Positions 1-64,000 of a stretch of 64,000 nucleotides of DNA are shown piece by piece (position 1 is the first letter of the stretch; each line of letters begins with the position of its first letter). The translations under genes and the position numbers were made by a program. Source of the DNA: Thermus sediminis (lineage in GTDB: Bacteria > Deinococcota > Deinococci > Deinococcales > Thermaceae); NCBI RefSeq assembly GCF_003426945.1, contig NZ_QURO01000003.1:1-64000 (forward strand), read 5' to 3'. Below the pieces are notes generated by a model. The model was not told the DNA's origin, ran no database searches, and saw only the letters and a program-made list of their open reading frames with translations.

Positions 1-91
1 TCCGCCACGGCCACGGCCACATGGTCCTCCCGTTTGTGGGCTGCCGCCTTGCGCATTGGGCCTCCTTGCTTTGGGATTTTAAATCTCAAAT

Positions 92-120
92 CTTGACCTG
101 TCAAGCCCCACCCCTTAAAG
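92..120 (+). promoter_or_regulatory. promoter and palindromic operator of the GntR gene
   Basis: TTGACC (93-98) and TTAAAG (115-120), 16 bases apart, could serve as -35 and -10 and would start transcription within a few bases of the ATG at 131. The -35 lies in the dyad CTTGAC-CT-GTCAAG (92-105), a plausible operator for autoregulation. Bases 1-91 show nothing else I can name. Confidence 0.4.
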
Positions 121-130
121 TGGGAACCAA

Positions 131-793
131 ATGGAACCCAAAGCCACCATCCAGCGCGATACCCTGTCCACCCAGGCCTATCGCGCCTTGCGCAGGGCGA
201 TCCTGGCCCGCCAGTACCCCCCGGGGACCCGCCTTGTGGTCCGGGAATTGGCGGAGGCCCTGGGCCTCTCCCCCACCCCCATCAAGGAGGCCTTGGCGGC
301 CCTGGCCCGCGAGGGACTCGTTCAGGCGATGCCCCATAAGGGCTACCAGGTGCCCGCCCCAAGCCCCCGGGATGTGCGGGAGATCTATGAGCTGCGAGAA
401 GCCTTGGAGGGCTTGGCCGCACGCCTGGCCGCCCTTCGGGGGGAGAGGACCCTGGGCGAGCGCCTAGAGGCTCTTCTGAGGACCCAGGAAGAAGCCGCTG
501 GGCGGGGGGATCTCGAGGCCTATGGCGACCTAGACCTGGCGTTTCACCGCACGCTCTGGGAAGCATCCGGAAACGAACGCCTGCGCCAAGCGGCGGAGAA
601 TCTCAACGGCCTGGTTCGCCTTCTAATAAGCACCACAGCCGCGCTTCCGGGGCGCCTCCCCGCGTCCTTAGTGGAGCACGGATTCATTCTAGAGCACATC
701 CGAACTAAAGACCCCGAAGGGGCGGAGAACGCAATGCGCCACCACGTTAGGCAAGCTTGGAATGCTCTGGAGGCCTTCTTCGGCCTTAAGTAA
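131..793 (+). CDS. GntR-family transcriptional regulator, FadR/FCD type
   Basis: A 220-residue cytoplasmic DNA-binding regulator. Residues about 12-75 form a winged helix-turn-helix of GntR type, including RELAEALGLSPTPIKEAL. Residues about 80-215 are a helical FCD ligand domain. D135, H139, H183 or H189, and H204/H205 are spaced like the metal/effector ligands of FCD domains. Length is normal for the family. The ATG at 131 is chosen because the winged helix begins close behind it and a promoter-like pair ends just upstream. FadR-type regulators usually answer to small carboxylic acids; the effector cannot be read here. No metabolic gene is adjacent on the same strand, so its target may be itself or lie to the left of the window. 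Confidence 0.85.
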   Translation: MEPKATIQRDTLSTQAYRALRRAILARQYPPGTRLVVRELAEALGLSPTPIKEALAALAREGLVQAMPHKGYQVPAPSPRDVREIYELREALEGLAARLAALRGERTLGERLEALLRTQEEAAGRGDLEAYGDLDLAFHRTLWEASGNERLRQAAENLNGLVRLLISTTAALPGRLPASLVEHGFILEHIRTKDPEGAENAMRHHVRQAWNALEAFFGLK

Positions 794-962
794 ACCCCCC
801 AGATATGGAAATCGACCCCCCTTGATAGGGGAAAGTAAGGGGATCCTCATTGGGTCCTACGCCGCCCCCGGGCCTCGCCCAAACCATGGTCCCCGCTCCG
901 CCGCTTGGCCCCTGCCGGGGGCGCAAGCACCCGCCCCTTTAGCTGGGCCATGCCGGGGGCGT

Positions 963-1169
963 TCAGAAGTAGTCCTCTTGCGCCAAAAGGTCCTCCAGAT
1001 CCCGAGAAGGTCTCTTCCAAAGGGCCTTCGGGAAGCCGAGGGTCCAGGTGAGGGAAGGCTTAGCGGTCCAGAGACCAGGGGGAGGGGAAGGGGGCTTGGG
1101 AACGCCCCGGGGGACGGCCTGGGTCTTGGGCGAGGTGAGGTGGAAGAAGGCGTACAAGGGAGGTTTCAC
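963..1169 (-). CDS. small hypothetical protein, doubtful
   Basis: A 68-residue reading frame starting GTG at 1169. It has Thermus-like third-position G/C bias, a proline-rich middle and an acidic C-terminus (DLEDLLAQEDYF). No domain is recognised. It could be the 3-prime remnant of a longer gene or a chance open frame in GC-rich DNA. Nothing upstream on its strand suggests an operon. Confidence 0.25.
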   Translation of the reverse strand: MKPPLYAFFHLTSPKTQAVPRGVPKPPSPPPGLWTAKPSLTWTLGFPKALWKRPSRDLEDLLAQEDYF

Positions 1170-1300
1170 TGGAGTGGGACCGTTCCGTAACCCATCACAT
1201 CCCTTCGTGTGCTACTTGATCTGGAGCACCTGGATGTGAAAAAGGGAGATGCTATGAACTCCCACCGGGAGCACCCCCTTTACCATCTTGGCGCAGAAAC

Positions 1301-1328
1301 CCGCAAGATAGCCCCTTCGGAGCTAACC
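1301..1328 (-). repeat. family B short hairpin repeat, copy 1
   Basis: Read on the minus strand this is GGTTAGCTCC-GAA-GGGGCTATC followed by TTGCGG. It is nearly the same as the copies at 47055 and 47745. Here it sits in the leader upstream of repA. Confidence 0.6.
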
Positions 1329-1447
1329 TGGTGGCTACCCACATCTGGGTAGGTCACGGGCGTAGCCCGTACCTCGCCGACCCGCTGAAGACCCTGGAGG
1401 CCCAAGGCTTCAAGCTCCCCAATCGGACCAGGCCTCTCCCTTTGGGT

Positions 1448-1453
1448 TAGAAT
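1448..1453 (+). promoter_or_regulatory. -10 element of a probable leaderless repA promoter
   Basis: TAGAAT ends nine bases before the repA ATG at 1463, so transcription would begin at or within a few bases of the start codon. No Shine-Dalgarno sequence is present. Leaderless mRNAs are common in Thermus. Confidence 0.45.
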
Positions 1454-1462
1454 GCCTTCCGG

Positions 1463-2842
1463 ATGGCCCGAAGGCGAAGCAAGGACACCCCTCCCCTCCT
1501 GGACCTCAAGGAGCCCCGCCAGTTCGACGAGGCCAATGCGGCGCGGCTGGGGCTGATCTCCATCCAGGAGAGGATTCCCGAGGGCTATGCCTCCTGGGAG
1601 GAGGAGTTCGAGGTCCTGGGCAAACCGGTGAAGCTGGCTTGCTACGCCAGCCCCAGCGTGGGGGGCGTCCCCCACGGCCTGGACAACGAGGTCTCCCTGG
1701 CCCTCATCGCCCTTTACCTAAACGCCGGAAGCCCCCCCGACGGCACCTTCACCACCACCGCCTACCAGATCCTGAAGCTCATGGGCTTTGACACCTCGGG
1801 CTACTACTACCGGGCCCTCAAGGAGAGCCTTCTCCGTCTCACCACGGCCACCTACGTTCTCTCCGAGGCCTGGCGGGCGGACGGGCGCTGGCAAAGCGTG
1901 ACCTTCCGCTACGTCGACAAGCTGGAGTTCACCAGTAGCCGGGAGGGGAGGCTGGACCGCTCCAGCGTGATCCGGATCACCCTGGCCAAGGAGATCGTGC
2001 GGTCCCTCCAGAACCGGTACACCAAGCCCATAGACATCGAGTTCATGGCGAGCCTCAAGCGGCCCCTGAGCCGGGCCCTTTACCGGCTCCTGGACGCCCA
2101 GCGCCTGTCGCCTGAACACCAGGAGCCCCTGGACCGCCTCGAGGTGAGGCTCATGGAGTGGGCGGCGGCCTGCAAGATCGTCCACAAGCGCCCCGACAAG
2201 GTGCGCCGCACCCTGGAGCCCGCCCACCGGGAACTCCTGGAAAGGCGGTACCTGCGATCCGTGGAGTACGTGGGTCGCGGCCAGCACCAGGCCATCGTCT
2301 ACGTCTTCGGCGAGGAGGCCGGGGGGATCCCCGACGCCGAGGCGGTGAACCTCCTGGTGGCGGAGGGCCTCTCCTTTACCTCCGCCTACTCCCTGGCCCG
2401 GCGGTACCCCCTGGCCCACATCCGGGAGCGTCTGGACCGCTACCGGGCGATCCTGGAGGAGGGCTACCGGCCCAAGAACCGCCTGGGCTTCCTCGTGGAT
2501 GTGATCCGGGATGACACGGGCAAGTACGAGAGGCCCCTCCGCACCAAGCGCCCACCCCGGAAGCAAGCGGCGCAGGAGGAGGAGGAGGCGCGGCGGCTGG
2601 AGGAGGAGGCCGCCCAGGAGTGGGCCGCCATGCCCCTCGAGGCCCAGATACGGCGGGCGTTGCAGGTGGCCAACCTCGTCCTCCGCTCCCGGGTGAGCGT
2701 GGGAGAGCTGGAGGACCTGGCCCGGCTCATGGAGACGGGAGCGGTGGAGCCGAGGCGGCTGGTGGAGGAGCTCAAGGAGGCCCTTGCGGCCAACAAGCTG
2801 GATGATTGGCTGGATAAATTCCGCAAAGGTCTTCCCGACTGA
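1463..2842 (+). CDS. repA: plasmid replication initiator RepA
   Basis: A 459-residue initiator of the Thermus megaplasmid RepA type. Residues about 20-300 form the winged-helix replication-initiator core. The C-terminal third is charged and helical with an acidic Lys/Glu-rich linker (about 355-390). The protein would bind the iterons that begin 12 bases after its stop codon and open the AT-rich region near 3167-3226 with DnaA. The arrangement repA, iterons, AT-rich DNA, DnaA box, parA, parB is the classic layout of an iteron plasmid. The ATG at 1463 is supported by the -10 element just upstream. Codon use matches the backbone genes. The function is confident from the context; the exact family name is from recognition of the sequence only. 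Confidence 0.85.
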   Translation: MARRRSKDTPPLLDLKEPRQFDEANAARLGLISIQERIPEGYASWEEEFEVLGKPVKLACYASPSVGGVPHGLDNEVSLALIALYLNAGSPPDGTFTTTAYQILKLMGFDTSGYYYRALKESLLRLTTATYVLSEAWRADGRWQSVTFRYVDKLEFTSSREGRLDRSSVIRITLAKEIVRSLQNRYTKPIDIEFMASLKRPLSRALYRLLDAQRLSPEHQEPLDRLEVRLMEWAAACKIVHKRPDKVRRTLEPAHRELLERRYLRSVEYVGRGQHQAIVYVFGEEAGGIPDAEAVNLLVAEGLSFTSAYSLARRYPLAHIRERLDRYRAILEEGYRPKNRLGFLVDVIRDDTGKYERPLRTKRPPRKQAAQEEEEARRLEEEAAQEWAAMPLEAQIRRALQVANLVLRSRVSVGELEDLARLMETGAVEPRRLVEELKEALAANKLDDWLDKFRKGLPD

Positions 2843-2853
2843 GGGGACCTGGG

Positions 2854-3117
2854 TATCGGAAGACTTGGGGTGCCCGGGAGGGCGAAAGGGGAATTTTTCC
2901 CTCCAGAAGCCCATTCATCCCCTATAGGTGAACTATCGGAAGACTTGGGGAGTTGGTATCGGAAGACTTGGGGAGTTGGCCGGTCCTGGTATCGGAAGAC
3001 TTGGGGAATTGCTATCGGAAGACTTGGGGAGTTGGCACCCTCCCCTATCGGAAGACTTGGGGAGCTGGTATCGGAAGACTTGGGGAGAAAGGGGCCCTTT
3101 TATCGGAAGACTTGGGG
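2854..3117 (+). repeat. eight RepA-type iterons (replication origin)
   Basis: Eight direct copies of TATCGGAAGACTTGGGG start at 2854, 2934, 2957, 2990, 3013, 3046, 3069 and 3101. After the first, the spacing alternates 23, 33, 23, 33, 23, 32 bases, giving pairs on one helical face about every 56 bp. Most copies continue with AGTTGG or a variant. Direct orientation, position right behind repA, and the AT-rich DNA and DnaA box that follow mark this as oriV with the initiator binding sites. Open frames that read through the array on the plus strand are by-products of the repeat. Confidence 0.9.
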
Positions 3118-3159
3118 AGTTCGCGCCCCGGAAAAGCCTTCCTCATCGCAAATGGCCTC

Positions 3160-3288
3160 CGCCCTGTTGATGATCAAATAAGTCGTCAAAAGAATGTGGT
3201 TTTTTGATGATTAAAAATGGTCATCAGGAACGCGGATTCATTCCTTAAAAGCTGAGCATCCGGTCATCCGTAGCTACGGTTATCCACA
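3160..3288 (+). promoter_or_regulatory. AT-rich unwinding region and DnaA box of the origin
   Basis: Bases 3167-3226 are strikingly AT-rich in this GC-rich DNA and contain TTGATGAT repeats (3167 and 3204). A perfect DnaA box TTATCCACA lies at 3280-3288. Together with the iterons this completes a typical theta-type origin. Confidence 0.75.
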
Positions 3289-3510
3289 ATTCTCCTAAGT
3301 GAAAATCTTCTCCCCATCAACAGAGAGGACACCGGGGGAGGGACCCAGCGGCTCGGGTTAACTGAGGTCAGGACTGGGCTCGGCGCATATTCCGTTTTCC
3401 CCCTCGAGCCCTCCGCGGGGTCCCGTCGCAGGCCCAGGGAGGGGTGCGGGCAAAGCGTGGTTCCATACGACGTCTTGCGCTTGGGCGCACCTATCCGGTA
3501 GGCTTCTACC

Positions 3511-4476
3511 ATGCGCAGGGAAAGGCTGATCCCCCTCCTGGAGTGGGCCCGCAAGGAGGGCATGTCGGAGAGTCTAGCGCGGAAGTGGATTAGGGAGGGC
3601 CGGGTGGAGGCCGTTCGCCTGGGCCACTACTGGTACATCCCCGAGGTGGTGGACGGGCCCGAGCAGGGCACCCAGACCCACACCTTCTTCACCCACGCTG
3701 GGGGGGCGGGAAAGACCTCCCTGGCCCGCGACCTGGGGTTTGAGCTGGCCTCGAGGGGGTACCGGGTGCTCCTGGTGGACGCCGACCCCCAGGCCAACCT
3801 CACCGCCTGGTTGGGGGTGGACCCCAGCTCCGTGGCGGAGGAGGAGACCCTCCTCAAGGTCATCCGCCAGGACCTCCTTCCCCGCCCCAGGCAGGTGGGC
3901 CGGAACCTCTTCCTGATCCCCGCCTCGGTGAACCTGGCCGTGGGGGAGCTGGAACTAGACCGGAAGCCTCTGGGAGCCCTGGCCCTGCGCACGGCCCTGG
4001 AAAGGGTAGAGGGGGAGTACGACCTGGTGCTGGTGGACTCCCTTCCCTCCCTGGGTTCCCTGGCGGTGATGGCCGCCTTGGCGGGGGATGGCCTACTGGT
4101 TCCCGTGGAAACCGGCGCTAAGGGCATCCAGGCCCTAGGAGCGGTGGTCCAGGTGGCCAAGGAGTACCGGGAAGCCCTCCGGAAGGTGGATCCCGAAGGG
4201 GTGGCGGGCAGAAGCCACATCATCGCGGCCTTCATCCCCACCAAGTACGATGCCAGGACCCAGGGGGACAACCGCATCCTCCAGGCCCTCGGGGAGTTGG
4301 AGGACATCGCGCCCGTGGCCCCGCGCGTAGCCTACCGCCCTGGCCCTCACCGAAGGGCTACCGAAGGGCAGGTACCCATCCAGCTCACCGGGGATCGGGA
4401 GGCCGCCGAGGAGGTGGCCCAACTGGCGGACTTCCTGCTCAAGAGGGTGTTCCGCTTTGAGGAGGTGGTGGCGTGA
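3511..4476 (+). CDS. parA: ParA-family partition ATPase with N-terminal HTH
   Basis: A 321-residue protein. Residues about 5-47 form an excisionase/MerR-like helix-turn-helix (MSESLARKWIREGRVEAV), as in the larger type Ia ParA proteins that also repress the par operon. The ATPase follows: Walker A AGGAGKTS at 63-70 and VLLVDADPQANLTAWLG at 87-103. The signature lysine of the deviant Walker A box (KGGxGKT) is alanine here (A63), while the P-loop lysine K68 is kept. It partners with ParB to position plasmid copies. The ATG at 3511 directly follows a small dyad GGTAG-GCTT-CTACC (3497-3510), a possible autorepressor site. The stop overlaps the parB start (GTGA), so the two are translationally coupled. 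Confidence 0.9.
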   Translation: MRRERLIPLLEWARKEGMSESLARKWIREGRVEAVRLGHYWYIPEVVDGPEQGTQTHTFFTHAGGAGKTSLARDLGFELASRGYRVLLVDADPQANLTAWLGVDPSSVAEEETLLKVIRQDLLPRPRQVGRNLFLIPASVNLAVGELELDRKPLGALALRTALERVEGEYDLVLVDSLPSLGSLAVMAALAGDGLLVPVETGAKGIQALGAVVQVAKEYREALRKVDPEGVAGRSHIIAAFIPTKYDARTQGDNRILQALGELEDIAPVAPRVAYRPGPHRRATEGQVPIQLTGDREAAEEVAQLADFLLKRVFRFEEVVA

Positions 4477-5342
4477 GCGCCATCCGCGCCTACCTGAAGG
4501 GCCTGGTAGAGGAGGCCAAAAGCCCCGCCACATCCCACCTGCCCCTTTCAGCCCTCGTCCCAGAGGCCCAGCCCCGCAGGCGGTTTGAGGGCCTCGAGGC
4601 CCTCGCCGAGAGCATCCGGGAGAAGGGGGTCCTCCAGCCCCTCCTGGTGCGCCCCCTGGGGGACGGGCGGTACGCCATCGTGGCCGGGGAGAGGCGGTAC
4701 CGGGCGGCCCAGATGGCGGGCCTCACCGAGGTCCCGGTCCGGGTCCTGGAGGTCTCGGAGGGAGAGGCCCGCCTCCTGGCCCTGGTGGAGAACCTAGGGC
4801 GGGAGGACCTGAACCCCTACGAGGAGACCCTGGGGGTGCTGGAGCTCCTGTCGGAAGACTTGGGGAGGCGTAGGGAAGAGGTGGTGGCCCTCCTCCATCG
4901 GATGTGGAACGAGAGGAGGGGGAGGGTTACCCATAACGTTATGGGTAGCCCCGAGGCCCAGAGGGTGGAGGAGGTCTTCCGGGCCCTGGGGCGTATGGGA
5001 TGGGAGTCCTTCGTGCAAAACCGCCTCCCCCTCCTAGGGCTCCCTGGGGACCTGAGGGAGGCCCTAGAGGCGGGGGCCATCCCCTACACCGCCGCCCTGG
5101 AGCTCAAAAGGGTGAAGGATGGGGTCCTGAGGCGGGGGCTCCTGCAGGAGGCCAAGGTGGGGCTTTCCCTGAGGGAGCTCAAGGCCCGGGTGCGGGAGGC
5201 CCTGAGGCGGGAGAAGGCCCCTCCCCCCTGGCACAAGGAGGTGGCCCAGAGGCTCCTCCGGCTGGACCTCGAGGCCCTCCCCCCGGGGAAGCGGGAGGAG
5301 GTGGAGCGCCACCTCGAGGCCCTCCGCAGGCTCCTGGAGTAG
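4473..5342 (+). CDS. parB: ParB-family partition protein (CTP-dependent clamp)
   Basis: A 289-residue centromere-binding protein. Residues 22-100 hold the ParB/Srx nucleotide-binding fold with the box GERRYRAA at 72-79; residues about 105-220 hold the DNA-binding helices ([13 protein letters not shown] onward); the C-terminus should dimerise. The GTG start at 4473 overlaps the parA stop. The coding DNA contains an iteron-like sequence (4849-4865) and a perfect 20-bp palindrome (4928-4947) that could be parS. A truncated second copy of this gene lies at 19171-19554. The helicase gene starts nine bases after the stop, so transcription of parAB may continue into the defence-like cassette. Confidence 0.9.
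   Translation: MSAIRAYLKGLVEEAKSPATSHLPLSALVPEAQPRRRFEGLEALAESIREKGVLQPLLVRPLGDGRYAIVAGERRYRAAQMAGLTEVPVRVLEVSEGEARLLALVENLGREDLNPYEETLGVLELLSEDLGRRREEVVALLHRMWNERRGRVTHNVMGSPEAQRVEEVFRALGRMGWESFVQNRLPLLGLPGDLREALEAGAIPYTAALELKRVKDGVLRRGLLQEAKVGLSLRELKARVREALRREKAPPPWHKEVAQRLLRLDLEALPPGKREEVERHLEALRRLLE
4849..4865 (+). repeat. iteron-like sequence inside parB
   Basis: TGTCGGAAGACTTGGGG matches the oriV iteron core at 16 of 17 bases, on the same strand, within codons for LLSEDLGR. The truncated parB copy carries the same 17 bases at 19512-19528. Confidence 0.8.
4928..4947. promoter_or_regulatory. 20-bp perfect palindrome in parB, candidate parS
   Basis: TACCCATAACGTTATGGGTA is a perfect dyad in codons for THNVMG. 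Length and symmetry suit a ParB-binding centromere site, which in many plasmids and chromosomes lies in or beside parB. It could also be forced by a conserved peptide; its codons alone do not settle this. Confidence 0.45.
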
Positions 5343-5351
5343 GGGTGGGCC

Positions 5352-8119
5352 GTGGAGTTCAGGCTGGGCTCCCTCCTCACCTATCGGGACCGGTCCTGGA
5401 TCCTCGCCGACCGGGAGGGCCCCCTCCTCTTCCTCCGGCCCCTGGGGGGTGGGGACGGGGACCTCCTCCCCGTGCACCTGGACCTCCTGGAGGCCCTGGG
5501 GGAGGTCCTACCCCACGAGGGGCTCTCCCCCGCCGCCTTCCCCTCTCCGCCCCTTCGCCCCTGGCCTCCCCCCAGGAGCTCCGCCTCTTCCTCCAGGGGG
5601 CGAGGCTCCTCCTCCGGGATGGGACGGCCCCCCTCCGGGGCCTCGCCCGGGTGGGGGTGCGGCCCCGGCCCTACCAGCTCGTCCCCCTCCTCATGGCCCT
5701 CCGCCTGGACCCCGTCCGCCTCCTCATCGCCGACGACGTGGGCGTGGGGAAGACCGTGGAGGCGGGCCTCGTGGCCCGGGAGCTCCTGGACCGGAAGCTG
5801 GCCAGGAGGCTGGCCGTCCTGGCCCCCCCGCACCTCCTGGACCAGTGGGCGGAGGAGCTCCGGGAGAAGTTCGCCCTGGAGCCCGTGGTGGTCTCGGCGG
5901 GGAGCCTCGCCCGCCTGGAGCGGGGGCTTGCCTCGGGGGGGAACCTCTACGGGGGCCTCCAGGCCATGGTGGCCAGCATCGACTTCCTGAAGCACGACCG
6001 CCACCGCCCCCTCTTCCTGGAGGGGGCCCCCGACCTGGTCATCGTGGACGAGGCCCACGGGGCCGTGGGCGGGCCAAGCCAGGCCCTGCAGAAGCGGTAC
6101 GAGCTGGTCTGGGCCCTGGCCCAGGACCCTAGCCGCCACCTCCTCCTCCTCACCGCCACGCCCCACAGCGGCCTGCCCGAGGCCTTCGGCCGCCTCCTCG
6201 GCCTCCTCTCCCCCGAGTTCGCCGCCTGGGACCTGGCCCGCTTGGACGAGGCCAAGCGGATCCGCCTGGCGAGGCACTTCGTCCAGCGCACCCGCAAGGA
6301 CATCGCCGCCACCTGGGAGGGGGCCGCCCTCTTCCCGGAGCGGGAGGTGCGCTACGAGGGCTACCGCCTCTCCCCCGAGTACCGGGCCCTCTACGAGGCC
6401 GCCTACGCCTACGCCCGGGAGGTGGTGCGGCGGAGCGAGGGCCTGGCCGAGGGCCGGCGGAGGATGCGCTGGTGGGCGGCCCTCACCCTCCTGCGGGCGG
6501 TGATGTCCAGTCCCAGGGGCGCCAGGGCCTCCCTGGAGCGCCGGGGCGCCCCCCTGGAGGAAGAGGAGGCCCTCCTGGAGCTCGCCCCCCTGGTGGCGGA
6601 ACCGGCGGAGGGGGAGCCCATGGACGAGGTGCCCCAGCCCCTGCTCCACCTCGCGGAGGCCACGGGGGGGATGGAGGGGGCGGGCAGGAGGCGCCTCTCC
6701 GGGCTCAGGCGCCTGGTGGAGGCCATCACCCCCGAGAGGGACGGGAAGCTCCAGGGCCTCCTCCGGATTCTGGAGGGCCTCCTGCGGGAGGGGCACCACC
6801 CCGTGGTCTGGTGCCACTTCGTGGACACAGCGGAGTACGTGGGGGAGGCGGTGCGGGGCCGCTTCCCCGAGGCCCACGTGGCCGTGGTCACCGGGCGGAT
6901 GGACGGGGAGGCCAGAAGGGAGGCGGTGGAGGCCCTCATGGAGGAGTCCCCCCGGGTCCTGGTGGCCACGGACTGCGTCTCCGAGGGGGTGAACCTGCAG
7001 CGGGGCTTCACCGCCGTGGTCCACTACGACCTCCCCTGGAACCCCAACCGCCTGGAGCAGCGGGAGGGGCGGGTGGACCGCTACGGCCAGCGGGCGCGGA
7101 GGGTGGTGGCTGTCCGCTACCGGGGCCTGGACAACCCCGTGGACGAGAAGGTGGTGGAGGTCCTCTTGAAGAAGGCGGAGGAGATCCGCAAGGCCCTTGG
7201 GGTCCACGTCCCCGTGCCCGAGGAGGAGCGGTACGTGGTGGACCGGATGGTGCGGAGCCTCTTCTACGAGGGGGCCCAGCCCCTCCTCTTCGCCGAGGCG
7301 GACCTCCTGGAGGAGCGCTGGGGGCGGGATGTGGAGCGGGAGCGGGAGAGCCGCACCCGCTTCGCCCAGCGGGCCCTCCGCCCGGAGGAGGCCCTGGGGG
7401 CCCTGGAGGAGACCGACGCCGTCCTGGGAAGCCCCGGGGAGGTGGGGGAGTTCGTCCTCCTGGGGGCGAAGCTTTTGGGCCTCGAGGTGAGGGAGCGGGG
7501 CGGGGCCTACGAGGTGCGCCCCTCCTCCTCCCTTCCCGAGTCCCTCCGGGCCCTCTTCCCCGATGCCCGGGGCAGGGAGCGCTCCCTCCTCCTGGCCTTC
7601 ACGGACCCGCCCCCCGAGGGGGCCGCCTTCGCCGGGCGCACCCATCCCCTGGTGGTGGCCCTGGCCCGCCACTTTCTGGAGGAGGCCCTCCAGGGGAAGC
7701 GGGGGCGCTACGCAGCGAGGCGGGTGGCGGGCATCGGACGGGCCCACTACCTCTTCCTCCTCAGGTCCCGCTTCCTCCTCAAGGAGCGGGGGGGCGAGGT
7801 CCTCGGGGAGGAGGTGGACCTCCTGGGCTTGGGGCCAGAGGGCCTTCTCCCCCGGGAGGAAGTTCGGGCACTTGTGGAGCTGGAAGCGGCGGGCAACGTC
7901 TTTGCCGAGGAGGCCCAGGAGCTCCTCGCCCTGGCCCTGAAGCGGTACGAGGAGGCGAGGGGAGAGGTGGAGGGCTACCTGTGGAGGCGGGCCGAGGCGA
8001 TCCGGGAGGCCCACCGGGCCCTGAGGCGGGCGGCCAGGGAGCGGGTGGGGGACCTGGCGGTGGAACCCGTCCCACCCCCGGACCTGCTAGGGGTGTTGGT
8101 CCTGGTTCCGCAAGTGTAG
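5352..8119 (+). CDS. SNF2/DEAD-like helicase, DISARM DrmD-like (apparent 1-nt frameshift)
   Basis: A superfamily 2 helicase of about 920 residues. The GTG at 5352, nine bases after parB, opens the frame MEFRLGSLLTYRDRSWILADREG; it must shift near 5540-5543, where adding one C to a C4 run joins it to the long downstream frame. Helicase motifs follow: ADDVGVGKTVEAGL (about 5732-5770), VIVDEAHG (about 6041), LLTATPHSG (about 6149) and DLPWNPNRLEQREGRVDRYG (about 7030-7085). The GVGKTVEAGL form is typical of the SNF2-related helicase family that includes DrmD of class 1 DISARM. It probably translocates on duplex DNA as part of the cassette. The methylase gene starts nine bases after the stop. The frameshift may be a sequencing error in a homopolymer; if real, the gene is broken. 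Confidence 0.75.
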
Positions 8120-8128
8120 GAGGCGTGC

Positions 8129-11100
8129 ATGGCTAAGGGAATGCTTCCCCGTGAACTCCGCGAAGCCTACGAGGAGGCCATCCAGAGCCCCGGGCGGCAT
8201 GGGGCCCTCCGCCTCGAGGGCGGCCTCTTCGGCCCCGGGTTCCTGGCCCTCCTGGAGAGGGGAGAAGCGCCCTTCCAGTCCCCCAAGGACTTCGGCCTCC
8301 CCCGGGGTTCCCTCCAGGAGGAGATGGCCCTGGCCTACCGGGAGGCCAAGGCCCTCTGGCGCCTCTTCAGGGAGCGCCTGGAGGGGGTCCTGGGCACCGA
8401 GAGGGAGGGGGAGGTCACCCGGGAGCGCTGGGTGCGCCCCTTCCTCACCCTGCTGGGCTACCGCCTGAACTACCGGGGCCCCGCCCAGGCGGGGGGCAGG
8501 TCCTACCCCATCCTCTACCGGGCGGACGAGGGCCTCGAGGCTCCCCCCGTGCACGTGGTGCCCTGGGGCCAGGACCTGGGGCGGGCGGGGCGGGGGGCCG
8601 CTCCCCCCACGGCCTCCTCCAGGACTACCTGAACGCCTCCGAGGCCCTCTGGGGCCTGGTGACCAACGGAAGGGTCCTCCGCCTCCTCCGCAAGACCCCC
8701 TTTGTCCGGCGCCAGGCCTACCTGGAGGTGGATCTGGAGGCCCTCATGGAGGAGGACCGCTTCGGGGACTTCGCCCTGGTCTTTCGCCTCCTCCACCGCT
8801 CCCGCCTGCCCAAGGAGGCGGCCACGGCCCACGAGGCCCCCGTGGAGCGCTACCACCAGATGGCCGTGGAGCAGGGGGAGAGGGCCAGGGAGCGCCTTCG
8901 GGATGCGGTGGAGGCGTGCCTCCAGGAGCTGGGCACGGGCTTCCTCCGGGGGCCCTCGGGGGAGGAGCTCAAGGGGGACCCCAAGGCCCTCTACGAGGAC
9001 CTCCTCCGCCTCACCTACCGCCTCCTCTTCCTCCTGGTGGCCGAGGCCCGGGGGGTCCTGGGGGGGAACGGGCTCTACCAAAAGGGCTTCTCCCTCCACC
9101 GCCTCCTCCGCCTCTCGGAGAGGCGGGAGGCCTACACCGAGGACCCCGACCTCTGGCTCGGCCTCAAGACCCTCTTCGAACTCCTGAGGAACCCCAAGTT
9201 GACGGTGGGAGGAGGGCCCGCCGCCCGGGCCTTGGGCCTCGAGGTCCTGAACGGGGGCCTCTTCGGGACCCCCCTTCGCCTGGAGAAGCACCCCTTCGCC
9301 GTGGAAAACCGCTACCTCCTCTCCGCCCTCCGCCGCCTGGCCTTCGTGGACGACCCGGAGGAGAAGGCCCTCAAGCGGGTGAACTACGCCGCCCTGGACG
9401 TGGAGGAGCTGGGCTCCGTCTACGAAAGCCTCCTGGACAACGCCCCCCAGGTGGTCTGGAAGGGAGAGGGGTGGGCCCTGGAGTTCTCCAGGGGCATGGA
9501 GCGCAAGAAGACGGGGAGCTACTACACCCCTGACGGGCTGGTGGCCCTGGTCCTGGGGGAGGCCCTGGACCCGGTGGTGGAGGCGAGGCTCAAGGAGGCC
9601 GGGGAGGACCCGGAGGCCCAGGAGGAGGCCCTCCTCTCCCTCAAGGTCCTGGACCCCGCCTCGGGGAGCGGCCACTTCCTCCTAGGGGCCGCCAGGAGGC
9701 TCGGCAGGCGGCTCGCCCAGATCCGCACCGGGGAGGAGGAGCCCTCCTCCGAGGCCTACCGCCAGGCGGTGCGGGACGTGGTGCGGAACTGCCTCTACGC
9801 CGTGGACCTGAACCCCCTGGCGGTGGAGCTCTGCCGGGTGGCCCTCTGGATGGAGGCCCACGTCCCCGGCAAGCCCCTCGCCTTCCTGGACCACCGGGTG
9901 AAGGTGGGGAACAGCCTGGTGGGGGTCTTCCACCCGGGGGTCCTGGCCGGGGGGATTCCCAAGGCGGCCTACGAGCCCAAGGCCGGGGACGAGAGGGAGA
10001 GGGCCAAGGGGGCCAGGAAGGCCAACGAGATGGCCCTGAAAGGGATGCAGGACCTTTACCAAGCCGACTTTTCCCTCAGGAAGGAGGAGGAGGACTGGGC
10101 CAAGGTCCTGGAGGAGTTCGCCCGCCTTCCCGAGGACAGCGCCGAGCAGGTGGGGGCCAAGGCCCGGCTCTACGAGCGCTTGCGGGAAGGGGAGACCTTG
10201 AGGCGCCTCCACCTGGCCTCGGACCTCTGGACGGCGGCCTTCTTCCAGCCCCTCAAGGGAGAGGGGCCCTTCATCACCACGGAACACGCGTGGACGGTCC
10301 TGCGGGGTGGGGAGGTGGGCCCCGAGGTGGAGGCCCTGGCGCGGGAGCTTTCCCGAAGGCACCGATTTTTCCACTGGTGGCTAGAGTTCCCAGAGGTTAT
10401 GGAGAGGGGTGGGTTTGACGTGGTCCTGGGGAACCCGCCCTGGGGGCGGCTTTTGGACGAGGCATCGGCTGCCTTTGTCCGGGCTTCCGGCAGGTTCGAG
10501 CGCACGGCGGGGAGGCGCCCCAACACGTACCAGCTCTTCTTGGAGTTGGCGTGGGGGCTTCGCCGTCCCCGAGGTAGGGTGGGCCTTTTGGTCCCCACGG
10601 GCGTTGTGGCCGATGCCTCAAGCCAGCGCTTGTTCGCTCACCTGCTCCAAAGGGGAGCGATCCGACTCGTGGCGGACTTTGAAAACCGCCTCGGGTACTT
10701 CCCCCAGGTGGACAGCCGCTTTCGCTTCGCCCTGATCGTGTTGGGGAAGGGAGGCGGGAGGGGAGATGGGAAGGGAGGAAAAGAGGGAGAGGGGGAGGGG
10801 GAAAAGAGGGTGAGGGGGAGGAGCTCCTCGTGGCCACCTTCCTGAGGAAGCCGGACGACCTCCAGGACCCCCGCCGCCGCCTTCGCCTCAAGGGGGAAGA
10901 GATTCGCTTCTTCAATCCCCAAACAGGGGCGTTGCCCCTCTTCAGAACGCCTCAAGATAGGGCTCTAAACCGCAAGCTCTATGCTGGGGCCTGGGGGAAG
11001 CTGGGGAAGGGTTGGGGTATCAGAATTGTTCTGCCCTTCACTTCTGAACGAGGAAGGCACATCCATCCCTTAGACCCCATGGATGGGGCGGAACGCTCCC

Positions 11101-12077
11101 GTAGGGGGCATGTGTGGGAGTGGGGGGGTGAGCGCTATGTCACCTTCCTAGAGGCCAAGACCTTCCACCTCTTTGAGCACCGCCACGGGGAGGAGGACCG
11201 CAAGGACCCAAGCCGCCTCCTCGTTCCCCGCTATTTGGTGCGCCAAGAGGTCTTCCGCTCCCGGATGAGGGCCCTTGGCCTAGAGGACCGCCCCTGGTAC
11301 CTGGCTTTCAGGAGCGTGGCCAGGGCCACCGATGAGCGCACGGTGATCTCGGCGGCCCTACCGAGGACAGCGGTCGGGGGCAAGGCGCACCTCCTGGTCC
11401 TTCCCTTTCCCGGGCACCAGGCGCTTCTTTTCCTCGCCAATCTGAATGCGTTGGTCCTGGACTACGCCGCCCGCCAAAAGGTGGTTTCCACGGACCTGAC
11501 CGCTCCCGTGCTGGAACAACTTCCCTTTCTTCCTCCCTCGGCCTACGGGCCCGGGGATCTCCCTTACATCGTCCCCCGGGTCTTGGAGCTCACCTACACC
11601 GCCTGGGACCTGGCCCCCCTGGCCCAGGACGTGTGGGAGGGGGCGGAACCGGACCTGAGGGGGGCGATAGAGGCCTGGGCGAAGGGGGCCAGGCTCCACC
11701 CGGACACGCCCCCGGACTGGGCCCAAGGCCCCTACCCCTTCCCGCCCTTCGTCTGGGACGAGGAGCGAAGGGCCCTCCTCCGGGCCGAGCTGGACGCCTA
11801 CTATGCCCGGCTCTATGGCCTAGGCCGCAAGCAACTCCGCTACATCCTGGACCCCAAGGACCTCACCGAGGGGGAGCTAAAGGACATCCTTTCCGACTAT
11901 GAGGAGGTGGACGACCCCCTGGACGAGGAGGCCTACCAGAAGCGGGTGGAAAAGAGCACCTTCCCCGGCGAAACCTTCCGGGTGCTCAAGGACAAGGACC
12001 TGAAGCGCTACGGGAAGTACCGCACGAGGAGGCTGGTGCTCGAGGCGTGGAGGGATCTCTGCAGTAGGGGACCTTAA
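8129..12077 (+). CDS. Eco57I/DrmMI-like adenine methyltransferase (two apparent frameshifts)
   Basis: A class I N6-adenine DNA methylase of about 1316 residues once two breaks are bridged: one near 8592-8597 (G6 run) and one near 10815-10819 (G5 run). Each is restored by one added G. Motif [13 protein letters not shown] lies near 9652-9687 and motif IV GNPPW near 10428-10443. The C-terminal part (about 10830-12077) should hold target recognition. Size and architecture match the PglX/DrmMI/type IIG group that marks host DNA in BREX, DISARM and related systems. A polypurine stretch (10741-10829) encodes a Gly/Lys/Glu-rich linker just before the second break. It lies between two helicase genes, supporting a self/non-self marking role. 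ATG 8129 is chosen nine bases after the helicase stop. Confidence 0.75.
10741..10829 (+). other. polypurine low-complexity tract in the methylase gene
   Basis: Nearly all purines on this strand, with many G3-G5 runs. It could form triplex or G-quadruplex DNA, is prone to slippage, and directly precedes an apparent frameshift. Confidence 0.6.
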
Positions 12078-12085
12078 AGGGGGTG

Positions 12086-14017
12086 ATGCCGAGGGTGAAC
12101 GGGCAACTGGTGCGGTTGGCTCTGGAAAGGTTTGGTTTATCCACCTATGAGCTGGCGTCGCTCATGAACCTGGAAGCGAGGGGGATCCTAGGCCTTGCAG
12201 ATCCTTATCCCCGCCCTTATATCCCCTTCCAAGCCGACCTTCTGGCCTGGTTGCTGTCCGATGAGGAGGCGCAACAATACATCCGGTCTCCAAAGATAAG
12301 CGTGAATGGGATTGAGGTGCGAGGACACCTGCACCTGGAGGGCGCCACGGTGCTGAAGCCAGCAGAGTTCAATTGGTGCGATCTCCGTTTTGGAGTCTCT
12401 TTCAGGGGATCCAAAACAAGCTTTTTGACTTTCATATCGGTTTGGCTGGAAGACCTCCTTATGGATGGCGCAAGGGTGGAGGGACACTTCACTCTCCTCA
12501 AAAGCAGAATAGATGGCGTGATTTCTGCGGATTTTGCCACAATAGAGGGCGACTTCCGCTGTAAAGAGGTGAGCTTGAACCCCTCACCCAGAAAGCACAG
12601 CGGAACCGAGTACGCCATGCACGCCCCTCGCATCCAAGTAGGGGGGAACTTAGAGCTCAACGATTTAAAGGCCTGTGCACCTCTGTCCTTGCTTTCCGCT
12701 AAAATCGGAGGACAACTTATCCTAAAGGAAGTGGAGATAAAGGGTTGCGATGCTTCAGGGATAGCCTTGCAGGCCGACTACGTTAGGGGGGGAGGTCCGG
12801 TCTACTTGGAGAGAGTCATCTGCCATGGAGCGATACAACTGGCTGGGAGCGAGTTTGCGGGGCAGATGGTGCTGCGTGGCGTGAAGGTGCGAAGTTCCAG
12901 GGACCCCGCTCTGGCGGCTTCCGGGATCAGGGTTCGTGATGTCCTCGTAAGGGATGGCTTCTCTGCCGAAGGAGGCGTGAGGCTGGACGGCGGCCATATT
13001 GAGGGCAGTCTGAACCTTTCGGGGCTTTTCTCTGCCCCGGAGCCCCGCAGAGAGAGTGCGGCCCTCGACCTGAGCGGGTCTACCGTGGCAAGCCAGGTGG
13101 TGTTTGACACGTCCTTCCACTCTAAGGGGAAGGTGCGAATGGTTTCGACCCGGGTGGCGATTTCCGTGGCCTTCAGTGGAACGTTTGAAAATCCAAACGG
13201 GGAGGCAATAGAGGCGATCGGGATGAGGGTAGGGAATAGCGTGGGGTTCACCGAAGGTTTCTCCGTTCAAGGTCTCGTGAGGCTTTATGGCGCGGAGATT
13301 GTGGGAACCCTGAAGCTTGAAGGGGCGAGATGGGCAGAGGGGGACGATACCTGGCTCGACCTGAGAAACGCCCGCATAGGGACCTTGGCCGACAGCCCAG
13401 AGGCCTGGCCCAGCTTTGACATCTCCGGGGCGGTCTATGAAAACCTCGGGGACAAGGGCTGGACCGTTGACGAGCGCATCAGATGGCTTGGGCGGCAGAG
13501 GGTCTTCAGCCCTCAGACCTACGCGCAACTGGCCCAGACCTACTGGAGAAAAGGCGAGGAGGGTTCGGCGGTAAAAGTGCTCATAGCCAAGCAAAACGAG
13601 CGCCTCAGACGAGGAGGGCTCAGCCCAGCCTCGCGCCTTGGGCTCTGGGTGGCTAAGGTCACGATGGGTTACGGATACCGGTCCCATTACGCCCTGCTCT
13701 GGTTCATCGCCTTGGTGCTCATGGGTTGGACCGTCTACACCTACGCCTCTGAGAGGGGTTACCTCGTCCCCTCTGCTACGGCCGGGGAAACTGGGACGCT
13801 CTATCCCCTTTTGTACAGCCTAGATGTGGCCCTGCCGCCTCTGATAGACTTACACCAGGAGAGGCACTGGGCCCTTTCCACCGAGTCCCCTTTGGAGTTG
13901 CTCCTCTTTTTCTGGTTGCAGATCTTCCTCGGCTGGGTTCTAACAACGCTCTTTCTGGCCAGTATTTCCGGTCTGGTGAGGAGATTGAGTGAAGCGGGGA
14001 TCGGGGATAGGAGTTAG
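12086..14017 (+). CDS. membrane-anchored beta-helix protein inside the defence-like cassette
   Basis: A protein of about 643 residues with three parts. Residues 1-70 are a helical N-terminus. Residues about 75-450 are irregular short repeats of the type GxLxLxGAxIxG, expected to fold as a right-handed beta-helix like pentapeptide or bactofilin proteins. After a linker with the motif YAQLAQTYWRKGEEGSAVKVL come two transmembrane helices (about 533-555 and 603-625). This motif plus two C-terminal membrane segments resembles a family seen in actinobacteria, often poorly annotated. No enzyme motif is visible. It lies five to eight bases after the methylase and five bases before the next helicase, so it belongs to the operon. 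Its codon use looks less GC-biased than its neighbours, suggesting separate acquisition. GTG at 12083 is an alternative start. Confidence 0.75.
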   Translation: MPRVNGQLVRLALERFGLSTYELASLMNLEARGILGLADPYPRPYIPFQADLLAWLLSDEEAQQYIRSPKISVNGIEVRGHLHLEGATVLKPAEFNWCDLRFGVSFRGSKTSFLTFISVWLEDLLMDGARVEGHFTLLKSRIDGVISADFATIEGDFRCKEVSLNPSPRKHSGTEYAMHAPRIQVGGNLELNDLKACAPLSLLSAKIGGQLILKEVEIKGCDASGIALQADYVRGGGPVYLERVICHGAIQLAGSEFAGQMVLRGVKVRSSRDPALAASGIRVRDVLVRDGFSAEGGVRLDGGHIEGSLNLSGLFSAPEPRRESAALDLSGSTVASQVVFDTSFHSKGKVRMVSTRVAISVAFSGTFENPNGEAIEAIGMRVGNSVGFTEGFSVQGLVRLYGAEIVGTLKLEGARWAEGDDTWLDLRNARIGTLADSPEAWPSFDISGAVYENLGDKGWTVDERIRWLGRQRVFSPQTYAQLAQTYWRKGEEGSAVKVLIAKQNERLRRGGLSPASRLGLWVAKVTMGYGYRSHYALLWFIALVLMGWTVYTYASERGYLVPSATAGETGTLYPLLYSLDVALPPLIDLHQERHWALSTESPLELLLFFWLQIFLGWVLTTLFLASISGLVRRLSEAGIGDRS

Positions 14018-14022
14018 TCCGT

Positions 14023-17000
14023 ATGAGCGTCTTTGACCTCCATAAGAGGGCCGTTTCGGAGTACCAGGACTTCATCCGCTCCTTCGTTCACGTGGCTGAC
14101 GATCGCCTGAAGGCCTACGTGGAGGAGCGGATCCTGGGGGAGGCGGGTCACCTCTGGCCCGAGCCCCTGGTCCAGCTTTCCCCCGCCTACGAGCCCGGAG
14201 AGACGGTGGACGAGCTGGCCCAGGCGGGCCTCCTCCATCCCACCACCGCCCGGATCTTCCGCCGGGCCGATGGGTCTCCCTTCCGCCTCTACCGCCACCA
14301 GGTGGAGGCCATCCGGAGGACCAGGGAGGGGAGGAGCTACGTCCTCACCTCGGGGACAGGCTCGGGGAAGAGCTTCGCCTACTTCATCCCCATCGTGGAC
14401 CTGGCGGTCCGCCATCCTGGCCTGAAGGGTCCCCTGGCCCTCGTGGTCTACCCCATGAACGCCCTGGTCAACTCCCAGCTCCACGCCCTCGAGGAGCTCC
14501 AGCGGCGGTACGAGGAGCGCTACGGCCCCTTCCCCCTCCGCTTCGCCCGCTACACGGGCCAGACCGGCGAGGACAAGAGGCGGGCCCTCCGGGAGAATCC
14601 CCCCCACCTCCTTCTCACCAACTACGTCATGGGGGAGTACCTCCTGACCCGCCCGGAGGACCGGGCCCTCGTCTCCCCGCCCCCCTCCCAAGCCCCCTTC
14701 TTCCTGGTCTTCGACGAGCTCCACACCTACCGGGGCCGGCAGGGGGCGGACGTGGCCCTCCTGGCCCGGCGCCTCAGGGCCCGGATAGGGGAGAGGCCCG
14801 TCCTCCACGTGGGCACCAGCGCCACCCTCATCGCCCGGGAGGGGGCCACCCCTAAGGAGCGGCGGGAGGCGGTGGCCCGCTTTGCCTCCACCTTCTTCGG
14901 CGCGGACATCCCCCCGGAGGACGTAGTGGAGGAGGTCCTCCGCCCCGCCACCCGGGGAGGGCCCCCCTCGGAGGAGGAGCTTCGGGCCGGGGCCAGGACC
15001 CCCCTTCCCCGGGACCTCGAGGGCTTCCGCTCCCACCCTCTGGCCCGCTTCGTGGAGCACGCCCTGGGCCTGGAAGGGGAAGAGGGGGGGTACCGGAGGC
15101 GACGCCCCAGGCCCCTCTCCCAGGTGGCGGAGGAGCTCGCCAAGCGGGCGGGCCTACCCCCGGAGGAGGCCAAGGGGCTCCTGGAGGAGGCTCTCCAGGT
15201 GGGGGCGAGCCTGAAGGACCACGGCCGGCCCGTCTTCGCCTTCAAGCTCCACCAGTTCATCTCCCAGACCTCCGTGGTGCGGGCGAGCCTGGAGGCGCCG
15301 GAGGTGCGGGAGTTCGGCCATGAGCCTTTCAGCGAAAGCGGCAAGCTCCTCTACCCCCTCTACCTCTGCCGGAACTGCGGCCAGGACTACTACGCCGTGG
15401 TGGAGGCGGACGGCCGCTTCCTCCCAAACGAGGCCCTGGTGGGCGGGGAGGTGGAGGAGGGAGAGGTGGGCTACCTAGCCTTTGTTGAGGACTTCGATCC
15501 CCAAAGGGACCTCCCCGAGGGGTGGTTTGACCAGAGGGGAAGGCTCAAGTCTCCCTGGAGGGAACGGGCCCCCCGCCCCATCCGGGTGGACCTCGAGGGG
15601 AGAGTCCGGGAGGAGGGGGCTACCGAGGCCACCCTCTTCTACTACCAGCCCGCCCCCTTCAGCCTCTGCCTCCGGTGCGGGGCGGACTGGAGCGGCCAGG
15701 AGCGGGAGTTCACCAAGCTCACCTACCTGGGGAGCGAGGGGCGCACCTCGGCCACCACGGTCCTCGCCCTCTCCCTCCTCCGCAAGGCGAGGGAGGTCCT
15801 GGGGGAGGGGCGGGACAAGCTCCTCTCCTTCACCGACAACCGCCAGGACGCCTCCCTCCAGGCGGGGCACTTCAACGACTTCGTGCGGAGCGTGATGGTC
15901 CGGGCCGCCCTGGCCCGGGCCCTGGAGGCGAGGGGGGCCCTGGGCTACGAGGACCTGGCCCAGGAGGTCCTGAAGGCCCTCCCCATCCCCTTGCGGGGCT
16001 TCGCCCGCAACAAGAGGCTGGACGAGGGGAGCCAGGCCGCGCACCAGGTGCGGGAGGCCATGAAGGACCTCCTCCGCTACCGCCTCTACGTCGACCTCAA
16101 GCGGGGGTGGCGCGTCACCCAGCCCAACCTGGAGGAGGTGGGCCTCCTGGAGGTGGCCTACCCCTACGCCGAGGACCGGGCGTTCCTGGAGAGAGTGAGG
16201 GCGGGCTTCTTCCCCCACCTCTCCCTGGAGCATGCCCTCGAGGCGGTCCGCTTCTTCCTGGACCACCTGCGCAGGCGCCTGGCGGTGGAGACCCCCCTCC
16301 TCCAAAAGGAGGGCTTTGAGCGCCTGGTGAGGCGGACCGCGGAGCACCTGGACGAGTTCTGGGCCATCGACCCGTACACGGAGATCCCAGTTCTGGCGGC
16401 CGCCTTTTCCCCCGAGGGGGGAGGGCAGGTCTCCTTCTCCCCCAGGAGCCGGGCGGGGCGGGAGTTCGAGAAACGCTTCGGGGTGAGCCTCACCCCCGAG
16501 TTTCTCCGGGGCTTCACCGAACTCCTCCTGGCCCACGACCTCCTCCGGGAGGTGGAGCCAGGCCTCTACCGCATCCCCGAGTCCGCCCTGGAGTGGCGCC
16601 TGGGGGACGGCACTCCCCGGCACGACCCCCTGCGCTTCCGGGGACGGGGGGAGAAGCAGGCCAACCCCTACTTCGCCCGCCTCTACCGGGAGAGCGCCGA
16701 GGTCCTGGCCCGCCTGGAGGGGAGGGAGCACACGGCCCAGGTCCGCCCCGAGGAGCGGGAGGCCAGGGAGCGGCGCTTCCGCGGGGAAGAGGAGCCTAGG
16801 CTACCTTACCTGGTGGCCTCGCCCACCCTGGAGCTTGGGGTGGACATCGCCGACCTGGACGTGGTGCACCTCAGGAACCTGCCCCCCACCCCCGCCAACT
16901 ACGCCCAGCGGGTGGGGCGGGCGGGGAGGCAGGGGCAACCCGGGCTGGTGGTGGCCTTCGCCGGGGCCTTCTCCCACCACGACCGCTACTTCTTCGCCAG

Positions 17001-18948
17001 GCCCCAGGAGATGGTGGGGGGAAGCGTGCGCCCTCCCGCCCTCGAGCTGGCCAACGAGTCCCTCCTCCGGGCCCACATCCACGCGGAGTGGCTCTCTGCC
17101 ACAGGCCTCTCCCTCCGGGAGAGCATAGGGGACACGGTGAACGTCCAGGACCCCTCCCTCCCCCTCGACCCGGAGGTGGGGCGCCAGATCGCCCTTTCCC
17201 CCCAGGCCAGGGCGCGCCTCATGGTCCACCTGAAGCGGATCTTCGCCTACGACTGGGACCGGCTTTCAGGCACGGGCTGGTTTGGGGAGGCCTGGCTGGA
17301 GAGGGTGGTGGATGAGGCTCCCCTGGCCTTTGACCGGGCCTTCGACACCTGGCGCTTCCTCTACCGGGCGGCCATGGAGATGCGGGAACGGGGGCACAGG
17401 CTGGTGGAGTCCAGGCACAAGGAGGAAAGGGAGAGGGGAGAGGCCATGCGCCGGGAAGCGGAGCGCCAACTGAACCTCCTCCTGCAACGGGACGTGGCCA
17501 AGGAGGAGGGGGACTTCTACCCTTACCGCTACCTGGCCTCGGAGGAGTTCCTCCCCGGGTACAACCTCATGGCCCTTCCCGTGCGGGCGTTCATCCCTAG
17601 GGGAGAGGGGGAGTTCCTCCACCGCCCCAGGGAGGTGGCCATTGCGGAGTTCGCCCCTGGGGGTGTGATCTACCACGAGGGGGGGAAGTGGAGGCCCGTG
17701 GCCCTCTACGCCCCTCCTGGGGGGCTCAAGGGCCGCCTCTCCCAGGTCTGGATCTGCAAGGCGTGCCGGCACCTGTCCTCCCGGGAGAAGGAGGTCTGCC
17801 CAGGGTGCCGCGCTCCCCTGGCCGAGAAGGGCGAGCCCGTCCAGGTCCTGGACCTGGTGGGGGTGAGGACCCGGCGGCAGGAGCGCATCACCGCCAACGA
17901 GGAGGAGAGGTTCCGGGGAGGCTACTACCTGGAGGTGGCCTACGAGCTTCTGGAGAGGCGGCGGGCGGTGGCCCACCTGGAGGAGGGTGGCTTTACCTTG
18001 GTCTACGCCCCCTCAGCCCGGATCCACCACATCAACTGCGGCCTTCGGCGGTCCAAGGAGGAGGGCTTCTTCGTGGACCTGGACACCGGGGACCTCCTGG
18101 ACGGGGAGGAGGCCAGAAGGCGCGCTCAGGAGCCGAGGAGTGCGGTGGGGATGGGGAGGGTAGCCCTCCGGGTCCAGGTGGCCCAGAACGCCCTCCTCCT
18201 ACACCTGGGGGAGCTTTTGCAAGGGGAGCCCAGGGAGACCATCCTCTCCTTGGCCCTGGCCCTCAAGCGGGGGATGGAGGTCCACTTCCAGGTGGAGGAG
18301 CAGGAGCTGGGCCTCGTGGAGCTGGGCTCCACCCTCCTCTACTACGAGAGCGCCGAGGGGGGTCTCGGCATCCTTCGGCGCTTGGTGGAAGAGGAAGAGG
18401 CCTTGGCCCAGGTGGCCAGCACCGCCCTTGGGGTGCTCCACTTCTCCCAAGAGGGGGAGGACCTGAGGCCCGACTGTCACCGGGCCTGCCACGAGTGCCT
18501 CCTCTCCTACAGGGACCAGCGCCTGGCCCCCCTTCTCCACCGGCACCTGGCCCTCCCCTACCTGAGGCAGCTCCGAGGGGCTAGGGTCAGGCGCAAAGAG
18601 GGGGGTGGGCGGATGGAGGCCCTCCTGGCCAGGTGCCAGTCCCGGTTAGAGCGGGAGTTCCTCCGCCTCCTGGAGCCCAAGGGCGTCCGCCTACCCGACG
18701 AGGCCCAGTATCGGATCGGGGAGGCCCACACCGTGGTGGACTTCCTCTACCGCCCCAACCTCGTGGTCTACGTGGACGGGCCTCACCACGAGGGGGGTCG
18801 CCAGTCGGGGATCGACGAGCGCCAGCGGAAGGCCCTGCTGGAGCTTGGGTACAGGGTGGTGGTGGTGGGGTACGGGGACCTAGAGGCGGGGGTGGAGGCG
18901 GTGAGGAGGGCGTTGCTAGAGGCCCCTCCCGAAGGGGGGCTCCACTAG
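14023..18948 (+). CDS. giant helicase-DUF1998-nuclease fusion, DruE/DrmAB-like
   Basis: A 1641-residue protein. The N-terminal superfamily 2 helicase shows SGTGSGKS at 110-117, a DELH box near 230, an SAT motif near 265 and QRVGRAGR near 962. The C-terminal half has a cysteine cluster (CKAC and CPGC near 1245-1265) and a DUF1998 region ending in DCHRACHECLLSY near 1484. The last 100 residues add a Vsr/DUF559-like PD-(D/E)XK nuclease (VVDF near 1573, VVYVDG near 1583, then HHE). Helicase plus DUF1998 is the hallmark of Druantia DruE and of the DrmA/DrmB pair of DISARM, and of the MrfA repair helicases. The fused nuclease suggests direct DNA cleavage. It is the last gene of the cassette, five bases after the beta-helix gene. 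No frame break is seen. Confidence 0.8.
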   Translation: MSVFDLHKRAVSEYQDFIRSFVHVADDRLKAYVEERILGEAGHLWPEPLVQLSPAYEPGETVDELAQAGLLHPTTARIFRRADGSPFRLYRHQVEAIRRTREGRSYVLTSGTGSGKSFAYFIPIVDLAVRHPGLKGPLALVVYPMNALVNSQLHALEELQRRYEERYGPFPLRFARYTGQTGEDKRRALRENPPHLLLTNYVMGEYLLTRPEDRALVSPPPSQAPFFLVFDELHTYRGRQGADVALLARRLRARIGERPVLHVGTSATLIAREGATPKERREAVARFASTFFGADIPPEDVVEEVLRPATRGGPPSEEELRAGARTPLPRDLEGFRSHPLARFVEHALGLEGEEGGYRRRRPRPLSQVAEELAKRAGLPPEEAKGLLEEALQVGASLKDHGRPVFAFKLHQFISQTSVVRASLEAPEVREFGHEPFSESGKLLYPLYLCRNCGQDYYAVVEADGRFLPNEALVGGEVEEGEVGYLAFVEDFDPQRDLPEGWFDQRGRLKSPWRERAPRPIRVDLEGRVREEGATEATLFYYQPAPFSLCLRCGADWSGQEREFTKLTYLGSEGRTSATTVLALSLLRKAREVLGEGRDKLLSFTDNRQDASLQAGHFNDFVRSVMVRAALARALEARGALGYEDLAQEVLKALPIPLRGFARNKRLDEGSQAAHQVREAMKDLLRYRLYVDLKRGWRVTQPNLEEVGLLEVAYPYAEDRAFLERVRAGFFPHLSLEHALEAVRFFLDHLRRRLAVETPLLQKEGFERLVRRTAEHLDEFWAIDPYTEIPVLAAAFSPEGGGQVSFSPRSRAGREFEKRFGVSLTPEFLRGFTELLLAHDLLREVEPGLYRIPESALEWRLGDGTPRHDPLRFRGRGEKQANPYFARLYRESAEVLARLEGREHTAQVRPEEREARERRFRGEEEPRLPYLVASPTLELGVDIADLDVVHLRNLPPTPANYAQRVGRAGRQGQPGLVVAFAGAFSHHDRYFFARPQEMVGGSVRPPALELANESLLRAHIHAEWLSATGLSLRESIGDTVNVQDPSLPLDPEVGRQIALSPQARARLMVHLKRIFAYDWDRLSGTGWFGEAWLERVVDEAPLAFDRAFDTWRFLYRAAMEMRERGHRLVESRHKEERERGEAMRREAERQLNLLLQRDVAKEEGDFYPYRYLASEEFLPGYNLMALPVRAFIPRGEGEFLHRPREVAIAEFAPGGVIYHEGGKWRPVALYAPPGGLKGRLSQVWICKACRHLSSREKEVCPGCRAPLAEKGEPVQVLDLVGVRTRRQERITANEEERFRGGYYLEVAYELLERRRAVAHLEEGGFTLVYAPSARIHHINCGLRRSKEEGFFVDLDTGDLLDGEEARRRAQEPRSAVGMGRVALRVQVAQNALLLHLGELLQGEPRETILSLALALKRGMEVHFQVEEQELGLVELGSTLLYYESAEGGLGILRRLVEEEEALAQVASTALGVLHFSQEGEDLRPDCHRACHECLLSYRDQRLAPLLHRHLALPYLRQLRGARVRRKEGGGRMEALLARCQSRLEREFLRLLEPKGVRLPDEAQYRIGEAHTVVDFLYRPNLVVYVDGPHHEGGRQSGIDERQRKALLELGYRVVVVGYGDLEAGVEAVRRALLEAPPEGGLH

Positions 18949-19170
18949 GTTCCGGGCCTTCTCGGGTGAAGAGGGCTTGGGGTAGGACCAGGCCTTGGGC
19001 AGGGGCGGTCTCCCCTAGGCCTTCCCACACCGGGGGGATGCGGCGGGTGGGGACATGCCGGAGGGGCAACCGCCAACCCCCTTGCAGGAGGCCTAGGGGC
19101 CCTGGAGGGGGAGGGATCCCGTGGGACTGGGCTGGATAGGGGGAGGAGCTGGCTCCACCTAAAAGCCCTC

Positions 19171-19603
19171 GAGGAGGCCAAAAAGCCCCGCCACATCCCA
19201 CCTACCCCTTTCAGCCCTCGTCCCAGAGGCCCAGCCCCGCAGGCGGTTTGAGGGCCTCGAGGCCCTCGCCGAGAGCATCCGGGAGAAGGGGGTCCTCCAG
19301 CCCCTCCTGGTGCGCCCCCTGGGGGACGGGCGGTACGCCATCGTGGCCGGGGAGAGGCGGTACCGGGCGGCCCAGATGGCGGGCCTCACCGAGGTCCCGG
19401 TCCGGGTCCTGGAGGTCTCGGAGGGAGAGGCCCGCCTCCTGGCCCTGGTGGAGAACCTAGGGCGGGAGGACCTGAACCCCTACGAGGAGACCCTGGGGGT
19501 GCTGGAGCTCCTGTCGGAAGACTTGGGGAGGCGTAGGGAAGAGGTGGTGGCCCTGGCTGGGTTCCCCTGGAGGAGGTTTTTGACCTGGAGGGGTTGGGCT
19601 TGA
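19171..19603 (+). pseudogene. truncated duplicate of parB
   Basis: Bases 19171-19554 repeat parB bases 4509-4891 almost exactly, with one extra A near 19181 and a G-to-A change near 19203. The match ends at GTGGCCCT; after that the frame runs into unrelated sequence and stops at 19603. The nucleotide-binding box and the iteron-like 17-mer are kept; the palindrome and C-terminal domain are missing. It begins about 220 bases after the last cassette gene, so a long and a short copy of the parB 5-prime region bracket the cassette as direct repeats. Confidence 0.85.
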
Positions 19604-19797
19604 AGAGGAAGCGGGCCTGAGGTGGGCGGCCCTTGGGCAGGAGGGGTTCCGGGACCATACTCCGCCACATCTGTCTAGAAGGTCCATATCGGGGGCTCTG
19701 GCTGGGCGGGTCCCGTTTCCAGGCTTCAGGACCTTACCCACATCCTGCCTGCGTGGTAGATTTCGGAGCCGAAGTTGAGCCATGAAGGCGCTCAAGG

Positions 19798-20783
19798 TTG
19801 CAGAGAGCAGGCTCCACGAGTTCACGGCCCGGTTCGCCGACCTTTTCCCCCGATAAGCGGCTCTTCAGGCGTTTGGAGGAGATGAGCCGAGGCCTCTTGG
19901 CTGCGGGCTCTGCCCGGGTAAGCGAGATGGTGGCTACCCTGCCCTCCCACCTCCAGCGCCCCTTCCACCAGGCCGAAGCCCTCTACCGCTTCCTGGCCAA
20001 CCCCCGGGTGGGGGCCGAGGCCCTCCTGGAGAGGGTGTGCCGGGAGAGCGTCCTGGCCCTGGAGGGGATAGCCCGGGTGGGGAGGAAGCGGGAGACCGGG
20101 TATGAGCTCCTGACCGCGCTGGGGATGGATGTCCAGGGGCGGCTGGTGGGGTACGCCCACCTGGTGGCCTACGGGGAGCGGGGGTTTGCCAGCCTGCCCC
20201 GGGAGGTGGAGCGGGCCATTGCGGGGGCGCGGGGGGTTCTTGGGGGGGGGGCGGCGGCTGGTGTACGTGGCGGACCGGGGTTTTGACGACCGGAAGGTGT
20301 TTGGGCAGGTGCTGGGGTGTGGAGCTTGGGCTGGGATGGAGGGAGGTGGAGGGGCGGAGGCTTCATCTGGTGGTGAGCTGGATACCGGCTTTGGGGAGGC
20401 GGGGGGAGTGGTGGCTTTTGACCAGCTTGGAGGTGAGGGGGGAGAGGGAGGCGCTGCGGGTGGTGGAGATGTACCGGAGGCGGTGGGGGGTGGAGGAGTT
20501 TTTCCGCCTTCTGAGGGCGGGGTTGGGGCTTGAGAGCTTTCAGGTGCGGGGGCTTAGCCGGATTCGCAAGGTGGTGGCTGTTTTGCTGGGGCTGGCGGTG
20601 TTTCTTTGGGAGGTGCGGCGGTCTGGGGGTGTCTTGGAGGGCCTCCTTTTGCGGCTTGGGGGAAAGCTGGGGATAGCCAGTGAGCGGGATGGTCCCTACC
20701 TGCTCTTGCGGGGCTTGGTCCGCCTGCTCAACTACGAGGTCACCAAGGAGGCCTTGGAAGAGGAGGAGGGAAGTTTTGGGTAA
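19798..20783 (+). pseudogene. decayed IS4-type DDE transposase
   Basis: Pieces of one transposase lie in three frames. 19798-20240 carries the N-terminal part (MSRGLLAAGSARVSEMVATL onward). A shift near 20240 leads to LVYVADRGFDDRKVF with a catalytic Asp. A second shift near 20300 leads to EMYRRRWGVEEFFRLLRAGL, which fits the Y-R-E-K signature of the IS4 family. At least two frameshifts make it inactive. The region 19604-19797 before it has no gene; the frame ending at about 19615 ([17 protein letters not shown]) may be the tail of another lost gene. Confidence 0.7.
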
Positions 20784-20799
20784 AGTCCTGCAGGCTTCG

Positions 20800-20834
20800 C
20801 TTGACAAGGCCCTGACACGGGCCTTGTACAAGTA
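20800..20834. promoter_or_regulatory. dyad with Pho-box-like repeat and TTGACA before the first ABC operon
   Basis: CTTGACAAGGCCC and GGGCCTTGTACAAG form a near-perfect dyad around TGACAC. On the minus strand the left half reads GTGTCAG-GGCC-TTGTCAA (20801-20818), two 7-bp repeats 11 bases apart like a PhoB box. TTGACA at 20801 could also be a -35 element. The ATG at 20841 follows within seven bases, so the transcript may be leaderless. Confidence 0.45.
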
Positions 20835-20840
20835 AGCCGT

Positions 20841-21641
20841 ATGCCGCTATGGACGTGGCTCCTCCCCACAGGCATCTTCCTCTTGGCCTTCGCCTACCTC
20901 CCCGCCCTACGGATAGCCCTAGAGGGTTTCCCTGCTCTGCCCAAGCTCCTTAGCGGGGAAAACCTGAACAGTCTGCGAGTAACTCTCCTCTACACCCTCC
21001 TCACCGTGCCCCTCTCCGTGTTGCTGGGGCTTTTGTCCGCCCTGGCTCTAGAGGGGAACAGCCGCTTTCGCCAGTTCCTTCGGGCCCTGGTCTTCCACCC
21101 CGTGGTCCTCCCCACGGTGGCCTTCGCGGCCGTCTTTTTGTATCTCCTAAACCCTTTGGGTCCCTTGCAAGGCTTGCTGCACACCCTCGGGCTCCCGAAC
21201 CCCTTGGGCGATCCCCTGGGGGCCTTCCTGGCGGTGGTCGCGGTGGGGGTGCTCAAGGACATGGGGATCTACATGCTCTTCTACCTGGCGGGCCTGCAGA
21301 ACCTCCCCAAAGAGGTTTTGGACGCTGCCCGTGTAGACGGCGCGGGGCCGGCCACCACCTTTTTCCACGTGACCTGGCCGCTTTTATCCCCAATCACCTT
21401 CTTCGTGGGGGTTATGGCCGCCCTAGGAGCCCTGCGCAATGTGGACCACATCTTTGTCCTCACCAAAGGTGGGCCTGTGGGGGCCACGGACCACCTGCTC
21501 TATAGGGTCTACACCCTGGGGTTTGAGTACTTTGACTTCCCTTCAGCCGCGGCCCTCAGCCTCGCCCTTCTCACGTTGCTCACCCTCCTGGCCCTCGTGG
21601 CCCTGCCTCGCCTGGAAAGGGGCGTGCACTATGACGTTTAG
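20841..21641 (+). CDS. ABC transporter permease, UgpA/MalF type
   Basis: A 266-residue inner-membrane permease of the carbohydrate/glycerol-phosphate (CUT1) class with about six hydrophobic segments. The EAA loop that docks the ATPase is visible (DAARVDGAGPATTFFHVTWP, about residues 158-177). The first helix (LLPTGIFLLAFAYLPAL) starts at once after the ATG. It pairs with the next permease; the two genes overlap by 11 bases. No ATP-binding subunit is encoded in this three-gene operon, so it must borrow one. The Pho-box-like element just upstream suggests uptake of an organophosphate rather than a plain sugar; this is an inference. Confidence 0.8.
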   Translation: MPLWTWLLPTGIFLLAFAYLPALRIALEGFPALPKLLSGENLNSLRVTLLYTLLTVPLSVLLGLLSALALEGNSRFRQFLRALVFHPVVLPTVAFAAVFLYLLNPLGPLQGLLHTLGLPNPLGDPLGAFLAVVAVGVLKDMGIYMLFYLAGLQNLPKEVLDAARVDGAGPATTFFHVTWPLLSPITFFVGVMAALGALRNVDHIFVLTKGGPVGATDHLLYRVYTLGFEYFDFPSAAALSLALLTLLTLLALVALPRLERGVHYDV

Positions 21642-22491
21642 AGTGTCCCGTCACCTGGCGAGGGTGGGACGGCCTGGCCTGCGGGCGTTGGGGCGGTTCC
21701 TGCGAGAGGCCCCCGCCCTTTTCGTGGCCCTCCCCTTTCTAGCCTTGGCTGGCTTCACCTTCTTGGCCGCCTTCACCCCCACCGCGAATCTCAACCGAGG
21801 GGAGGTGGGGCCCTTTACCCTGGAGAACCTGAGGCTTGCTTGGAGCTCCGCAGACTTCCCTCGGCTGTACCTCAATACCACCCTTTTTGTCTTCGGCCTT
21901 CTCCTGGTGCAGCTTTTCACCGTGACCACCGCGGGTTTCGCCCTGGCCCAGCTTTCAGGGGCGGCCCAGAACTGGACTTTCCACGCAATCCTCCTGCAGC
22001 TTTTCCTCCCCGCTTCCGCCCTCATTCTGCCCAACTTCCTTACCCTCAAAGCCCTAGGGCTCACCGATACCTTGACGGGACTCGCCCTGCCCTACGTAGC
22101 CTCGGCCACCGGAGCTTTCCTCCTGCGACAGGGGTTCCGGCAGATTCCCCGGGAACTCATCGAAGCGGCCGTGATGGATGGGGCCACCCCCTGGCAGGTT
22201 ATGGCGCGGGTGCTATTGCCCCTGGTCCGGCCCCACCTGGCGGCCTTCAGCCTGGTGAGCCTGGTCTACCACTGGAACGAGTTTCTCTGGCCCCTTGTGG
22301 TGGTGCAAAGCCCGGAGAAGCGGGTGCTCTCCCTGGGATTCGCCAGCTTCACCCGCTCCGCCGAAAGCGGCATGGAGTGGGGGCTGATCGCAGCGGGGGC
22401 CATCCTCGTAGGGGCTCCCATGTTGCTGGCCTTCGCCCTTTTCCAGAGGGCTTTCGTGGAGTCCTTTGCCCGAAGTGGGCTGAAAGGATAG
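21631..22491 (+). CDS. ABC transporter permease, UgpE/MalG type
   Basis: A 286-residue second permease of the CUT1 transporter. ATG 21631 overlaps the end of the first permease and gives an N-terminus (MTFRVSRHLARVGRP) followed by the first membrane helix; longer upstream frames read antisense-like sequence. The EAA motif is EAAVMDGATPWQVMARVLLP near residues 174-193. About six helices are expected. It forms the membrane channel with its neighbour, and the binding-protein gene follows after ten bases. Confidence 0.8.
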   Translation: MTFRVSRHLARVGRPGLRALGRFLREAPALFVALPFLALAGFTFLAAFTPTANLNRGEVGPFTLENLRLAWSSADFPRLYLNTTLFVFGLLLVQLFTVTTAGFALAQLSGAAQNWTFHAILLQLFLPASALILPNFLTLKALGLTDTLTGLALPYVASATGAFLLRQGFRQIPRELIEAAVMDGATPWQVMARVLLPLVRPHLAAFSLVSLVYHWNEFLWPLVVVQSPEKRVLSLGFASFTRSAESGMEWGLIAAGAILVGAPMLLAFALFQRAFVESFARSGLKG

Positions 22492-22501
22492 GGAGGTGGT
22501 T

Positions 22502-23794
22502 ATGCGGAAAGGATGGCAGAAGTGGTTGTCGGCGGCGATCCTAGTCTTAGGTCCGGCCTTGGCCCAGAAGACCACCATCACCTTCTACTACCCGGTGGGG
22601 GTGGCTGGGCCGCTCGCGCGGTTCATAGAGTCCTACGTGGCTGAGTTCACCAGGAGAAACCCCGACATCGAGGTCAAGACGGTATTCGGTGGAAACTACG
22701 AGGAAAACCAGGCCAAGGTGTTGGCTGCCATCAGGGGGGGTACCCCTCCAGACACCGCCATTCTCCTCTCCCAGCAGCTTTTCACGCTCCTTTCCCTGGA
22801 TGCCATCGAACCCTTTGACCCTTACATCGCCAAGGATCGGGAGCTTCAGCAGGCGGTGGCAGACTTCTTCCCCGCCTTCATGATGAACTCCACCCATGGG
22901 GGCAAGGTTTACAGCCTCCCCTTCCAACGCTCCACCCCCATCCTGTACTACAACAAGGAGGCCTTCAGGGAGGCGGGCCTAGACCCTGAGAAGCCCCCTG
23001 CCTCCTGGGATGAGTTGGTGGAGTATGCCAAAAAGCTCACCAAGCGGGATGCCCGGGGCCGGGTGGTGCGCTATGGGGTAGCCATTCCCACCGAGAATCG
23101 CTCCACTTGGTTGTTGGAGGGCCTCGTCATCCAGGCGGGCGGCCTGCTCTACGACCCACAGGGCGAGGGGTGTAAGGTGCTGGTGAACACCGAGGCGGTT
23201 CGCCAGAGCATGCAGTTCAAGCGGGATTTGGCTGCACAGCATGGGGTGAGCCCGGAGGGGGCGATCGCCTGGGGGACCACCCCTGGGGACTTCGCTGCGG
23301 GCAGGGTGGCCATGATCTACCACTCCACGGGCTCCTTGGGCTTCATCCGAACCAACGCCCGTTTTCCCTTCGGGACCGCCTTTTTGCCCAAGAAGGTGCG
23401 GTATGGGACGCCCACCGGCGGGGCCAACTTCTACCTGTTCAAAGGCGCCGACCCGGCCAAACGGGAGGCCACCTTGCGCTTCATCAAGTTCATGGTCAGC
23501 CCTGAACTCCAGGCCCGCTGGAGCTTGGACTCGGGCTACGTGGCCGCCCGCCAGTCCAGCTGGAGCCTGCCCCTCATGCAGGAATACCTGAAGCAGTGGC
23601 CTCAGGCCCTCACCGCCCGGGAGCAGCTTGCCTACGCCAAGGCCGAGCTTCCGGTCTACAACCTGCAGCAGGTCAAGGACATCATCGCGGAGGCGGAGCA
23701 GGCCGTGGTTCTGGGCCGGAGGGACGTTCGGACGGCGGTCCGCGAGGCCCAGGCCCGCGTGGACCAAGCCCTAGCCCCCTTCTGCCGGAATTAG
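22502..23794 (+). CDS. ABC transporter substrate-binding protein, UgpB-like
   Basis: A 430-residue periplasmic solute-binding protein of family 1. MRKGWQKWL and a hydrophobic stretch ending ALAQ form a signal peptide cleaved near residue 22. The mature start TTITFYYPVGVAGPLARFI resembles glycerol-3-phosphate binding UgpB proteins. ATG 22502 is preferred over GTG 22496 because GGGAGG lies seven bases before it. It is the last gene of the operon, and a hairpin terminator follows 14 bases later. The ligand cannot be fixed from sequence; glycerol-phosphate, a phosphodiester or a sugar are all possible. Confidence 0.8.
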   Translation: MRKGWQKWLSAAILVLGPALAQKTTITFYYPVGVAGPLARFIESYVAEFTRRNPDIEVKTVFGGNYEENQAKVLAAIRGGTPPDTAILLSQQLFTLLSLDAIEPFDPYIAKDRELQQAVADFFPAFMMNSTHGGKVYSLPFQRSTPILYYNKEAFREAGLDPEKPPASWDELVEYAKKLTKRDARGRVVRYGVAIPTENRSTWLLEGLVIQAGGLLYDPQGEGCKVLVNTEAVRQSMQFKRDLAAQHGVSPEGAIAWGTTPGDFAAGRVAMIYHSTGSLGFIRTNARFPFGTAFLPKKVRYGTPTGGANFYLFKGADPAKREATLRFIKFMVSPELQARWSLDSGYVAARQSSWSLPLMQEYLKQWPQALTAREQLAYAKAELPVYNLQQVKDIIAEAEQAVVLGRRDVRTAVREAQARVDQALAPFCRN

Positions 23795-23807
23795 GCGATG
23801 GCTCTAC

Positions 23808-23833
23808 GCCGCCCCGAAGCCCCTCGGGGCGGC
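23808..23833 (+). terminator. hairpin terminator of the first ABC operon
   Basis: GCCGCCCCGA, loop AGCCCC, TCGGGGCGGC: a perfect 10-bp stem 14 bases after the binding-protein stop, followed by TTGGTCCTTTCC. It has no strong T-run, as is common in high-GC genomes. Confidence 0.65.
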
Positions 23834-24133
23834 TTGGTCCTTTCCTGAAAACCTGGGATGGAGCCCCAACGCACGCCCCAACGGAGGTTTAAATCCTTCC
23901 TGGAATTACTTTATTAAAGGAACGTGATGAGCCCGAGCCTCGGGCTCCAAAGTGTGGCCTCAACTGGCGGGCCCACCCTTAGGGGAAAGGGAGGATAGAC
24001 CCTGTCGGGGAGGACGTACCCGCATAAGGCGAGCGGGATGGCCTACCACGGCTCTATCCAAATTCGCACGCCCACCCTGCCCATCGAGGCGGCGCCCCAA
24101 GCTGGAGGATTCGGCCAGGGGTCCCCACGGGGC
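23834..24133. other. gap between convergent ABC operons
   Basis: No gene seen. It holds a short AT-rich stretch (23886-23925) and a second hairpin GAGCCCGA-GCC-TCGGGCTC (23929-23947), which may terminate transcription from either side. Confidence 0.4.
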
Positions 24134-25051
24134 CTAAGGGAGCTCCCCATTGGGGAAGCGCCGTGCCTGGGCCAGCCCTAGGTGGACCCTCTCCCCAGGG
24201 CTGGCCTCGAGGCGGACCCAGGCCTCCCCCTGGGGCAGGCGCACCCGGCAGAGGACCTCTCCCCGGACCTCCCGCCGCTCCAGGACCAGGGCCTCCAGGG
24301 GGCCTCCCGGGGCCACCTCCTCGTAGCGGAAGGCCAGGAGGTGGCCGTCCTCCGGGAGGAGGTTGGCCCGGCCAAAGGCCAGGAAGGCGGCCAGGGTCCT
24401 TGGCTCCCGGTAGAGCCTCTGGGGGGTATCCACCTCCAGGAGCCTCCCCTCGGACATCACCCCCACCCGGTCCCCCAGGAGCATGGCCTCCTCGGGGTCG
24501 TGGGTCACGTGGATGGCGGTGACGCCCGCCTCCTTGAGGAGGGCGCGGACCTCGAGCCTGAGCCTCTCCCGGAGGACCGGGTCCAAGGCGCTGTAGGGTT
24601 CGTCCAGGAGGATCACCTGGGGCCTACGGGCCAGGGCCCGGGCCAGGGCCACCCGCTGCCGCTGGCCTCCGGAGAGTTCCTGGGGCCTGCGCCCCTCGAG
24701 GCCCCCGAGCCCTACCCGCTCCAGGAGGGCCAGGGCCTCCTGGGGATCCGGCTTCGGCATGACCAGGAGGAGGTGTTCCAGGGCCGTGAGGTGGGGCCAG
24801 AGGCCCAGGTCCTGGAACACGTAGGCTACCGCCCTGCGCTCTGGCGGCATCCGGGTCACCTCCCGGCCCCCCAGCAGAATCCGGCCCCGGTCGGGAAGGA
24901 GGAGGCCCGCCACCAGGTTGAGGAGGGTGCTCTTCCCGCTCCCTGAGGGGCCTAGGAGGGCCAGCACCTCCCCCTCCGCCACCTCCAGGTCCACCCCGAA
25001 GACCCCTTGGCCGGGGGCGAACGCCTTCACCAGGCCCTGGAGGCTCACCAT
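24134..25051 (-). CDS. ABC transporter ATPase, AfuC/FbpC/PotA type
   Basis: A 305-residue ATP-binding subunit. Walker [10 protein letters not shown] lies near residue 33, the signature [15 protein letters not shown] near 127, Walker B VILLDEP and the H-loop VTHD follow in order. A C-terminal extension of about 80 residues forms the TOBE-like regulatory domain. ATG 25051 is chosen because AGGAGG precedes it and an earlier in-frame start would add a non-homologous tail; it overlaps the permease gene by seven bases. It is the only ATPase among the three transporters here, so it might also serve the two operons that lack one. Confidence 0.85.
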
Positions 25052-26508
25052 GGGCTCCTCCTCGCCCAAAGGGGCAGGGTGCCCACCAGGGCCAAGAGGA
25101 GGCCGATGGCGGCAGCCTCGCGGTAGAGCCCGCCGTTTAGCGCCCCCAGGACGGCCACACCCACGGTCTCCGCCCCGGGGGCGTAGAGGAGGGCGGAGAG
25201 GGTGATCTCGGAGAGGGCCAAGGGGAAGATCACCAGGAAGCCCCCCAGGGCCTGGGGCCGGAGGAGGGGGAAGCCCACCCGGAACCAGGCCCTGAAGGGC
25301 CTAAGGCCGTGCACCCGGGCCGCGGCCACCTGGGCCTCCACCCGGGTCCCCGCCTCCAGGGCCCGGAAGGCCAGGCTGGCGAAGTTAAGGAGGTAGGCCA
25401 AAAGAAGGATCCAGACCGTGGCGTAGAGGGGAGTGGGGGCCAGGAGGAGGATGAGCCCCAGGCCCAGGAGGGTTCCCGGGAGGAGGTAGTAGAGGTCAAA
25501 GAGGCCCCTGAGGGCGCGGAAGGCCCCCGGAAAGGGCCTGAGGAGGAGGGCCAGGAGCAGGGTTGCCAGGGAAGCGGCCATGGCCAAGAGGAAGGAGTGG
25601 AGGAGGCCTTGCCGGACCAGGGGCATGGTCAGGGCCTCCGGAAAGGCGGGCTTTAGGGCTCCCGTGTAGGGGTTGAAGAGGGCTTCCTTCAGGAGCCCCA
25701 CCCCGGAAAGGAGGAGGGCCAGTAGGGCGTAGGTCCCAAAGAGGAGGCGGAAGAGGGGACGGGGGGTGGGAAAGCCTTCCCCCGTGGCCTCCGCCTGGGG
25801 TGGGCGGTGAAGGAGGAGGGCGGGGAGGGCCAGGAGGCCCAGGAGGAGGCCCAAGGCCGAGGCCTCCCCCAGGGGGTCCGGGCTTACCGGGCTGGTGAGG
25901 CGGGCGTAGGCTAGGGTGGGGAGGACGTAGACCCGGTCGGGGAGTCCCAGGACCGCCGGAACCCCGAAGTTGCCCAGGAGGGCTAGGTACAAAGCCCCAC
26001 CCACCGCTAGAAGGGCGGGGAGCAAAGGGGGGAGGAGGACCCGGACCCGCCCTCCCCCCAGAACCCCGTGGACCTGGGCCGCCCGGAGCAGGGGGAGGAG
26101 GTGGCCCAGGGCGGGTCGGAGGAGGGCGTAGGCCAAGGGGGTGTAGTGGAGGGTCCAGGCCAGGAGAATGGCCGGGGCCCCGGGGAGCCTGAGGCCAAGG
26201 AGCTCCAGGGAGAAGAGCACACCCATGCCCGTGACGAAGGGGGGAATGAAGTAGCCCAGGAGGAGGAGGCCTTCGAGGAGCCTGCCCACGCCCCCGAGGA
26301 GGGCCATCCAGCCCAGGGCGAGGCCCAGCCCCAAGGCCAGGAGGGCCCCCAGGGCCGAGAGGAAGAGGCTATTTAGGGCCACATCCCACGCCTCTCCCGC
26401 TTCCGCCAGGTGGGGGATAGCCCGGACCCCTAGGGCCCAAAGGGGTAGGGCCAGGACCCCAGCCAGCGCCAGCAGGACCAAAAGCCCCAGGGGCCTAGGC
26501 GGTCTCAT
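25045..26508 (-). CDS. double-length ABC permease, AfuB/FbpB type
   Basis: A 487-residue permease with about twelve hydrophobic segments in two homologous halves, as in ferric-iron, thiamine, 2-aminoethylphosphonate and sugar-phosphate importers. The start codon overlaps the stop of the binding-protein gene (ATGA), so translation is coupled. It forms the whole membrane channel on its own. The divergent Pho-box-like promoter of this operon argues for a phosphorus compound (hexose phosphate as in AfuABC, or a phosphonate) over iron, but the sequence alone does not decide. Confidence 0.8.
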   Translation of the reverse strand: MRPPRPLGLLVLLALAGVLALPLWALGVRAIPHLAEAGEAWDVALNSLFLSALGALLALGLGLALGWMALLGGVGRLLEGLLLLGYFIPPFVTGMGVLFSLELLGLRLPGAPAILLAWTLHYTPLAYALLRPALGHLLPLLRAAQVHGVLGGGRVRVLLPPLLPALLAVGGALYLALLGNFGVPAVLGLPDRVYVLPTLAYARLTSPVSPDPLGEASALGLLLGLLALPALLLHRPPQAEATGEGFPTPRPLFRLLFGTYALLALLLSGVGLLKEALFNPYTGALKPAFPEALTMPLVRQGLLHSFLLAMAASLATLLLALLLRPFPGAFRALRGLFDLYYLLPGTLLGLGLILLLAPTPLYATVWILLLAYLLNFASLAFRALEAGTRVEAQVAAARVHGLRPFRAWFRVGFPLLRPQALGGFLVIFPLALSEITLSALLYAPGAETVGVAVLGALNGGLYREAAAIGLLLALVGTLPLWARRSPW

Positions 26509-27455
26509 CGGCGGAGGCCGAAGAGCTCGTTGAAGCGGCGCAGGGTTCCCTCATCCGCCGGTGTGCCCGGGAGGGCTGCCACCTGCTCGGGGGCCCCCTT
26601 GGGCCTAGGGGCCCCGGGCATCACCGGGTAGTACCCCCGTTCGGCCAGGATGGCCTGGGCAGTGGGGGAGAGGAGGAACCGGAGGAAGCGCTCCGCCAGG
26701 GCAGGGTTCCGGCTCCAGGAGGTGACCCCAATGGGTGTGGGGACCAGGATGGCCCCGTCCTGGGGGTAAAGGGTGGCCAGGGGGGCCCCCTTGGCCGCCT
26801 CCTGCCGCACCCCGAAATCGGTGGTGATGGCCAAGGCGTATTCGCCCCGGGCCAGCTTCTGCTGGAGCACGGGGTTGGACTGCTCCACGGCCAGGCCGTT
26901 GGCCTTCAGGGCCTCAAAGTAGCCGAAGCCCAGGCGCCCGGACAGGGTGCCCAGGGTGATGAGGGCGGCCCCGGAGAAGTTGGGGTCGGGCATGGCCAGG
27001 AGGCCCCGGTAGGCCGGGCGGGCCAGGTCCCGCCACAGCCTGGGCCTCTCCTCCTTAAGCCTTTGGGTGTTCACGGCGATGACGTTGTAGAGAAGGCGGA
27101 CCTCGTAATAACGTCCCCCCTCGTAGGCGTACTGCACGGGGTAGCCGGGAACCGTAGGGGGTATGCGGCGGAGGAGGCCCTTGCCTGAGAGTTCCCGAAA
27201 GTAGTCAGGGTTGGCGAACCAGATGAGGTCGGGCTGGGGGTTGCCTGCCTCCAACTCCGCCCGGAGTTTGGCCACCACCTCCCCCGTGCCGGAGCGGAAG
27301 ACCTTAACCTCCACCCCGGGGTTCTCCCTGCGGAAGGCTTCCACCAGAGCGTTCACATCCCCCAGGATCTCGGAGGTGTAGAGGGTAAGGCTCCCTTGGG
27401 CCAGGCCAAGGCCGAGGGCCAACACCAACCCAGCGAGGGATCGCATGCCTCTCAT
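26505..27455 (-). CDS. ABC substrate-binding protein, AfuA/FbpA/PhnS type
   Basis: A 316-residue periplasmic binding protein. The N-terminus MRGMRSLAGLVLALGLGLAQG is a signal peptide. The mature protein starts SLTLYTSEILGDVNALVEAF, the usual opening of the ferric/polyamine/phosphonate/sugar-phosphate binding group. The tyrosine pair typical of ferric FbpA is not evident near the C-terminus, which weakens an iron role. ATG 27455 has AAGG just upstream. First gene of a three-gene operon on the minus strand, regulated from 27479-27541. Confidence 0.8.
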   Translation of the reverse strand: MRGMRSLAGLVLALGLGLAQGSLTLYTSEILGDVNALVEAFRRENPGVEVKVFRSGTGEVVAKLRAELEAGNPQPDLIWFANPDYFRELSGKGLLRRIPPTVPGYPVQYAYEGGRYYEVRLLYNVIAVNTQRLKEERPRLWRDLARPAYRGLLAMPDPNFSGAALITLGTLSGRLGFGYFEALKANGLAVEQSNPVLQQKLARGEYALAITTDFGVRQEAAKGAPLATLYPQDGAILVPTPIGVTSWSRNPALAERFLRFLLSPTAQAILAERGYYPVMPGAPRPKGAPEQVAALPGTPADEGTLRRFNELFGLRR

Positions 27456-27477
27456 CGCCTTCTAAGTTTAAGGCGGG

Positions 27478-27541
27478 GGTGTCAGGGGAGTGTCAAAATA
27501 CCGGGGCTTCTCACCCTCCTCCGCTGACACCCCTCTGACAC
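27478..27541. promoter_or_regulatory. two divergent Pho-box-like elements between ABC operons
   Basis: On the plus strand 27479-27496 reads GTGTCAG-GGGA-GTGTCAA. On the minus strand 27541-27524 reads GTGTCAG-AGGG-GTGTCAG. Each is two 7-bp direct repeats spaced by four bases, the geometry of the PhoB box (CTGTCAT-N4-CTGTCAT). Each points toward one of the flanking operons and lies roughly 70-80 bases from its start codon. Confidence 0.6.
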
Positions 27542-27574
27542 GGGGGCTTCAAACTGGGGAGCCAGGAGGTGCCC

Positions 27575-28843
27575 ATGCGCACGCTCTCCTTCCTAGTTCC
27601 CTTCCTGGCCCTAAGCCTAGCCCAGCCCATCACCCTCCAGTACTGGCACATCAACACCGAGACCTTTGGCCTTCCCGCCCTCCGGGAGCTCATCCGCCGG
27701 TTTGAGAGCCAGAACCCCGGCATCAAGGTGGAGGAGCGCTTCCACGCCAACGCCTACACGGGGCTCCTCCAAAACCTCCAGGCGGCCCTGGCGGCCGGAA
27801 ACCCGCCCGACGTGGCCCAGATAGGGTACCTCTATACCCAGTACGTGGTGGAGAACTTTCCCTTCGTCCCCGCCGAGGAGCTGGACCGCCGCTACTCGGG
27901 AGGCCGCTGGCTCCGGCGCTACCCCCCCAACATCCGGGAGCTGGGCATGGTGGGTGGGCGGATGGTGGGTGTCCCCTACTCCCTCTCCAACATCCTCACC
28001 TATTACAACGCCGATCTCTTCCGCCGGGCGGGCCTGGACCCGGACCGCCCCCCGGCCACCTGGGAGGGGTGGCGCCGGGCGGCGGAGACCATCAAGGCCA
28101 GGACCGGCAAGTACGGCTTCTACCTCATCCTTCTGGACGACAACTGGGCCATTGAGGCCCTGATCCGTTCCAACGGTGGGCGCCTCCTAGCCTGTGAGGG
28201 CGGGTACTACCGGGCGCCCCTGGACAGCCCCGAGGCGGTGGAGGCCCTGGCCATGTGGGCGGACATGGTGCGGCGGGGCCTGGCCCTGGGCGCCCTCCTG
28301 CAGCAGGGGGAGCAGACCTTCCTCGCCGGGGAGACCGCCGCCTTCATGACCACCATCGCCCGGAGGGCCGGCCTCGAGGCCCAGACCAGGGGGCGTTTCG
28401 AGCTGAGGGGAGCCCGCTTTCCCACCTTTGGGGGCAAGAAGCCTGGCCTTCCCGGGGGCGGGAACGTTCTGATGGTCTTTAGCAAAGATCCTAGGCGGCA
28501 GGAGGCGGCTTGGAAGTTCATCCAGTACCTGACCTCCCCCGAGGGCTTCACCCTCTGGACCAAGGGTACGGGCTACGTTCCCCTCCTTCCCGAGCTGGCC
28601 CAGGATCCCCGTTACCTTAAGGACTTCATCCAGCAGAACCCCATCCAGAAGGTGGCCCTGGACCAGCTCCCCTTCACCGCTCCCTGGACCGGCTTCCCTG
28701 GGAAGAACGGCCTCGCCGCCAGCCAGGCCCTCTTCCGGGCCGTGCAGAAGGCCCTGGCCGGCCAGGCCAGCCCCGAGGCCGCCTTGAGGGAGGCCAGCCA
28801 GGAGATCAACCGGCTCATCGGGGGCGAGCGGTGCAGCCCGTGA
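27575..28843 (+). CDS. ABC transporter substrate-binding protein, UgpB-like (second set)
   Basis: A 422-residue family 1 solute-binding protein. MRTLSFLVPFLALSLAQ is the signal peptide; ITLQYWHINTETFGLPALRE opens the mature protein. ATG 27575 follows AGGAGG at 27564-27569. It is a distant paralogue of the protein at 22502. The stop overlaps the first permease start, and two permeases and a phosphoesterase follow, all coupled. The Pho-box-like site upstream and the phosphoesterase suggest an organophosphate ligand such as glycerol-phosphate or a phosphodiester; this is inferred. Confidence 0.8.
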   Translation: MRTLSFLVPFLALSLAQPITLQYWHINTETFGLPALRELIRRFESQNPGIKVEERFHANAYTGLLQNLQAALAAGNPPDVAQIGYLYTQYVVENFPFVPAEELDRRYSGGRWLRRYPPNIRELGMVGGRMVGVPYSLSNILTYYNADLFRRAGLDPDRPPATWEGWRRAAETIKARTGKYGFYLILLDDNWAIEALIRSNGGRLLACEGGYYRAPLDSPEAVEALAMWADMVRRGLALGALLQQGEQTFLAGETAAFMTTIARRAGLEAQTRGRFELRGARFPTFGGKKPGLPGGGNVLMVFSKDPRRQEAAWKFIQYLTSPEGFTLWTKGTGYVPLLPELAQDPRYLKDFIQQNPIQKVALDQLPFTAPWTGFPGKNGLAASQALFRAVQKALAGQASPEAALREASQEINRLIGGERCSP

Positions 28844-29751
28844 GGGGAGGGTTTTGGGTAAGGGGTAGGCGGTCCGGCCTGGAGGCGGGCCCCTACCCCT
28901 ACCTGGTGCCCGCACTCTCCTTTCTGCTCCTCTTCGTCTACTGGCCCCTCCTCTACAACGCCTGGCTCAGCCTCCACGAGTGGAACCTGGTGAGCCCGGA
29001 GAGGCGGTTCGTGGGCCTGGCCAACTACTCGGGCCTCCTGGCCGATCCCGGCTTCCACCGCCTCCTCGGACAGACCCTTCTCTATGTGGCCTTGGCCCTG
29101 GTGGGGAATTTTGCCCTGCCCCTCCTCCTGGCCCTGGCTACCCTGGCCCTTCCCCCGAGGTGGCAGGACCTCTTCCAGACCCTTTTCTTCCTGCCCACCG
29201 TGGCCGCAGCCTCCGTGGCCAGCCTGGTGTGGCTCTACCTTTACCTCCCTGCCGTGGGACCCCTGGCCCAACTCCTCCGGGGCCTGGGTGGGGGGGTTCC
29301 CAACTTCCTGGGCGACCCCGCATGGGCCCTTCCCGCCGTAGCCCTGGTGGCCAACTGGAAGTACCTGGGCTTCCACTACCTGGTGGCCCTGGCGGGGATC
29401 CGGGCCCTGCCCCGCGGGGTGGTGGAGGCGGCCCGGGTGGACGGGGCCGAGGGGTGGCCCCTGGGCCGGTACGTCCTCCTCCCCCTCCTTGCCCCTACCC
29501 TAACCTTCCTCTTCCTTTCCGCCGTGACCAGCGCCCTGGACTACGCCTTCATCCCCGTTGAGGTCATGACCCAGGGAGGGCCTTTCGGGACCACGTCCAA
29601 CCTGATGTACGGCGCCTACCAGGAGGGCTTCCGCTTCTTCCGGGCGGGGGTAGCCGCCGCCCAAGCCGTCCTCCTGGTGGGGATGTTTGCGGTGTTCGTG
29701 GTGTGGCAGTACAGGCTCCTCTCCCGGAGGGATGGGTATGAAGCGGCGTAG
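28831..29751 (+). CDS. ABC transporter permease, UgpA type (second set)
   Basis: A 306-residue CUT1 permease. GTG 28831 lies within the end of the binding-protein gene (13-base overlap). Hydrophobic segments begin near residue 23 (YLVPALSFLLLFVYWPLLYN). The EAA motif EAARVDGAEGWPLGRYVLLP lies near residues 200-219. It forms a heterodimeric channel with the next gene. As in the first CUT1 operon, no ATPase gene is present. Confidence 0.8.
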   Translation: MQPVRGGFWVRGRRSGLEAGPYPYLVPALSFLLLFVYWPLLYNAWLSLHEWNLVSPERRFVGLANYSGLLADPGFHRLLGQTLLYVALALVGNFALPLLLALATLALPPRWQDLFQTLFFLPTVAAASVASLVWLYLYLPAVGPLAQLLRGLGGGVPNFLGDPAWALPAVALVANWKYLGFHYLVALAGIRALPRGVVEAARVDGAEGWPLGRYVLLPLLAPTLTFLFLSAVTSALDYAFIPVEVMTQGGPFGTTSNLMYGAYQEGFRFFRAGVAAAQAVLLVGMFAVFVVWQYRLLSRRDGYEAA

Positions 29752-30550
29752 CGCCTGGCTTTGGGCCTTCCTGGGGGTGGCGGCCCTCCTCAACCTGGCC
29801 CCCTTCCTGTACCAGGTGGGCCTAAGCCTGGCGCCCCCCGAGCGTATCTTCGCCTCCCCCTGGCCCTTCGCCGGGTTTACCCTGGAGCACTATCGGTACG
29901 TCCTAGGGAAGCTCCCCTTCGGCCTCTATGTCTGGAACACCCTGGTCTTCGCCCTGGGGGTGAGCCTGGGCCACCTCCTCTTGAGCCTCCTCGCCGCCTA
30001 CGCCTTCGTGCGCTACCGCTTCCCCCTCCAGGAGGCCCTCTTCGCCCTCTTCCTGGTGAGCCTCATGGTCCCCTTCGTGGTCACCTACCTGCCCAGCTAC
30101 CTCCTGGTGGCCCAGCTGGGCCTCCTGAACACCTTTCCCGGCCTCATCCTGCCCATGCTCACCGCGGGGTATGGGGTCTTCCTCCTGAGGCAGCACTTCC
30201 GCCACTTTCCCCGGGAGGTCCTCGAGGCCGCCCTGGTGGATGGGGCCGACGGCCTCGCCCTCCTCTTCCGGGTCCTGGCTCCCGCCAGCCTACCCACCCT
30301 GGTGGCCCTCTTCCTCATCGCCCTCATCGGCGCCTGGAACCAGTTCGTCTGGCCGGGGCTGGTGGCCAACCGCCCCGAGATGTACGTGCTCACCGTGGCG
30401 GTGCAGCGCTTCGCCGGCGGGGAAGGGGGAAGCGCCTGGGGGCCCCTGATGGCGGCCTCCGTCTTGGCCACGCTTCCTGCCTTTCTCCTCTTCCTCCTTT
30501 TTCGCCGTACGGTCCTGGAAACCTTCATGGAGGGAGGGGTGCGCGCATGA
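29738..30550 (+). CDS. ABC transporter permease, UgpE type (second set)
   Basis: A 270-residue CUT1 permease. ATG 29738 (MKRRSAWLWAFLGVAALLNL) is preferred because GGAGGG ends eight bases upstream; ATG 29732 is possible. It overlaps the preceding permease by 14 bases. The EAA motif EAALVDGADGLALLFRVLAP lies near residues 165-184. The stop overlaps the start of the phosphoesterase gene (ATGA), tying that enzyme to the transporter. Confidence 0.8.
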   Translation: MKRRSAWLWAFLGVAALLNLAPFLYQVGLSLAPPERIFASPWPFAGFTLEHYRYVLGKLPFGLYVWNTLVFALGVSLGHLLLSLLAAYAFVRYRFPLQEALFALFLVSLMVPFVVTYLPSYLLVAQLGLLNTFPGLILPMLTAGYGVFLLRQHFRHFPREVLEAALVDGADGLALLFRVLAPASLPTLVALFLIALIGAWNQFVWPGLVANRPEMYVLTVAVQRFAGGEGGSAWGPLMAASVLATLPAFLLFLLFRRTVLETFMEGGVRA

Positions 30551-31344
30551 GGATCGTCTTCTTTGGCGACCTGGTGGGGGAGGCGGCCATCCGTTACCTG
30601 GAGGGAAACCTGCCCCGGCTCCGGCGGGAGCTGGGGGCGGACTTTGTGGTGGTCAACGGGGAGAACGCCGACCTCACCGACCCCGCCTTGGGCAAGGCGG
30701 GGATGCACCCGGAGACCGTGGACCGCCTCCTCGCCTGCGGGGTGGACGCCATCACCGGGGGGAACCACTCCTTTGACCCCCCTTGGGCGGAGGAGCTCCT
30801 GGACCACCCCCGGGTCCTGCGCCCCCTAAACCTGGGGCCTCACGCCCCCGGGCGGGGCTACCTGGTCCTGGAGAGGGAGGGCCAGGCCCTGGTGGTGGTG
30901 AACCTGGCGGGGCGGAGCGCCTGGCCCCCGGCGGACGATCCCCTCTGGGCCCTGGAGGGCCTCGTTCCCTGCCTGGAGGCGGGGATACCCATCCTGGTGG
31001 ACTTCCACTCGGAGAGCGTTTTTGAGAAGCTGGGCCTGGCCTTCGCCCTGGATGGCCGGGTGGCCGCGGTCCTAGGCACCCACACCCACGTGCCCACCCA
31101 GGACCTCCGCATCCTTCCCCGGGGCACGGCCTACGTGTCCGACGTGGGCATGGTGGGGCCCTCTGGGGGGATGCAGGGGTACGAGCCCGGTTTTCTGGTG
31201 GCTGCCCTGAGGCGGAGATTGCCGCCTAGAGGGGGGAGGCTCGCCTGGGCCCAGGGGCCTTTGGAGGTGGGCGCGGTGGTGGTGGATCTGGAAGGGGGGA
31301 GGGCCAAGGGCATCTGGCGGCTGGAGAACCTCCGGGGAGGCTGA
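30547..31344 (+). CDS. YmdB/TIGR00282-type metallophosphoesterase
   Basis: A 265-residue cytoplasmic enzyme. Metal-binding motifs are in order: FFGDLVGE at 5-12, VNGENAD at 36-42, GGNHSFD near 65, DFHSE near 152, and GTHTHVPTQD near 177. This set is typical of the YmdB family of calcineurin-like phosphodiesterases. Placed as the last coupled gene of a Pho-box-controlled ABC operon, it could hydrolyse the imported phosphodiester or organophosphate; classic YmdB proteins act on cyclic nucleotides or in RNA turnover. The transporter link is the interesting part, and the substrate is unknown. Confidence 0.8.
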   Translation: MRIVFFGDLVGEAAIRYLEGNLPRLRRELGADFVVVNGENADLTDPALGKAGMHPETVDRLLACGVDAITGGNHSFDPPWAEELLDHPRVLRPLNLGPHAPGRGYLVLEREGQALVVVNLAGRSAWPPADDPLWALEGLVPCLEAGIPILVDFHSESVFEKLGLAFALDGRVAAVLGTHTHVPTQDLRILPRGTAYVSDVGMVGPSGGMQGYEPGFLVAALRRRLPPRGGRLAWAQGPLEVGAVVVDLEGGRAKGIWRLENLRGG

Positions 31345-31347
31345 GGG

Positions 31348-31581
31348 GTGCTGGGGGAGGTGGAGGTTTACCTGGAGGGCTTGGGGGACTCCTGGCCTAC
31401 AGAGACCCTGGGGGGTTTGGCGGAGGACCTGAAGGCGGTCCTTGCCCGCCACCTGGAGGCGGAGCGGGTCTACTTGCTCACGGGCCGGGATGCGGGGGGG
31501 CGGATCTGGCTCCGGGTGGTGGCGGTCTTAAGGGGAACCCGCCCCCCAGGAGAGGGCGGGTCTACGCCCGCACGCACCTGA
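31348..31581 (+). CDS. small hypothetical protein after the phosphoesterase gene
   Basis: A 77-residue frame starting GTG three bases after the phosphoesterase stop, so possibly coupled. The stretch RVYLLTGRDAGGRIWLRVVAV is faintly like a nucleotidyltransferase core but lacks clear catalytic residues. Its 3-prime end runs through a GC hairpin, so the real end may be earlier or the gene truncated. Function unknown. Confidence 0.4.
   Translation: MLGEVEVYLEGLGDSWPTETLGGLAEDLKAVLARHLEAERVYLLTGRDAGGRIWLRVVAVLRGTRPPGEGGSTPART
31537..31561 (+). terminator. possible terminator hairpin of the second ABC operon
   Basis: ACCCGCCC, nine-base loop, GGGCGGGT: a perfect 8-bp stem close to the end of the operon. 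No T-run follows. Confidence 0.4.
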
Positions 31582-32056
31582 CTGCTCACGCTCGGACTTT
31601 GTAAGGCCCCTTCCTTCGGGTTCAGATGGAGACCGCGGAGTAGGTGGCCCATCACCTCCTTCGGATAACTTCCCGCGAGGCTCTTCTGGAACCCCATCCC
31701 CGTAACGGGATATGGACCCTCCGCAACGCCGCGGGGTGGCTCCCAGAGGCTGGGCCGTCTCGTGGACCCGAGGCGGGCCTGGAGCTGGATGAGGCGCCTG
31801 GGCTTCTTGGGAGAGGGTAGAGGCCCGCTGTGCCTATCTGCAGACCCAGCCGGACCTGATTCGGAGCTATACCCTGTCCCACTGGTAGCTGGGAGAGCTG
31901 AGGGAATGGATCAGGGGGATTTCTTATGAACCCTCTCAGTCAGCCCTCCGAAGGGGGCGAAGACCTCTCCTTTCCCAGGTAGGAAACGAAGGCTCCTTTT
32001 ATAGCACTCCTTCCTCCCTTCCCTTGAACCCCGCCCAGGCCGGGGTTTCCCGCTCC
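31582..32056. other. gene-poor stretch, possible gene remnant
   Basis: No intact gene. Short plus-strand pieces near 31625-31900 look coding-like (biased third positions) but are broken by stops and shifts, so this may be the remains of a lost gene. I could not recognise its family. Confidence 0.35.
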
Positions 32057-32359
32057 TTAAGGCTCTTCTTCAACCCCCATGGCCCAGCGCTTGGCGCGGT
32101 AGTAGGCATCCATCCACCTCCTGAAGGCCCCTTCTGCTCCCAGGTAGAGGAGGAGCTCCGCCAGGGCCTCCACCCTCCCCCTGACCTCCCCCGGGAGGTC
32201 CCCTATTAGGTCCTCTAGGGGGAGGTTTGGCTCGGCCAGCCGGGCCTCGAGGGCCCTCGCCGCCCGCTCCCCCAGGTCCTTGTCCCGAAGGGGGATCCCC
32301 AAGACCTCCATGACCACCTCGAGGGGTTCGTCCATCTCCTCCAGGATCGCTTGCCACAT
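32057..32359 (-). CDS. small all-helical hypothetical protein
   Basis: A 100-residue, mostly helical acidic protein (WQAILEEMDEPLEVVMEVLG at the start, YRAKRWAMGVEEEP at the end). Codon bias is typical of a real Thermus gene, but I do not recognise a family. ATG 32359 is the only good start. It is monocistronic on the minus strand; a hairpin terminator lies about 100 bases upstream of it (32460) and separates it from the neighbouring ATPase. Confidence 0.5.
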   Translation of the reverse strand: MWQAILEEMDEPLEVVMEVLGIPLRDKDLGERAARALEARLAEPNLPLEDLIGDLPGEVRGRVEALAELLLYLGAEGAFRRWMDAYYRAKRWAMGVEEEP

Positions 32360-32459
32360 GCCCCTAGCTTAGGGGGTCTCCGTCCTCCCTTGAGGTAGAA
32401 TAGGGACACAAACCCCCAGGGGCTTCCCCCGGCCCCTGGAGGAAAAGAGGGGGGTAAAA

Positions 32460-32483
32460 GAAAGGAGCCTGCGGGCTCCTTTC
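32460..32483. terminator. perfect 10-bp hairpin, probably bidirectional terminator
   Basis: GAAAGGAGCC-TGCG-GGCTCCTTTC. A-rich before and T-rich after, so it could act in both directions. Confidence 0.6.
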
Positions 32484-32501
32484 TCCGCTAGGATAGGCCT
32501 C

Positions 32502-32580
32502 GTGGAAGCGCAGGCCGCCTTCAACCTGGGCCTCGCCACAGGCCTCCTGGGCTCCGCCCTGGGGGTCTTCGGGGCTCAGC
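32502..32580 (+). other. hydrophobic gene fragment
   Basis: GTG at 32502 opens VEAQAAFNLGLATGLLGSALG, a transmembrane-like stretch that then runs into the end of the opposite-strand ATPase gene. It looks like the start of a membrane protein cut off by a rearrangement. Confidence 0.25.
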
Positions 32581-33739
32581 CCGCCCAGAGTCGCCCCATC
32601 ACCTCACAAAGGGGTGCGGCCAGAACCCCTTCTCCGAGGGGGAAGGCCTCCGCTCCCGGGTAAACCACGAAGGCCATCTGGGGCCTGAGGTCCTTCAGGG
32701 CCTCGTGGAAGCCCCGGGAGGGCCTGGGGTCCAGGCTTCGCTTGACCTCCACGGCCCAGACCCCTCCGCTGGGGAAGAGGAGGACCAGGTCCACCTCCGC
32801 CCCCGCCCGGGTACGGTAGAAGAAGGCCTGGGCCCCCTCGGGGAGGACCCGGAGGAGGTTTTCCAGCACGAACCCCTCGTAGCTCCTCCCCACCACGGGG
32901 TGGGAAAGGAGGCCCTCGAGGTCCTGAATCCCCAGGAGGGCGTGGACCAGGCCGCTGTCCCTCAGGTAGAGCTTGGGGCTCTTCACCAGGCGTTTGCCCA
33001 CGTTGGCCTCCAGGGGGGGAAGACGCCTCAGGAGGTAGAGGTCCACCAGGAAGTCCAGGTAACGGTTCACGGTCCTGCCGTCCAACCCAAGGTTCCTCGC
33101 CAGCCCGGAGGTGTTTAGGAGCTCCCCTTGAAGGTGGGCCAGCATGGTGAGGAACCGGCGGAGGACCTCACCGGGAAGACGCCCCCCCAGAAGGGGGATC
33201 TCCCGCTCCACGTAGGACCGGAGGAAGTCCAGGCGCCAGCGGTAGCTCGCCCCGTCTCCCGGGGCGAGAAAGCTCTCGGGGAAGCCTCCCCGGAGCCAAA
33301 GCCGTTTCTCCGCCTCCTTGCCCACCTCCAGGAGGTCCAAGGGTGCGAGCTCCAGGTAGGTCGCCCGCCCCGCCAGACTCTCCCCCGCCTGGCGGCTCAC
33401 CTCCGGGGCAAGGGAACCGAGGAGAAGGTAGAGGCCGGCCCTACGCCCTCCCCTTCGCGCCCGGTCCACCAGGCTTCGGAGCAGGGGGAAAAGCTCGGGC
33501 ATGCGGTGGACCTCGTCCAGGACCACGAGGCGGTCTAGGTAGGCCTCCAGGTAGAGCTCGGCCGCGGCCAGCTTGGCCCGGTCCCGTTCCGACTCCAGGT
33601 CTAGGTAGAGGGCCTCCCTCCTCTGGGCCACCTCCAGGGCCAGGGTGGTCTTTCCCGCCTGCCGGGGACCGGTGAGCACCACCACGGGGACCTGATCCAA
33701 GCGGGCTTCCAGGACGGGTTGGATGCGCCGGGGTATCAC
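32576..33739 (-). CDS. DUF4143 AAA+ ATPase (archaeal-type ATPase family)
   Basis: About 387 residues. Walker A TGPRQAGKTT and Walker B VVLDEVH lie in the N-terminal AAA domain; the C-terminal 170 residues match DUF4143 (YEGFVLENLL, then EVDLVLL and VEVKRS, a nuclease-like D-ExK arrangement). Members usually begin IPRRLQP, so the GTG at 33739 (VIPRRIQPVLEARL) is preferred; GTG 33793 would add 18 residues. No clear ribosome site precedes either. The cellular role of this abundant family is not settled; some are linked to defence or mobile elements. It stands alone between a decayed toxin-antitoxin pair and a small gene. Confidence 0.75.
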   Translation of the reverse strand: MIPRRIQPVLEARLDQVPVVVLTGPRQAGKTTLALEVAQRREALYLDLESERDRAKLAAAELYLEAYLDRLVVLDEVHRMPELFPLLRSLVDRARRGGRRAGLYLLLGSLAPEVSRQAGESLAGRATYLELAPLDLLEVGKEAEKRLWLRGGFPESFLAPGDGASYRWRLDFLRSYVEREIPLLGGRLPGEVLRRFLTMLAHLQGELLNTSGLARNLGLDGRTVNRYLDFLVDLYLLRRLPPLEANVGKRLVKSPKLYLRDSGLVHALLGIQDLEGLLSHPVVGRSYEGFVLENLLRVLPEGAQAFFYRTRAGAEVDLVLLFPSGGVWAVEVKRSLDPRPSRGFHEALKDLRPQMAFVVYPGAEAFPLGEGVLAAPLCEVMGRLWAG

Positions 33740-33882
33740 CCTTGTGATTTTGGCATGGTCATGCACAAAAAGCAAGGTTATCTCTGGGTGCACCCCATTC
33801 CTAGCCGAAAACCGGAGGTCGTGGACCCAGCAAGGGGAGCTGACCTAGGCCACGAGGCGGCCCGGCCCGCCTTCTCCCGCCC

Positions 33883-34262
33883 TCAGGGGCGGATGACCAC
33901 CACCGGGATGTCCAAGCCAAGCTCGGCCCAGGTCCGATCTGCAGCGAGGGCAGGAAGCCCTAAGCGCCGGGCAAGGGCCAGGCAGGCCCGGTCACCAAGG
34001 GCAAGGCCGTGGGCCCGGGTTAAGGCCCTGAGTCTGGCCACCTCCAGAGCGTCCTCTTCGGTAAAGGGAAGAACCTCCACCGCGGCATTCAAGAGCCCCG
34101 CCCGCCCCATTCGGGCCTGGGCTTCGGCAGGATCTTCCCTCCAGTCAGCCAGCTTGGAGAGGACCTCGGCCAGGTTAACCGTGCTTAGGTAGGCTCCTTC
34201 CTCGCAAAGCTTCGGCCACCCGTTCGGCTCCCGGCTCGTTAAGGAGGGCCGACCGCCTTCAT
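33883..34262 (-). pseudogene. decayed VapC-type PIN toxin
   Basis: The 3-prime two thirds encode a PIN domain (YLSTVNLAEVLSKLADW, then ALGDRACLALARRLGLPALA and DRTW). The 5-prime end begins ATG AAG GCG GTC at 34262 but then stops: a deletion removed the first catalytic Asp segment, and a further shift separates LNEPGAERVAEALR from the rest. The RNase is therefore dead. Confidence 0.7.
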
Positions 34263-34530
34263 TCCCCCTCCTGTCCAGCCTCCTCACGGCGTTCGGTAAG
34301 GAGCTCGTCCGCCAGGCTCTGGCCCGGGGCCACGTGGGCGAACATGCCCTTGGCCCGGCGGGCCACTTCGCGGGCGCTAAGGAGCTCAATGGCACCGTCT
34401 TCCCGCACCCGGAGGAGGAGCCGGTCCCCCTCTTTCAGGCCGAGGACCTTGCGGACCTCCGCGGGCAGGACGATCCGACCCTTGGCCCCTAGGTGGGTAA
34501 GGTATTGGGCCTGGAACGTAAGGTGTCCTA
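34259..34530 (-). pseudogene. AbrB-type VapB antitoxin without a usable start codon
   Basis: An AbrB/SpoVT swapped-hairpin domain is clear (GAKGRIVLPAEVRKVLGLKE, then GDRLLLRV). Its stop overlaps the toxin ATG (ATGA), the normal antitoxin-toxin coupling. Upstream in frame there is no ATG, GTG or TTG before a stop, so the N-terminus is lost or damaged. Confidence 0.6.
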
Positions 34531-34632
34531 TATCACCAAGATGCCCCTATACGAGGAAGTGTCGTACCCTTTCTTGCTGTATCCTTCGCTCTGCCAGCTC
34601 AGAAAAGCCTGCTGGGAACCTTCTGCCGGGGC

Positions 34633-34660
34633 CCCCATGCTGGCGCAAGCCAGCATGGGG
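34633..34660. other. 12-bp perfect hairpin with GCAA tetraloop
   Basis: CCCCATGCTGGC-GCAA-GCCAGCATGGGG. A GNRA tetraloop on a 12-bp perfect stem is very stable as RNA on this strand. It lies in a gap (34531-34876) with no convincing gene. It could be a terminator, the end of a mobile element or a small RNA part. Confidence 0.55.
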
Positions 34661-34876
34661 TGGTATCACCGCTATGGCCTTCCTTACCCCTCTTCCAAGG
34701 AGAGCGCCGCCTCCCTCTCGCCAAGACCCTCGTTGGTCCCCTTGGCCCGCCGTGATCTCCAGAGAAGGCCTGCATCGGGGCCCTCGGCTGGACCTCCTGG
34801 CGGACCGGGAGGCGGTGGTGTGGCGAGGGAACACCCTGTTCCTGGACCCCAAGCGGAGGTGGGAGGTGGTGTAGGG

Positions 34877-35299
34877 CTAGAGCCGGACCACCCGCATCCG
34901 CCCCTCGTAGGCCGTCAGGTGGACGTCCGTGGTCCAAAGCTCCTCCGACCCCGCCTCCAGGGCGGTGGCCAGCACGAGGGCGTCCACCAGGGGCAGGGCC
35001 AGGCCGTGGGAGAGGCGGGCCGCCCTCTCCCCGATGGCCCAGTCTGGCCATACCACCCGGCACACGGCAGGGATGGCGTCAAGGAGAAGCCCGGCGTCCT
35101 CTTTGGGGCCCCCTTCCCCCAAATGAACCACCCGCCCAATGGCGCCCCTCAGGGAGAGGCGGAGGAGCTCCACCAGGGAGAGGCCCGACACCACCCCCTC
35201 CCCTTCCCCCTCCACCAGGGCCCGCCACCGGTCCACGGCCCTCCCTTCCCCTTGGAGAAGGCGCACGAAGAAGCCCGTGTCAAGGGCGGTCAAGCTCAC
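34877..35299 (-). CDS. PIN-domain toxin (VapC type) carrying a family A insertion
   Basis: A 140-residue PIN ribonuclease. First acidic residue in LTALDTGFF (D7), then E44 in LSLVELL, D106 in LPLVDALVLATA and D125 in WTTDVHL, which fits the PIN active site. GTG 35299 overlaps the antitoxin gene by 20 bases. The middle segment VVHLGEGGPKED is encoded by a family A repeat (35101-35130), so a 30-base element has entered in frame; it lies in a loop-like region. Probable role: RNA cleavage, held by the cognate ribbon-helix-helix antitoxin. Confidence 0.75.
   Translation of the reverse strand: MSLTALDTGFFVRLLQGEGRAVDRWRALVEGEGEGVVSGLSLVELLRLSLRGAIGRVVHLGEGGPKEDAGLLLDAIPAVCRVVWPDWAIGERAARLSHGLALPLVDALVLATALEAGSEELWTTDVHLTAYEGRMRVVRL
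35101..35130 (+). repeat. family A short repeat, copy inside the PIN gene
   Basis: CTTTGGGGCCCCCTTCCCCC followed by AAATGAACCA. It matches the family A core with two or three changes; 30 bases keeps the PIN frame open. Confidence 0.65.
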
Positions 35300-35513
35300 G
35301 CCGGCCCTCCTCCAGGGCCTCGAGGGCCCCCGGGTCCACCCGGGCCTTTCCCGCCCGCTCCAGCACCTTCAGGCCCAGGGCCCGCCTGCGCCTCTCCTGG
35401 AGGTAGAGGGCCAGGGCCTCGGCGGTGAGGGCGCTCATGGACTTCCCCTCGTTCAGGGCGGCCTGCTTGAGGAGGCGGGCCAGGTCGTCTGGGAGGTGGA
35501 CGGTTAGGCGCAT
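35280..35513 (-). CDS. ribbon-helix-helix antitoxin
   Basis: A 77-residue antitoxin. MRLTVHLPDDLARLLKQAAL is the beta-strand and first helix of a ribbon-helix-helix fold; the C-terminal tail LKVLERAGKARVDPGALEAL would wrap the toxin. The same tail recurs fused to a DUF2283 protein at 53992-54300. ATG 35513 follows a -10-like TATGCT by eight bases, so its mRNA may be leaderless. The palindrome 35532-35545 fits autoregulation. Confidence 0.75.
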   Translation of the reverse strand: MRLTVHLPDDLARLLKQAALNEGKSMSALTAEALALYLQERRRRALGLKVLERAGKARVDPGALEALEEGRRELDRP

Positions 35514-35521
35514 ACAACACG

Positions 35522-35545
35522 AGCATAACACGGGGAGGCCTCCCC
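35522..35545 (-). promoter_or_regulatory. promoter and operator palindrome of the toxin-antitoxin operon
   Basis: On the minus strand TATGCT (35527-35522) is a -10 element; the perfect palindrome GGGGAGGCCTCCCC (35532-35545) lies between it and the -35 position, a usual place for an antitoxin operator. Confidence 0.45.
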
Positions 35546-36018
35546 TAGCGTCACCTCCTGGGGAGGGCCTAGGGACTCTGGTGACCACCGGGGTTCGGTC
35601 TTCGCGAAGGTTCCCTTCGCGCAAGAAAAGCCGTCCAGAAGGCGGAAAACTGGGAGCCCGGTGCATAGGTTTGCGGGGAAGGCCCCGGGATCCCGGTCGT
35701 GTAAGGAATTCTGTGTAAGGGTCCGTGTTTAATAGGGGGGCACACCTTGGAAGGAGGAGGTGCCCCATGGACCGGGATACCTTGCGGAGCTTGCTGAGGG
35801 AAGCGGTGCGGGAAACGGTAGCCGAAGTCCTACAAACAGTCCTGGAGTTGGACCGGACGGCGTTCCTCCAGGCCCACGGGGGGCGCAGGAACGGCTACGA
35901 CCCCCGCAAGCTGGAGACCGCCTTCGGCCAGGTGGACCTGAAGGTCCCTAGGGACCGGGAAGGTCCGTATTACCCGGCTTTTCTGAAGCCCTACGCCCGC
36001 CGCCCCGTGGATGTGGGA

Positions 36019-36040
36019 GGTCAGCCGAAGGCTACGTTCC
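36019..36040 (+). repeat. family B repeat in IS256 copy 1 (break 1)
   Basis: GGTCAGCC-GAA-GGCTACGTT then CC. It lies exactly where the first transposase frame is lost; the same element is in IS copy 2 at 63768. Confidence 0.55.
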
Positions 36041-36704
36041 AGTGGCCGTGGCCCTGTACGCCGCCAGGGTGGGCCAGCGTAAAGCAGCCGAGGGGATGCG
36101 CCTGCTCTTGGGCCACCGCTACTCCCACGGGACCTTGAGCGCCTTGACCGACGAGGTCTTGGGAGCGGTGGAAGCTTTCCGCAGGCGGCTTTTGCCCGAG
36201 GAGATGGCCTTCGTCTACCTGGACGGGCTTTCCCTCAAGGTCCTTAGGGACGGAGAGGGGATCGTACGGGAAACCGTGTACGTGGCTTTGGGGATCGCCC
36301 CTGGTGGGGAGAGGCGGGTCCTGGGGTTCTGGCTGTTGCCGGCGGAGAGCGCCTTAGGGTGGGAGGGGGTCTTGGGGGAGCTCTGGCAGCGGGGCTCGCG
36401 GCGAGTCCTGCTCTTCGTCACCGACGGGCTACCCGGGCTTCCCGAGGCCATCCAGAGGGTCTACCCACAGGCGGAGTGGCAGCGGTGCGTGGTGCACGGG
36501 TTGCGATGGAGCCTGTCCCAGGTGCGGGCGCGGGACCGGGCCCTGTTGGCCGAGGACCTGAGGCGGGCGTACGGGGCGGAGGGTCGGGGAGAGGCCCTGC
36601 GGGCCCTTGAAGAGGTGAGGGCGGCCTGGGGATGGCCGTACTTGCGGAGCACCAATCTGATGGAGCGGTTTATCCGGGAGGTGCGGCGGGGAACGAAGGT
36701 GCGG

Positions 36705-36729
36705 GGTCAGGCCGAAGGCCTATCTTGCC
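36705..36729 (+). repeat. family B repeat in IS256 copy 1 (break 2)
   Basis: GGTCAGGCC-GAA-GGCCTATC followed by TTGCC. It coincides with the second loss of frame. Confidence 0.55.
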
Positions 36730-36812
36730 CACAAGTTTCCCAACGAGGCGGCGGTGTACAAGCTTCTTTACTTGGAGTCGGAAAGGCAAGAGGGGAGGTG
36801 GGCGGAGCGGCT

Positions 36813-36837
36813 GCTTCGCGAAGCGAACATCTTGCGG
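36813..36837 (+). repeat. family B-like repeat in IS256 copy 1, in frame
   Basis: GCTTCGCGAAGC stem followed by GAACATCTTGCGG. Same hairpin-plus-CTTGCGG layout, but diverged; it keeps the frame. Confidence 0.4.
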
Positions 36838-36852
36838 CTCAAGGGGTTCTCG

Positions 36853-36874
36853 GGTCAGCGGAGCTACCTTGAGG
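36853..36874 (+). repeat. family B-like repeat in IS256 copy 1, in frame (second)
   Basis: GGTCAGC-GGA-GCTACCTTGAGG. Short-stem variant of family B. Confidence 0.4.
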
Positions 36875-37027
36875 CGAGGGAGACGCTGGAGAAGATGCTT
36901 CAGGAGCGGTATGCCCCCCGTACACAGACCCTTACACAAAACTCTTGACACGACCTTGGCACCCCCTCTTTTTTCACATCCCAGGGGTCGGGGTCAAGTA
37001 GCACACGAAGGTAACCCAAGTTGCCAC

Positions 37028-37886
37028 CTAAGCCATTTCCTGAGTAAGGAGCTTCAGATTGTGAGCCAGAACAAAGGAGAGGTTCATTTGGGGTAGGGGC
37101 CCCAAAGCGGACCTTGATGACAAAGCCCTCCCGGGTTACCGCGTGGATGCGCCGGGGAAACATGGCGTGGAGCATACCCCCCACCGTTTCCACCACCCTC
37201 CGCCCCACGATGGCCAGGTACTGCAGCCAAGGCACATACCGCCGGCCCTTCCCCCTGCGGATGACCATGGGAACGACCCCCTGCGCCTCACGAAGCAAGT
37301 CCTCGTATAGGTGACTCTCGTACCCCCGGTCCAAGTAGAGCTCCGCCCCCTCGGAGAGGTCCAGGGGAAGGAGCAGGGAGGAAGTCAGGTCGTGAAGGCT
37401 GCCAGGAGTCAGGTTCACCTCGTGGATGAACTTCCTGTCGTCCACCAAGAGGTGGAGCTTAAGACCGTGGAAGTAGACCCGCTTGCTGGGGACGAAGCCG
37501 CGGTAGACCCTTTCTGGGAAGAGCCGGGAGCGGGGGGCGCGGATGTTCTCGCAGGCGGGGAGGGGGAAGGTATCCAAGGCATAGGCCTGGGCCTGGTGGA
37601 GGTTCTTCCAGACCTGGGCCAGGAGGTGAAGGAGGGGCAAGAGGAGGGGATAGAGGGCGTGGAGCCTGCGGTTGAAGCGGCTTGGGGAGGGGACGTGGGA
37701 GAAGAGGCGGAGGTCTTTGGCAAGGGCCAGGGCCTTGTTGTGCTTACCGCCCAGTTCCATGGCAGCAAGAACGGCCAGGGTGAGGATGGCGGACGCGGGG
37801 GTTTTGGCTTGGGGGTCGTCCTTGTAACCCAGGGCCTCAAGGGCATCGTCTATAATGCAAAAGGCCGCTATGGTTTGTGACAGCAT
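37028..37886 (-). pseudogene. IS982-like transposase disrupted near its 3-prime end by a family A repeat
   Basis: ATG 37886 (MLSQTIAAFCIIDDALEALG) opens a DDE transposase with LDTFPLPACENIR and YLDRGYESHLYEDLL. The frame is intact up to FVIKV near 37112. There the family A repeat (37081-37110) is inserted and shifts the frame; in the shifted frame SFVLAHNLKLLTQEMA ends at a stop (37028-37030) in the terminal repeat, which looks like the true C-terminus. The present open frame instead runs on into flanking DNA. Confidence 0.75.
37081..37110 (-). repeat. family A repeat in the IS982-type transposase
   Basis: On the minus strand CCG then CTTTGGGGCCCCTACCCCAA then ATGAACC: the consensus form of family A. 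Confidence 0.8.
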
Positions 37887-37939
37887 AGCGGCCACTATTT
37901 TTTCAGTTCCCTGGGTAGGTGGCAACTTGGGTGAAGGTA

Positions 37940-39169
37940 TTACAATTCCCCTCGAAAGGCCTTGTCCAAAATCGCCTGCTCCAGACAGCCAAGCTCCTGA
38001 TCAGTCTCAGCCTGGGCTTCTTTTAGGGCGTGGAGTTTTCCCCACACTGCCTCAATCCGCGCCACGATGCGGCGCTGCTCTTCAAGGGGTGGGAGGGGGA
38101 GAGCGATTTGCTTGATTTTGCTTAGGCGAAGGGATGGATATGCAGGATTGTCAACATATTCGGACATATCAATTGTGCGTAGCCAGTAAAAGATCCAAAG
38201 TGAATCGACACCGGGATCGGGGGATACGGCAGCCAAATGAGAAACGATGTAGGCATCTACTCCCAAAACTGCACGAGAATTGGTTAAGATGGCGGCACCG
38301 CTTTTTGGAAAGAGAATGGCCCCCTTTGGGGCTTTAACAAGTGGCAATTCTTCTACCGCTCTTTCGTTAACTCTATCCGCAGTTTCCTTAAGATCTGTCG
38401 TTATCCCGTGCCGTCCTAAGTCTTGGACACGAACGAAGGGAAATTTGCCTTGTTCAAAATATTCCCTCCCTTGCGGCGCTGGCGAACCGCTGAATATCTT
38501 CGCCACCTCCCCCAATCTCACCCAGCGCCAGCCTTCGGGAAGTGCTGAGCCGGGGCGGGGGAAAGTGTGGGCGAGGACGGACTGCCAGAGGCGCTCGGCA
38601 TCCCTTTGGGCTTCTTGTCGCAGGCGGCGTGCCTCCCGCACCCGGCCCATCAGCTCCTCAATCCGCGCCACGATGCGGCGCTGCTCTTCAAGGGGTGGGA
38701 GGGGGAGAGCGATTTGCTTGATTTTGCTTAGGCGAAGGGATGGATATGCAGGATTGTCAACATATTCGGACATATCAATTGTGCGTAGCCAGTAAAAGAT
38801 CCAAAGTGAATCGACACCGGGATCGGGGGATACGGCAGCCAAATGAGAAACGATGTAGGCATCTACTCCCAAAACTGCACGAGAATTGGTTAAGATGGCG
38901 GCACCGCTTTTTGGAAAGAGAATGGCCCCCTTTGGGGCTTTAACAAGTGGCAATTCTTCTACCGCTCTTTCGTTAACTCTATCCGCAGTTTCCTTAAGAT
39001 CTGTCGTTATCCCGTGCCGTCCTAAGTCTTGGACACGAACGAAGGGAAATTTGCCTTGTTCAAAATATTCCCTCCCTTGCGGCGCTGGCGAACCGCTGAA
39101 TATCTTCGCCACCTCCCCCAATCTCACCCAGCGCCAGCCTTCGGGAAGCTTGTATGGTCCCTCCGTCAT
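37940..39169 (-). CDS. hsdS: type I restriction specificity subunit HsdS with two identical recognition domains
   Basis: A 409-residue specificity subunit. It has the usual two half-repeats, each a target recognition domain followed by a helical spacer, but both halves are the same: residues from LPEGWRWVRLGEVAKIF to EEQRRIVARIE occur twice. At DNA level 38050-38542 and 38656-39148 are identical over 493 bp. Normal HsdS has two different domains and reads a bipartite asymmetric site; this one should read a palindromic bipartite site. ATG 39169 (MTEGPYKLPEGW) is the natural start. It is downstream of hsdM, separated by a RAYT gene. Lower G+C than the plasmid backbone. Confidence 0.9.
   Translation of the reverse strand: MTEGPYKLPEGWRWVRLGEVAKIFSGSPAPQGREYFEQGKFPFVRVQDLGRHGITTDLKETADRVNERAVEELPLVKAPKGAILFPKSGAAILTNSRAVLGVDAYIVSHLAAVSPDPGVDSLWIFYWLRTIDMSEYVDNPAYPSLRLSKIKQIALPLPPLEEQRRIVARIEELMGRVREARRLRQEAQRDAERLWQSVLAHTFPRPGSALPEGWRWVRLGEVAKIFSGSPAPQGREYFEQGKFPFVRVQDLGRHGITTDLKETADRVNERAVEELPLVKAPKGAILFPKSGAAILTNSRAVLGVDAYIVSHLAAVSPDPGVDSLWIFYWLRTIDMSEYVDNPAYPSLRLSKIKQIALPLPPLEEQRRIVARIEAVWGKLHALKEAQAETDQELGCLEQAILDKAFRGEL
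38050..39148 (-). repeat. 493-bp perfect direct repeat within hsdS
   Basis: 38050-38542 equals 38656-39148 with an offset of 606 bases and no difference seen. Such identity means recent duplication or gene conversion. Confidence 0.9.
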
Positions 39170-39762
39170 CGGCAACCTCCTTGATGAAGAGATTGTTCCA
39201 CAGGTCATCCTCTCCTACCCGGAACGGGTTTTCTCTATCCAGGTGCCAGCGCAGGGGGTTCGTGGAGATGTATTCGCGGATGCGGCTCAAAGATTCTTCA
39301 TCCCGGATAATGTGTTCGTAATAATTGCGTTGCCACAATCGCCCTCGGTAGGGTGGCCATCCGGATGTTTTGACCCTTCGAATGTATTCCACCGTGACGC
39401 GGGATTTGAACGCGCCGACCACATGTCCCACCGTAGGGGCAACCCTTGTGGTTGCCCCAGCAGGGGCAGGCACGAGGCCTGCCCCTACGTGTTGGGTTAT
39501 GACAAGGATGCCGTGGATGTAGTTGGGCATAACCAATGAATGCGTCCAATGCTATGTGAGGAAACCGTTCCGGTATTCTTTCCCATTCGGCTACCACCAG
39601 GCGCCCAGCATCATTTAATCGCATTTCCCCATCCACCACATCACCAAATTGGCATGCTCGGTCCTGCGTGCAAATGATCACAAAGTAGGCGCCGGGCTGG
39701 CTATAATCGTAACCCTTAAGCCGAATGGACCGGCGATGGTGTCTTTCGGGATTAAAGCGCAT
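39060..39762 (-). pseudogene. RAYT (REP-associated tyrosine transposase) between hsdM and hsdS
   Basis: ATG 39762 overlaps the hsdM stop (ATGCGCTTTAA). MRFNPERHHRRSIRLKGYDY and GAYFVIICTQDRACQFGDVV are the usual RAYT opening. A frameshift near 39536 separates LDAF from VMPNYIHGILVIT. The HUH motif, normally HIH, reads YIH here, so one metal ligand is lost; the catalytic Tyr region NYYEHIIRDEESLSRIREYI is kept. Dead by both changes. The hsdS start lies within its 3-prime end. RAYTs are known to mobilise REP-type hairpins, of which this window has two families. Confidence 0.75.
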
Positions 39763-41272
39763 CGCTATCCCTCCCTGTGGTGTTGTTCCCCAGTAACTCG
39801 TATAGTTCCTCTACGATGCTCAGTATCCCCCGCTCCTTCTCCATCAGCTGAGCAACAATCTCCATCGGCAGCGGGAAGGTGTTGGCTTCCCTGCGGTTCG
39901 GATTGCGGGCGGTGAGGTCGTAGCCCCGCTGCTTGATCTCCTCCACGGGAACGATCCAGGAGCGCTCGGAGAGGCAGGCCTCGCACGGACCCTGACGACC
40001 CTGACGTTTGCGGTAAGCGTCCCATGCTTTCCAAAGCCGGCGCGCCTCCTCAAAGTGTTCGTCTTGAATGGGGCTTCCCTTGCTGAACTTTTTCAAACCC
40101 TCGGGCAGAGGCAGTTCGTAATACCAGATCTCCTTTGTGGGGCCGGGCCGCTCAAAGAAGAGAAGTGCGGTCTTGACATCGGAGTAGGGTGCGAAGGTAC
40201 CAGGGGGAAGGCTAACGATGGTATGGAGATTGAATTGCTCTAAGAGGTCCCGCTTGACTTCGGCAAATGCTCCCCCGCGGAAGAGGGTTCCTTCGGGCAC
40301 GACCATTCCGCAGCGGGCGCCTTCCTTGAGCTTGAGCTTTTTCATGATGTGCTGGAGGAAGAGGAGCTCGGTGGCTGAGGACGGCACCGGAAAGTTGGCC
40401 TGGATGTGGTGACCTTCTTTGCCGCCGAAGGGGGGATTGGTGAGTACCACGTCGAAGCCCTCTGAGACCTGGCGAATGTTTTCCTCCAGGGTGTTTCGGC
40501 GACGGATCTGCGGGGCGGTGATACCGTGGAGAACCATGTTCATTAGGCCTAAAAGGGACGGGATAGGCTTTTTCTCTTGTCCGAAGAAGGTGCGCTCCTG
40601 AAGCGTCCGGTGGTCTTCGATGGTGCGTTCTTTGCGCTTCATGTGTAGGTACGCTTCGACGAGGAAGCCACAGGAGCCGCAGGCGGGATCGTAGACGGTT
40701 TCACCGATCTTGGGGTTGACCAGCTCCACTACGAAGCGCACCACCGGCCGTGGCGTGTAGAACTCGCCCGCCATGCGATTCTCACTACCCAGCCGGCGAA
40801 GAAGCTCTTCGTACACCTGAGAAACGGTGAAAATATCATCCTGGCTATGGAAGTCGATTCCATTCAGAATCTGCAGCACTTCCTTTAGGTTGTAGCCGGA
40901 GGCACACACGATGACATTTCGGTCCGCAAAGACGCTGCGGATAGTCTCGCGCAGCGGGTCACCGCTAAGGCTTCGCAAGTAGGGGATGAGGCGGTCATGG
41001 ACGAACTTCAGCAAGCGGTCAGCGGGCCAATCCTGAGTAGCCCAAGCTTTCCACCGGAACTCACGATCCAGGATGGGGGTATACTCGCGTCTGGCGAGTT
41101 TCGCCTGCATTTCCCATTCGTCCTCTTGGGCATCCAGGAAGCGGAGGAATAGGAGCCAAGCCAAGTGCTCGATGTACTCCATGATGCCACCGCAGTTGTT
41201 GTCGCGGCGGAGGATATCGCAGGCTCGCCAGATTTCGTTGGCAAGGGATTCTCGGGTTTGCGGTCCGTTCAT
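39752..41272 (-). CDS. hsdM: type I restriction-modification methylase subunit HsdM
   Basis: A 506-residue N6-adenine methylase. The helical N-terminal domain is followed by GEFYTPRPVVRFVVELV, motif I DPACGSCGFLVEAYL near residue 193 and motif IV LTNPPFGG near 276. It forms the M2S methylase with HsdS and, with HsdR, the restriction complex. ATG 41272 lies nine bases after the hsdR stop. Base composition is lower in G+C than the Thermus backbone, suggesting transfer from another phylum. Confidence 0.9.
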   Translation of the reverse strand: MNGPQTRESLANEIWRACDILRRDNNCGGIMEYIEHLAWLLFLRFLDAQEDEWEMQAKLARREYTPILDREFRWKAWATQDWPADRLLKFVHDRLIPYLRSLSGDPLRETIRSVFADRNVIVCASGYNLKEVLQILNGIDFHSQDDIFTVSQVYEELLRRLGSENRMAGEFYTPRPVVRFVVELVNPKIGETVYDPACGSCGFLVEAYLHMKRKERTIEDHRTLQERTFFGQEKKPIPSLLGLMNMVLHGITAPQIRRRNTLEENIRQVSEGFDVVLTNPPFGGKEGHHIQANFPVPSSATELLFLQHIMKKLKLKEGARCGMVVPEGTLFRGGAFAEVKRDLLEQFNLHTIVSLPPGTFAPYSDVKTALLFFERPGPTKEIWYYELPLPEGLKKFSKGSPIQDEHFEEARRLWKAWDAYRKRQGRQGPCEACLSERSWIVPVEEIKQRGYDLTARNPNRREANTFPLPMEIVAQLMEKERGILSIVEELYELLGNNTTGRDSDAL

Positions 41273-41281
41273 GGTATTACC

Positions 41282-43933
41282 TCACTCAGCGTAGAGTCGT
41301 CTTCGCATTTCCCTCAGAGACTGACCGAGTGACTCTTCACCGCCGAACCACCCGCTAATTTTTGCGGCACCGCCCCACTCTCGGAAAGGTGAGACACTGA
41401 AGATCTCCGGCTCCAGCTGCTCAATGCCGCCGATTCGGTATTTGTCGAGAAGCTCCAGGATGACCTTGCGAGCATCTTCCTTGTAAGCGGCAATGAAGGC
41501 TTGGTCACGGTTTCGGAACGCGGCAGCCCGCTCACTGCGGGTATGAACGGGACTGCCGAAAGCGAGGTGGCTGAGCAGGTCAAAAGCGTCCGCCTCCGGT
41601 TGTCCAAGCACTTCTGCAAGCACCTCGGGATGGATGCCAGAATCGCGCAGCTCCTGTAGGAAAGCCCGGCGGCGACTGCTATCTACCCAGATCTCCCGCA
41701 GGGCTGTACGGCTGTCGGCAGCCTGTAGGATGCAGCGTTTGGTGTAGTCGTAGTATTGCTCGAGCGTGAGCTGCTCACCCGTAGACTCGATCAGAAATAT
41801 CGCCTCATCGGCAATGCTCACCTCGAGCCCTTCCACCCGAATCTTTCCGCCCTTTTCCCTCGCAGGCTTGAGGCCTATGGCTTCCAGAATCGTCTGGTCT
41901 GCCACCGTTTCCACGCCGATAGTGCGGCTCACAAAGCCCGTGGCGCTCACTATGAGCTGGAGTTTGCCAGCGGGAAGTTGGTCAAAACGGAAATGGCCTT
42001 TCTCGTCAGTCAGGATTGGGCCTCGCTGGCTGTTGGGTCCGGTTCGAACGCTTACTCGTGCACCGACGATGGGCTCGTTTGTGTCGGCATGAAACACTAC
42101 TCCTTCTAAGACGGCAGTCTGTGGGCCCTGAGGCGGCTCTGGTGGCGCCAGAGGAGGACGATCCCATTCATCAAAGAGGCGGGTGGCGCCCGTGTAGTCA
42201 ATGATACGGAACCAGTACTTATCCGTAGCCGGGTCTATCCGGCTGCCCCGTCCAATGATCTGCTTGAAGAGGATCGGCGAAGAGAGGGTCTTCATGAATA
42301 CGATGTTCCGGCATGCGGGCACATCTACGCCGGTGGAGAGCAGCTCGGCGGTGGTGGCGACGACCGGCGCTGGCTTGCTAGAATCCGCAAATGCCTCCAA
42401 GGCCCTGCGACCTTCCTCACCTTCCTCTGAGACAATGGGCACAGCGTAGTTGGAAAGGCCTGTCTCCGGACCGAACTCATCCTGGAGGAGGCGGGCCACC
42501 AACCGCGCATGCTCCATGTCTACGCAGAAGACCATGGTCTTTTCCATCTTCCCAAATCGCCGCAGAAGTCCAGCAAGGTGCTTGACCATGGCGCGGGTCC
42601 GGTCAGGAAGGGTGATCTCTCTTTCGAACTGGGGTGTTGTGTAGACCTCGCGCGGTTCCACCTCTTCAGGGATAAAGACTTCCGCTCCCTGTTCTATGGC
42701 TTCCTGAAGATGCAAGCCACTTACATCCACAGTCGTTCGCACCCGATGCACTTTATAGGTGGCCAGGAAGCCGTCCTCGATCCCCTGCCCCAAGCTGTAT
42801 TGGTACGCTGGTGGCCTCCAAGTGCCCCGCTTTGGATTACCTGCGTCAATGGGAACCTCAGGTTCTTCAGCACAGAAGTAGGCATAGGTATCCACATTCT
42901 CATCCTGTCTGGGCGTAGCGGTCATGCCGAGGTGGATCGCGGATCCGAAGTGATCGAGGATCTCGCGCCAGGTACCAAAACCCGACCGGTGGCACTCGTC
43001 GACGATGACGAGGTCGAAGAAGTTCTGCGGAAACTTCTCAAAGAGGCGTTGCCCTTTCTCGTCAGGGCTCCAGAGGGTTTGGTAGATGCCAAAGTAGAGA
43101 TCCCGGGTCAGGTTCGGCGGGTGGCCCTCGATCTTGAAGCGGGGCTCGCTAGTGCCGTCGGCGAAAGGGGCGAAGGTGTTGTAGGCCTGGTCGCGGAGCA
43201 CTACACGGTCCGCTAGGAAGAGGATGCGACCCGGGCGCTCTGGGTGACGACGCTGCAGCCAGCCGGACTTGACGAGCTTCCACACGACTTGGAAGGCCAC
43301 AAAGGTCTTGCCTGTGCCCGTAGCCATGGTGAGGAGGACTCGCTTGCGCCCCAACATGAGACGTTTGACGACTTCGCGGATGGCGACCTCTTGGAAATAA
43401 AAGAGCTTCTTTCCACATTTGCTCTCGGGACAGTAGGGATGTAGCAGTGGATTTTCCCTCTCCGCTGTGCCGTATACGGCGGGGGTCTCAGCGACGCGGG
43501 GTGTATCCATTAGCCCCGCGTTCTGCAGCCATCGGTCCCACAATTCCTTAGGGCTTGGGAACCGCTCGATCTCCCGGCTTGAATTGGTGAAGAAATCGAA
43601 TTCGATGATTCGATGTCCGTTGGTGGCATAGGCGAAGGCGAGGCCCAGATCCCTGGCGTAACGCTTGGTCTGCTCGAGTCCCGCCTCCGCGGGCTCCGAC
43701 TCAGCCTTGGCCTCCACGACGGCGATCGGAAAGGCATCGGAGAGTCGAAGCAGGTAATCCACCTTGCGGGAGTCGCCCCTCCGAACGCGGTCGCCAACCA
43801 GGATTACCCGGCCCTGCGTGTACTGATGGTCTCGCTGATAGTAGTACTCCCGCCTGACCTGCGCATCGTTCCAGCCCGCATCTTTTAGCTTAGGATCAAT
43901 AAGGGTTGCTCTTGTGTCGGCCTCATTCCTCAT
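41282..43933 (-). CDS. hsdR: type I restriction endonuclease HsdR with an inserted Ig-like domain
   Basis: An 883-residue EcoEI-type R subunit. The nuclease is N-terminal: D59 and E74-A-K76 in KVDYLLRLSDAFPIAVVEAK. The helicase follows: ATGTGKT at 204-210, DECH at 312-315, TAT at 338-340, QIIGRGSR at 558-565. Residues about 607-690 (EGVVFHADTNEPIVGARVSV, then GHFRFDQLPAGKL) form a carboxypeptidase-regulatory/transthyretin-like beta-sandwich, unusual in HsdR. The C-terminal helical domain binds the methylase. First gene of the operon hsdR-hsdM-(RAYT)-hsdS. Promoter likely at 44142-44169. Confidence 0.9.
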   Translation of the reverse strand: MRNEADTRATLIDPKLKDAGWNDAQVRREYYYQRDHQYTQGRVILVGDRVRRGDSRKVDYLLRLSDAFPIAVVEAKAESEPAEAGLEQTKRYARDLGLAFAYATNGHRIIEFDFFTNSSREIERFPSPKELWDRWLQNAGLMDTPRVAETPAVYGTAERENPLLHPYCPESKCGKKLFYFQEVAIREVVKRLMLGRKRVLLTMATGTGKTFVAFQVVWKLVKSGWLQRRHPERPGRILFLADRVVLRDQAYNTFAPFADGTSEPRFKIEGHPPNLTRDLYFGIYQTLWSPDEKGQRLFEKFPQNFFDLVIVDECHRSGFGTWREILDHFGSAIHLGMTATPRQDENVDTYAYFCAEEPEVPIDAGNPKRGTWRPPAYQYSLGQGIEDGFLATYKVHRVRTTVDVSGLHLQEAIEQGAEVFIPEEVEPREVYTTPQFEREITLPDRTRAMVKHLAGLLRRFGKMEKTMVFCVDMEHARLVARLLQDEFGPETGLSNYAVPIVSEEGEEGRRALEAFADSSKPAPVVATTAELLSTGVDVPACRNIVFMKTLSSPILFKQIIGRGSRIDPATDKYWFRIIDYTGATRLFDEWDRPPLAPPEPPQGPQTAVLEGVVFHADTNEPIVGARVSVRTGPNSQRGPILTDEKGHFRFDQLPAGKLQLIVSATGFVSRTIGVETVADQTILEAIGLKPAREKGGKIRVEGLEVSIADEAIFLIESTGEQLTLEQYYDYTKRCILQAADSRTALREIWVDSSRRRAFLQELRDSGIHPEVLAEVLGQPEADAFDLLSHLAFGSPVHTRSERAAAFRNRDQAFIAAYKEDARKVILELLDKYRIGGIEQLEPEIFSVSPFREWGGAAKISGWFGGEESLGQSLREMRRRLYAE

Positions 43934-44141
43934 GCAGCGGTCTCCATGGACCAGTGGCTGTTACGAACTCGGTCGGTGACGTATTCGTCCTTCTGGAACA
44001 CGTCCTCTTCCGAGGCTTGTGTGCTATCGTGCGCCCTCCGTTCTCTGCTTCATGCCAGCGCTCCGGGGTGGGGGGGTGCCCGGCGGGTACGGCGCTGGGA
44101 CTTTGCTCGGGCAGTGATCAGGTCGTACCCGGCCTCACCAT

Positions 44142-44169
44142 GCTATAATGATCCTAACAGGCTTGTCAA
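44142..44169 (-). promoter_or_regulatory. sigma70-type promoter of the hsd operon
   Basis: On the minus strand TTGACA (44169-44164), 16-base spacer, TATAGC (44147-44142). On the plus strand the same DNA contains TGCTATAAT (44141-44149), an extended -10, so transcription could also start the other way. Confidence 0.6.
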
Positions 44170-44304
44170 TGCTGGTGGCTGCTGAGCTTCCCCCTCATGT
44201 TCCGACAAGCTGAGGCGGCAGCAAGCGGCACCGCCAGGTTTGCAAGGCTTCGCCCAAGGCCGCCCGCCATTGGGCCAGGGGAAAGCGGCCAGGCGCCTTC
44301 AAGA

Positions 44305-44334
44305 GGTTCATTTGGGGTAGGGGCCCCAAAGCGG
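44305..44334 (-). repeat. family A repeat beside an IS fragment
   Basis: Identical over 30 bases to the copy at 37081-37110, on the same strand, directly after transposase-like codons. Confidence 0.8.
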
Positions 44335-44564
44335 AGGAAAAGGCCAGAATAGTCCCGCCCCTTACGCCACCCGACCCCCCCTTTTTCCCGTTGCCACCTC
44401 CCCCGCATGACCTCCCCAATCACCCTCCCCAACGCATAGGCCAACGCCAAAAGCCGCAGCGTCTTATCGGCGCTCTCCTGCGTCTTGCGCATCAGGTGGA
44501 CCATCCCCAACCGGCGCTTCAGGTCCTGAAAGGCTTCCTCCATCTTCATCCGCTCCCGGTACAC
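44335..44564 (-). pseudogene. C-terminal fragment of an IS4-type transposase
   Basis: MYRERMKMEEAFQDLKRRLG and MRKTQESADKTLRLLALAYA resemble the C-terminal Y-x2-R-x3-E-x6-K region of IS4 transposases. No N-terminal part is present; the coding signal ends at the family A repeat. Confidence 0.6.
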
Positions 44565-44799
44565 CCCAAGGAGTTCCTCACAAGGGGGGTGGAGCTATGA
44601 GGTAGCACACAAAGGTATTACAGACTTCCAGAGCCACAGGCTCCGCGAGCGCGGATTCGGCCCAGGCCGGGGAGCGCCGCCGCAGGAATCCGCCGAGCGC
44701 GCTGGGGCGTTCGCTGGGGCTCGAGCGCGCAGGCGCAAAAGGGCGAACCCGGCGCTCCAGCCGGGGACCAGGAGTTTCCTAGGGCTAAAGGGAGGGCCC
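44565..44799. other. GC-rich gap with an IS-end-like sequence
   Basis: GAGGTAGCACACAAAGGTAT near 44590 resembles the target region of the IS982-type element. GCGGATTC and GAATCCGC (about 44651-44694) form an inverted repeat. No gene seen. Confidence 0.3.
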
Positions 44800-45018
44800 T
44801 CAGGCGGTCTTGGCCCGTAGGAGGGCGGGGCCCCTCAAGGGCTCCACCTCCTCCTCGGCGAGGTCCAGGAGGGCCAGGGTGTTCCCCTCATGGTCCACGA
44901 ACTCCACCATGTAGCCGCCCTTGGGGTAGACCAGGACCACGGTCCCCACATCCCCCGCCTCGAGGCCCCATTCCCTTTTGTCCCGCTTGAGGACCACCAG
45001 GTCGTGCTCTCGGATCAT
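44800..45018 (-). CDS. DUF4926 protein
   Basis: A 72-residue protein: MIREHDLVVLKRDKREWGLE, GDVGTVVLVY, GYMVEFVD and TLALLDLAEEEVEPL follow the DUF4926 pattern, a small beta-barrel-like fold. ATG 45018 overlaps the stop of the DUF6883 gene (ATGA). The two are often neighbours; the pairing resembles a toxin-antitoxin or toxin-immunity unit, but the role is not established. Confidence 0.75.
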   Translation of the reverse strand: MIREHDLVVLKRDKREWGLEAGDVGTVVLVYPKGGYMVEFVDHEGNTLALLDLAEEEVEPLRGPALLRAKTA

Positions 45019-45335
45019 CGCCCCCTCCACGGGTACGCCGTCACCAAACGGGCCACCTCTCCCTTAAGGTACCAGACGCTCTGGAGTAAGACCTCCTGCC
45101 TGGGCCCACGGAGGGAACCCCTAAGGACCAGGACGAGCCCCTGGCCCAGGTAGCCGGGCTGTCGGCTCACCTCCTGAGCCTCCTCGGCGTGCTGGAGCAA
45201 GGCAGCCTCCAACGCCTCCGGAGCCTGCGGGGAAAAACCCAAGGCCATAAAGAAGCGGGCCTTGCTACCCCCCTCGGGATGTTGGGGGTTGAGGAGATAG
45301 GCGACCAGCTTATCCCTGGGCACGAAGAAGCGCAC
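45015..45335 (-). CDS. DUF6883-like protein, partner of DUF4926
   Basis: A 106-residue protein starting MRFFVPRDKLVAYLLNPQHP and containing KARFFMALGFSPQAPEALEA, typical of DUF6883 proteins. It is followed by the coupled DUF4926 gene. Possible toxin-like partner; function unknown. No promoter is obvious in the preceding 300 bases. Confidence 0.65.
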   Translation of the reverse strand: MRFFVPRDKLVAYLLNPQHPEGGSKARFFMALGFSPQAPEALEAALLQHAEEAQEVSRQPGYLGQGLVLVLRGSLRGPRQEVLLQSVWYLKGEVARLVTAYPWRGR

Positions 45336-45632
45336 AGGGGAAGTCTACCAGCTCAAAACTTGCACTTATGCACCTTGAGAACAGTTATGCTCGGAGGACC
45401 ACTTGAAGGAGGCCTCCTGGTTCTCGTCCGATGGCGGGTGGCACGCGGATGGTCCGGTCCCTGCTCTCGGCCATTCTGGCCCAACTGCCAAGCCTCCTCC
45501 TCTGGAAATCCCTCAAGGCCCTTCTCCTTCTGTTCGTCCAGAGCCACGGCAAGGCCGGACCCCAGCGCAGCTAGACCAAGTCCCCCCGGCGGTGGGCCCA
45601 CGACCCCGGGCCATCCCTCAGGACCCCTCCCC
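45336..45632. other. gap between the recombinase and the DUF6883 gene
   Basis: A minus-strand frame (45353-45601) begins with a hydrophobic stretch and becomes Arg/Pro-rich. I do not consider it a supported gene. Confidence 0.3.
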
Positions 45633-46589
45633 CTACTCCCACCCCTGGGCCACCCGCTTGATGCCCACGAAGTAGGCCACCTTCTCCTTGGGGTAGCCCC
45701 TTTGGAGGAGCCTCCGCACCGCCCGGTAGCGGAGGGCGAGGGCCTTGTTCTCCACGTGGTCCAGCCCCGCGTGCTTGAAGAGGGAGCGCACCAGGGGGAC
45801 CAGGGCCCCCAGGCTCCAGGGCTTGCCCCGCTCCGGCCCCTCGGAGGTGCGGAGGAAGAGGTGGGGGTAGGGGATGGGGTGGAGGCTGGCCAGGTAGTCC
45901 CGCAAGGGGAGCCATTCCTCCAAGGCCTCCCGGGCCTCGGGGGAGAGGGGGACCTCCCGGGCCCGCCGGCCCCGGACGAGGAGGCTCTCCCCCCGGTAGT
46001 CCCGCCGCCAGAGGTCCATGGCCTCCCGGTAGTCCAGCCCCGTCTCCCCTATAAAGGGGATGAAGGCCTGGAGGAAGGGGCGGTGGTGGGCCACGGGGAA
46101 GGTGGGGATGGCCTCTAGGAGCCGCTCGTAGTCCTCCTCAGGGAGGGCGAGGTCGGTGCGGGTGGGCTCCCCGGGGCGGTCGGGCCACTCCAGGGCCTGG
46201 GGCCAGCCCACCCCGGCCCAGTCCAGGAAGCGGGCGAAGAGGCGGAGGGCGGCCACCACCCGGATGAGGCTCCGCTCCTGGTAGGGCCTGGGGGAGGGGG
46301 CAAGGGGGTTGCCCTTGGTGAGGAGCTCCCGGAGGAAGGCCTTCAGGTCCCCCGGCTCCAGCCTGGGCCACCGCCTCCCCTCCCGCTGGAGGTAGAAGAG
46401 GAAGGCCTCCACCAGGGCCCGGTCCGCATAATCCCCCTTCCGCCCCCGCCTCTTCACGAAGGCCTCCAGGCCCGCCAACAAGACCCCCCGGTCCCCCCGC
46501 TCCAGGGCCTCCCTCACCAGGGCCCTCCGCCCCTCGGGGTCGTCCCAGGGGTCCAGGCCCAGGCCTGCGGGCTTCCCAACTTCACCCAT
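45633..46589 (-). CDS. divergent tyrosine-recombinase-like protein
   Basis: A 318-residue protein with a SAM-like N-terminal core-binding domain (FLYFLQREGRRW region) and a C-terminal phage-integrase fold (PFIGETGLDYREAMDLWRRD and ALALRYRAVRRLLQRGYPKE). The expected catalytic set is incomplete: the first Arg aligns with Asp in GLDYRE, the HxLR box reads ALALRY, the GH motif reads GI, and the protein ends KRVAQGWE with no nucleophilic Tyr in place. It may be an inactive recombinase kept as a DNA-binding protein, or a truncated one. ATG 46589 is the likely start. Confidence 0.65.
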   Translation of the reverse strand: MGEVGKPAGLGLDPWDDPEGRRALVREALERGDRGVLLAGLEAFVKRRGRKGDYADRALVEAFLFYLQREGRRWPRLEPGDLKAFLRELLTKGNPLAPSPRPYQERSLIRVVAALRLFARFLDWAGVGWPQALEWPDRPGEPTRTDLALPEEDYERLLEAIPTFPVAHHRPFLQAFIPFIGETGLDYREAMDLWRRDYRGESLLVRGRRAREVPLSPEAREALEEWLPLRDYLASLHPIPYPHLFLRTSEGPERGKPWSLGALVPLVRSLFKHAGLDHVENKALALRYRAVRRLLQRGYPKEKVAYFVGIKRVAQGWE

Positions 46590-46785
46590 CGGCTTTCATT
46601 TTACCCCCCACCCCCCTCCGCCGTCCACCGCCCCGTAGCTAAGACTTTCCCCTCCCCCCTCCCCATGGAGTTTTCCCCTTCCCCATGCCCCTGCCCAGCC
46701 TTGTCCCATCCGTTGGGGATCGGAGGCAAGGGGTGGGGAGAGGGCAAAAGTGAAGAAGTGTGGTGATGTTGAAGAAGGGCGGTGC

Positions 46786-46828
46786 CCTAGATACAAAGCA
46801 GGGACCTTGGTAGGGGCTTGTATCTAGG
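46786..46828. repeat. 11-bp inverted repeat upstream of the recombinase gene
   Basis: CCTAGATACAA (46786-46796) and TTGTATCTAGG (46818-46828), 21 bases apart. Possible recombination or regulatory site; more AT-rich than its surroundings. Confidence 0.4.
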
Positions 46829-47054
46829 AAAACCAGGGGCTTGCCCCGCCCTTCTGGTCTAGGCCCCCGCTTGTGCTCGCCTCGGAAACCTCGCCCAAAC
46901 CCTCCCCGTGGCCGGGCCGGGGTGGGGGGGCCGTTTGGATGACCTCGTTCACCCCTTCCCACGACGGAGCGGAGCACCGGGGGGAGCGCCCGAAACGGGA
47001 AGCGGAACGGAGGGCATAAGGGCGGAATAGTAAGCGGTCGGCCCCCAGGGCCTC

Positions 47055-47082
47055 GGTCAGCCCCAGAGGGGCTACCTTGCGG
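47055..47082 (+). repeat. family B repeat
   Basis: GGTCAGCCCC-AGA-GGGGCTACC then TTGCGG. Confidence 0.65.
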
Positions 47083-47518
47083 CAGACTCCTGGGCTCCGG
47101 GGTGGGAGGGTGGGGGAGGCTGTGGCGGGCAGAATGGGGGAGGGGAGCAAGCACCTCGGCGGAAGGCAGGGCGAAACGGGACCCCGAACAAGGGGCGGAA
47201 CACTTGGATGGGGGAAGAGAACGGGAGCGGAACGGGGGACGGAACGGGAGGTGGAACGCCGGGTGGGACAGCGGAACAGGCGGAACGGGGAGCGGAACAA
47301 GAGTGGAAGCCTCGGCAGAAGGAGCGGAACAGGAGAGCGGAACGGGTGGGACGGGACCCGGAACACCCGGAACAAGGGGTGGAGCAAGGGGCGGAACCGG
47401 GGATGGAACAGGTGGAACAGGGGGCGGAACACTCAGAAGGGGAAGCGGAACACCGAAACGAGGAGCGGAACAGGAGTGGGACGCCCGGCGGAACACCCGG
47501 AAGGGGGAACGGAACAGC

Positions 47519-47547
47519 GGTTCATTTGGGGTGTGGGCCCAAAGCGG
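47519..47547 (-). repeat. family A repeat in the GGAAC tract
   Basis: On the minus strand CCGCTTTGGGCCCACACCCC then AAATGAACC; a slightly diverged, one-base-shorter copy. Confidence 0.7.
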
Positions 47548-47744
47548 TGGAACACCCGGCGAAGGGGTGGAACGAGGGGTGGAACAGCCGGTGGAACATC
47601 TTACCCAGGTTAGGGAGGCGGAACGGGCGGTCCACCTGGGGTGGGAGCCCTCGAGGGAAGCTTCCCGGTCAGCCTTAGGAGGTTCTCATGTGGAGGCGAG
47701 CCTCGCGGGTGAGTGCGGGGTCCTGGTGCATGAAGGGGGGTCTT

Positions 47745-47772
47745 GGTTAGCCCCAAGGGGGCTATCTTGCGG
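47745..47772 (+). repeat. family B repeat (second intergenic copy)
   Basis: GGTTAGCCCC-AAG-GGGGCTATC then TTGCGG; closest to the copy upstream of repA. Confidence 0.65.
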
Positions 47773-47835
47773 GGCAAAGCGGCAAATACCCCAGGGAGGT
47801 AAGGGGGGAGAAGGAGGGGGAGAATGGGGCTGGCA

Positions 47836-48052
47836 TTGACGCGAAGACGGCAAAGGGGGAAAAGATGAACATTCCGGGTTTCTATTTACACACTGACGCG
47901 TCATAGTAAAAAGGTTTCTTCTTGTCCTAGAGGGTATTCCTCCTGTGACGCTACTTGTCAATCTAGAATTTGCGCGTCAAGATGCGTCAATGCTACATTC
48001 AAAGTGGGTCTTGGACGGGAAAAGTCGTTTTTATATGACAGGTGCGCGTCAA
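47836..48052. promoter_or_regulatory. TGACGC/GCGTCA site array in AT-rich DNA
   Basis: Sites: 47836 TTGACGCG, 47894 TGACGCGTCA (perfect palindrome), 47946 TGACGC, 47974 GCGTCAA, 47984 GCGTCAA (exactly ten bases on), 48046 GCGTCAA, plus weaker TTGACGGG (48070) and TTGACACG (48080). The last strong site runs into the ATG of the small HTH gene at 48052. Looks like operators or iterons for that protein. Confidence 0.55.
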
Positions 48053-48303
48053 TGTGGTATCTTTCTGGTTTGACGGGCATTGACACGAGTGCACTGGCAA
48101 GGCTCCTCGGGGTGTCCCAGAGGGGGGTATACTGCTTGTTGGCAGCCTATGAGCGGCTTTATGGCAGACTTCCTCTTCTGAACAAGCGCAGGTGGATCCC
48201 TAGAGGAGGCTATAGCGGAAGAAGCTCATCTCCGACAACGGAGCTCGCCTCACGGGCTCCATCCGGGTCTTCCCCCGCCACGTCCAGCTCCATCGGAGGG
48301 TGA
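48052..48303 (+). CDS. small HTH-like protein, 3-prime part probably frameshifted
   Basis: MWYLSGLTGIDTSALARLLG and VSQRGVYCLLAAYERLYGRL form a convincing helix-turn-helix over the first 45 residues. After about residue 53 the frame becomes low-complexity; in another frame LEEAIAEEAHLRQ continues more naturally, so a frameshift near 48195 is likely. The upstream TGACGC array suggests it binds there. It may be a regulator or a lost replication gene. No ribosome site; an AT-rich region precedes it. Confidence 0.4.
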   Translation: MWYLSGLTGIDTSALARLLGVSQRGVYCLLAAYERLYGRLPLLNKRRWIPRGGYSGRSSSPTTELASRAPSGSSPATSSSIGG

Positions 48304-48432
48304 GGAGCAAAGAGACAACGGACAAGCTGAAGAGCCTTCTTTAGACCAAAAGGGCCCGCATCCTTTCCGCCATCGTCTCCACCGCCCCTATGTGAGCCTC
48401 ACCTACGAGGTGGAGCGCCCGGACCCATAGCC

Positions 48433-48452
48433 AAGGTAGGGGCTATCTTGCG
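48433..48452 (+). repeat. partial family B repeat
   Basis: AAGGTAGGGGCTATCTTGCG: the right half of family B. The surrounding 48304-48671 holds no supported gene. Confidence 0.4.
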
Positions 48453-48671
48453 AGCCTACCCCCGGCGCTGGTCGCAGGCCTCCGCTCCTCCGTCGGCCTC
48501 GCCCTGGGGACGAGGGCAGGGAAGGTTGTTCCACCAGGTGTTGTTCCGCCCCTCCGCCCTTTAGGAAAAGGGCGCTCAGGTTGATTGGCACCTAAGACGA
48601 GATCCCGATCGGCAGGAGTTGCCTATGGGAACGCCCGGGCGATATAGGAAAGTCAACCCAGGGGGATTGCT

Positions 48672-48797
48672 ATGGGAAACAACGTCAGCTTTAGCGACCA
48701 GGAGAAGTGGGAGAAGGGCGAGGAGACGCGCTACACCTCCTCCATCATCGCCAAGCAGGTTCTGGTGGGCGCAAGGAAAGCGGAGTCCCCCTTCTAG
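48672..48797 (+). CDS. 41-residue hypothetical protein before the AAA+ gene
   Basis: MGNNVSFSDQEKWEKGEETR, then YTSSIIAKQVLVGARKAESP and F. The sequence is well balanced, unlike chance frames here, with AGGGGGA seven bases before the ATG. It ends 49 bases before the AAA+ gene. Function unknown. Confidence 0.5.
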   Translation: MGNNVSFSDQEKWEKGEETRYTSSIIAKQVLVGARKAESPF

Positions 48798-48846
48798 GGG
48801 AGAGGAGGGCGGGGCCCTGGCGGGCCCTGCCCATTAGGCTAGAAGT

Positions 48847-50145
48847 ATGTTGGCAACCATCACAGCGGTCAACCTCCTCCTCTCCCTTGGGGTGGCCTAC
48901 CTCCTCGCCAAGGAGGGCTTGGACCCCTTGAAGGTGCTCGTGCTCCTCTACTTCGGGGGGGCCCTCCTCTACCCCTACACCTATCCTTCCTGGCCTGCGG
49001 GCGCGGCGGGGGTGGCCAGGGGGCTGAGCCTCGTCGTCCTCGTGACGGCCCTGGGCCTCGCCATCCTCGCATACGCCAAGACGGGTTACGTGGGGCCGGG
49101 ATACCTCTACCTCCTCGCCCTCCTCTTCCCCGCCCTGGGGTACTGGCCGGATGCGGTGGAGGCCCTCGAGGCCAGGCTCTTCCGGGGGAGGCGGGCCCTA
49201 GGCAGGGGCAGGGGAGAAGGGCGGGTGGAGGTGAGCCGGGCGGTGGAGGAGCCCAAGGACCCGCCCCTGGAGCGGGTGGAAGCCCGGGTCAAGGGCCAAG
49301 TGCTGGGCCAGGACGAGGCCCTGGAGGCGGTCTTCCGCGGCCTCAAGCGGAGGGCCGCGGGCTTGGGGCGGCCCGGCAAGCCCTTCAGCGCCCTTCTTCT
49401 GGGGCCCACGGGCACGGGGAAGACGGAGTTTGCCAAGGCCCTGGCCGAGGCCATGGGGCGTCCTCTGGTGCGCTACGACATGAACCAGTACGGCCAGGAC
49501 CACACCATGGCCGCCCTGGTGGGGAGCCCCCCGGGCTACATAGGCTCCGAGGAGCCCGGCAAGCTCTACCGGGACCTGGTGGCGCACCCTCGAGGGGTCT
49601 TCCTTTTTGACGAGATGGAGAAGGCCCACCCCAGGGTCTACGACCCCCTCATCCAGCTCCTGGACGAGGGGCGGTTCCAGGAGCTCTCCAAGAGCTTGGT
49701 GGCCTACGCCCCGGAGGCTATCCTCCTCTTTACCTCCAACCTCATGGCGGAGGAGGCCTTCTACGGGGGGAGCCTTGGGGAAAACCTCCGGGAGCGCCTG
49801 GTGCAGAAGGGGCTGAGGCCGGAGTGGGTGAACCGCCTGGACGTGATCGCCGCCTTCAAGCCCTTCTCGGGCCAGGCCCTGGAGAGGCTCGCCGCCAAGG
49901 TGGTGCGGGACTACGTGGAGGGGTGGGCTCGGCGGGCCGGGGTGCGGGAGGTTCGGGTGGACGAAGGGGTGGTGCCCCTCATCCTTCGGCGGGTGGACGT
50001 CCGCTTCGGGGCAAGGGACCTGCAACGGGCGGTGGAGGAGCTGGTGGCCGACGCCCTGGCGGAGGCCTACCTGAGGGCGGGGGGCAAGGTGAGAAGGGTA
50101 GAGGTCCTCCGGCGGGAGGACGAGGTGGTGGTGGCCCTGGAGTAG
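48847..50145 (+). CDS. membrane-anchored AAA+ ATPase of ClpB-D2 type
   Basis: A 432-residue protein. Residues 1-105 contain three or four hydrophobic helices (from ITAVNLLLSLGVAYLLAKEG to YLYLLALLFPALGYW). A basic linker leads to one AAA+ module: Walker A GPTGTGKT at 186-193, Walker B VFLFDEMEKAHP near 250, sensor 1 FTSN near 295, arginine finger region PEWVNRLD near 325, and sensor 2 GARDLQRAVEEL near 395. The module resembles the second ring of ClpA/ClpB/ClpX but lacks the first ring and N-domain. A membrane-bound single-ring unfoldase is unusual; it could act on membrane or secretion machinery. ATG 48847 opens directly into the first helix. Confidence 0.75.
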   Translation: MLATITAVNLLLSLGVAYLLAKEGLDPLKVLVLLYFGGALLYPYTYPSWPAGAAGVARGLSLVVLVTALGLAILAYAKTGYVGPGYLYLLALLFPALGYWPDAVEALEARLFRGRRALGRGRGEGRVEVSRAVEEPKDPPLERVEARVKGQVLGQDEALEAVFRGLKRRAAGLGRPGKPFSALLLGPTGTGKTEFAKALAEAMGRPLVRYDMNQYGQDHTMAALVGSPPGYIGSEEPGKLYRDLVAHPRGVFLFDEMEKAHPRVYDPLIQLLDEGRFQELSKSLVAYAPEAILLFTSNLMAEEAFYGGSLGENLRERLVQKGLRPEWVNRLDVIAAFKPFSGQALERLAAKVVRDYVEGWARRAGVREVRVDEGVVPLILRRVDVRFGARDLQRAVEELVADALAEAYLRAGGKVRRVEVLRREDEVVVALE

Positions 50146-50198
50146 GGAGGGGGAAGGAGGTGAAAGATGGCCTTCTTCCACCGGGGTGCTTGCCCCCT

Positions 50199-50831
50199 TC
50201 AGCCTAGGGGCTTGTCTGGCCTCGAGGGCCTAGGGTCGTTTTGGATGGAGCCCACCAAGTCCCCTACCACGCCCCGCAGCACGCTCTCCCACCCCGGCGT
50301 GAAAAGGAGGTCGCCCCAGTCCCTGGGGTATCTCAGGCTGGCCAGGGCTTCCCCTGCTGCCCAGCGCGCGGCCTCCTTGGCCATGAGCTGGGCCCCGTTC
50401 GGGTTGATGAGGGCGTAGGCCACGAGGACCAGCCCCAGCCCTGCCAAGGCTCCCTGGAGGGGCCCCTTAATCAGGCTCCCGACCCCACCCTCGCTAAGAA
50501 GGCTATCCCGAACCACATCAGGCTGGTTATGACCGGGTCCATGGCTCCTCACCGGAAAACGCCACCGGTACAGGGTGGCCCCTCCGTTTGGGGTGCGCTT
50601 GCTCCTGGCGTCTGCGCTAAGCAGGCGCTCCTCGTACTCCCCCTCGGCGATGAGCTCGTAGAGGATCTTCTCCCCCGTGCGCACCTCCCGGCACGTCCGC
50701 CCCCCCACCCGGAATGCGTCGGATAGGTAGACGGGCTCCTTGTGCCGCACTTCCACCACCAGGGCGTCCTTGAAGAACCTGATGGAGATGGGCACCACCT
50801 TAGACCTGGGTTGGACCAGCATCCCGCTCAC
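50199..50831 (-). CDS. hypothetical protein with one central membrane helix
   Basis: About 210 residues. A beta-rich N-terminal region (SKVVPISIRFFKDALVVEVR) is followed by a hydrophobic helix (ALAGLGLVLVAYALI, about residues 130-145) and a C-terminal part with FTPGWESVLRGVVGDLVGSI. No family recognised. GTG 50831 or ATG 50822 may start it; both lie within the end of the DUF6788-like gene, so the two are coupled. Confidence 0.55.
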   Translation of the reverse strand: MSGMLVQPRSKVVPISIRFFKDALVVEVRHKEPVYLSDAFRVGGRTCREVRTGEKILYELIAEGEYEERLLSADARSKRTPNGGATLYRWRFPVRSHGPGHNQPDVVRDSLLSEGGVGSLIKGPLQGALAGLGLVLVAYALINPNGAQLMAKEAARWAAGEALASLRYPRDWGDLLFTPGWESVLRGVVGDLVGSIQNDPRPSRPDKPLG

Positions 50832-51210
50832 CTTCCTCCATGCTATTGAAAAGCTTCAGGAGTCGCTCCCTCTCCTGGCGCAGGAGGGCGAGCCTCTTGC
50901 CGAGGCGCCTCAGCTCCCTCCAGCCCCCAGCCTTGGCCTCGTCGGGGAGCCCCTTGCCCAGGTACCTCTCCTCCTGCCGGCCCCCCTCAGGGAGGTCTGA
51001 GGGAAGCCACCGGTAGCGGTAGAAGTAGGGCCCGTGGGGCTTGCGCTCCGTCCCCTTGGTCCTGGCGCACCAGCAGTTCGCTTTCCCGCACCGCACCCAC
51101 TTGACCCTGACCCCGGGGTAGAGCCGGCGGATCTCCTCCTCCACCCGGGCAAGCTCCGCCTCGAGGGCCTGAAGGCGGAGCTCCGCTTCGCTTCTGGGTA
51201 AGAGGCGCAT
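50800..51210 (-). CDS. DUF6788-like cysteine-motif protein
   Basis: A 136-residue protein: a coiled N-terminus (EAELRLQALEAELARVEEEI), the motif CGKANCWC near residues 42-49, HGPYFYRYRW near 60-70, EERYLGKG, and a C-terminal coiled coil. These match a small family often found on mobile elements; it may bind metal or nucleic acid. Translation starts at ATG 51210, the calculated transcription start of the symmetric promoter at 51214-51224. Confidence 0.65.
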   Translation of the reverse strand: MRLLPRSEAELRLQALEAELARVEEEIRRLYPGVRVKWVRCGKANCWCARTKGTERKPHGPYFYRYRWLPSDLPEGGRQEERYLGKGLPDEAKAGGWRELRRLGKRLALLRQERERLLKLFNSMEEGERDAGPTQV

Positions 51211-51230
51211 GCGCCTATGATAGGCCCGTG
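51208..51230. promoter_or_regulatory. symmetric bidirectional leaderless promoter
   Basis: CAT-GCG-CCTATGATAGG-CCC-GTG: the 11-bp palindrome (51214-51224) supplies a -10 on both strands (TATGAT plus, TATCAT minus). Each -10 ends seven bases before a start codon (GTG 51228 plus, ATG 51210 minus), so both mRNAs would be leaderless. Confidence 0.6.
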
Positions 51231-52013
51231 CGTTTCCTTGGCGGCGAGTCCCTTCCTGGAGGCGTTTACCTTGCGGATGGCAGGCGGTGCGCCCTGGCCC
51301 TGGAGGGGCCAGGGGGTGTGGAGGTGGAGGTCTTTCCGGCCCCCTTTCCCCGGACGCCCCGGTTCCTCCGGGCCTTCACCTCCCTGGCTTACGCCCTGGG
51401 GCTCCACCTTCGGGCCTACCTGCGGGCCATGGAGAGGGCGGCCAAGGGGGGTGAGGGGGAGAGGCCCATGAACCTCCTCGAGGGGGTTCTCGCCCTCCTC
51501 CTCATCCTCCTCAACCTGGCCTTGGTCCTGGGCCTGGTCCTCCTGAGCCGGAAGGCCGGGGAGGCCGTGGTCCATCCCTTTCTGGGTAAGACGCTGGCCC
51601 TCCTCCTCCCTTTTCTGGCCCTCCTCCTCGCCCTCCGCCTCCTCCTCAGCCTCATGGGCGGGGACGTCCTGCGGAAGCACGCCGCCGAGCACCAGGTGGT
51701 CCACCTGGTGGAGCGGGGGCTACCCCTGACCCTCGAGGGGGCGAGGGGGATGCCCCGCCTCCACTCCCGGTGTAGCTTTAACCTCCTGGGGCTCTCCTTC
51801 CTCTTCTTCCTTCCCCTGGGGTTCCTCCTTCCCCTTTGGCTCGCCCTTCCCCTCTCCTTCCTCCTAGCCTACGAGGCGACCACCGCCTTCCCGGCCCTGG
51901 CCCCCTTGGGCTACCCCCTCCAGAGCCTCTTCCTGGGCCCCCCGAGGGATAGGGACCTGGAGGTGGCCCTGGCGGCCGCCAGGGCCCTCCTGGGTGAGGA
52001 GGTTTCTGGGTAA
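51228..52013 (+). CDS. DUF1385/YqhQ-like membrane protein
   Basis: A 261-residue integral membrane protein with about four helices (for example GVLALLLILLNLALVLGLVL, LALLLPFLALLLALRLLLSL). The motif RKHAAEHQVVHLVERGLPL followed by RLHSRC resembles the GAEHK...RLHPRCGTSF signature of DUF1385 (YqhQ). GTG 51228 is chosen from the promoter geometry. The 3-prime end carries the motif CTGGGTAAGAC. Function of the family is unknown. Confidence 0.6.
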   Translation: MRFLGGESLPGGVYLADGRRCALALEGPGGVEVEVFPAPFPRTPRFLRAFTSLAYALGLHLRAYLRAMERAAKGGEGERPMNLLEGVLALLLILLNLALVLGLVLLSRKAGEAVVHPFLGKTLALLLPFLALLLALRLLLSLMGGDVLRKHAAEHQVVHLVERGLPLTLEGARGMPRLHSRCSFNLLGLSFLFFLPLGFLLPLWLALPLSFLLAYEATTAFPALAPLGYPLQSLFLGPPRDRDLEVALAAARALLGEEVSG

Positions 52014-52111
52014 GACGGGGGGAAACCGAAATCCCCACCCCTCGCGCTGGAGCCCCTCCTGTCCTACTGCAGGATCCTCCGCAAAAGGCCCATGCCCCTC
52101 GCTATGGTCCT

Positions 52112-52139
52112 CTTTGGGGCCCCTCCCCCAAATGAACCG
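52112..52139 (+). repeat. family A repeat (52.1 kb)
   Basis: CTTTGGGGCCCCTCCCCCAA then ATGAACCG. Confidence 0.75.
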
Positions 52140-52158
52140 TGGCGAGGTTAAGGACGTC

Positions 52159-52189
52159 CGCTTTGGGATCCCTTCCCCCAGATAAAGCC
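52159..52189 (+). repeat. diverged family A repeat
   Basis: CGCTTTGGGATCCCTTCCCC then CAGATAAAGCC; 20 bases after the previous copy. Confidence 0.5.
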
Positions 52190-52248
52190 CTGGAAGAGGC
52201 GGCTTAGACCAGGCGGAACTCCTCCTTGTCTTGGACCAGATGGGCCCA

Positions 52249-52653
52249 CTAGGAGAAGAGGTATCCCAAGAGGAGGGGGAGGGCCACCTCCCACTTGAGG
52301 ACCGGAGCGAGGAGGAGCTTGGGGTCTATCCCCAGGGTTATGAGGAGGAAGAAGGGGGGGAGGAAGAGGTAGAGAAGGCGGGAGAGGGGACCGTAAACCC
52401 AGGAGTGGGACGCCCCTCGGTGGAGGTGGAGGGCCCGGTAGGGCTCCCAGAGGAGGGACAGGGGGCCCCACCGCCTCGAGGGCCGGGAATCGGGGAGGTC
52501 TAGGTCCGGAGAGAGGTACAGGGTGCCCACCACCCCTCCCGCCAGGTAGAGGAGGGAGACCTGGGGCGCCCCCTCAGGAAAGAAGACCGAGAGGATCGGG
52601 GCCGTCCAGGCCAGGTGGAAGAGGGTGAGGCGCTCGTGGGTCCTGCCGTCCAC
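52249..52653 (-). CDS. DUF2227-like metal-binding membrane protein
   Basis: A 134-residue protein: LSPDLDLPDS and HRGASHSW supply Asp and His residues typical of DUF2227/YdjM-like membrane hydrolases, with hydrophobic segments at PQVSLLYLAGGVVGTLYL, LYLFLPPFFLLITLGI and LKWEVALPLLLGYLF. GTG 52653 is placed six bases after the minus-strand -10 TACAAT (52665-52660), so the transcript is probably leaderless. Confidence 0.65.
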   Translation of the reverse strand: MDGRTHERLTLFHLAWTAPILSVFFPEGAPQVSLLYLAGGVVGTLYLSPDLDLPDSRPSRRWGPLSLLWEPYRALHLHRGASHSWVYGPLSRLLYLFLPPFFLLITLGIDPKLLLAPVLKWEVALPLLLGYLFS

Positions 52654-52802
52654 GCCACCATTGTAGGTGGCGGCCCTGTTATCCTGAAAGCAATCTTCTT
52701 CCAGAACTCGAGGGGCTCCTCGGGCCTACGGAGGAGGAGCTTGCAGGCGTAGGGGAAGGGCTTGTCCGCCTTTTTGACCGCTTCGGCCAGGGCCTCCTCC
52801 AC
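52500..52802 (-). CDS. hypothetical protein, possibly truncated
   Basis: The first 45 residues (MEEALAEAVKKADKPFPYAC, then EEPLEFWKKIAFR) look real; after about residue 48 the frame lies over the DUF2227 gene and has antisense-like composition. Perhaps a truncated gene. Function unknown. Confidence 0.35.
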   Translation of the reverse strand: MEEALAEAVKKADKPFPYACKLLLRRPEEPLEFWKKIAFRITGPPPTMVAWTAGPTSASPSSTWPGRPRSSRSSFLRGRPRSPSSTWREGWWAPCTSLRT

Positions 52803-52814
52803 GGCCTCCCCTCC

Positions 52815-53024
52815 CTAGGCCTCCACCCAGGAGCGCACCTCGGGAAGCCAGGAGGCCAGGACCGCCCCCTCCTGGTCCCGGCCGTGCTTCTTGGCCGCTA
52901 GGGCGGCCTGGACCAGGACCCCGGGGGCCTTGGCGGCCAGGGGCTGGGCCAGCTTGGGGAGGCTTTTGCCGGCGAAGTAGAGGAGGCCCTTTAGGTGGGG
53001 GTGGGCCTCGGCGAGGGAGGCCAC
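52815..53024 (-). CDS. small helical hypothetical protein
   Basis: A 69-residue helical protein from GTG 53024 (MASLAEAHPHLKGLLYFAGK). In the same frame upstream, with no start codon, lies a Lys/Pro/Glu-rich stretch (EAEKPKRKRAEKPKAQ), and just before that the winged-helix gene ends in another frame. It may once have been the C-terminal part of a longer winged-helix protein. Confidence 0.45.
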   Translation of the reverse strand: MASLAEAHPHLKGLLYFAGKSLPKLAQPLAAKAPGVLVQAALAAKKHGRDQEGAVLASWLPEVRSWVEA

Positions 53025-53118
53025 GGGGCTTTGGGCCTTGGGCTTCTCCGCCCGCTTCCGCTTGGGCTTCTCCGCCTCCCCTGAGGGTTCTGGGAAGAGG
53101 GGCCGGCGCGGGAGGGGC

Positions 53119-53346
53119 CTAGGGGAACTCCAGGGCGATAGCCAAGCGGTACAGCCCGTTCGCCTTCTCCACCAGGCCCCGCTGCACCAGGGGGGAGAGG
53201 GCCCGGTAGGCCCCCGCCATGCTGAAGCCCAAGGCCTCCATCACCTCCCCCAGGCTGGCCTCCCCCTTGGAGAGGTAGAGGAGGGCCCGGTACTCCCGCT
53301 CCCTTAGGCTTAGGTCTGCCAGCTCCCAAAGCTTCATGCGCTCCAT
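53119..53346 (-). CDS. small winged-helix DNA-binding protein
   Basis: A 75-residue winged helix: LSLREREYRALLYLSKGEAS, LGEVMEALGFSMAGAYRALS and VQRGLVEKANGLYRL are the helices, recognition helix and wing of a TrmB/MarR-like domain. ATG 53346 is preferred because GGAGGG lies seven bases upstream. Four phased repeats (53372-53518) precede it and are probable binding sites. Likely regulator or plasmid copy-control factor. Confidence 0.65.
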   Translation of the reverse strand: MERMKLWELADLSLREREYRALLYLSKGEASLGEVMEALGFSMAGAYRALSPLVQRGLVEKANGLYRLAIALEFP

Positions 53347-53371
53347 GGATTGACCCTCCAAGAGGCTTCGT

Positions 53372-53518
53372 CATCGCGCTTTTGCAGAATCTGAGAAAGT
53401 GCCCCTCTCAAGGCGTTCTCGTAAGTTCCTTTCTCATCGCACTCTTGCAGAATCTGAAACTCACAAAGGCTTTCTCCATCGCACTTTTGCAGAATCTGGG
53501 AGAGAGTTGCAGAATCTG
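53372..53518. repeat. phased repeats with core TTTTGCAGAATCTG
   Basis: Copies start at 53372, 53435 and 53477 (22 bases each, beginning CATCG), and a shorter one at 53507-53518 that forms the palindrome TTGCAGA-A-TCTGCAA. Distances are 63, 42 and about 20 bases, multiples of two helical turns. They lie just upstream of the winged-helix gene. On the minus strand the DNA also reads as an open frame (53334-53609) with recurring ILQKCD; I favour operators over a gene. Confidence 0.65.
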
Positions 53519-53675
53519 CAAAAGCGCCTTCCTCAAGGGCTTTTAGTGAGCCCTGTAGGCTACGGAAGGGAAGGGGGTCCTCCAGTTTCTGCAAGAAGCC
53601 CTTTGCCATGCGCTCCTCCTTGGGGCCCCGAGGGGGCCCTCCTAGTCTAGGGGGAGGTGGGGTGGAGGCTTCGCT

Positions 53676-53875
53676 CCTGTCTTACCCAGGAAGGCTGGGA
53701 ACCTGGGTAAGACAGGTAAGGAGGGTCACCGACCTCCCTAGAAGATGCTTCCGGGGAACCTGGGTAAGATGCACGCCCCCCAAGGGGCCAGGCCCTCGAG
53801 GGCCTTCAGCCTCCCCGCGAGGACCGCCCGCCCCCGTCTTGCCCAGGAAGATCGGGAACCTGGGTAAGACAGGGG
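53676..53875. repeat. CCTGGGTAAGACAGG repeats and hairpins
   Basis: CCTGTCTTACCCAGG (53676-53690) and CCTGGGTAAGACAGG (53702-53716) make a perfect 15-bp inverted repeat. A single copy CCTGGGTAAGATG lies at 53759. A second pair lies at 53835-53847 and 53859-53875. No gene lies in this stretch. Confidence 0.65.
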
Positions 53876-53991
53876 CCCCGGCACCCCCCACCCACCCCAT
53901 GGTGGGGCCCTCGAGCCCCACCCCCTCTTCAGAGGCCCCCGAGCCGCTCCTGCAAGGCCTGGAAGGGCGCGGGTACAATGCCAAAGAGGGC

Positions 53992-54300
53992 ATGAGGATC
54001 ACCTACGACCGGGAAGCGGACGCCCTTTACATCGCCTTCGGAGAGGGAGCGGCCACCGTGGAGGAGGTGGCCGAGGGGATCGCCCTGGACCGGGACGGCG
54101 AGGGCAGGCTCCTGGGGATTGAGATCCTGGACGCCAGCAAGCGCCTCCCCCTCGAGGCCCTCAGGTGCTTCGCCTCGGAAGGGGAGAGGTTGAAGGCCGC
54201 CCCGGGCCTGAAGGTGCTGGAGCGGGCGGGAAAGGCCCAGGTGGACCCGGGGGCCCTCGAGGCCCTGGAGGAGGGCCGGCGTGAGCCCGGTCGCCCCTGA
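53992..54300 (+). CDS. DUF2283 protein fused to an antitoxin tail
   Basis: 102 residues. MRITYDREADALYIAFGEGA, then EVAEGIALDRDGEGRLLGIE is a DUF2283 domain (about 1-65). From about residue 72 the sequence LKVLERAGKAQVDPGALEAL and EEGRRE repeats the C-terminal tail of the ribbon-helix-helix antitoxin at 35280-35513 almost exactly. The gene is therefore a chimera. TACAAT at 53976-53981 precedes ATG 53992 and may be its -10. Possible antitoxin-like role. Confidence 0.65.
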   Translation: MRITYDREADALYIAFGEGAATVEEVAEGIALDRDGEGRLLGIEILDASKRLPLEALRCFASEGERLKAAPGLKVLERAGKAQVDPGALEALEEGRREPGRP

Positions 54301-54424
54301 AATGGGCCCCACCAGGACCCCACTCCCCTCGAGATAAGGGCGCTTGGAGAGGACCCTCCTGCTCTGGGTACAGGATCTTCCGGGTGGCCTCCGCCAGGAC
54401 CGAAGGAGAACTTAGCCTATAGGC

Positions 54425-55397
54425 ATGCGCCCGTCCGGGCTCCAAGCCCTGAGGTCCAGACGCCTGAGCACCCTCCTCCTGGTTGGGGGGCTTTCCCTCA
54501 TTGCCCTCGCCGGCATTCTAAAGGTGCACCCCCTCTCAGGGGTCCTCCCCCTCCTCTTTGCCCTCTTCAGCATAGGGGCCTACAGGAGCCTCGCGGGCGA
54601 GACCGTGAGGGAGGAGGTGGCAAGGCGGCTAGGACTGGAGTCCCTCCCCGAGGCCGAGAGGGAAGGGCTTGGCCCACCCCTTCTCAAGGGCGAACCCGAA
54701 TGGGGAGGGGAGCTCCGAGGGGAAGTCCTGGGCGTCCCTTTCCGGCGCCTCGAGGTGGGAGTCTGGGGGGCAAGGCGGTTTGGGAGGGTGGGCTACGGCT
54801 TTTCCGGGGTCCTTTATGTGCTGGCCCTCCCCCGATCCCTCCCCGACCTCCACGTGGCCCCCCGGGGCTTCCCCACCTACCCAAGCCCCGGGGCTTCCCC
54901 ACCTACCCAAGGGAGAGGTGGCCCTTTGTCCTGGGCTTCTTGGGGCTTCTCGCCATCGCCCTGGTCCTCCTTGACCGGCACCTCTCGGGCCTCCCCGTGA
55001 TGGCCCGAGGGCATTCCCCCTTCTTCTCCTGACCTTTCCCTTCTTCTTCCTCTACCTCCTGGCCGCTTGGCGGGTGGCCACGGCGGAGCTTGGAAGGAGG
55101 GTGGAGCTTGGGGGGGAACTCCGGCGGCACTTCCGCGCTTGGGGCTACACCGGCCCCATCGGCCCCCAAGACCCCCTTGGCCGGGCCCTAGGGCGCCTCC
55201 GGGAGCTCGGGCCCTTCTGGCTTCGGGTGGAGGGGGAGGAAGCCCATCTCGCCCTCCTCAGGGAAGCCTTCCCCACGGACCCCCTGCTTTCCCCGGAAAG
55301 GGCCTTGGGACAGGGGGTGGAGTGGGTAAGAAGGGAACTCGAGGCCCTGGCGGAACTCGTGAGGGCCCTGGGGATGGAGGAAGAGCTCTGGGAGTAG
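54425..55397 (+). pseudogene. membrane protein gene broken by a 26-bp tandem duplication
   Basis: MRPSGLQALRSRRLSTLLLV opens a protein with two N-terminal membrane helices and a soluble region. At 54864-54915 a 26-bp unit is present twice and shifts the frame. With one unit removed, the frame continues RERWPFVLGFLGLLAIALVL. A second shift of one base near 55015 is needed to reach LLAAWRVATAELGRRVELGG and the C-terminal soluble domain that ends at 55397. No family recognised. Confidence 0.6.
54864..54915 (+). repeat. 26-bp tandem duplication
   Basis: Two units starting GGGGCTTCCCCACCTACCCA at 54864 and 54890. The length is not a multiple of three, so it breaks the membrane protein gene. Confidence 0.85.
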
Positions 55398-56113
55398 AGA
55401 AGGAGCAGGAGAGGCTCGAGGGGCTCCGAGGTCCTCGAGGAGGGACAGCGTGAACTTGGTTCCCCCTCGAGGGGATACCCCGCCCAGGATCTCCCGGAAG
55501 GTCTTCGCCGGGACCAAGGGCCCCCCGAACCCTGGGGGCCAAGGTGAGCCCCCTTCCCCCGAACTGCGGGAGCTTGGGGGGGCCACCACCCGGGCTCCTC
55601 CGGCCTCCGCTTAAGGGGAAGGGGACCCCAAATAGGCCACGGAAGGTAGAGCGAGGGGGTAGGGTGGGGGAGCGGGACACATGTGGGACACATGCGGGAC
55701 ATGCCCTCTGCGCGCTGCACCATCTGGCTCTCCCTCGCCATGATGAATGGGCAAGAGCGTCATGCGCAAAAGGGGGCTTTTAGGCGCGGGCCCCAGGCTT
55801 CCCGCGCGAAAGCCTACCTCCGCGCACAAAAGGGCCTCCCTGAGGAGTCCGGGTGCATAGAGTTGCCGGGGATCTCCGAGGATTCCCACATAAACCCCGT
55901 AAGGGGAGGCGGGGAGGAGACCGCCTTCAGGAGGTGGAAAGGTATGCAGGGAAGCTCCCCTAGTCTGAAGTGGTCAAGGCCGCCTAGCCCGTGAAGACCT
56001 CCCGCACCCCGGGTGTCTAGCGGGGAGTGGTCCGTGAGGGTGGGAGCGCTCTTGGGAGGCCAGAGACCAATGGGCCGCCTTCACAGCAACTCTAGGCCCC
56101 AGAACCCCTCCCC
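55398..56113. other. gene-free stretch with a repeated non-coding block (copy 1)
   Basis: No gene supported. GGGACACATG repeats occur near 55674-55705. From about 55808 to 55996 the sequence is related to 58008-58140 on the far side of the lipoprotein gene, sharing GGAGGCGGGGAGGAG, GGTGGAAAGGTATGC and AGGCCGCCTAG. Confidence 0.45.
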
Positions 56114-57733
56114 TCAGGGGGAAGTGAGGATGGTGCCCAAAGCCCCTACCGCCACAAAGCGGCCATTCCCGTAGGTGACGCCATTGAGGTCCTCATTCCT
56201 CCCCGAGTCCCGCTGCGTCCAGTTCACCCCGTCCGGGGAGGTGAGGATGGTGCCCCCAGGCCCCACCGCCACAAAGAGGCCATTCCCGTAGGTAACGCCC
56301 CTAAGGTTCGCCCTCGTCCCCGAGTCCCGCCGCGTCCAGTTCTCCCCGTCCGGGGAGGTGAGGATGACGCCACCTTGCTGCGACACCCCCGCCGCCACAA
56401 AGAGATCAGACCCGTGGGTGACACCATAGAGGGTCTCGTTCGTCCCCGAATCCCGCCGCGTCCAGTTCTCCCCGTCCGGGGAGGTAAGGATGACGCCACT
56501 TCGCAACACCCCCCCCACCGCCACAAAGCGACCGGACCCGTAGGTGACGCCCCAAAGCGATAGGGCCATCCCCGAGGCCGTCCGCGTCCAGTTCTCCCCG
56601 TCCGGGGAGGTGAGGATGATGCCCAAACTCCCCACCGCCACAAAGAGGCCATTCCCGTAGGTGACGCCCTGAAGCTCCTTGTCCGTCCCCGAGCGCCGCT
56701 CCGTCCAGTTCACCCCGTCCGGGGAGGTGAGGATGATGCCCAAACCCCCCACCGCCACAAAGAGGCCATTCCCGTAGGTGACGCCCCAAAGCCATCGTTG
56801 CGTGCCCGAGTCCCGCTCCGTCCAGTTCACCCCGTCCGGGGAGGTGAGGATGGTGCCCCCATCCCCCACCGCCACAAAGAGGCCATTCCCGTAGGTGACG
56901 CCCCAAAGCCATCGTTGCGTGCCCGAGTCCCGCTCCGTCCAAGTGGTACCGCCCGCGGCCGTCACCGTAAGGCTCAGGCTCGCCGTCCTGGTCAGGCTCC
57001 CCGAGACCGCCTGGACCTGCAGGTTGTAGGTCCCCGTGGCCACACCGCTGGCCACATTGACGGTGAGGGTCTGGGTCACAGGGGTGTTGGGGTCCGACAC
57101 GTTCACCGTGGTGGGGGGGAGGGTCACCCCCGGGGGAGCCCCCACCAGGCTCAGGTCCACCGTCCCCGTGAACCCCCCCTGCGGGGTAAGGGTGAGCTGG
57201 GTGGTGCCGCTGCCTCCCTGCTGCACGGTGAGGCTCGTGGGGTTGAGGCTCAGAGTGAAGTCGGGGGCCGGGGGTGGGGCCGTCACCGTAAGGCTCAGGC
57301 TCGCCGTCCTGGTCAGGCTCCCCGAGACCGCCTGGACCTGCAGGTTGTAGGTCCCCGTGGCCACACCGCTGGCCACATTGACGGTGAGGGTCTGGGTCAC
57401 AGGGGTGTTGGGGTCCGACACGTTCACCGTGGTGGGGGGGAGGGTCACCCCCGGGGGAGCCCCCACCAGGCTCAGGTCCACCGTCCCCGTGAACCCCCCC
57501 TGCGGGGTAAGGGTGAGCTGGGTGGTGCCGCTGCCTCCCTGCTGCACGGTGAGGCTCGTGGGGTTGAGGCTGATGGTGAAGCTGGGGGTAGAGCCGCCAC
57601 CTCCACCGCTGCCACCACCGCCGCCGCCATCTCCACCGCCACCACCGCCACTCCCGCCCGTCTGCCCTCCACACGCGGAGAGGAGAAGGGCCAGCCCCAA
57701 GGAGAGGGCCAGAAGCCTAAACGCGCCGTTCAT
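56114..57733 (-). CDS. exported lipoprotein: Ig-like repeats plus seven-fold beta-propeller repeats
   Basis: 539 residues. The signal peptide ends in the lipobox LLLSACGG, so the cysteine should be lipidated. A Gly/Ser linker is followed by two nearly identical 107-residue Ig-like repeats (LNPTSLTVQQGGSGTTQLTL onward, about 60-265). Then come seven repeats of about 37 residues of the form GVTYGNGLFVAVG..G.ILTSPDG.NWT, which suit a BNR/YCF48-type propeller. Probably a cell-surface binding protein. ATG 57733 has AGGAGGTGG just upstream; TAAAAT about 35 bases upstream is a possible -10. Monocistronic. The ligand is unknown. Confidence 0.8.
   Translation of the reverse strand: MNGAFRLLALSLGLALLLSACGGQTGGSGGGGGGDGGGGGGSGGGGGSTPSFTISLNPTSLTVQQGGSGTTQLTLTPQGGFTGTVDLSLVGAPPGVTLPPTTVNVSDPNTPVTQTLTVNVASGVATGTYNLQVQAVSGSLTRTASLSLTVTAPPPAPDFTLSLNPTSLTVQQGGSGTTQLTLTPQGGFTGTVDLSLVGAPPGVTLPPTTVNVSDPNTPVTQTLTVNVASGVATGTYNLQVQAVSGSLTRTASLSLTVTAAGGTTWTERDSGTQRWLWGVTYGNGLFVAVGDGGTILTSPDGVNWTERDSGTQRWLWGVTYGNGLFVAVGGLGIILTSPDGVNWTERRSGTDKELQGVTYGNGLFVAVGSLGIILTSPDGENWTRTASGMALSLWGVTYGSGRFVAVGGVLRSGVILTSPDGENWTRRDSGTNETLYGVTHGSDLFVAAGVSQQGGVILTSPDGENWTRRDSGTRANLRGVTYGNGLFVAVGPGGTILTSPDGVNWTQRDSGRNEDLNGVTYGNGRFVAVGALGTILTSP
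56949..57590 (-). repeat. 321-bp tandem duplication in the lipoprotein gene
   Basis: Two units, offset by exactly 321 bases, nearly identical at DNA level, each coding one Ig-like domain. Recent duplication. Confidence 0.85.
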
Positions 57734-58184
57734 AGTCCACCTCCTCTTGACAGCGATTTTAGCAGAACCTGGAAGGGCTCGCATTAGGTAACCGGGGCTT
57801 GGGAAGGGAGGCTCCTCCCTACCTTGGCCAGCCTCCCCTGAGGGGGTCCAAAGCCCATGGAGGGGGTGGGGGTTCTCCATGGGAATCCCTTCGGATGGGA
57901 AAACCTCTCTGTTGCAGGCGGTAACTGGCGGTAAGGCGGGGCCCATTGGAGTTGCCATCTCGCCGGGCGGTCCAGGGAGGGGCCTCTCCCGCCTCGCCTT
58001 GGCCGGGACCTCCGTGTAGGAAAGCTTGTTCCACGCACAAAAGAGCGGCCAAGCAAAGGGAGGCGGGGAGGAGGTCCCCTCCAGGGGGTGGAAAGGTATG
58101 CGAGATTCCCCTGGAGGTTCTCCAGGCCGCCTAGGCCCCTCCCGAAAACCCCCTTAGAACGGCCTGTAAGGGGAGTCCGGCCCC
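57734..58184. other. gap with a repeated non-coding block (copy 2)
   Basis: No gene supported. 58008-58140 is related to 55808-55996 (see that entry). The blocks bracket the lipoprotein gene in the same orientation. Confidence 0.45.
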
Positions 58185-60089
58185 TCATCCCCTCTTCCTA
58201 AAGGGCCACAGGGAAAGCCCAAGAAGCCCCATGCGCCTAAGGGGCTCAGCCCGGAGGACCAGGTACTCCCCACGGCTCTCCTCGGCGCACCACCCGGGGA
58301 GCTCTTTGGCGTAGGCCTTGGCGGTCTCCTCCCCGGGGGTCTTCACCCAGACCTCACCCCCCTCGAGGCGATAGGGGTGCTTGGAGAGGACCTTCCGCAC
58401 CAGCTCCCGCACCTCCTCCAGGTAGCGGGCGCTCTCCTCCTCGGCGGTGTAGGTCCTCACCCAGGGGGGCACCCGGCCCAGGAGCTCCCGGAAGGCCTCC
58501 GCCAGAACCGAGGTGGCGGCCTCCAGCCAGTCCTCCCTCTCCCCCAGGGCCTCCCGGACCCTAGGGGCCAGGGCCCGGAAGAAGCGGTCCCCCACCGTGA
58601 GGAGGAGGCGCTGGGCCTCGGCGTGCACCCGCTTGGCCCGGTCCTGGGGCAGCACGGCGTCCGTGTAGACCAGAAGGGCCCGCTTGCGCACCTCGTCCGG
58701 GAGCCTGTAGCTCTGGGAGGCGTTCAGCGAAAGGACCACGGGCGCCTTGGGGGGACCGAGGAACTCGTAGTCCCCCTTGATGAGGCTCTCCCCTGGGTTC
58801 CGCACCTGGAGGAGGCTCACATCGTCGTAGACCACGGGGAAGCGGGAGAGGGCCCTGAGGGCCTCCACCCTCTCCTTGGTGAAGTCCTTCCCGGGCTGCA
58901 TCCCCACCTCCAGCCCGGCCATGCTCTTGAGGGCGAAGCGGAGAAAGCTGGTCTTGCCGGTGTTGCTCTTGCCGTAGACCACCGCCCACAGGGGGTAGGC
59001 GTGGGGCGGGAGACCTTCCAGGTGGGCCCGGTGAAGAAGACTCGCCATGTAGGGGGAGGCGTAAAGCCAGGCCAGAAGCCGGAAGAAGGCCTCCGTCTGC
59101 CTAAGGGCGTCGTCCCGCTCCAGGAAGTGGCGCTCGTAGCCGGAGAGGAAGGCCAGGATGGCCTCGGCGTCCTCCCGCACCCCCGGCGCCTCCAGGGAGA
59201 GGAAGGGGCGGAGCTCCCCTTGGAGGAGAACCCCCTCCTCGGTGAGGTCCAGGAGGGGCGCCTCCTCCTCCTGGGAGAGGGGAAGGCGCCGTGCCACCTC
59301 GAGGCCCTTCCTCCCCAGGGTGAAGACCTTGGCCTCGCCCTTCCTCTTGGCCTCCGCCGCCTGGGCGATGGCCTGGGCCGCCCTGCGCTTGGGAGCGGGC
59401 AGGCACTCCACCCGCATCACCGCGGGAACCTCCACCTCCCTCACCGCCAGGACCACCTCCCGCCCTGCCGCCCCCTCCAGGAGGGGAAGCTCGTGGGGCT
59501 TTGCCTCCCGGAGGAGGAGCTCCGGGCGCAAGGGGTCGCTCTCCCCCCGCACCGCCTCGTAGAGGGCCTCGAGGGTTCGGAAGGCCTCCTCCCCCTCGAA
59601 GCGGAGGGCGAACTCCAGCTGGGAGAACTCGCCCGTCTCCAGGGCCCGCTCCGAGAGGTTGGGGCTCCCCAGGAGGGCCCAGCGCGTCCCGTCCGCCTCC
59701 TCCACCAGGAAGAGCTTGGCGTGGGAGGGCCTCCGGGAGAGGAGAAATCTCAGCTTCCCCAGCCGGGCCTTCTCCGCAAGCCTCTCCTCCTCCCCCTCCC
59801 ACACCACCCGGAGGCTCCGGGCGACCTCCTCCTGCACCAAGAACTGCACCTCGAGAAGCCGCTGGAAGGCCCCCTCGAGGGGAAGGGCCGTCTCGTAGCC
59901 GAAGACCACCTCCAGCTCCTCCACCTCCCGGCTCAGGCGGGCAAGCAGCCTCGCCGAAGCCGAGTGGGTGAGGACCCTTAAGCGCCTAGCCCCCTCCAGC
60001 TCCTCCAAGGAGAAGGAGGCAGGCCCCAGGAGCTCCGCCCGGAAGACCTGGAGGCCGAAGAGGTTTCCCATAAAGAGCGGATCGTGCAT
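58185..60089 (-). CDS. phospholipase D-type nuclease fused to a P-loop ATPase
   Basis: 634 residues. N-terminal PLD-like domain: SHAKLFLVEEADGTRWALLG with H123 and K125, then SPNLSE (N144), a single HKD-type site, so a dimer would be needed. After a Lys-rich middle part (240-265), residues 340-560 form a P-loop ATPase: GKSNTGKT at 373-380, VVYDDVS near 419-425, VVLSLNAS with a sensor Asn near 456, and an arginine pair near 468-470. The ATPase resembles superfamily 3/AAA helicases of phages and plasmids. PLD nuclease plus helicase is typical of defence effectors or DNA-processing enzymes. ATG 60089 follows AAGGAGGGAGG. Monocistronic. Function inferred only. Confidence 0.75.
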   Translation of the reverse strand: MHDPLFMGNLFGLQVFRAELLGPASFSLEELEGARRLRVLTHSASARLLARLSREVEELEVVFGYETALPLEGAFQRLLEVQFLVQEEVARSLRVVWEGEEERLAEKARLGKLRFLLSRRPSHAKLFLVEEADGTRWALLGSPNLSERALETGEFSQLEFALRFEGEEAFRTLEALYEAVRGESDPLRPELLLREAKPHELPLLEGAAGREVVLAVREVEVPAVMRVECLPAPKRRAAQAIAQAAEAKRKGEAKVFTLGRKGLEVARRLPLSQEEEAPLLDLTEEGVLLQGELRPFLSLEAPGVREDAEAILAFLSGYERHFLERDDALRQTEAFFRLLAWLYASPYMASLLHRAHLEGLPPHAYPLWAVVYGKSNTGKTSFLRFALKSMAGLEVGMQPGKDFTKERVEALRALSRFPVVYDDVSLLQVRNPGESLIKGDYEFLGPPKAPVVLSLNASQSYRLPDEVRKRALLVYTDAVLPQDRAKRVHAEAQRLLLTVGDRFFRALAPRVREALGEREDWLEAATSVLAEAFRELLGRVPPWVRTYTAEEESARYLEEVRELVRKVLSKHPYRLEGGEVWVKTPGEETAKAYAKELPGWCAEESRGEYLVLRAEPLRRMGLLGLSLWPFRKRG

Positions 60090-60277
60090 CCTCCCTCCTT
60101 CAGATGGAACTGCATCGTTCCCATCCTAGATGGGGCCTTCCCGCCCCCAGGGATGGGGTGCGGCGAGGCTAGAACAACTGGGGGGCGAAGCCCCCGCTTG
60201 GTAACTCGCCGCGAAACAGAGGATAGGTTCAGAGGAGGTCCTGGACCTTTTTGGCCCTTTCTTCGAGAGTTTCCAGA

Positions 60278-60325
60278 GCCCCTGGCCCAAATGAACCGCT
60301 TTGGGGCCCCTACCCCAAGTGAACC
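60278..60325 (+). repeat. family A repeat, one partial and one full copy in tandem
   Basis: A half copy (CCCAAATGAACC at 60286-60297) overlaps the start of a full copy at 60296-60325 that reads CCG, then CTTTGGGGCCCCTACCCCAA, then GTGAACC. It lies just upstream of the DUF433 gene. Confidence 0.75.
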
Positions 60326-60360
60326 GCCTATGCGTGTCTACCGTTTCTTTGGGGACTAAA

Positions 60361-60612
60361 ATGGGGAAGATGCCTCGCTTCACTCGGATCACCGTCAACC
60401 CCGAACAGATGGACGGCGTGCCTTGTATCCGCCGCCTCAGGATCCCCGTGGCCACGGTGGTGGGCATGGTGGCCGAGGGGATGGATATGGCAGAGATCCT
60501 GGAAGCCTATCCGGACCTCGAGGCCGAGGACATTCGGGAGGCCCTCCGCTACGCGGCCCTGGCGGTCCAGGAGCGGGAGCTCCCCCCGGTCAGGCCGGAG
60601 TCCGCCCGGTAG
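60361..60612 (+). CDS. DUF433 antitoxin
   Basis: An 83-residue protein of DUF433 type: RITVNPEQMDGVPCIRRLRI, PVATVVGMVAEGMDMAEILE, YPDLEAEDIREALRYAAL. The fold is a small DNA-binding helical domain and such proteins act as antitoxins for DUF5615 partners. ATG 60361 directly follows GACTAAA, a possible -10 tail, so the mRNA may be leaderless. The toxin gene follows after eight bases. Confidence 0.8.
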   Translation: MGKMPRFTRITVNPEQMDGVPCIRRLRIPVATVVGMVAEGMDMAEILEAYPDLEAEDIREALRYAALAVQERELPPVRPESAR

Positions 60613-60620
60613 GGTGAGCC

Positions 60621-60998
60621 TTGAGGTTCCTGGTGGACAACCCCCTGTCTCCCAGGGTGGCGGAGGCGCTCCGGCAGGCCGGGCACGACGCCGTTCACGT
60701 GCGGGAGTACGGGCTTCAGGCCGCCCTTGACCTGGAGATCTTCGAGCGGGCGGCGGAGGAGGGCCGGATCCTGGTCTCTGCCGACACCGACTTCGGAACC
60801 CTACTGGCCCAGCGCGCCGCCTCCCATCCTTCCGTGGTCCTATTCCGGCTCTCCGCGGGGCGGAGGCCCGAGTTCCAGGCCGCCCTGCTCCTGGAGAACC
60901 TCTCCCAGATCGCGGAGGACCTGGAGCGGGGGTGCGTGGCGGTCTTTGAGGACGACCGCATCCGCATCCGGCGGTTGCCCCTTTTCCAGCGGGACTGA
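60621..60998 (+). CDS. DUF5615 PIN-like toxin
   Basis: A 125-residue PIN-like protein: MRFLVDNPLSPRVAEALRQA with the first Asp (D6), HVREYGL, and ILVSADTDFGTLLAQR with further acidic residues. This is the usual DUF433 partner and a probable RNase toxin. TTG 60621 is the start that fits the family (RFLVDN), preceded by GGGTGAG. The family A repeat lies eight bases after the stop. Confidence 0.75.
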   Translation: MRFLVDNPLSPRVAEALRQAGHDAVHVREYGLQAALDLEIFERAAEEGRILVSADTDFGTLLAQRAASHPSVVLFRLSAGRRPEFQAALLLENLSQIAEDLERGCVAVFEDDRIRIRRLPLFQRD

Positions 60999-61005
60999 GC
61001 GCCTT

Positions 61006-61035
61006 CCGCTTTGGGGCCCCTACCCCAAATGAACC
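61006..61035 (+). repeat. family A repeat (61.0 kb)
   Basis: CCG, CTTTGGGGCCCCTACCCCAA, ATGAACC: the consensus form. Copies at 60296 and 61006 bracket the DUF433/DUF5615 operon in the same orientation. Confidence 0.8.
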
Positions 61036-61238
61036 GCCACCTCTTCGGGTCACCGCGGAATCACGCGACCCTTCAGGACGTACACGGAGGATAGGTTCCG
61101 CTAAACAACACCCTCCTCCTTCGCCTTTCCCACCTCCACCCGCCGCACCACCGCGGGGAGGTCTTCCTCGGTGAGGCCCGCCTCGAGGAGATACCGCCGC
61201 CCTGGGGGTTGGGAAAGGACCGGGTTCCCAGTGCCCCG

Positions 61239-62339
61239 TTACCTAAAGAGCAGGAGCAACATCGCCGCCGCCGCCGAAAGAAGGGCCACCCACCGCCACA
61301 GGGCGAGACTCTGCCTCAAGCGGGCCATCTCTTGCTGAAGGGAGGCAGGTTCGCGCTCCAGTCGCGCAAGCAGCTCCTTGAGCCGATCCCTTTCCGCTTG
61401 AACCGCCTTAACCTCCGCCTGGACCTTCTCCAGTTGGTAGCGGTGGTCTTGGTGATGGAGAGCGAGCTCCTGCTCCAGTTGCACAAGCCTTTCCTTGAGC
61501 CGGTCCCTTTCCTCCTGGGCCTTCTACAGGAGTTCGGAAAGCTTGGCGGCTGCCTTCTCCCTCTCCACCGTCTCCACGGCCTCCTTGAGGAAGTGCCCCA
61601 GGGCCGTGGGCGTGGGAAAGGCAACATCCGCCAGGCCCTCCACCCAGAGGGTGTCCGCCGCGTGGCCCAGGGCCACCACCACGGGCGTGGGGCAGGAGGC
61701 CACCGCCTCCCACACCTCGGGGTGGTCCAGGACCTCGAGCCCCTCCCCTCCTCCCCGGACCAGGGCCACCAGGTCGTAGGGGCCCTCTGCGGCCTTCCTT
61801 AGGGCCTCCGCCACGGCCCCGGGATCCGTGAGGCTCACGCGCTTGGGGTCCATCCGGTAGCGGTCCCGGGCGCTTCCCAAGGCGGCCTCCACGTCCCGGT
61901 CCACGATGCCCGTCTCCCCGAGGATCAGGGCCAAAGCAGGGGTTTCCCCCTTGCGGAGGAGGCCCAGGAGGAGGCCTCGCACGTCCACCCTATCCCGGTT
62001 CCTCCGGGGAAGCTGGACCTCGGAAGGGGGAGGGGCTTCCTCTTCTTTGTGAAGGGCCTCCACCCGAAAGACGAAGGGAGGTTGCCCTCTGAAGTTGAGT
62101 TCCGGGCTCACGGAAAGGACGTAAGCCCTTCCCTTGGTCAGGAGGATCGTCTGGGGGACCCTGAGACGGATGGAAGCGTTCTCCCCTTTCAGGTCCCCGT
62201 AGTAAAAGCCCCCGTAGAGCTTTTAGTGGTGGTTATCGAAAACCCCCTGGACCAGGTAGGGGCCCCTCTTCCGGAAGCGGCGGAAGACCTGCATGTCGAA
62301 GAGCGCCTGAAGCCCCTGGAGGAGTTGGGCTGGGGTCAT
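61239..62339 (-). pseudogene. XseA-like protein with coiled coil and membrane anchor, two in-frame stops
   Basis: One continuous frame of 366 codons from ATG 62339. Residues 1-70 are an OB-fold-like domain (GPYLVQGVFDN, KLYGGFYYGDLKGENASIRL). The middle matches the catalytic half of exonuclease VII large subunit (LVALVRGGGEGLEVLDHPEV, VVVALGHAADTLWVEGLADV, FPTPTALGHFL). A long coiled coil follows, and the protein ends in a membrane helix (WVALLSAAAAMLLLLF). TAA at 62223-62225 and TAG at 61524-61526 interrupt it. No frameshift is needed, so it is either a recent nonsense pseudogene or read through. The TAG could come from CAG by one change. No xseB neighbour. Confidence 0.7.
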
Positions 62340-62928
62340 GGGGAAAGGGGTCTGGGTTGACTCTCGCGGCTTCATACGGTTCCCATGGGCGGTGTTACTG
62401 CTCTCGCCCGAAAGCGGACGGTTCTTCGTACCACTTCATGGTAGCCCAGATTGGAACGGAAGAACGGAGGTTCGGGAGGTGGATTCTTGGGGAGCCTTCA
62501 GCCTCTTGGCCTGGGACCAGAAGCATCGTGCGCGAAAGAGGACTTTCGCGAGCATCCCGCCCCAAGGGGCCCCGGGTCCTGGCGGTAGGGGCAGCCCCCT
62601 GGCCAACCTAGCGTGCAGGTTGTCGCGCCTTGTCGCGCTTTGTCAGGAGTACGGGGCGTTTGGTGGGCGCGCGCCCTGGGCAGGGCCTCAGGACCAGCGC
62701 CTGGAGGGGGCTGATCCGGGGGGCCGGCTTCAGGGCGACCCCCAGGTGGCTACCCTGCCCTAGGGGCCTGCCCTCGGGTCTGTGCGTCTCCACGCGGGTT
62801 GTCGCGGGTCCGTGCGGGCAGCCGGCGGGTCCGGACGGGGTGGGACGTTTAGGGACGCTTAGGAACGGGTACGGACGGGGGCATGCCAGGTCCTGCCCCC
62901 TCGCCCGAGGAGCCCGGACCGGGGTGAC

Positions 62929-62988
62929 AGATGCATGGAGATACCGACAACCCTGGGTAGATGCATAGAGATGCCGGAGAACTTGGGG
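62929..62988 (+). repeat. 30-bp direct repeat
   Basis: Units begin AGATGCATGGAGAT (62929) and AGATGCATAGAGAT (62959). The second ends GCCGGAGAACTTGGGG, resembling the oriV iteron. Confidence 0.55.
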
Positions 62989-63205
62989 GGGTCACGCCGC
63001 ATAAACCCCATATGAGGGCGGCCCCTCCCGACAGTAGATGTCGGGGTGGGGGGTTCCACCCCCCCGTCCAGGGGAGATACCAGAAAGCGCGACTAGAAGA
63101 GAAAACGAGATAAAAAGCGCGAAAGAGATTCCGAGATAACCCCTTTCAGGTCCCTTCCTCCCCCTTGGGGACACGTGAAGTCCCGGGCGGGAGTTTAATG
63201 CATCC

Positions 63206-63269
63206 CCCTTTCCCCCTCTCCCGGACCCCTGAGGAGTGGGTGCTCGAGGGTGGGGAGAGGGGGAAAGGG
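63206..63269. repeat. 17-bp inverted repeat, possible terminator
   Basis: CCCTTTCCCCCTCTCCC (63206-63222) pairs perfectly with 63253-63269 across a 30-base loop. Confidence 0.5.
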
Positions 63270-63294
63270 AGGCCCGACCAGGGAATCAAGAGGC

Positions 63295-63440
63295 CCCCCC
63301 GGAAACCCCTTGGAAACATCGTTTCCGGTAAACGGGGGACCGTTTACTTATGGAAACACCGTTTACGGTAAACGAGGGGATTGTTTCCTTGGAAACCCTT
63401 GGAAACCTTGAGAGTTTCCTCCCCCGGAAACGGAGGAAAC
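63295..63440. repeat. GGAAAC/GTAAACG palindrome array
   Basis: CGTTTCCGGTAAACG and CGTTTACGGTAAACG (the latter a perfect palindrome around a central G) with several GGAAAC and GTTTCC words and GTAAACGG/CCGTTTAC pairs. The array ends at the IS256 end. Confidence 0.6.
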
Positions 63441-63515
63441 CGTGGTCGTGTAAGGAATTCTGTGTAAGGGTCCGTGTTTAATAGGGGGGCACACCTTGGA
63501 AGGAGGAGGTGCCCC

Positions 63516-64000
63516 ATGGACCGGGATACCTTGCGGAGCTTGCTGAGGGAAGCGGTGCGGGAAACGGTAGCCGAAGTCCTACAAACAGTCCTGGAGTTGG
63601 ACCGGACGGCGTTCCTCCAGGCCCACGGGGGGCGCAGGAACGGCTACTACCCCAGGAGGCTGGAGACCGCCTTCGGCCAGGTGGACCTGCGGGTCCCCAG
63701 GGATCGGGAAGGCCGGTACCACCCCGCCTTCCTCAAACCCTACGCCCGCCGCCCCGTGGACGTGGGAGGTCAGCCGAAGGCTACGTTCCAGTGGCCGTGG
63801 CCCTTTATACCGCCGGGGTCAGCCAGCGTAAAGCAGCCGAGGGGATGCGCCTGCTCTTGGGCCACCGCTACTCCCACGAGACCTTGAGCGCCTTGACGGA
63901 CGAGGTCTTGGGAGCGGTGGAAGCTTTCCGCAGGCGGCTTTTGCCCGAGGAGATGGCCTTCGTCTACCTGGACGGGCTTTCCCTCAAGGTCCTTAGGGAC
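63516..64000 (+). pseudogene. IS256-family transposase, partial and frameshifted
   Basis: MDRDTLRSLLREAVRETVAE as in copy 1. The same family B element (63768-63789) breaks the frame at the same codon; the catalytic region (YLDGLSLKV) resumes in the shifted frame. The rest lies outside the window. Confidence 0.7.
63768..63789 (+). repeat. family B repeat in IS256 copy 2
   Basis: GGTCAGCC-GAA-GGCTACGTT then CC, same site as in copy 1. Confidence 0.55.

Follow-up and report, generated by a model that had tools for sequence, protein, structure and literature searches.

ARMADA, first described in 2025 (Bell et al. preprint, PMC12458937), is a phage-defence system that combines a DNA methylase with two helicases. 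As set out in the available text of that preprint, the system combines a YprA helicase, a BrxHII-like helicase and a PglX-like methylase, and its ArmC protein ends in a Vsr-type nuclease. Further traits by which ARMADA is recognised are a BrxA-like insertion after RecA1 and a beta-barrel zinc module in ArmC, and phage protection that spares the cell. Archaeal and cyanobacterial Type I loci have the reversed gene order, and Type II has an additional GajB-like helicase, ArmD; in the same text, phage resistance is demonstrated for Type II and not for Type I (PMC12458937). The preprint terms ARMADA the missing link between DISARM and Druantia, and Thermus goes unmentioned in its main text (PMC12458937).

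The locus considered here occupies positions 5352 to 18948 of the window, by which we mean the whole 64,000-nucleotide stretch of Thermus sediminis DNA that was analysed. The contig carrying the window is 83,316 bp long, the main contig of the same genome being 2.03 Mb, and this 83-kb contig is a plasmid. With a probability that we put at roughly 0.88, the locus represents ARMADA Type I with its genes in reversed order (armA-armB-armC), placed behind parAB on the plasmid. All of the genes lie on the forward strand. The parA gene (3511 to 4476), for a ParA/AAA_31 partition ATPase (Pfam AAA_31, 1.6e-29), is followed by parB (4473 to 5342; Pfam ParB_N, 8.8e-26), the final gene ahead of armA and one whose homologue also precedes armA in other Thermus loci. 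After a gap of 9 bases, armA opens with GTG at 5352 and ends at 8119, specifying an SNF2/BrxHII-like helicase with a Walker A motif (GVGKT) and DEAH in its translation. A further gap of 9 bases separates it from the ATG of armB (8129 to 12077), which encodes a PglX/Eco57I-like adenine methylase (Pfam Eco57I, 6.1e-22) bearing the SAM motif GSGHFLL and NPPW. A membrane gene then starts at GTG 12083 or ATG 12086, leaving a gap of 5 or 8 bases, and ends at 14017, 5 bases ahead of armC (14023 to 18948). The reading frame of armC is uninterrupted over 1641 aa and specifies a YprA/DruE-like DEAD helicase with an MZB/DUF1998 region (Pfam DEAD, 5.6e-19; Helicase_C; MZB) and a putative Vsr/DUF559-like C-terminus. 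The gaps of 9, 9, 5-8 and 5 bases after parB reported in an earlier note on this DNA all match the sequence coordinates, and profile searches matched the protein families that it had proposed, namely SNF2/Helicase_C, an Eco57I methylase, and DEAD with Helicase_C and MZB/DUF1998. Its account of four genes stands as to anatomy and spacing and fails as to intactness, since the SNF2 gene is broken by one frame change and the methylase gene by two.

Elsewhere on the same plasmid, the window holds a low-GC Type I restriction-modification set of HsdS, HsdM and HsdR (37940 to 43933), in which HsdR carries a carboxypeptidase-regulatory-like insert. At 58185 to 60089 it also encodes a 634-aa protein that weakly matches an NgoFVII/PLD restriction nuclease, adjoining a 614-aa protein with weak beta-propeller matches.

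Each of the three core proteins matches components of named systems. ArmA scores best in PADLOC with DpdE (492 bits), followed by DrmD (281) and BrxHI/BrxHII (233), and reaches 135 with RapA. ArmB matches DrmMI at 234.7 bits, in addition to N6_Mtase and Eco57I, and ArmC, which fuses DEAD, Helicase_C and MZB in one protein, matches DruE3 at 260.9 bits. The C-terminus of ArmC gives a weak DUF559 (Vsr-like) match (E 0.0017; 18.6 bits, under the Pfam cut-off of 20.6), with the motif VDFLYRPNLVVYVDGPHH. Against NCBIfam, the window proteins fall under the cut-offs for DrmD (317 versus 610), DpdE (200 versus 500), DrmA (18.5 versus 950) and DpdJ. An ArmD match is absent from the window and from the rest of the plasmid contig, and profile searches of the locus found neither BrxC nor PglZ adjacent to the cassette. 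The defence-like nature of the cassette and its DISARM/Druantia hybrid character, both proposed earlier, agree with ARMADA, which the available preprint text places between those two systems; the claim of an undescribed phage-defence type has to be given up, the three core genes being those of ARMADA (PMC12458937). A candidate new defence type is thereby removed, and a useful extension of ARMADA takes its place. PADLOC itself split the parts among DpdE, DrmD, DrmMI and DruE3 and returned no ARMADA name. Because PADLOC-DB 2.0.0 calls such parts DpdE, DrmMI and DruE, similar loci elsewhere have probably been mistaken for incomplete DISARM, Dpd or Druantia systems.

These scores also bear on whether the locus is a Class 1 DISARM or a Druantia with rearranged genes. 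The SNF2 protein does score with DrmD, the methylase with DrmMI and the giant helicase with DruE3, but separate DrmA, DrmB and DrmC genes are missing, the DrmD and DrmA scores stay under their NCBIfam cut-offs, no recognised Dru partner gene lies by armC, and the sister loci hold the ARMADA trio, all of which makes such a rearrangement hardly credible. Taken singly, the named systems were rejected as well. Class 1 DISARM was set aside on the fusion of helicase and DUF1998, the DrmA score and the lack of a PLD gene in the operon, and Dpd on the DpdE score and the lack of any modification gene found there. Druantia Type III was set aside for want of a DruH match: the genes around armC are armB and the membrane gene, along with ABC-transporter genes and a fragment of a transposase.

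In a tree of 18 ArmC proteins, that of the window groups (support 100/99) with those of D. radiodurans pMP1, Rhodococcus, Roseomonas, A. caldus, Paraburkholderia, Chlorohelix (Chloroflexota) and Planktothrix (cyanobacterial), and these relatives come from loci that contain the trio and lack an ArmD homologue; the clade takes in YprA-first loci. A separate clade is formed by the Thermus loci akin to that of T. thermophilus SNM3-3, which bears an ArmD-like gene, and E. coli ARMADA II and DruE III sit on long branches whose placement is unreliable. On this sequence comparison the window ArmC falls in the ARMADA Type I clade, apart from Type II, a label that rests on gene content together with a tree that holds no ARMADA reference set. 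The three-gene core occurs also in T. arciformis, T. aquaticus, T. thermophilus, the genome G021 and one unclassified MAG; T. brockianus has armA and armB, but no armC was found there. Judged by gene order, the recurrence of the SNF2-methylase-YprA arrangement in several Thermus species, the unclassified MAG and cyanobacteria is far beyond chance. It is the order of these three genes that is conserved among homologous loci, and not that of all four.

Type II-like ARMADA, with an ArmD-like UvrD gene after armC, was seen within Thermus as well (L047 2811-19216; L036), in T. thermophilus SNM3-3, where it adjoins BREX brxL and Csm CRISPR genes, and in G018. The ARMADA-like locus of Deinococcus radiodurans pMP1 (L041 12001-24975) has a split methylase, with ISDra3 inside.

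The position of the cassette recurs along with its content. In five Thermus loci armA lies close behind parB, with gaps of 9 bases in the window, 11 in T. aquaticus pTA78, about 50 in G021, about 80 in T. brockianus, where an IS lies near the armA start, and 180 in T. arciformis; in the latter four a parA homologue stands ahead of parB-armA. Other genes lie between the main parB and armA in T. thermophilus AA1-1 and TF28, and in both a fossil 3' end sits just ahead of armA (L026 10497-10706; L027 12464-12673), left from a parB that is closer to the ARMADA-linked type. The parB-armA junction is therefore old in Thermus, and the 3' end of parB looks like a point of cargo addition or exchange. 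The MAG locus gave no parAB match, no annotated non-Thermus locus has parB directly ahead of the cassette, and a position of ARMADA behind parAB in Thermus is not noted in the literature searched. The tie to plasmid partition suggested earlier held better than expected as a positional link (five Thermus loci and two T. thermophilus fossils), one that connects plasmid partition and defence in a conserved manner in Thermus. Judging from spacing alone, the cassette is probably transcribed together with parAB; a promoter and terminator scan, uninformative at such GC, found no sigma-70 site and fewer terminators than in shuffles.

The membrane gene (12083 to 14017) lies outside the conserved core. 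Its product is strand-rich (beta-helix-like) with two C-terminal transmembrane segments, placed by hydropathy at residues 537-555 and 602-632. AlphaFold2 modelling of the protein alone reached a pLDDT of 46.6, too low for a fold search, the low-confidence model being strand-rich from about residue 70 to 436 with a helical end. At usual cut-offs the gene matches no family in PADLOC, Pfam or NCBIfam, and no solved structure is similar to the protein by sequence. Its GC is 58%, lower than that of the sequence on either side (66% before the gene, about 70% after it). The gene is present in one of 27 Thermus genomes, that is, on the window plasmid only, and in 111 Deinococcota genomes the other match was a single weak, stop-ridden stretch of 81 residues; these searches rule out the membrane protein as a conserved component. 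Homologues at roughly 23-30% identity occur in Streptomyces, Rhodococcus, Rhizobium and others. Among the contexts examined, only that in Rhodococcus, between AbiEi/AbiEii and SIR2 genes, is clearly defence-like, and most of the other annotated contexts hold unrelated neighbours such as urease and ion transporters.

An undescribed four-part system in which the membrane protein is essential, for example as a membrane effector triggered by the helicases, would fit an intact gene spaced so tightly from its neighbours in the operon (5-8 bases to armB, 5 to armC), as well as the one distant homologue among Rhodococcus defence genes. However, all of the other Thermus core loci do without the gene, their slot being empty or otherwise filled, and the unrelated neighbours of most homologues with annotated context, together with a GC unlike that of the flanking genes, make a fourth essential part very improbable. 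From these comparisons the membrane gene is instead a passenger in a variable slot, and one that the core would not need. In G021 and AA1-1 no gene separates armB from armC; T. aquaticus and T. arciformis have related genes of 231-237 aa there, and the MAG has antisense genes. Among cyanobacteria, Planktothrix carries DUF2887 and Uma2 genes in this slot, Dolichospermum a gene for a VapC-type toxin, and Pseudanabaena PIN and 3'-5' exonuclease genes. For the 237-aa slot gene of T. arciformis, Pfam and NCBIfam gave no match and the PDB none of significance; by eye a D..EVK nuclease motif may be read in it. The armB-armC slot is a place to look for accessory effectors.

Neither armA nor armB is spanned by any single ORF in the T. 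sediminis assembly. A net -1 frame change lies near 5550 in armA, and armB passes from its first to its second frame near 8594 and to the third within 10745-10830; the ORF at 10830-12077 is the C-terminal part of the methylase and no separate gene. In T. arciformis each of the two genes consists of one uninterrupted ORF, 922 aa long for armA and 1326 aa for armB. Past its break, armA is 83% identical to the intact 922-aa protein, and the armB pieces align colinearly with the 1326-aa protein. Because these frames are broken in the assembly, the T. sediminis copy may be inactive, and the locus could be a decayed, non-functional ARMADA relic retained solely for following parAB. Decay would agree with the density of the breaks, since three frame changes within the 6.7 kb that armA and armB cover exceed the chromosomal rate of the same assembly. 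A control set 400 kb of T. sediminis chromosome against 800 kb of a relative and found 4 frame changes among the 65 chromosomal genes (84 kb) matched to the relative, one of which seems to be located in the reference instead, leaving 3-4 in 84 kb. Decay would agree also with the copies of T. brockianus and T. thermophilus TF28, which are broken by insertions. The breaks of other relatives fall elsewhere, near residue 446 of armB in AA1-1 and in two places in armC of T. aquaticus, the latter not far from the cut point of the deposited circle.

Several observations argue against a relic. The armC frame is wholly open, and dN/dS against T. arciformis is 0.25 for armA past the break, 0.31 for armC, and 0.32 and 0.23 for the two larger segments of armB, with 0.66 over a short stretch of 133 codons; before and after the breaks alike, most segments fall within 0.23-0.35. 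These ratios say that the arm genes have, by their substitution pattern, been constrained until recently, and they are compatible both with errors and with real breaks. Frame changes were also seen in ilvB and in an aconitase/LeuC-type gene (names by eye; G000:C4, about 74640 and about 2020), and since these are conserved chromosomal genes, base-calling indels are likely in the assembly. On balance a relic is unlikely, if deserving of serious consideration, and any further broken gene of the window is best interpreted with assembly indel errors in mind.

The last break in armB coincides with a polypurine tract at 10744 to 10821, which holds a 23-bp tandem repeat in 2.6 copies (TRF rows 10744-10778 and 10761-10821) and may be a contingency tract or a sequencing trouble spot. 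Some defence methylases are known to undergo phase variation. Because 23 is not divisible by three, a one-copy change would shift the armB frame, making a switch possible that turns armB on and off. Such a switch would account for a reading frame that shifts across the tract and for a repeat that is missing from the armB genes of T. aquaticus, T. brockianus and T. arciformis, but the other two frame changes (5550 and 8594) lie outside repeats of this kind, and a sequencing error in the polypurine run is an equally simple explanation; only a single isolate has been seen. A base-calling error in this stretch is as likely as a repeat switch, and phase variation is on the whole rather doubtful. 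A broader scheme, in which Thermus plasmids keep ARMADA Type I in their partition operon, swap accessory effectors (nucleases, toxin-antitoxins, in the window a membrane protein) in the slot and switch ArmB by the repeat tract, is improbable when taken as a whole; if it were true, plasmid partition and immunity would be expressed together.

Six Thermus ArmB proteins were compared, those of AA1-1 and the window being pieced together across breaks, and their pairwise identity is 68-89% over residues 1-780. Over residues 800-1130 it is mostly 33-48%, except for window/T. aquaticus (75%) and AA1-1/G021 (69%); this drop marks a putative target-recognition region at approximately 10500 to 11490. AA1-1 and T. 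arciformis share 97.5% identity in ArmA and 95.7% in ArmC, and only 40% in the ArmB recognition region, and the recognition-domain classes cross lineages. This region is mosaic, the pattern expected of swapped target-recognition domains, which supports a putative self-marking role for ArmB. With these natural variants, methylome sequencing could be used to test the target of ArmB.

On the model of ARMADA, DISARM and BREX, ArmB would methylate adenines at sites specified by its recognition domain, thereby marking self DNA. ArmA may serve as a translocase, and ArmC as a helicase that bears a zinc-binding canopy and ends in a Vsr-like nuclease; both would engage unmodified DNA as it enters, unwind it, and then degrade or block it, such that incoming DNA would be stopped without host killing. 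Lying 9 bases behind parB, the cassette would be made wherever the plasmid is kept. The thermophilic ARMADA copies are suited to structural work.

How the locus stands among the named systems can be followed gene by gene. Dpd shares a DpdE-like SNF2 helicase, the best PADLOC match of armA, but the window protein falls under the NCBIfam DpdE cut-off and the DpdJ match is weak. Druantia Type III has a similar DruE-like giant helicase; it differs in having a DruH partner and PLD ends and in lacking an SNF2 helicase or a methylase. Class 1 DISARM offers DrmD-like and DrmMI-like genes, but has its own separate DrmA, DrmB and PLD nuclease DrmC, none of which is at the window locus. ARMADA Type II, as in E. 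coli NCTC 12900 and, by the present analysis, T. thermophilus SNM3-3, has the armA-armB-armC order in common with the window, and differs in the GajB/UvrD-like ArmD after armC and in an ArmC of another clade. ARMADA Type I shares the BrxHII-like helicase, the PglX-like methylase, the YprA-like helicase and the absence of ArmD, and the window has the reversed order found in archaea and cyanobacteria; at the ArmC end, where ARMADA has a Vsr-type nuclease, the window protein gives a weak Vsr-like match. What sets the Thermus locus apart from it is a place directly behind parAB and a variable armB-armC slot, occupied in the window by the membrane protein.
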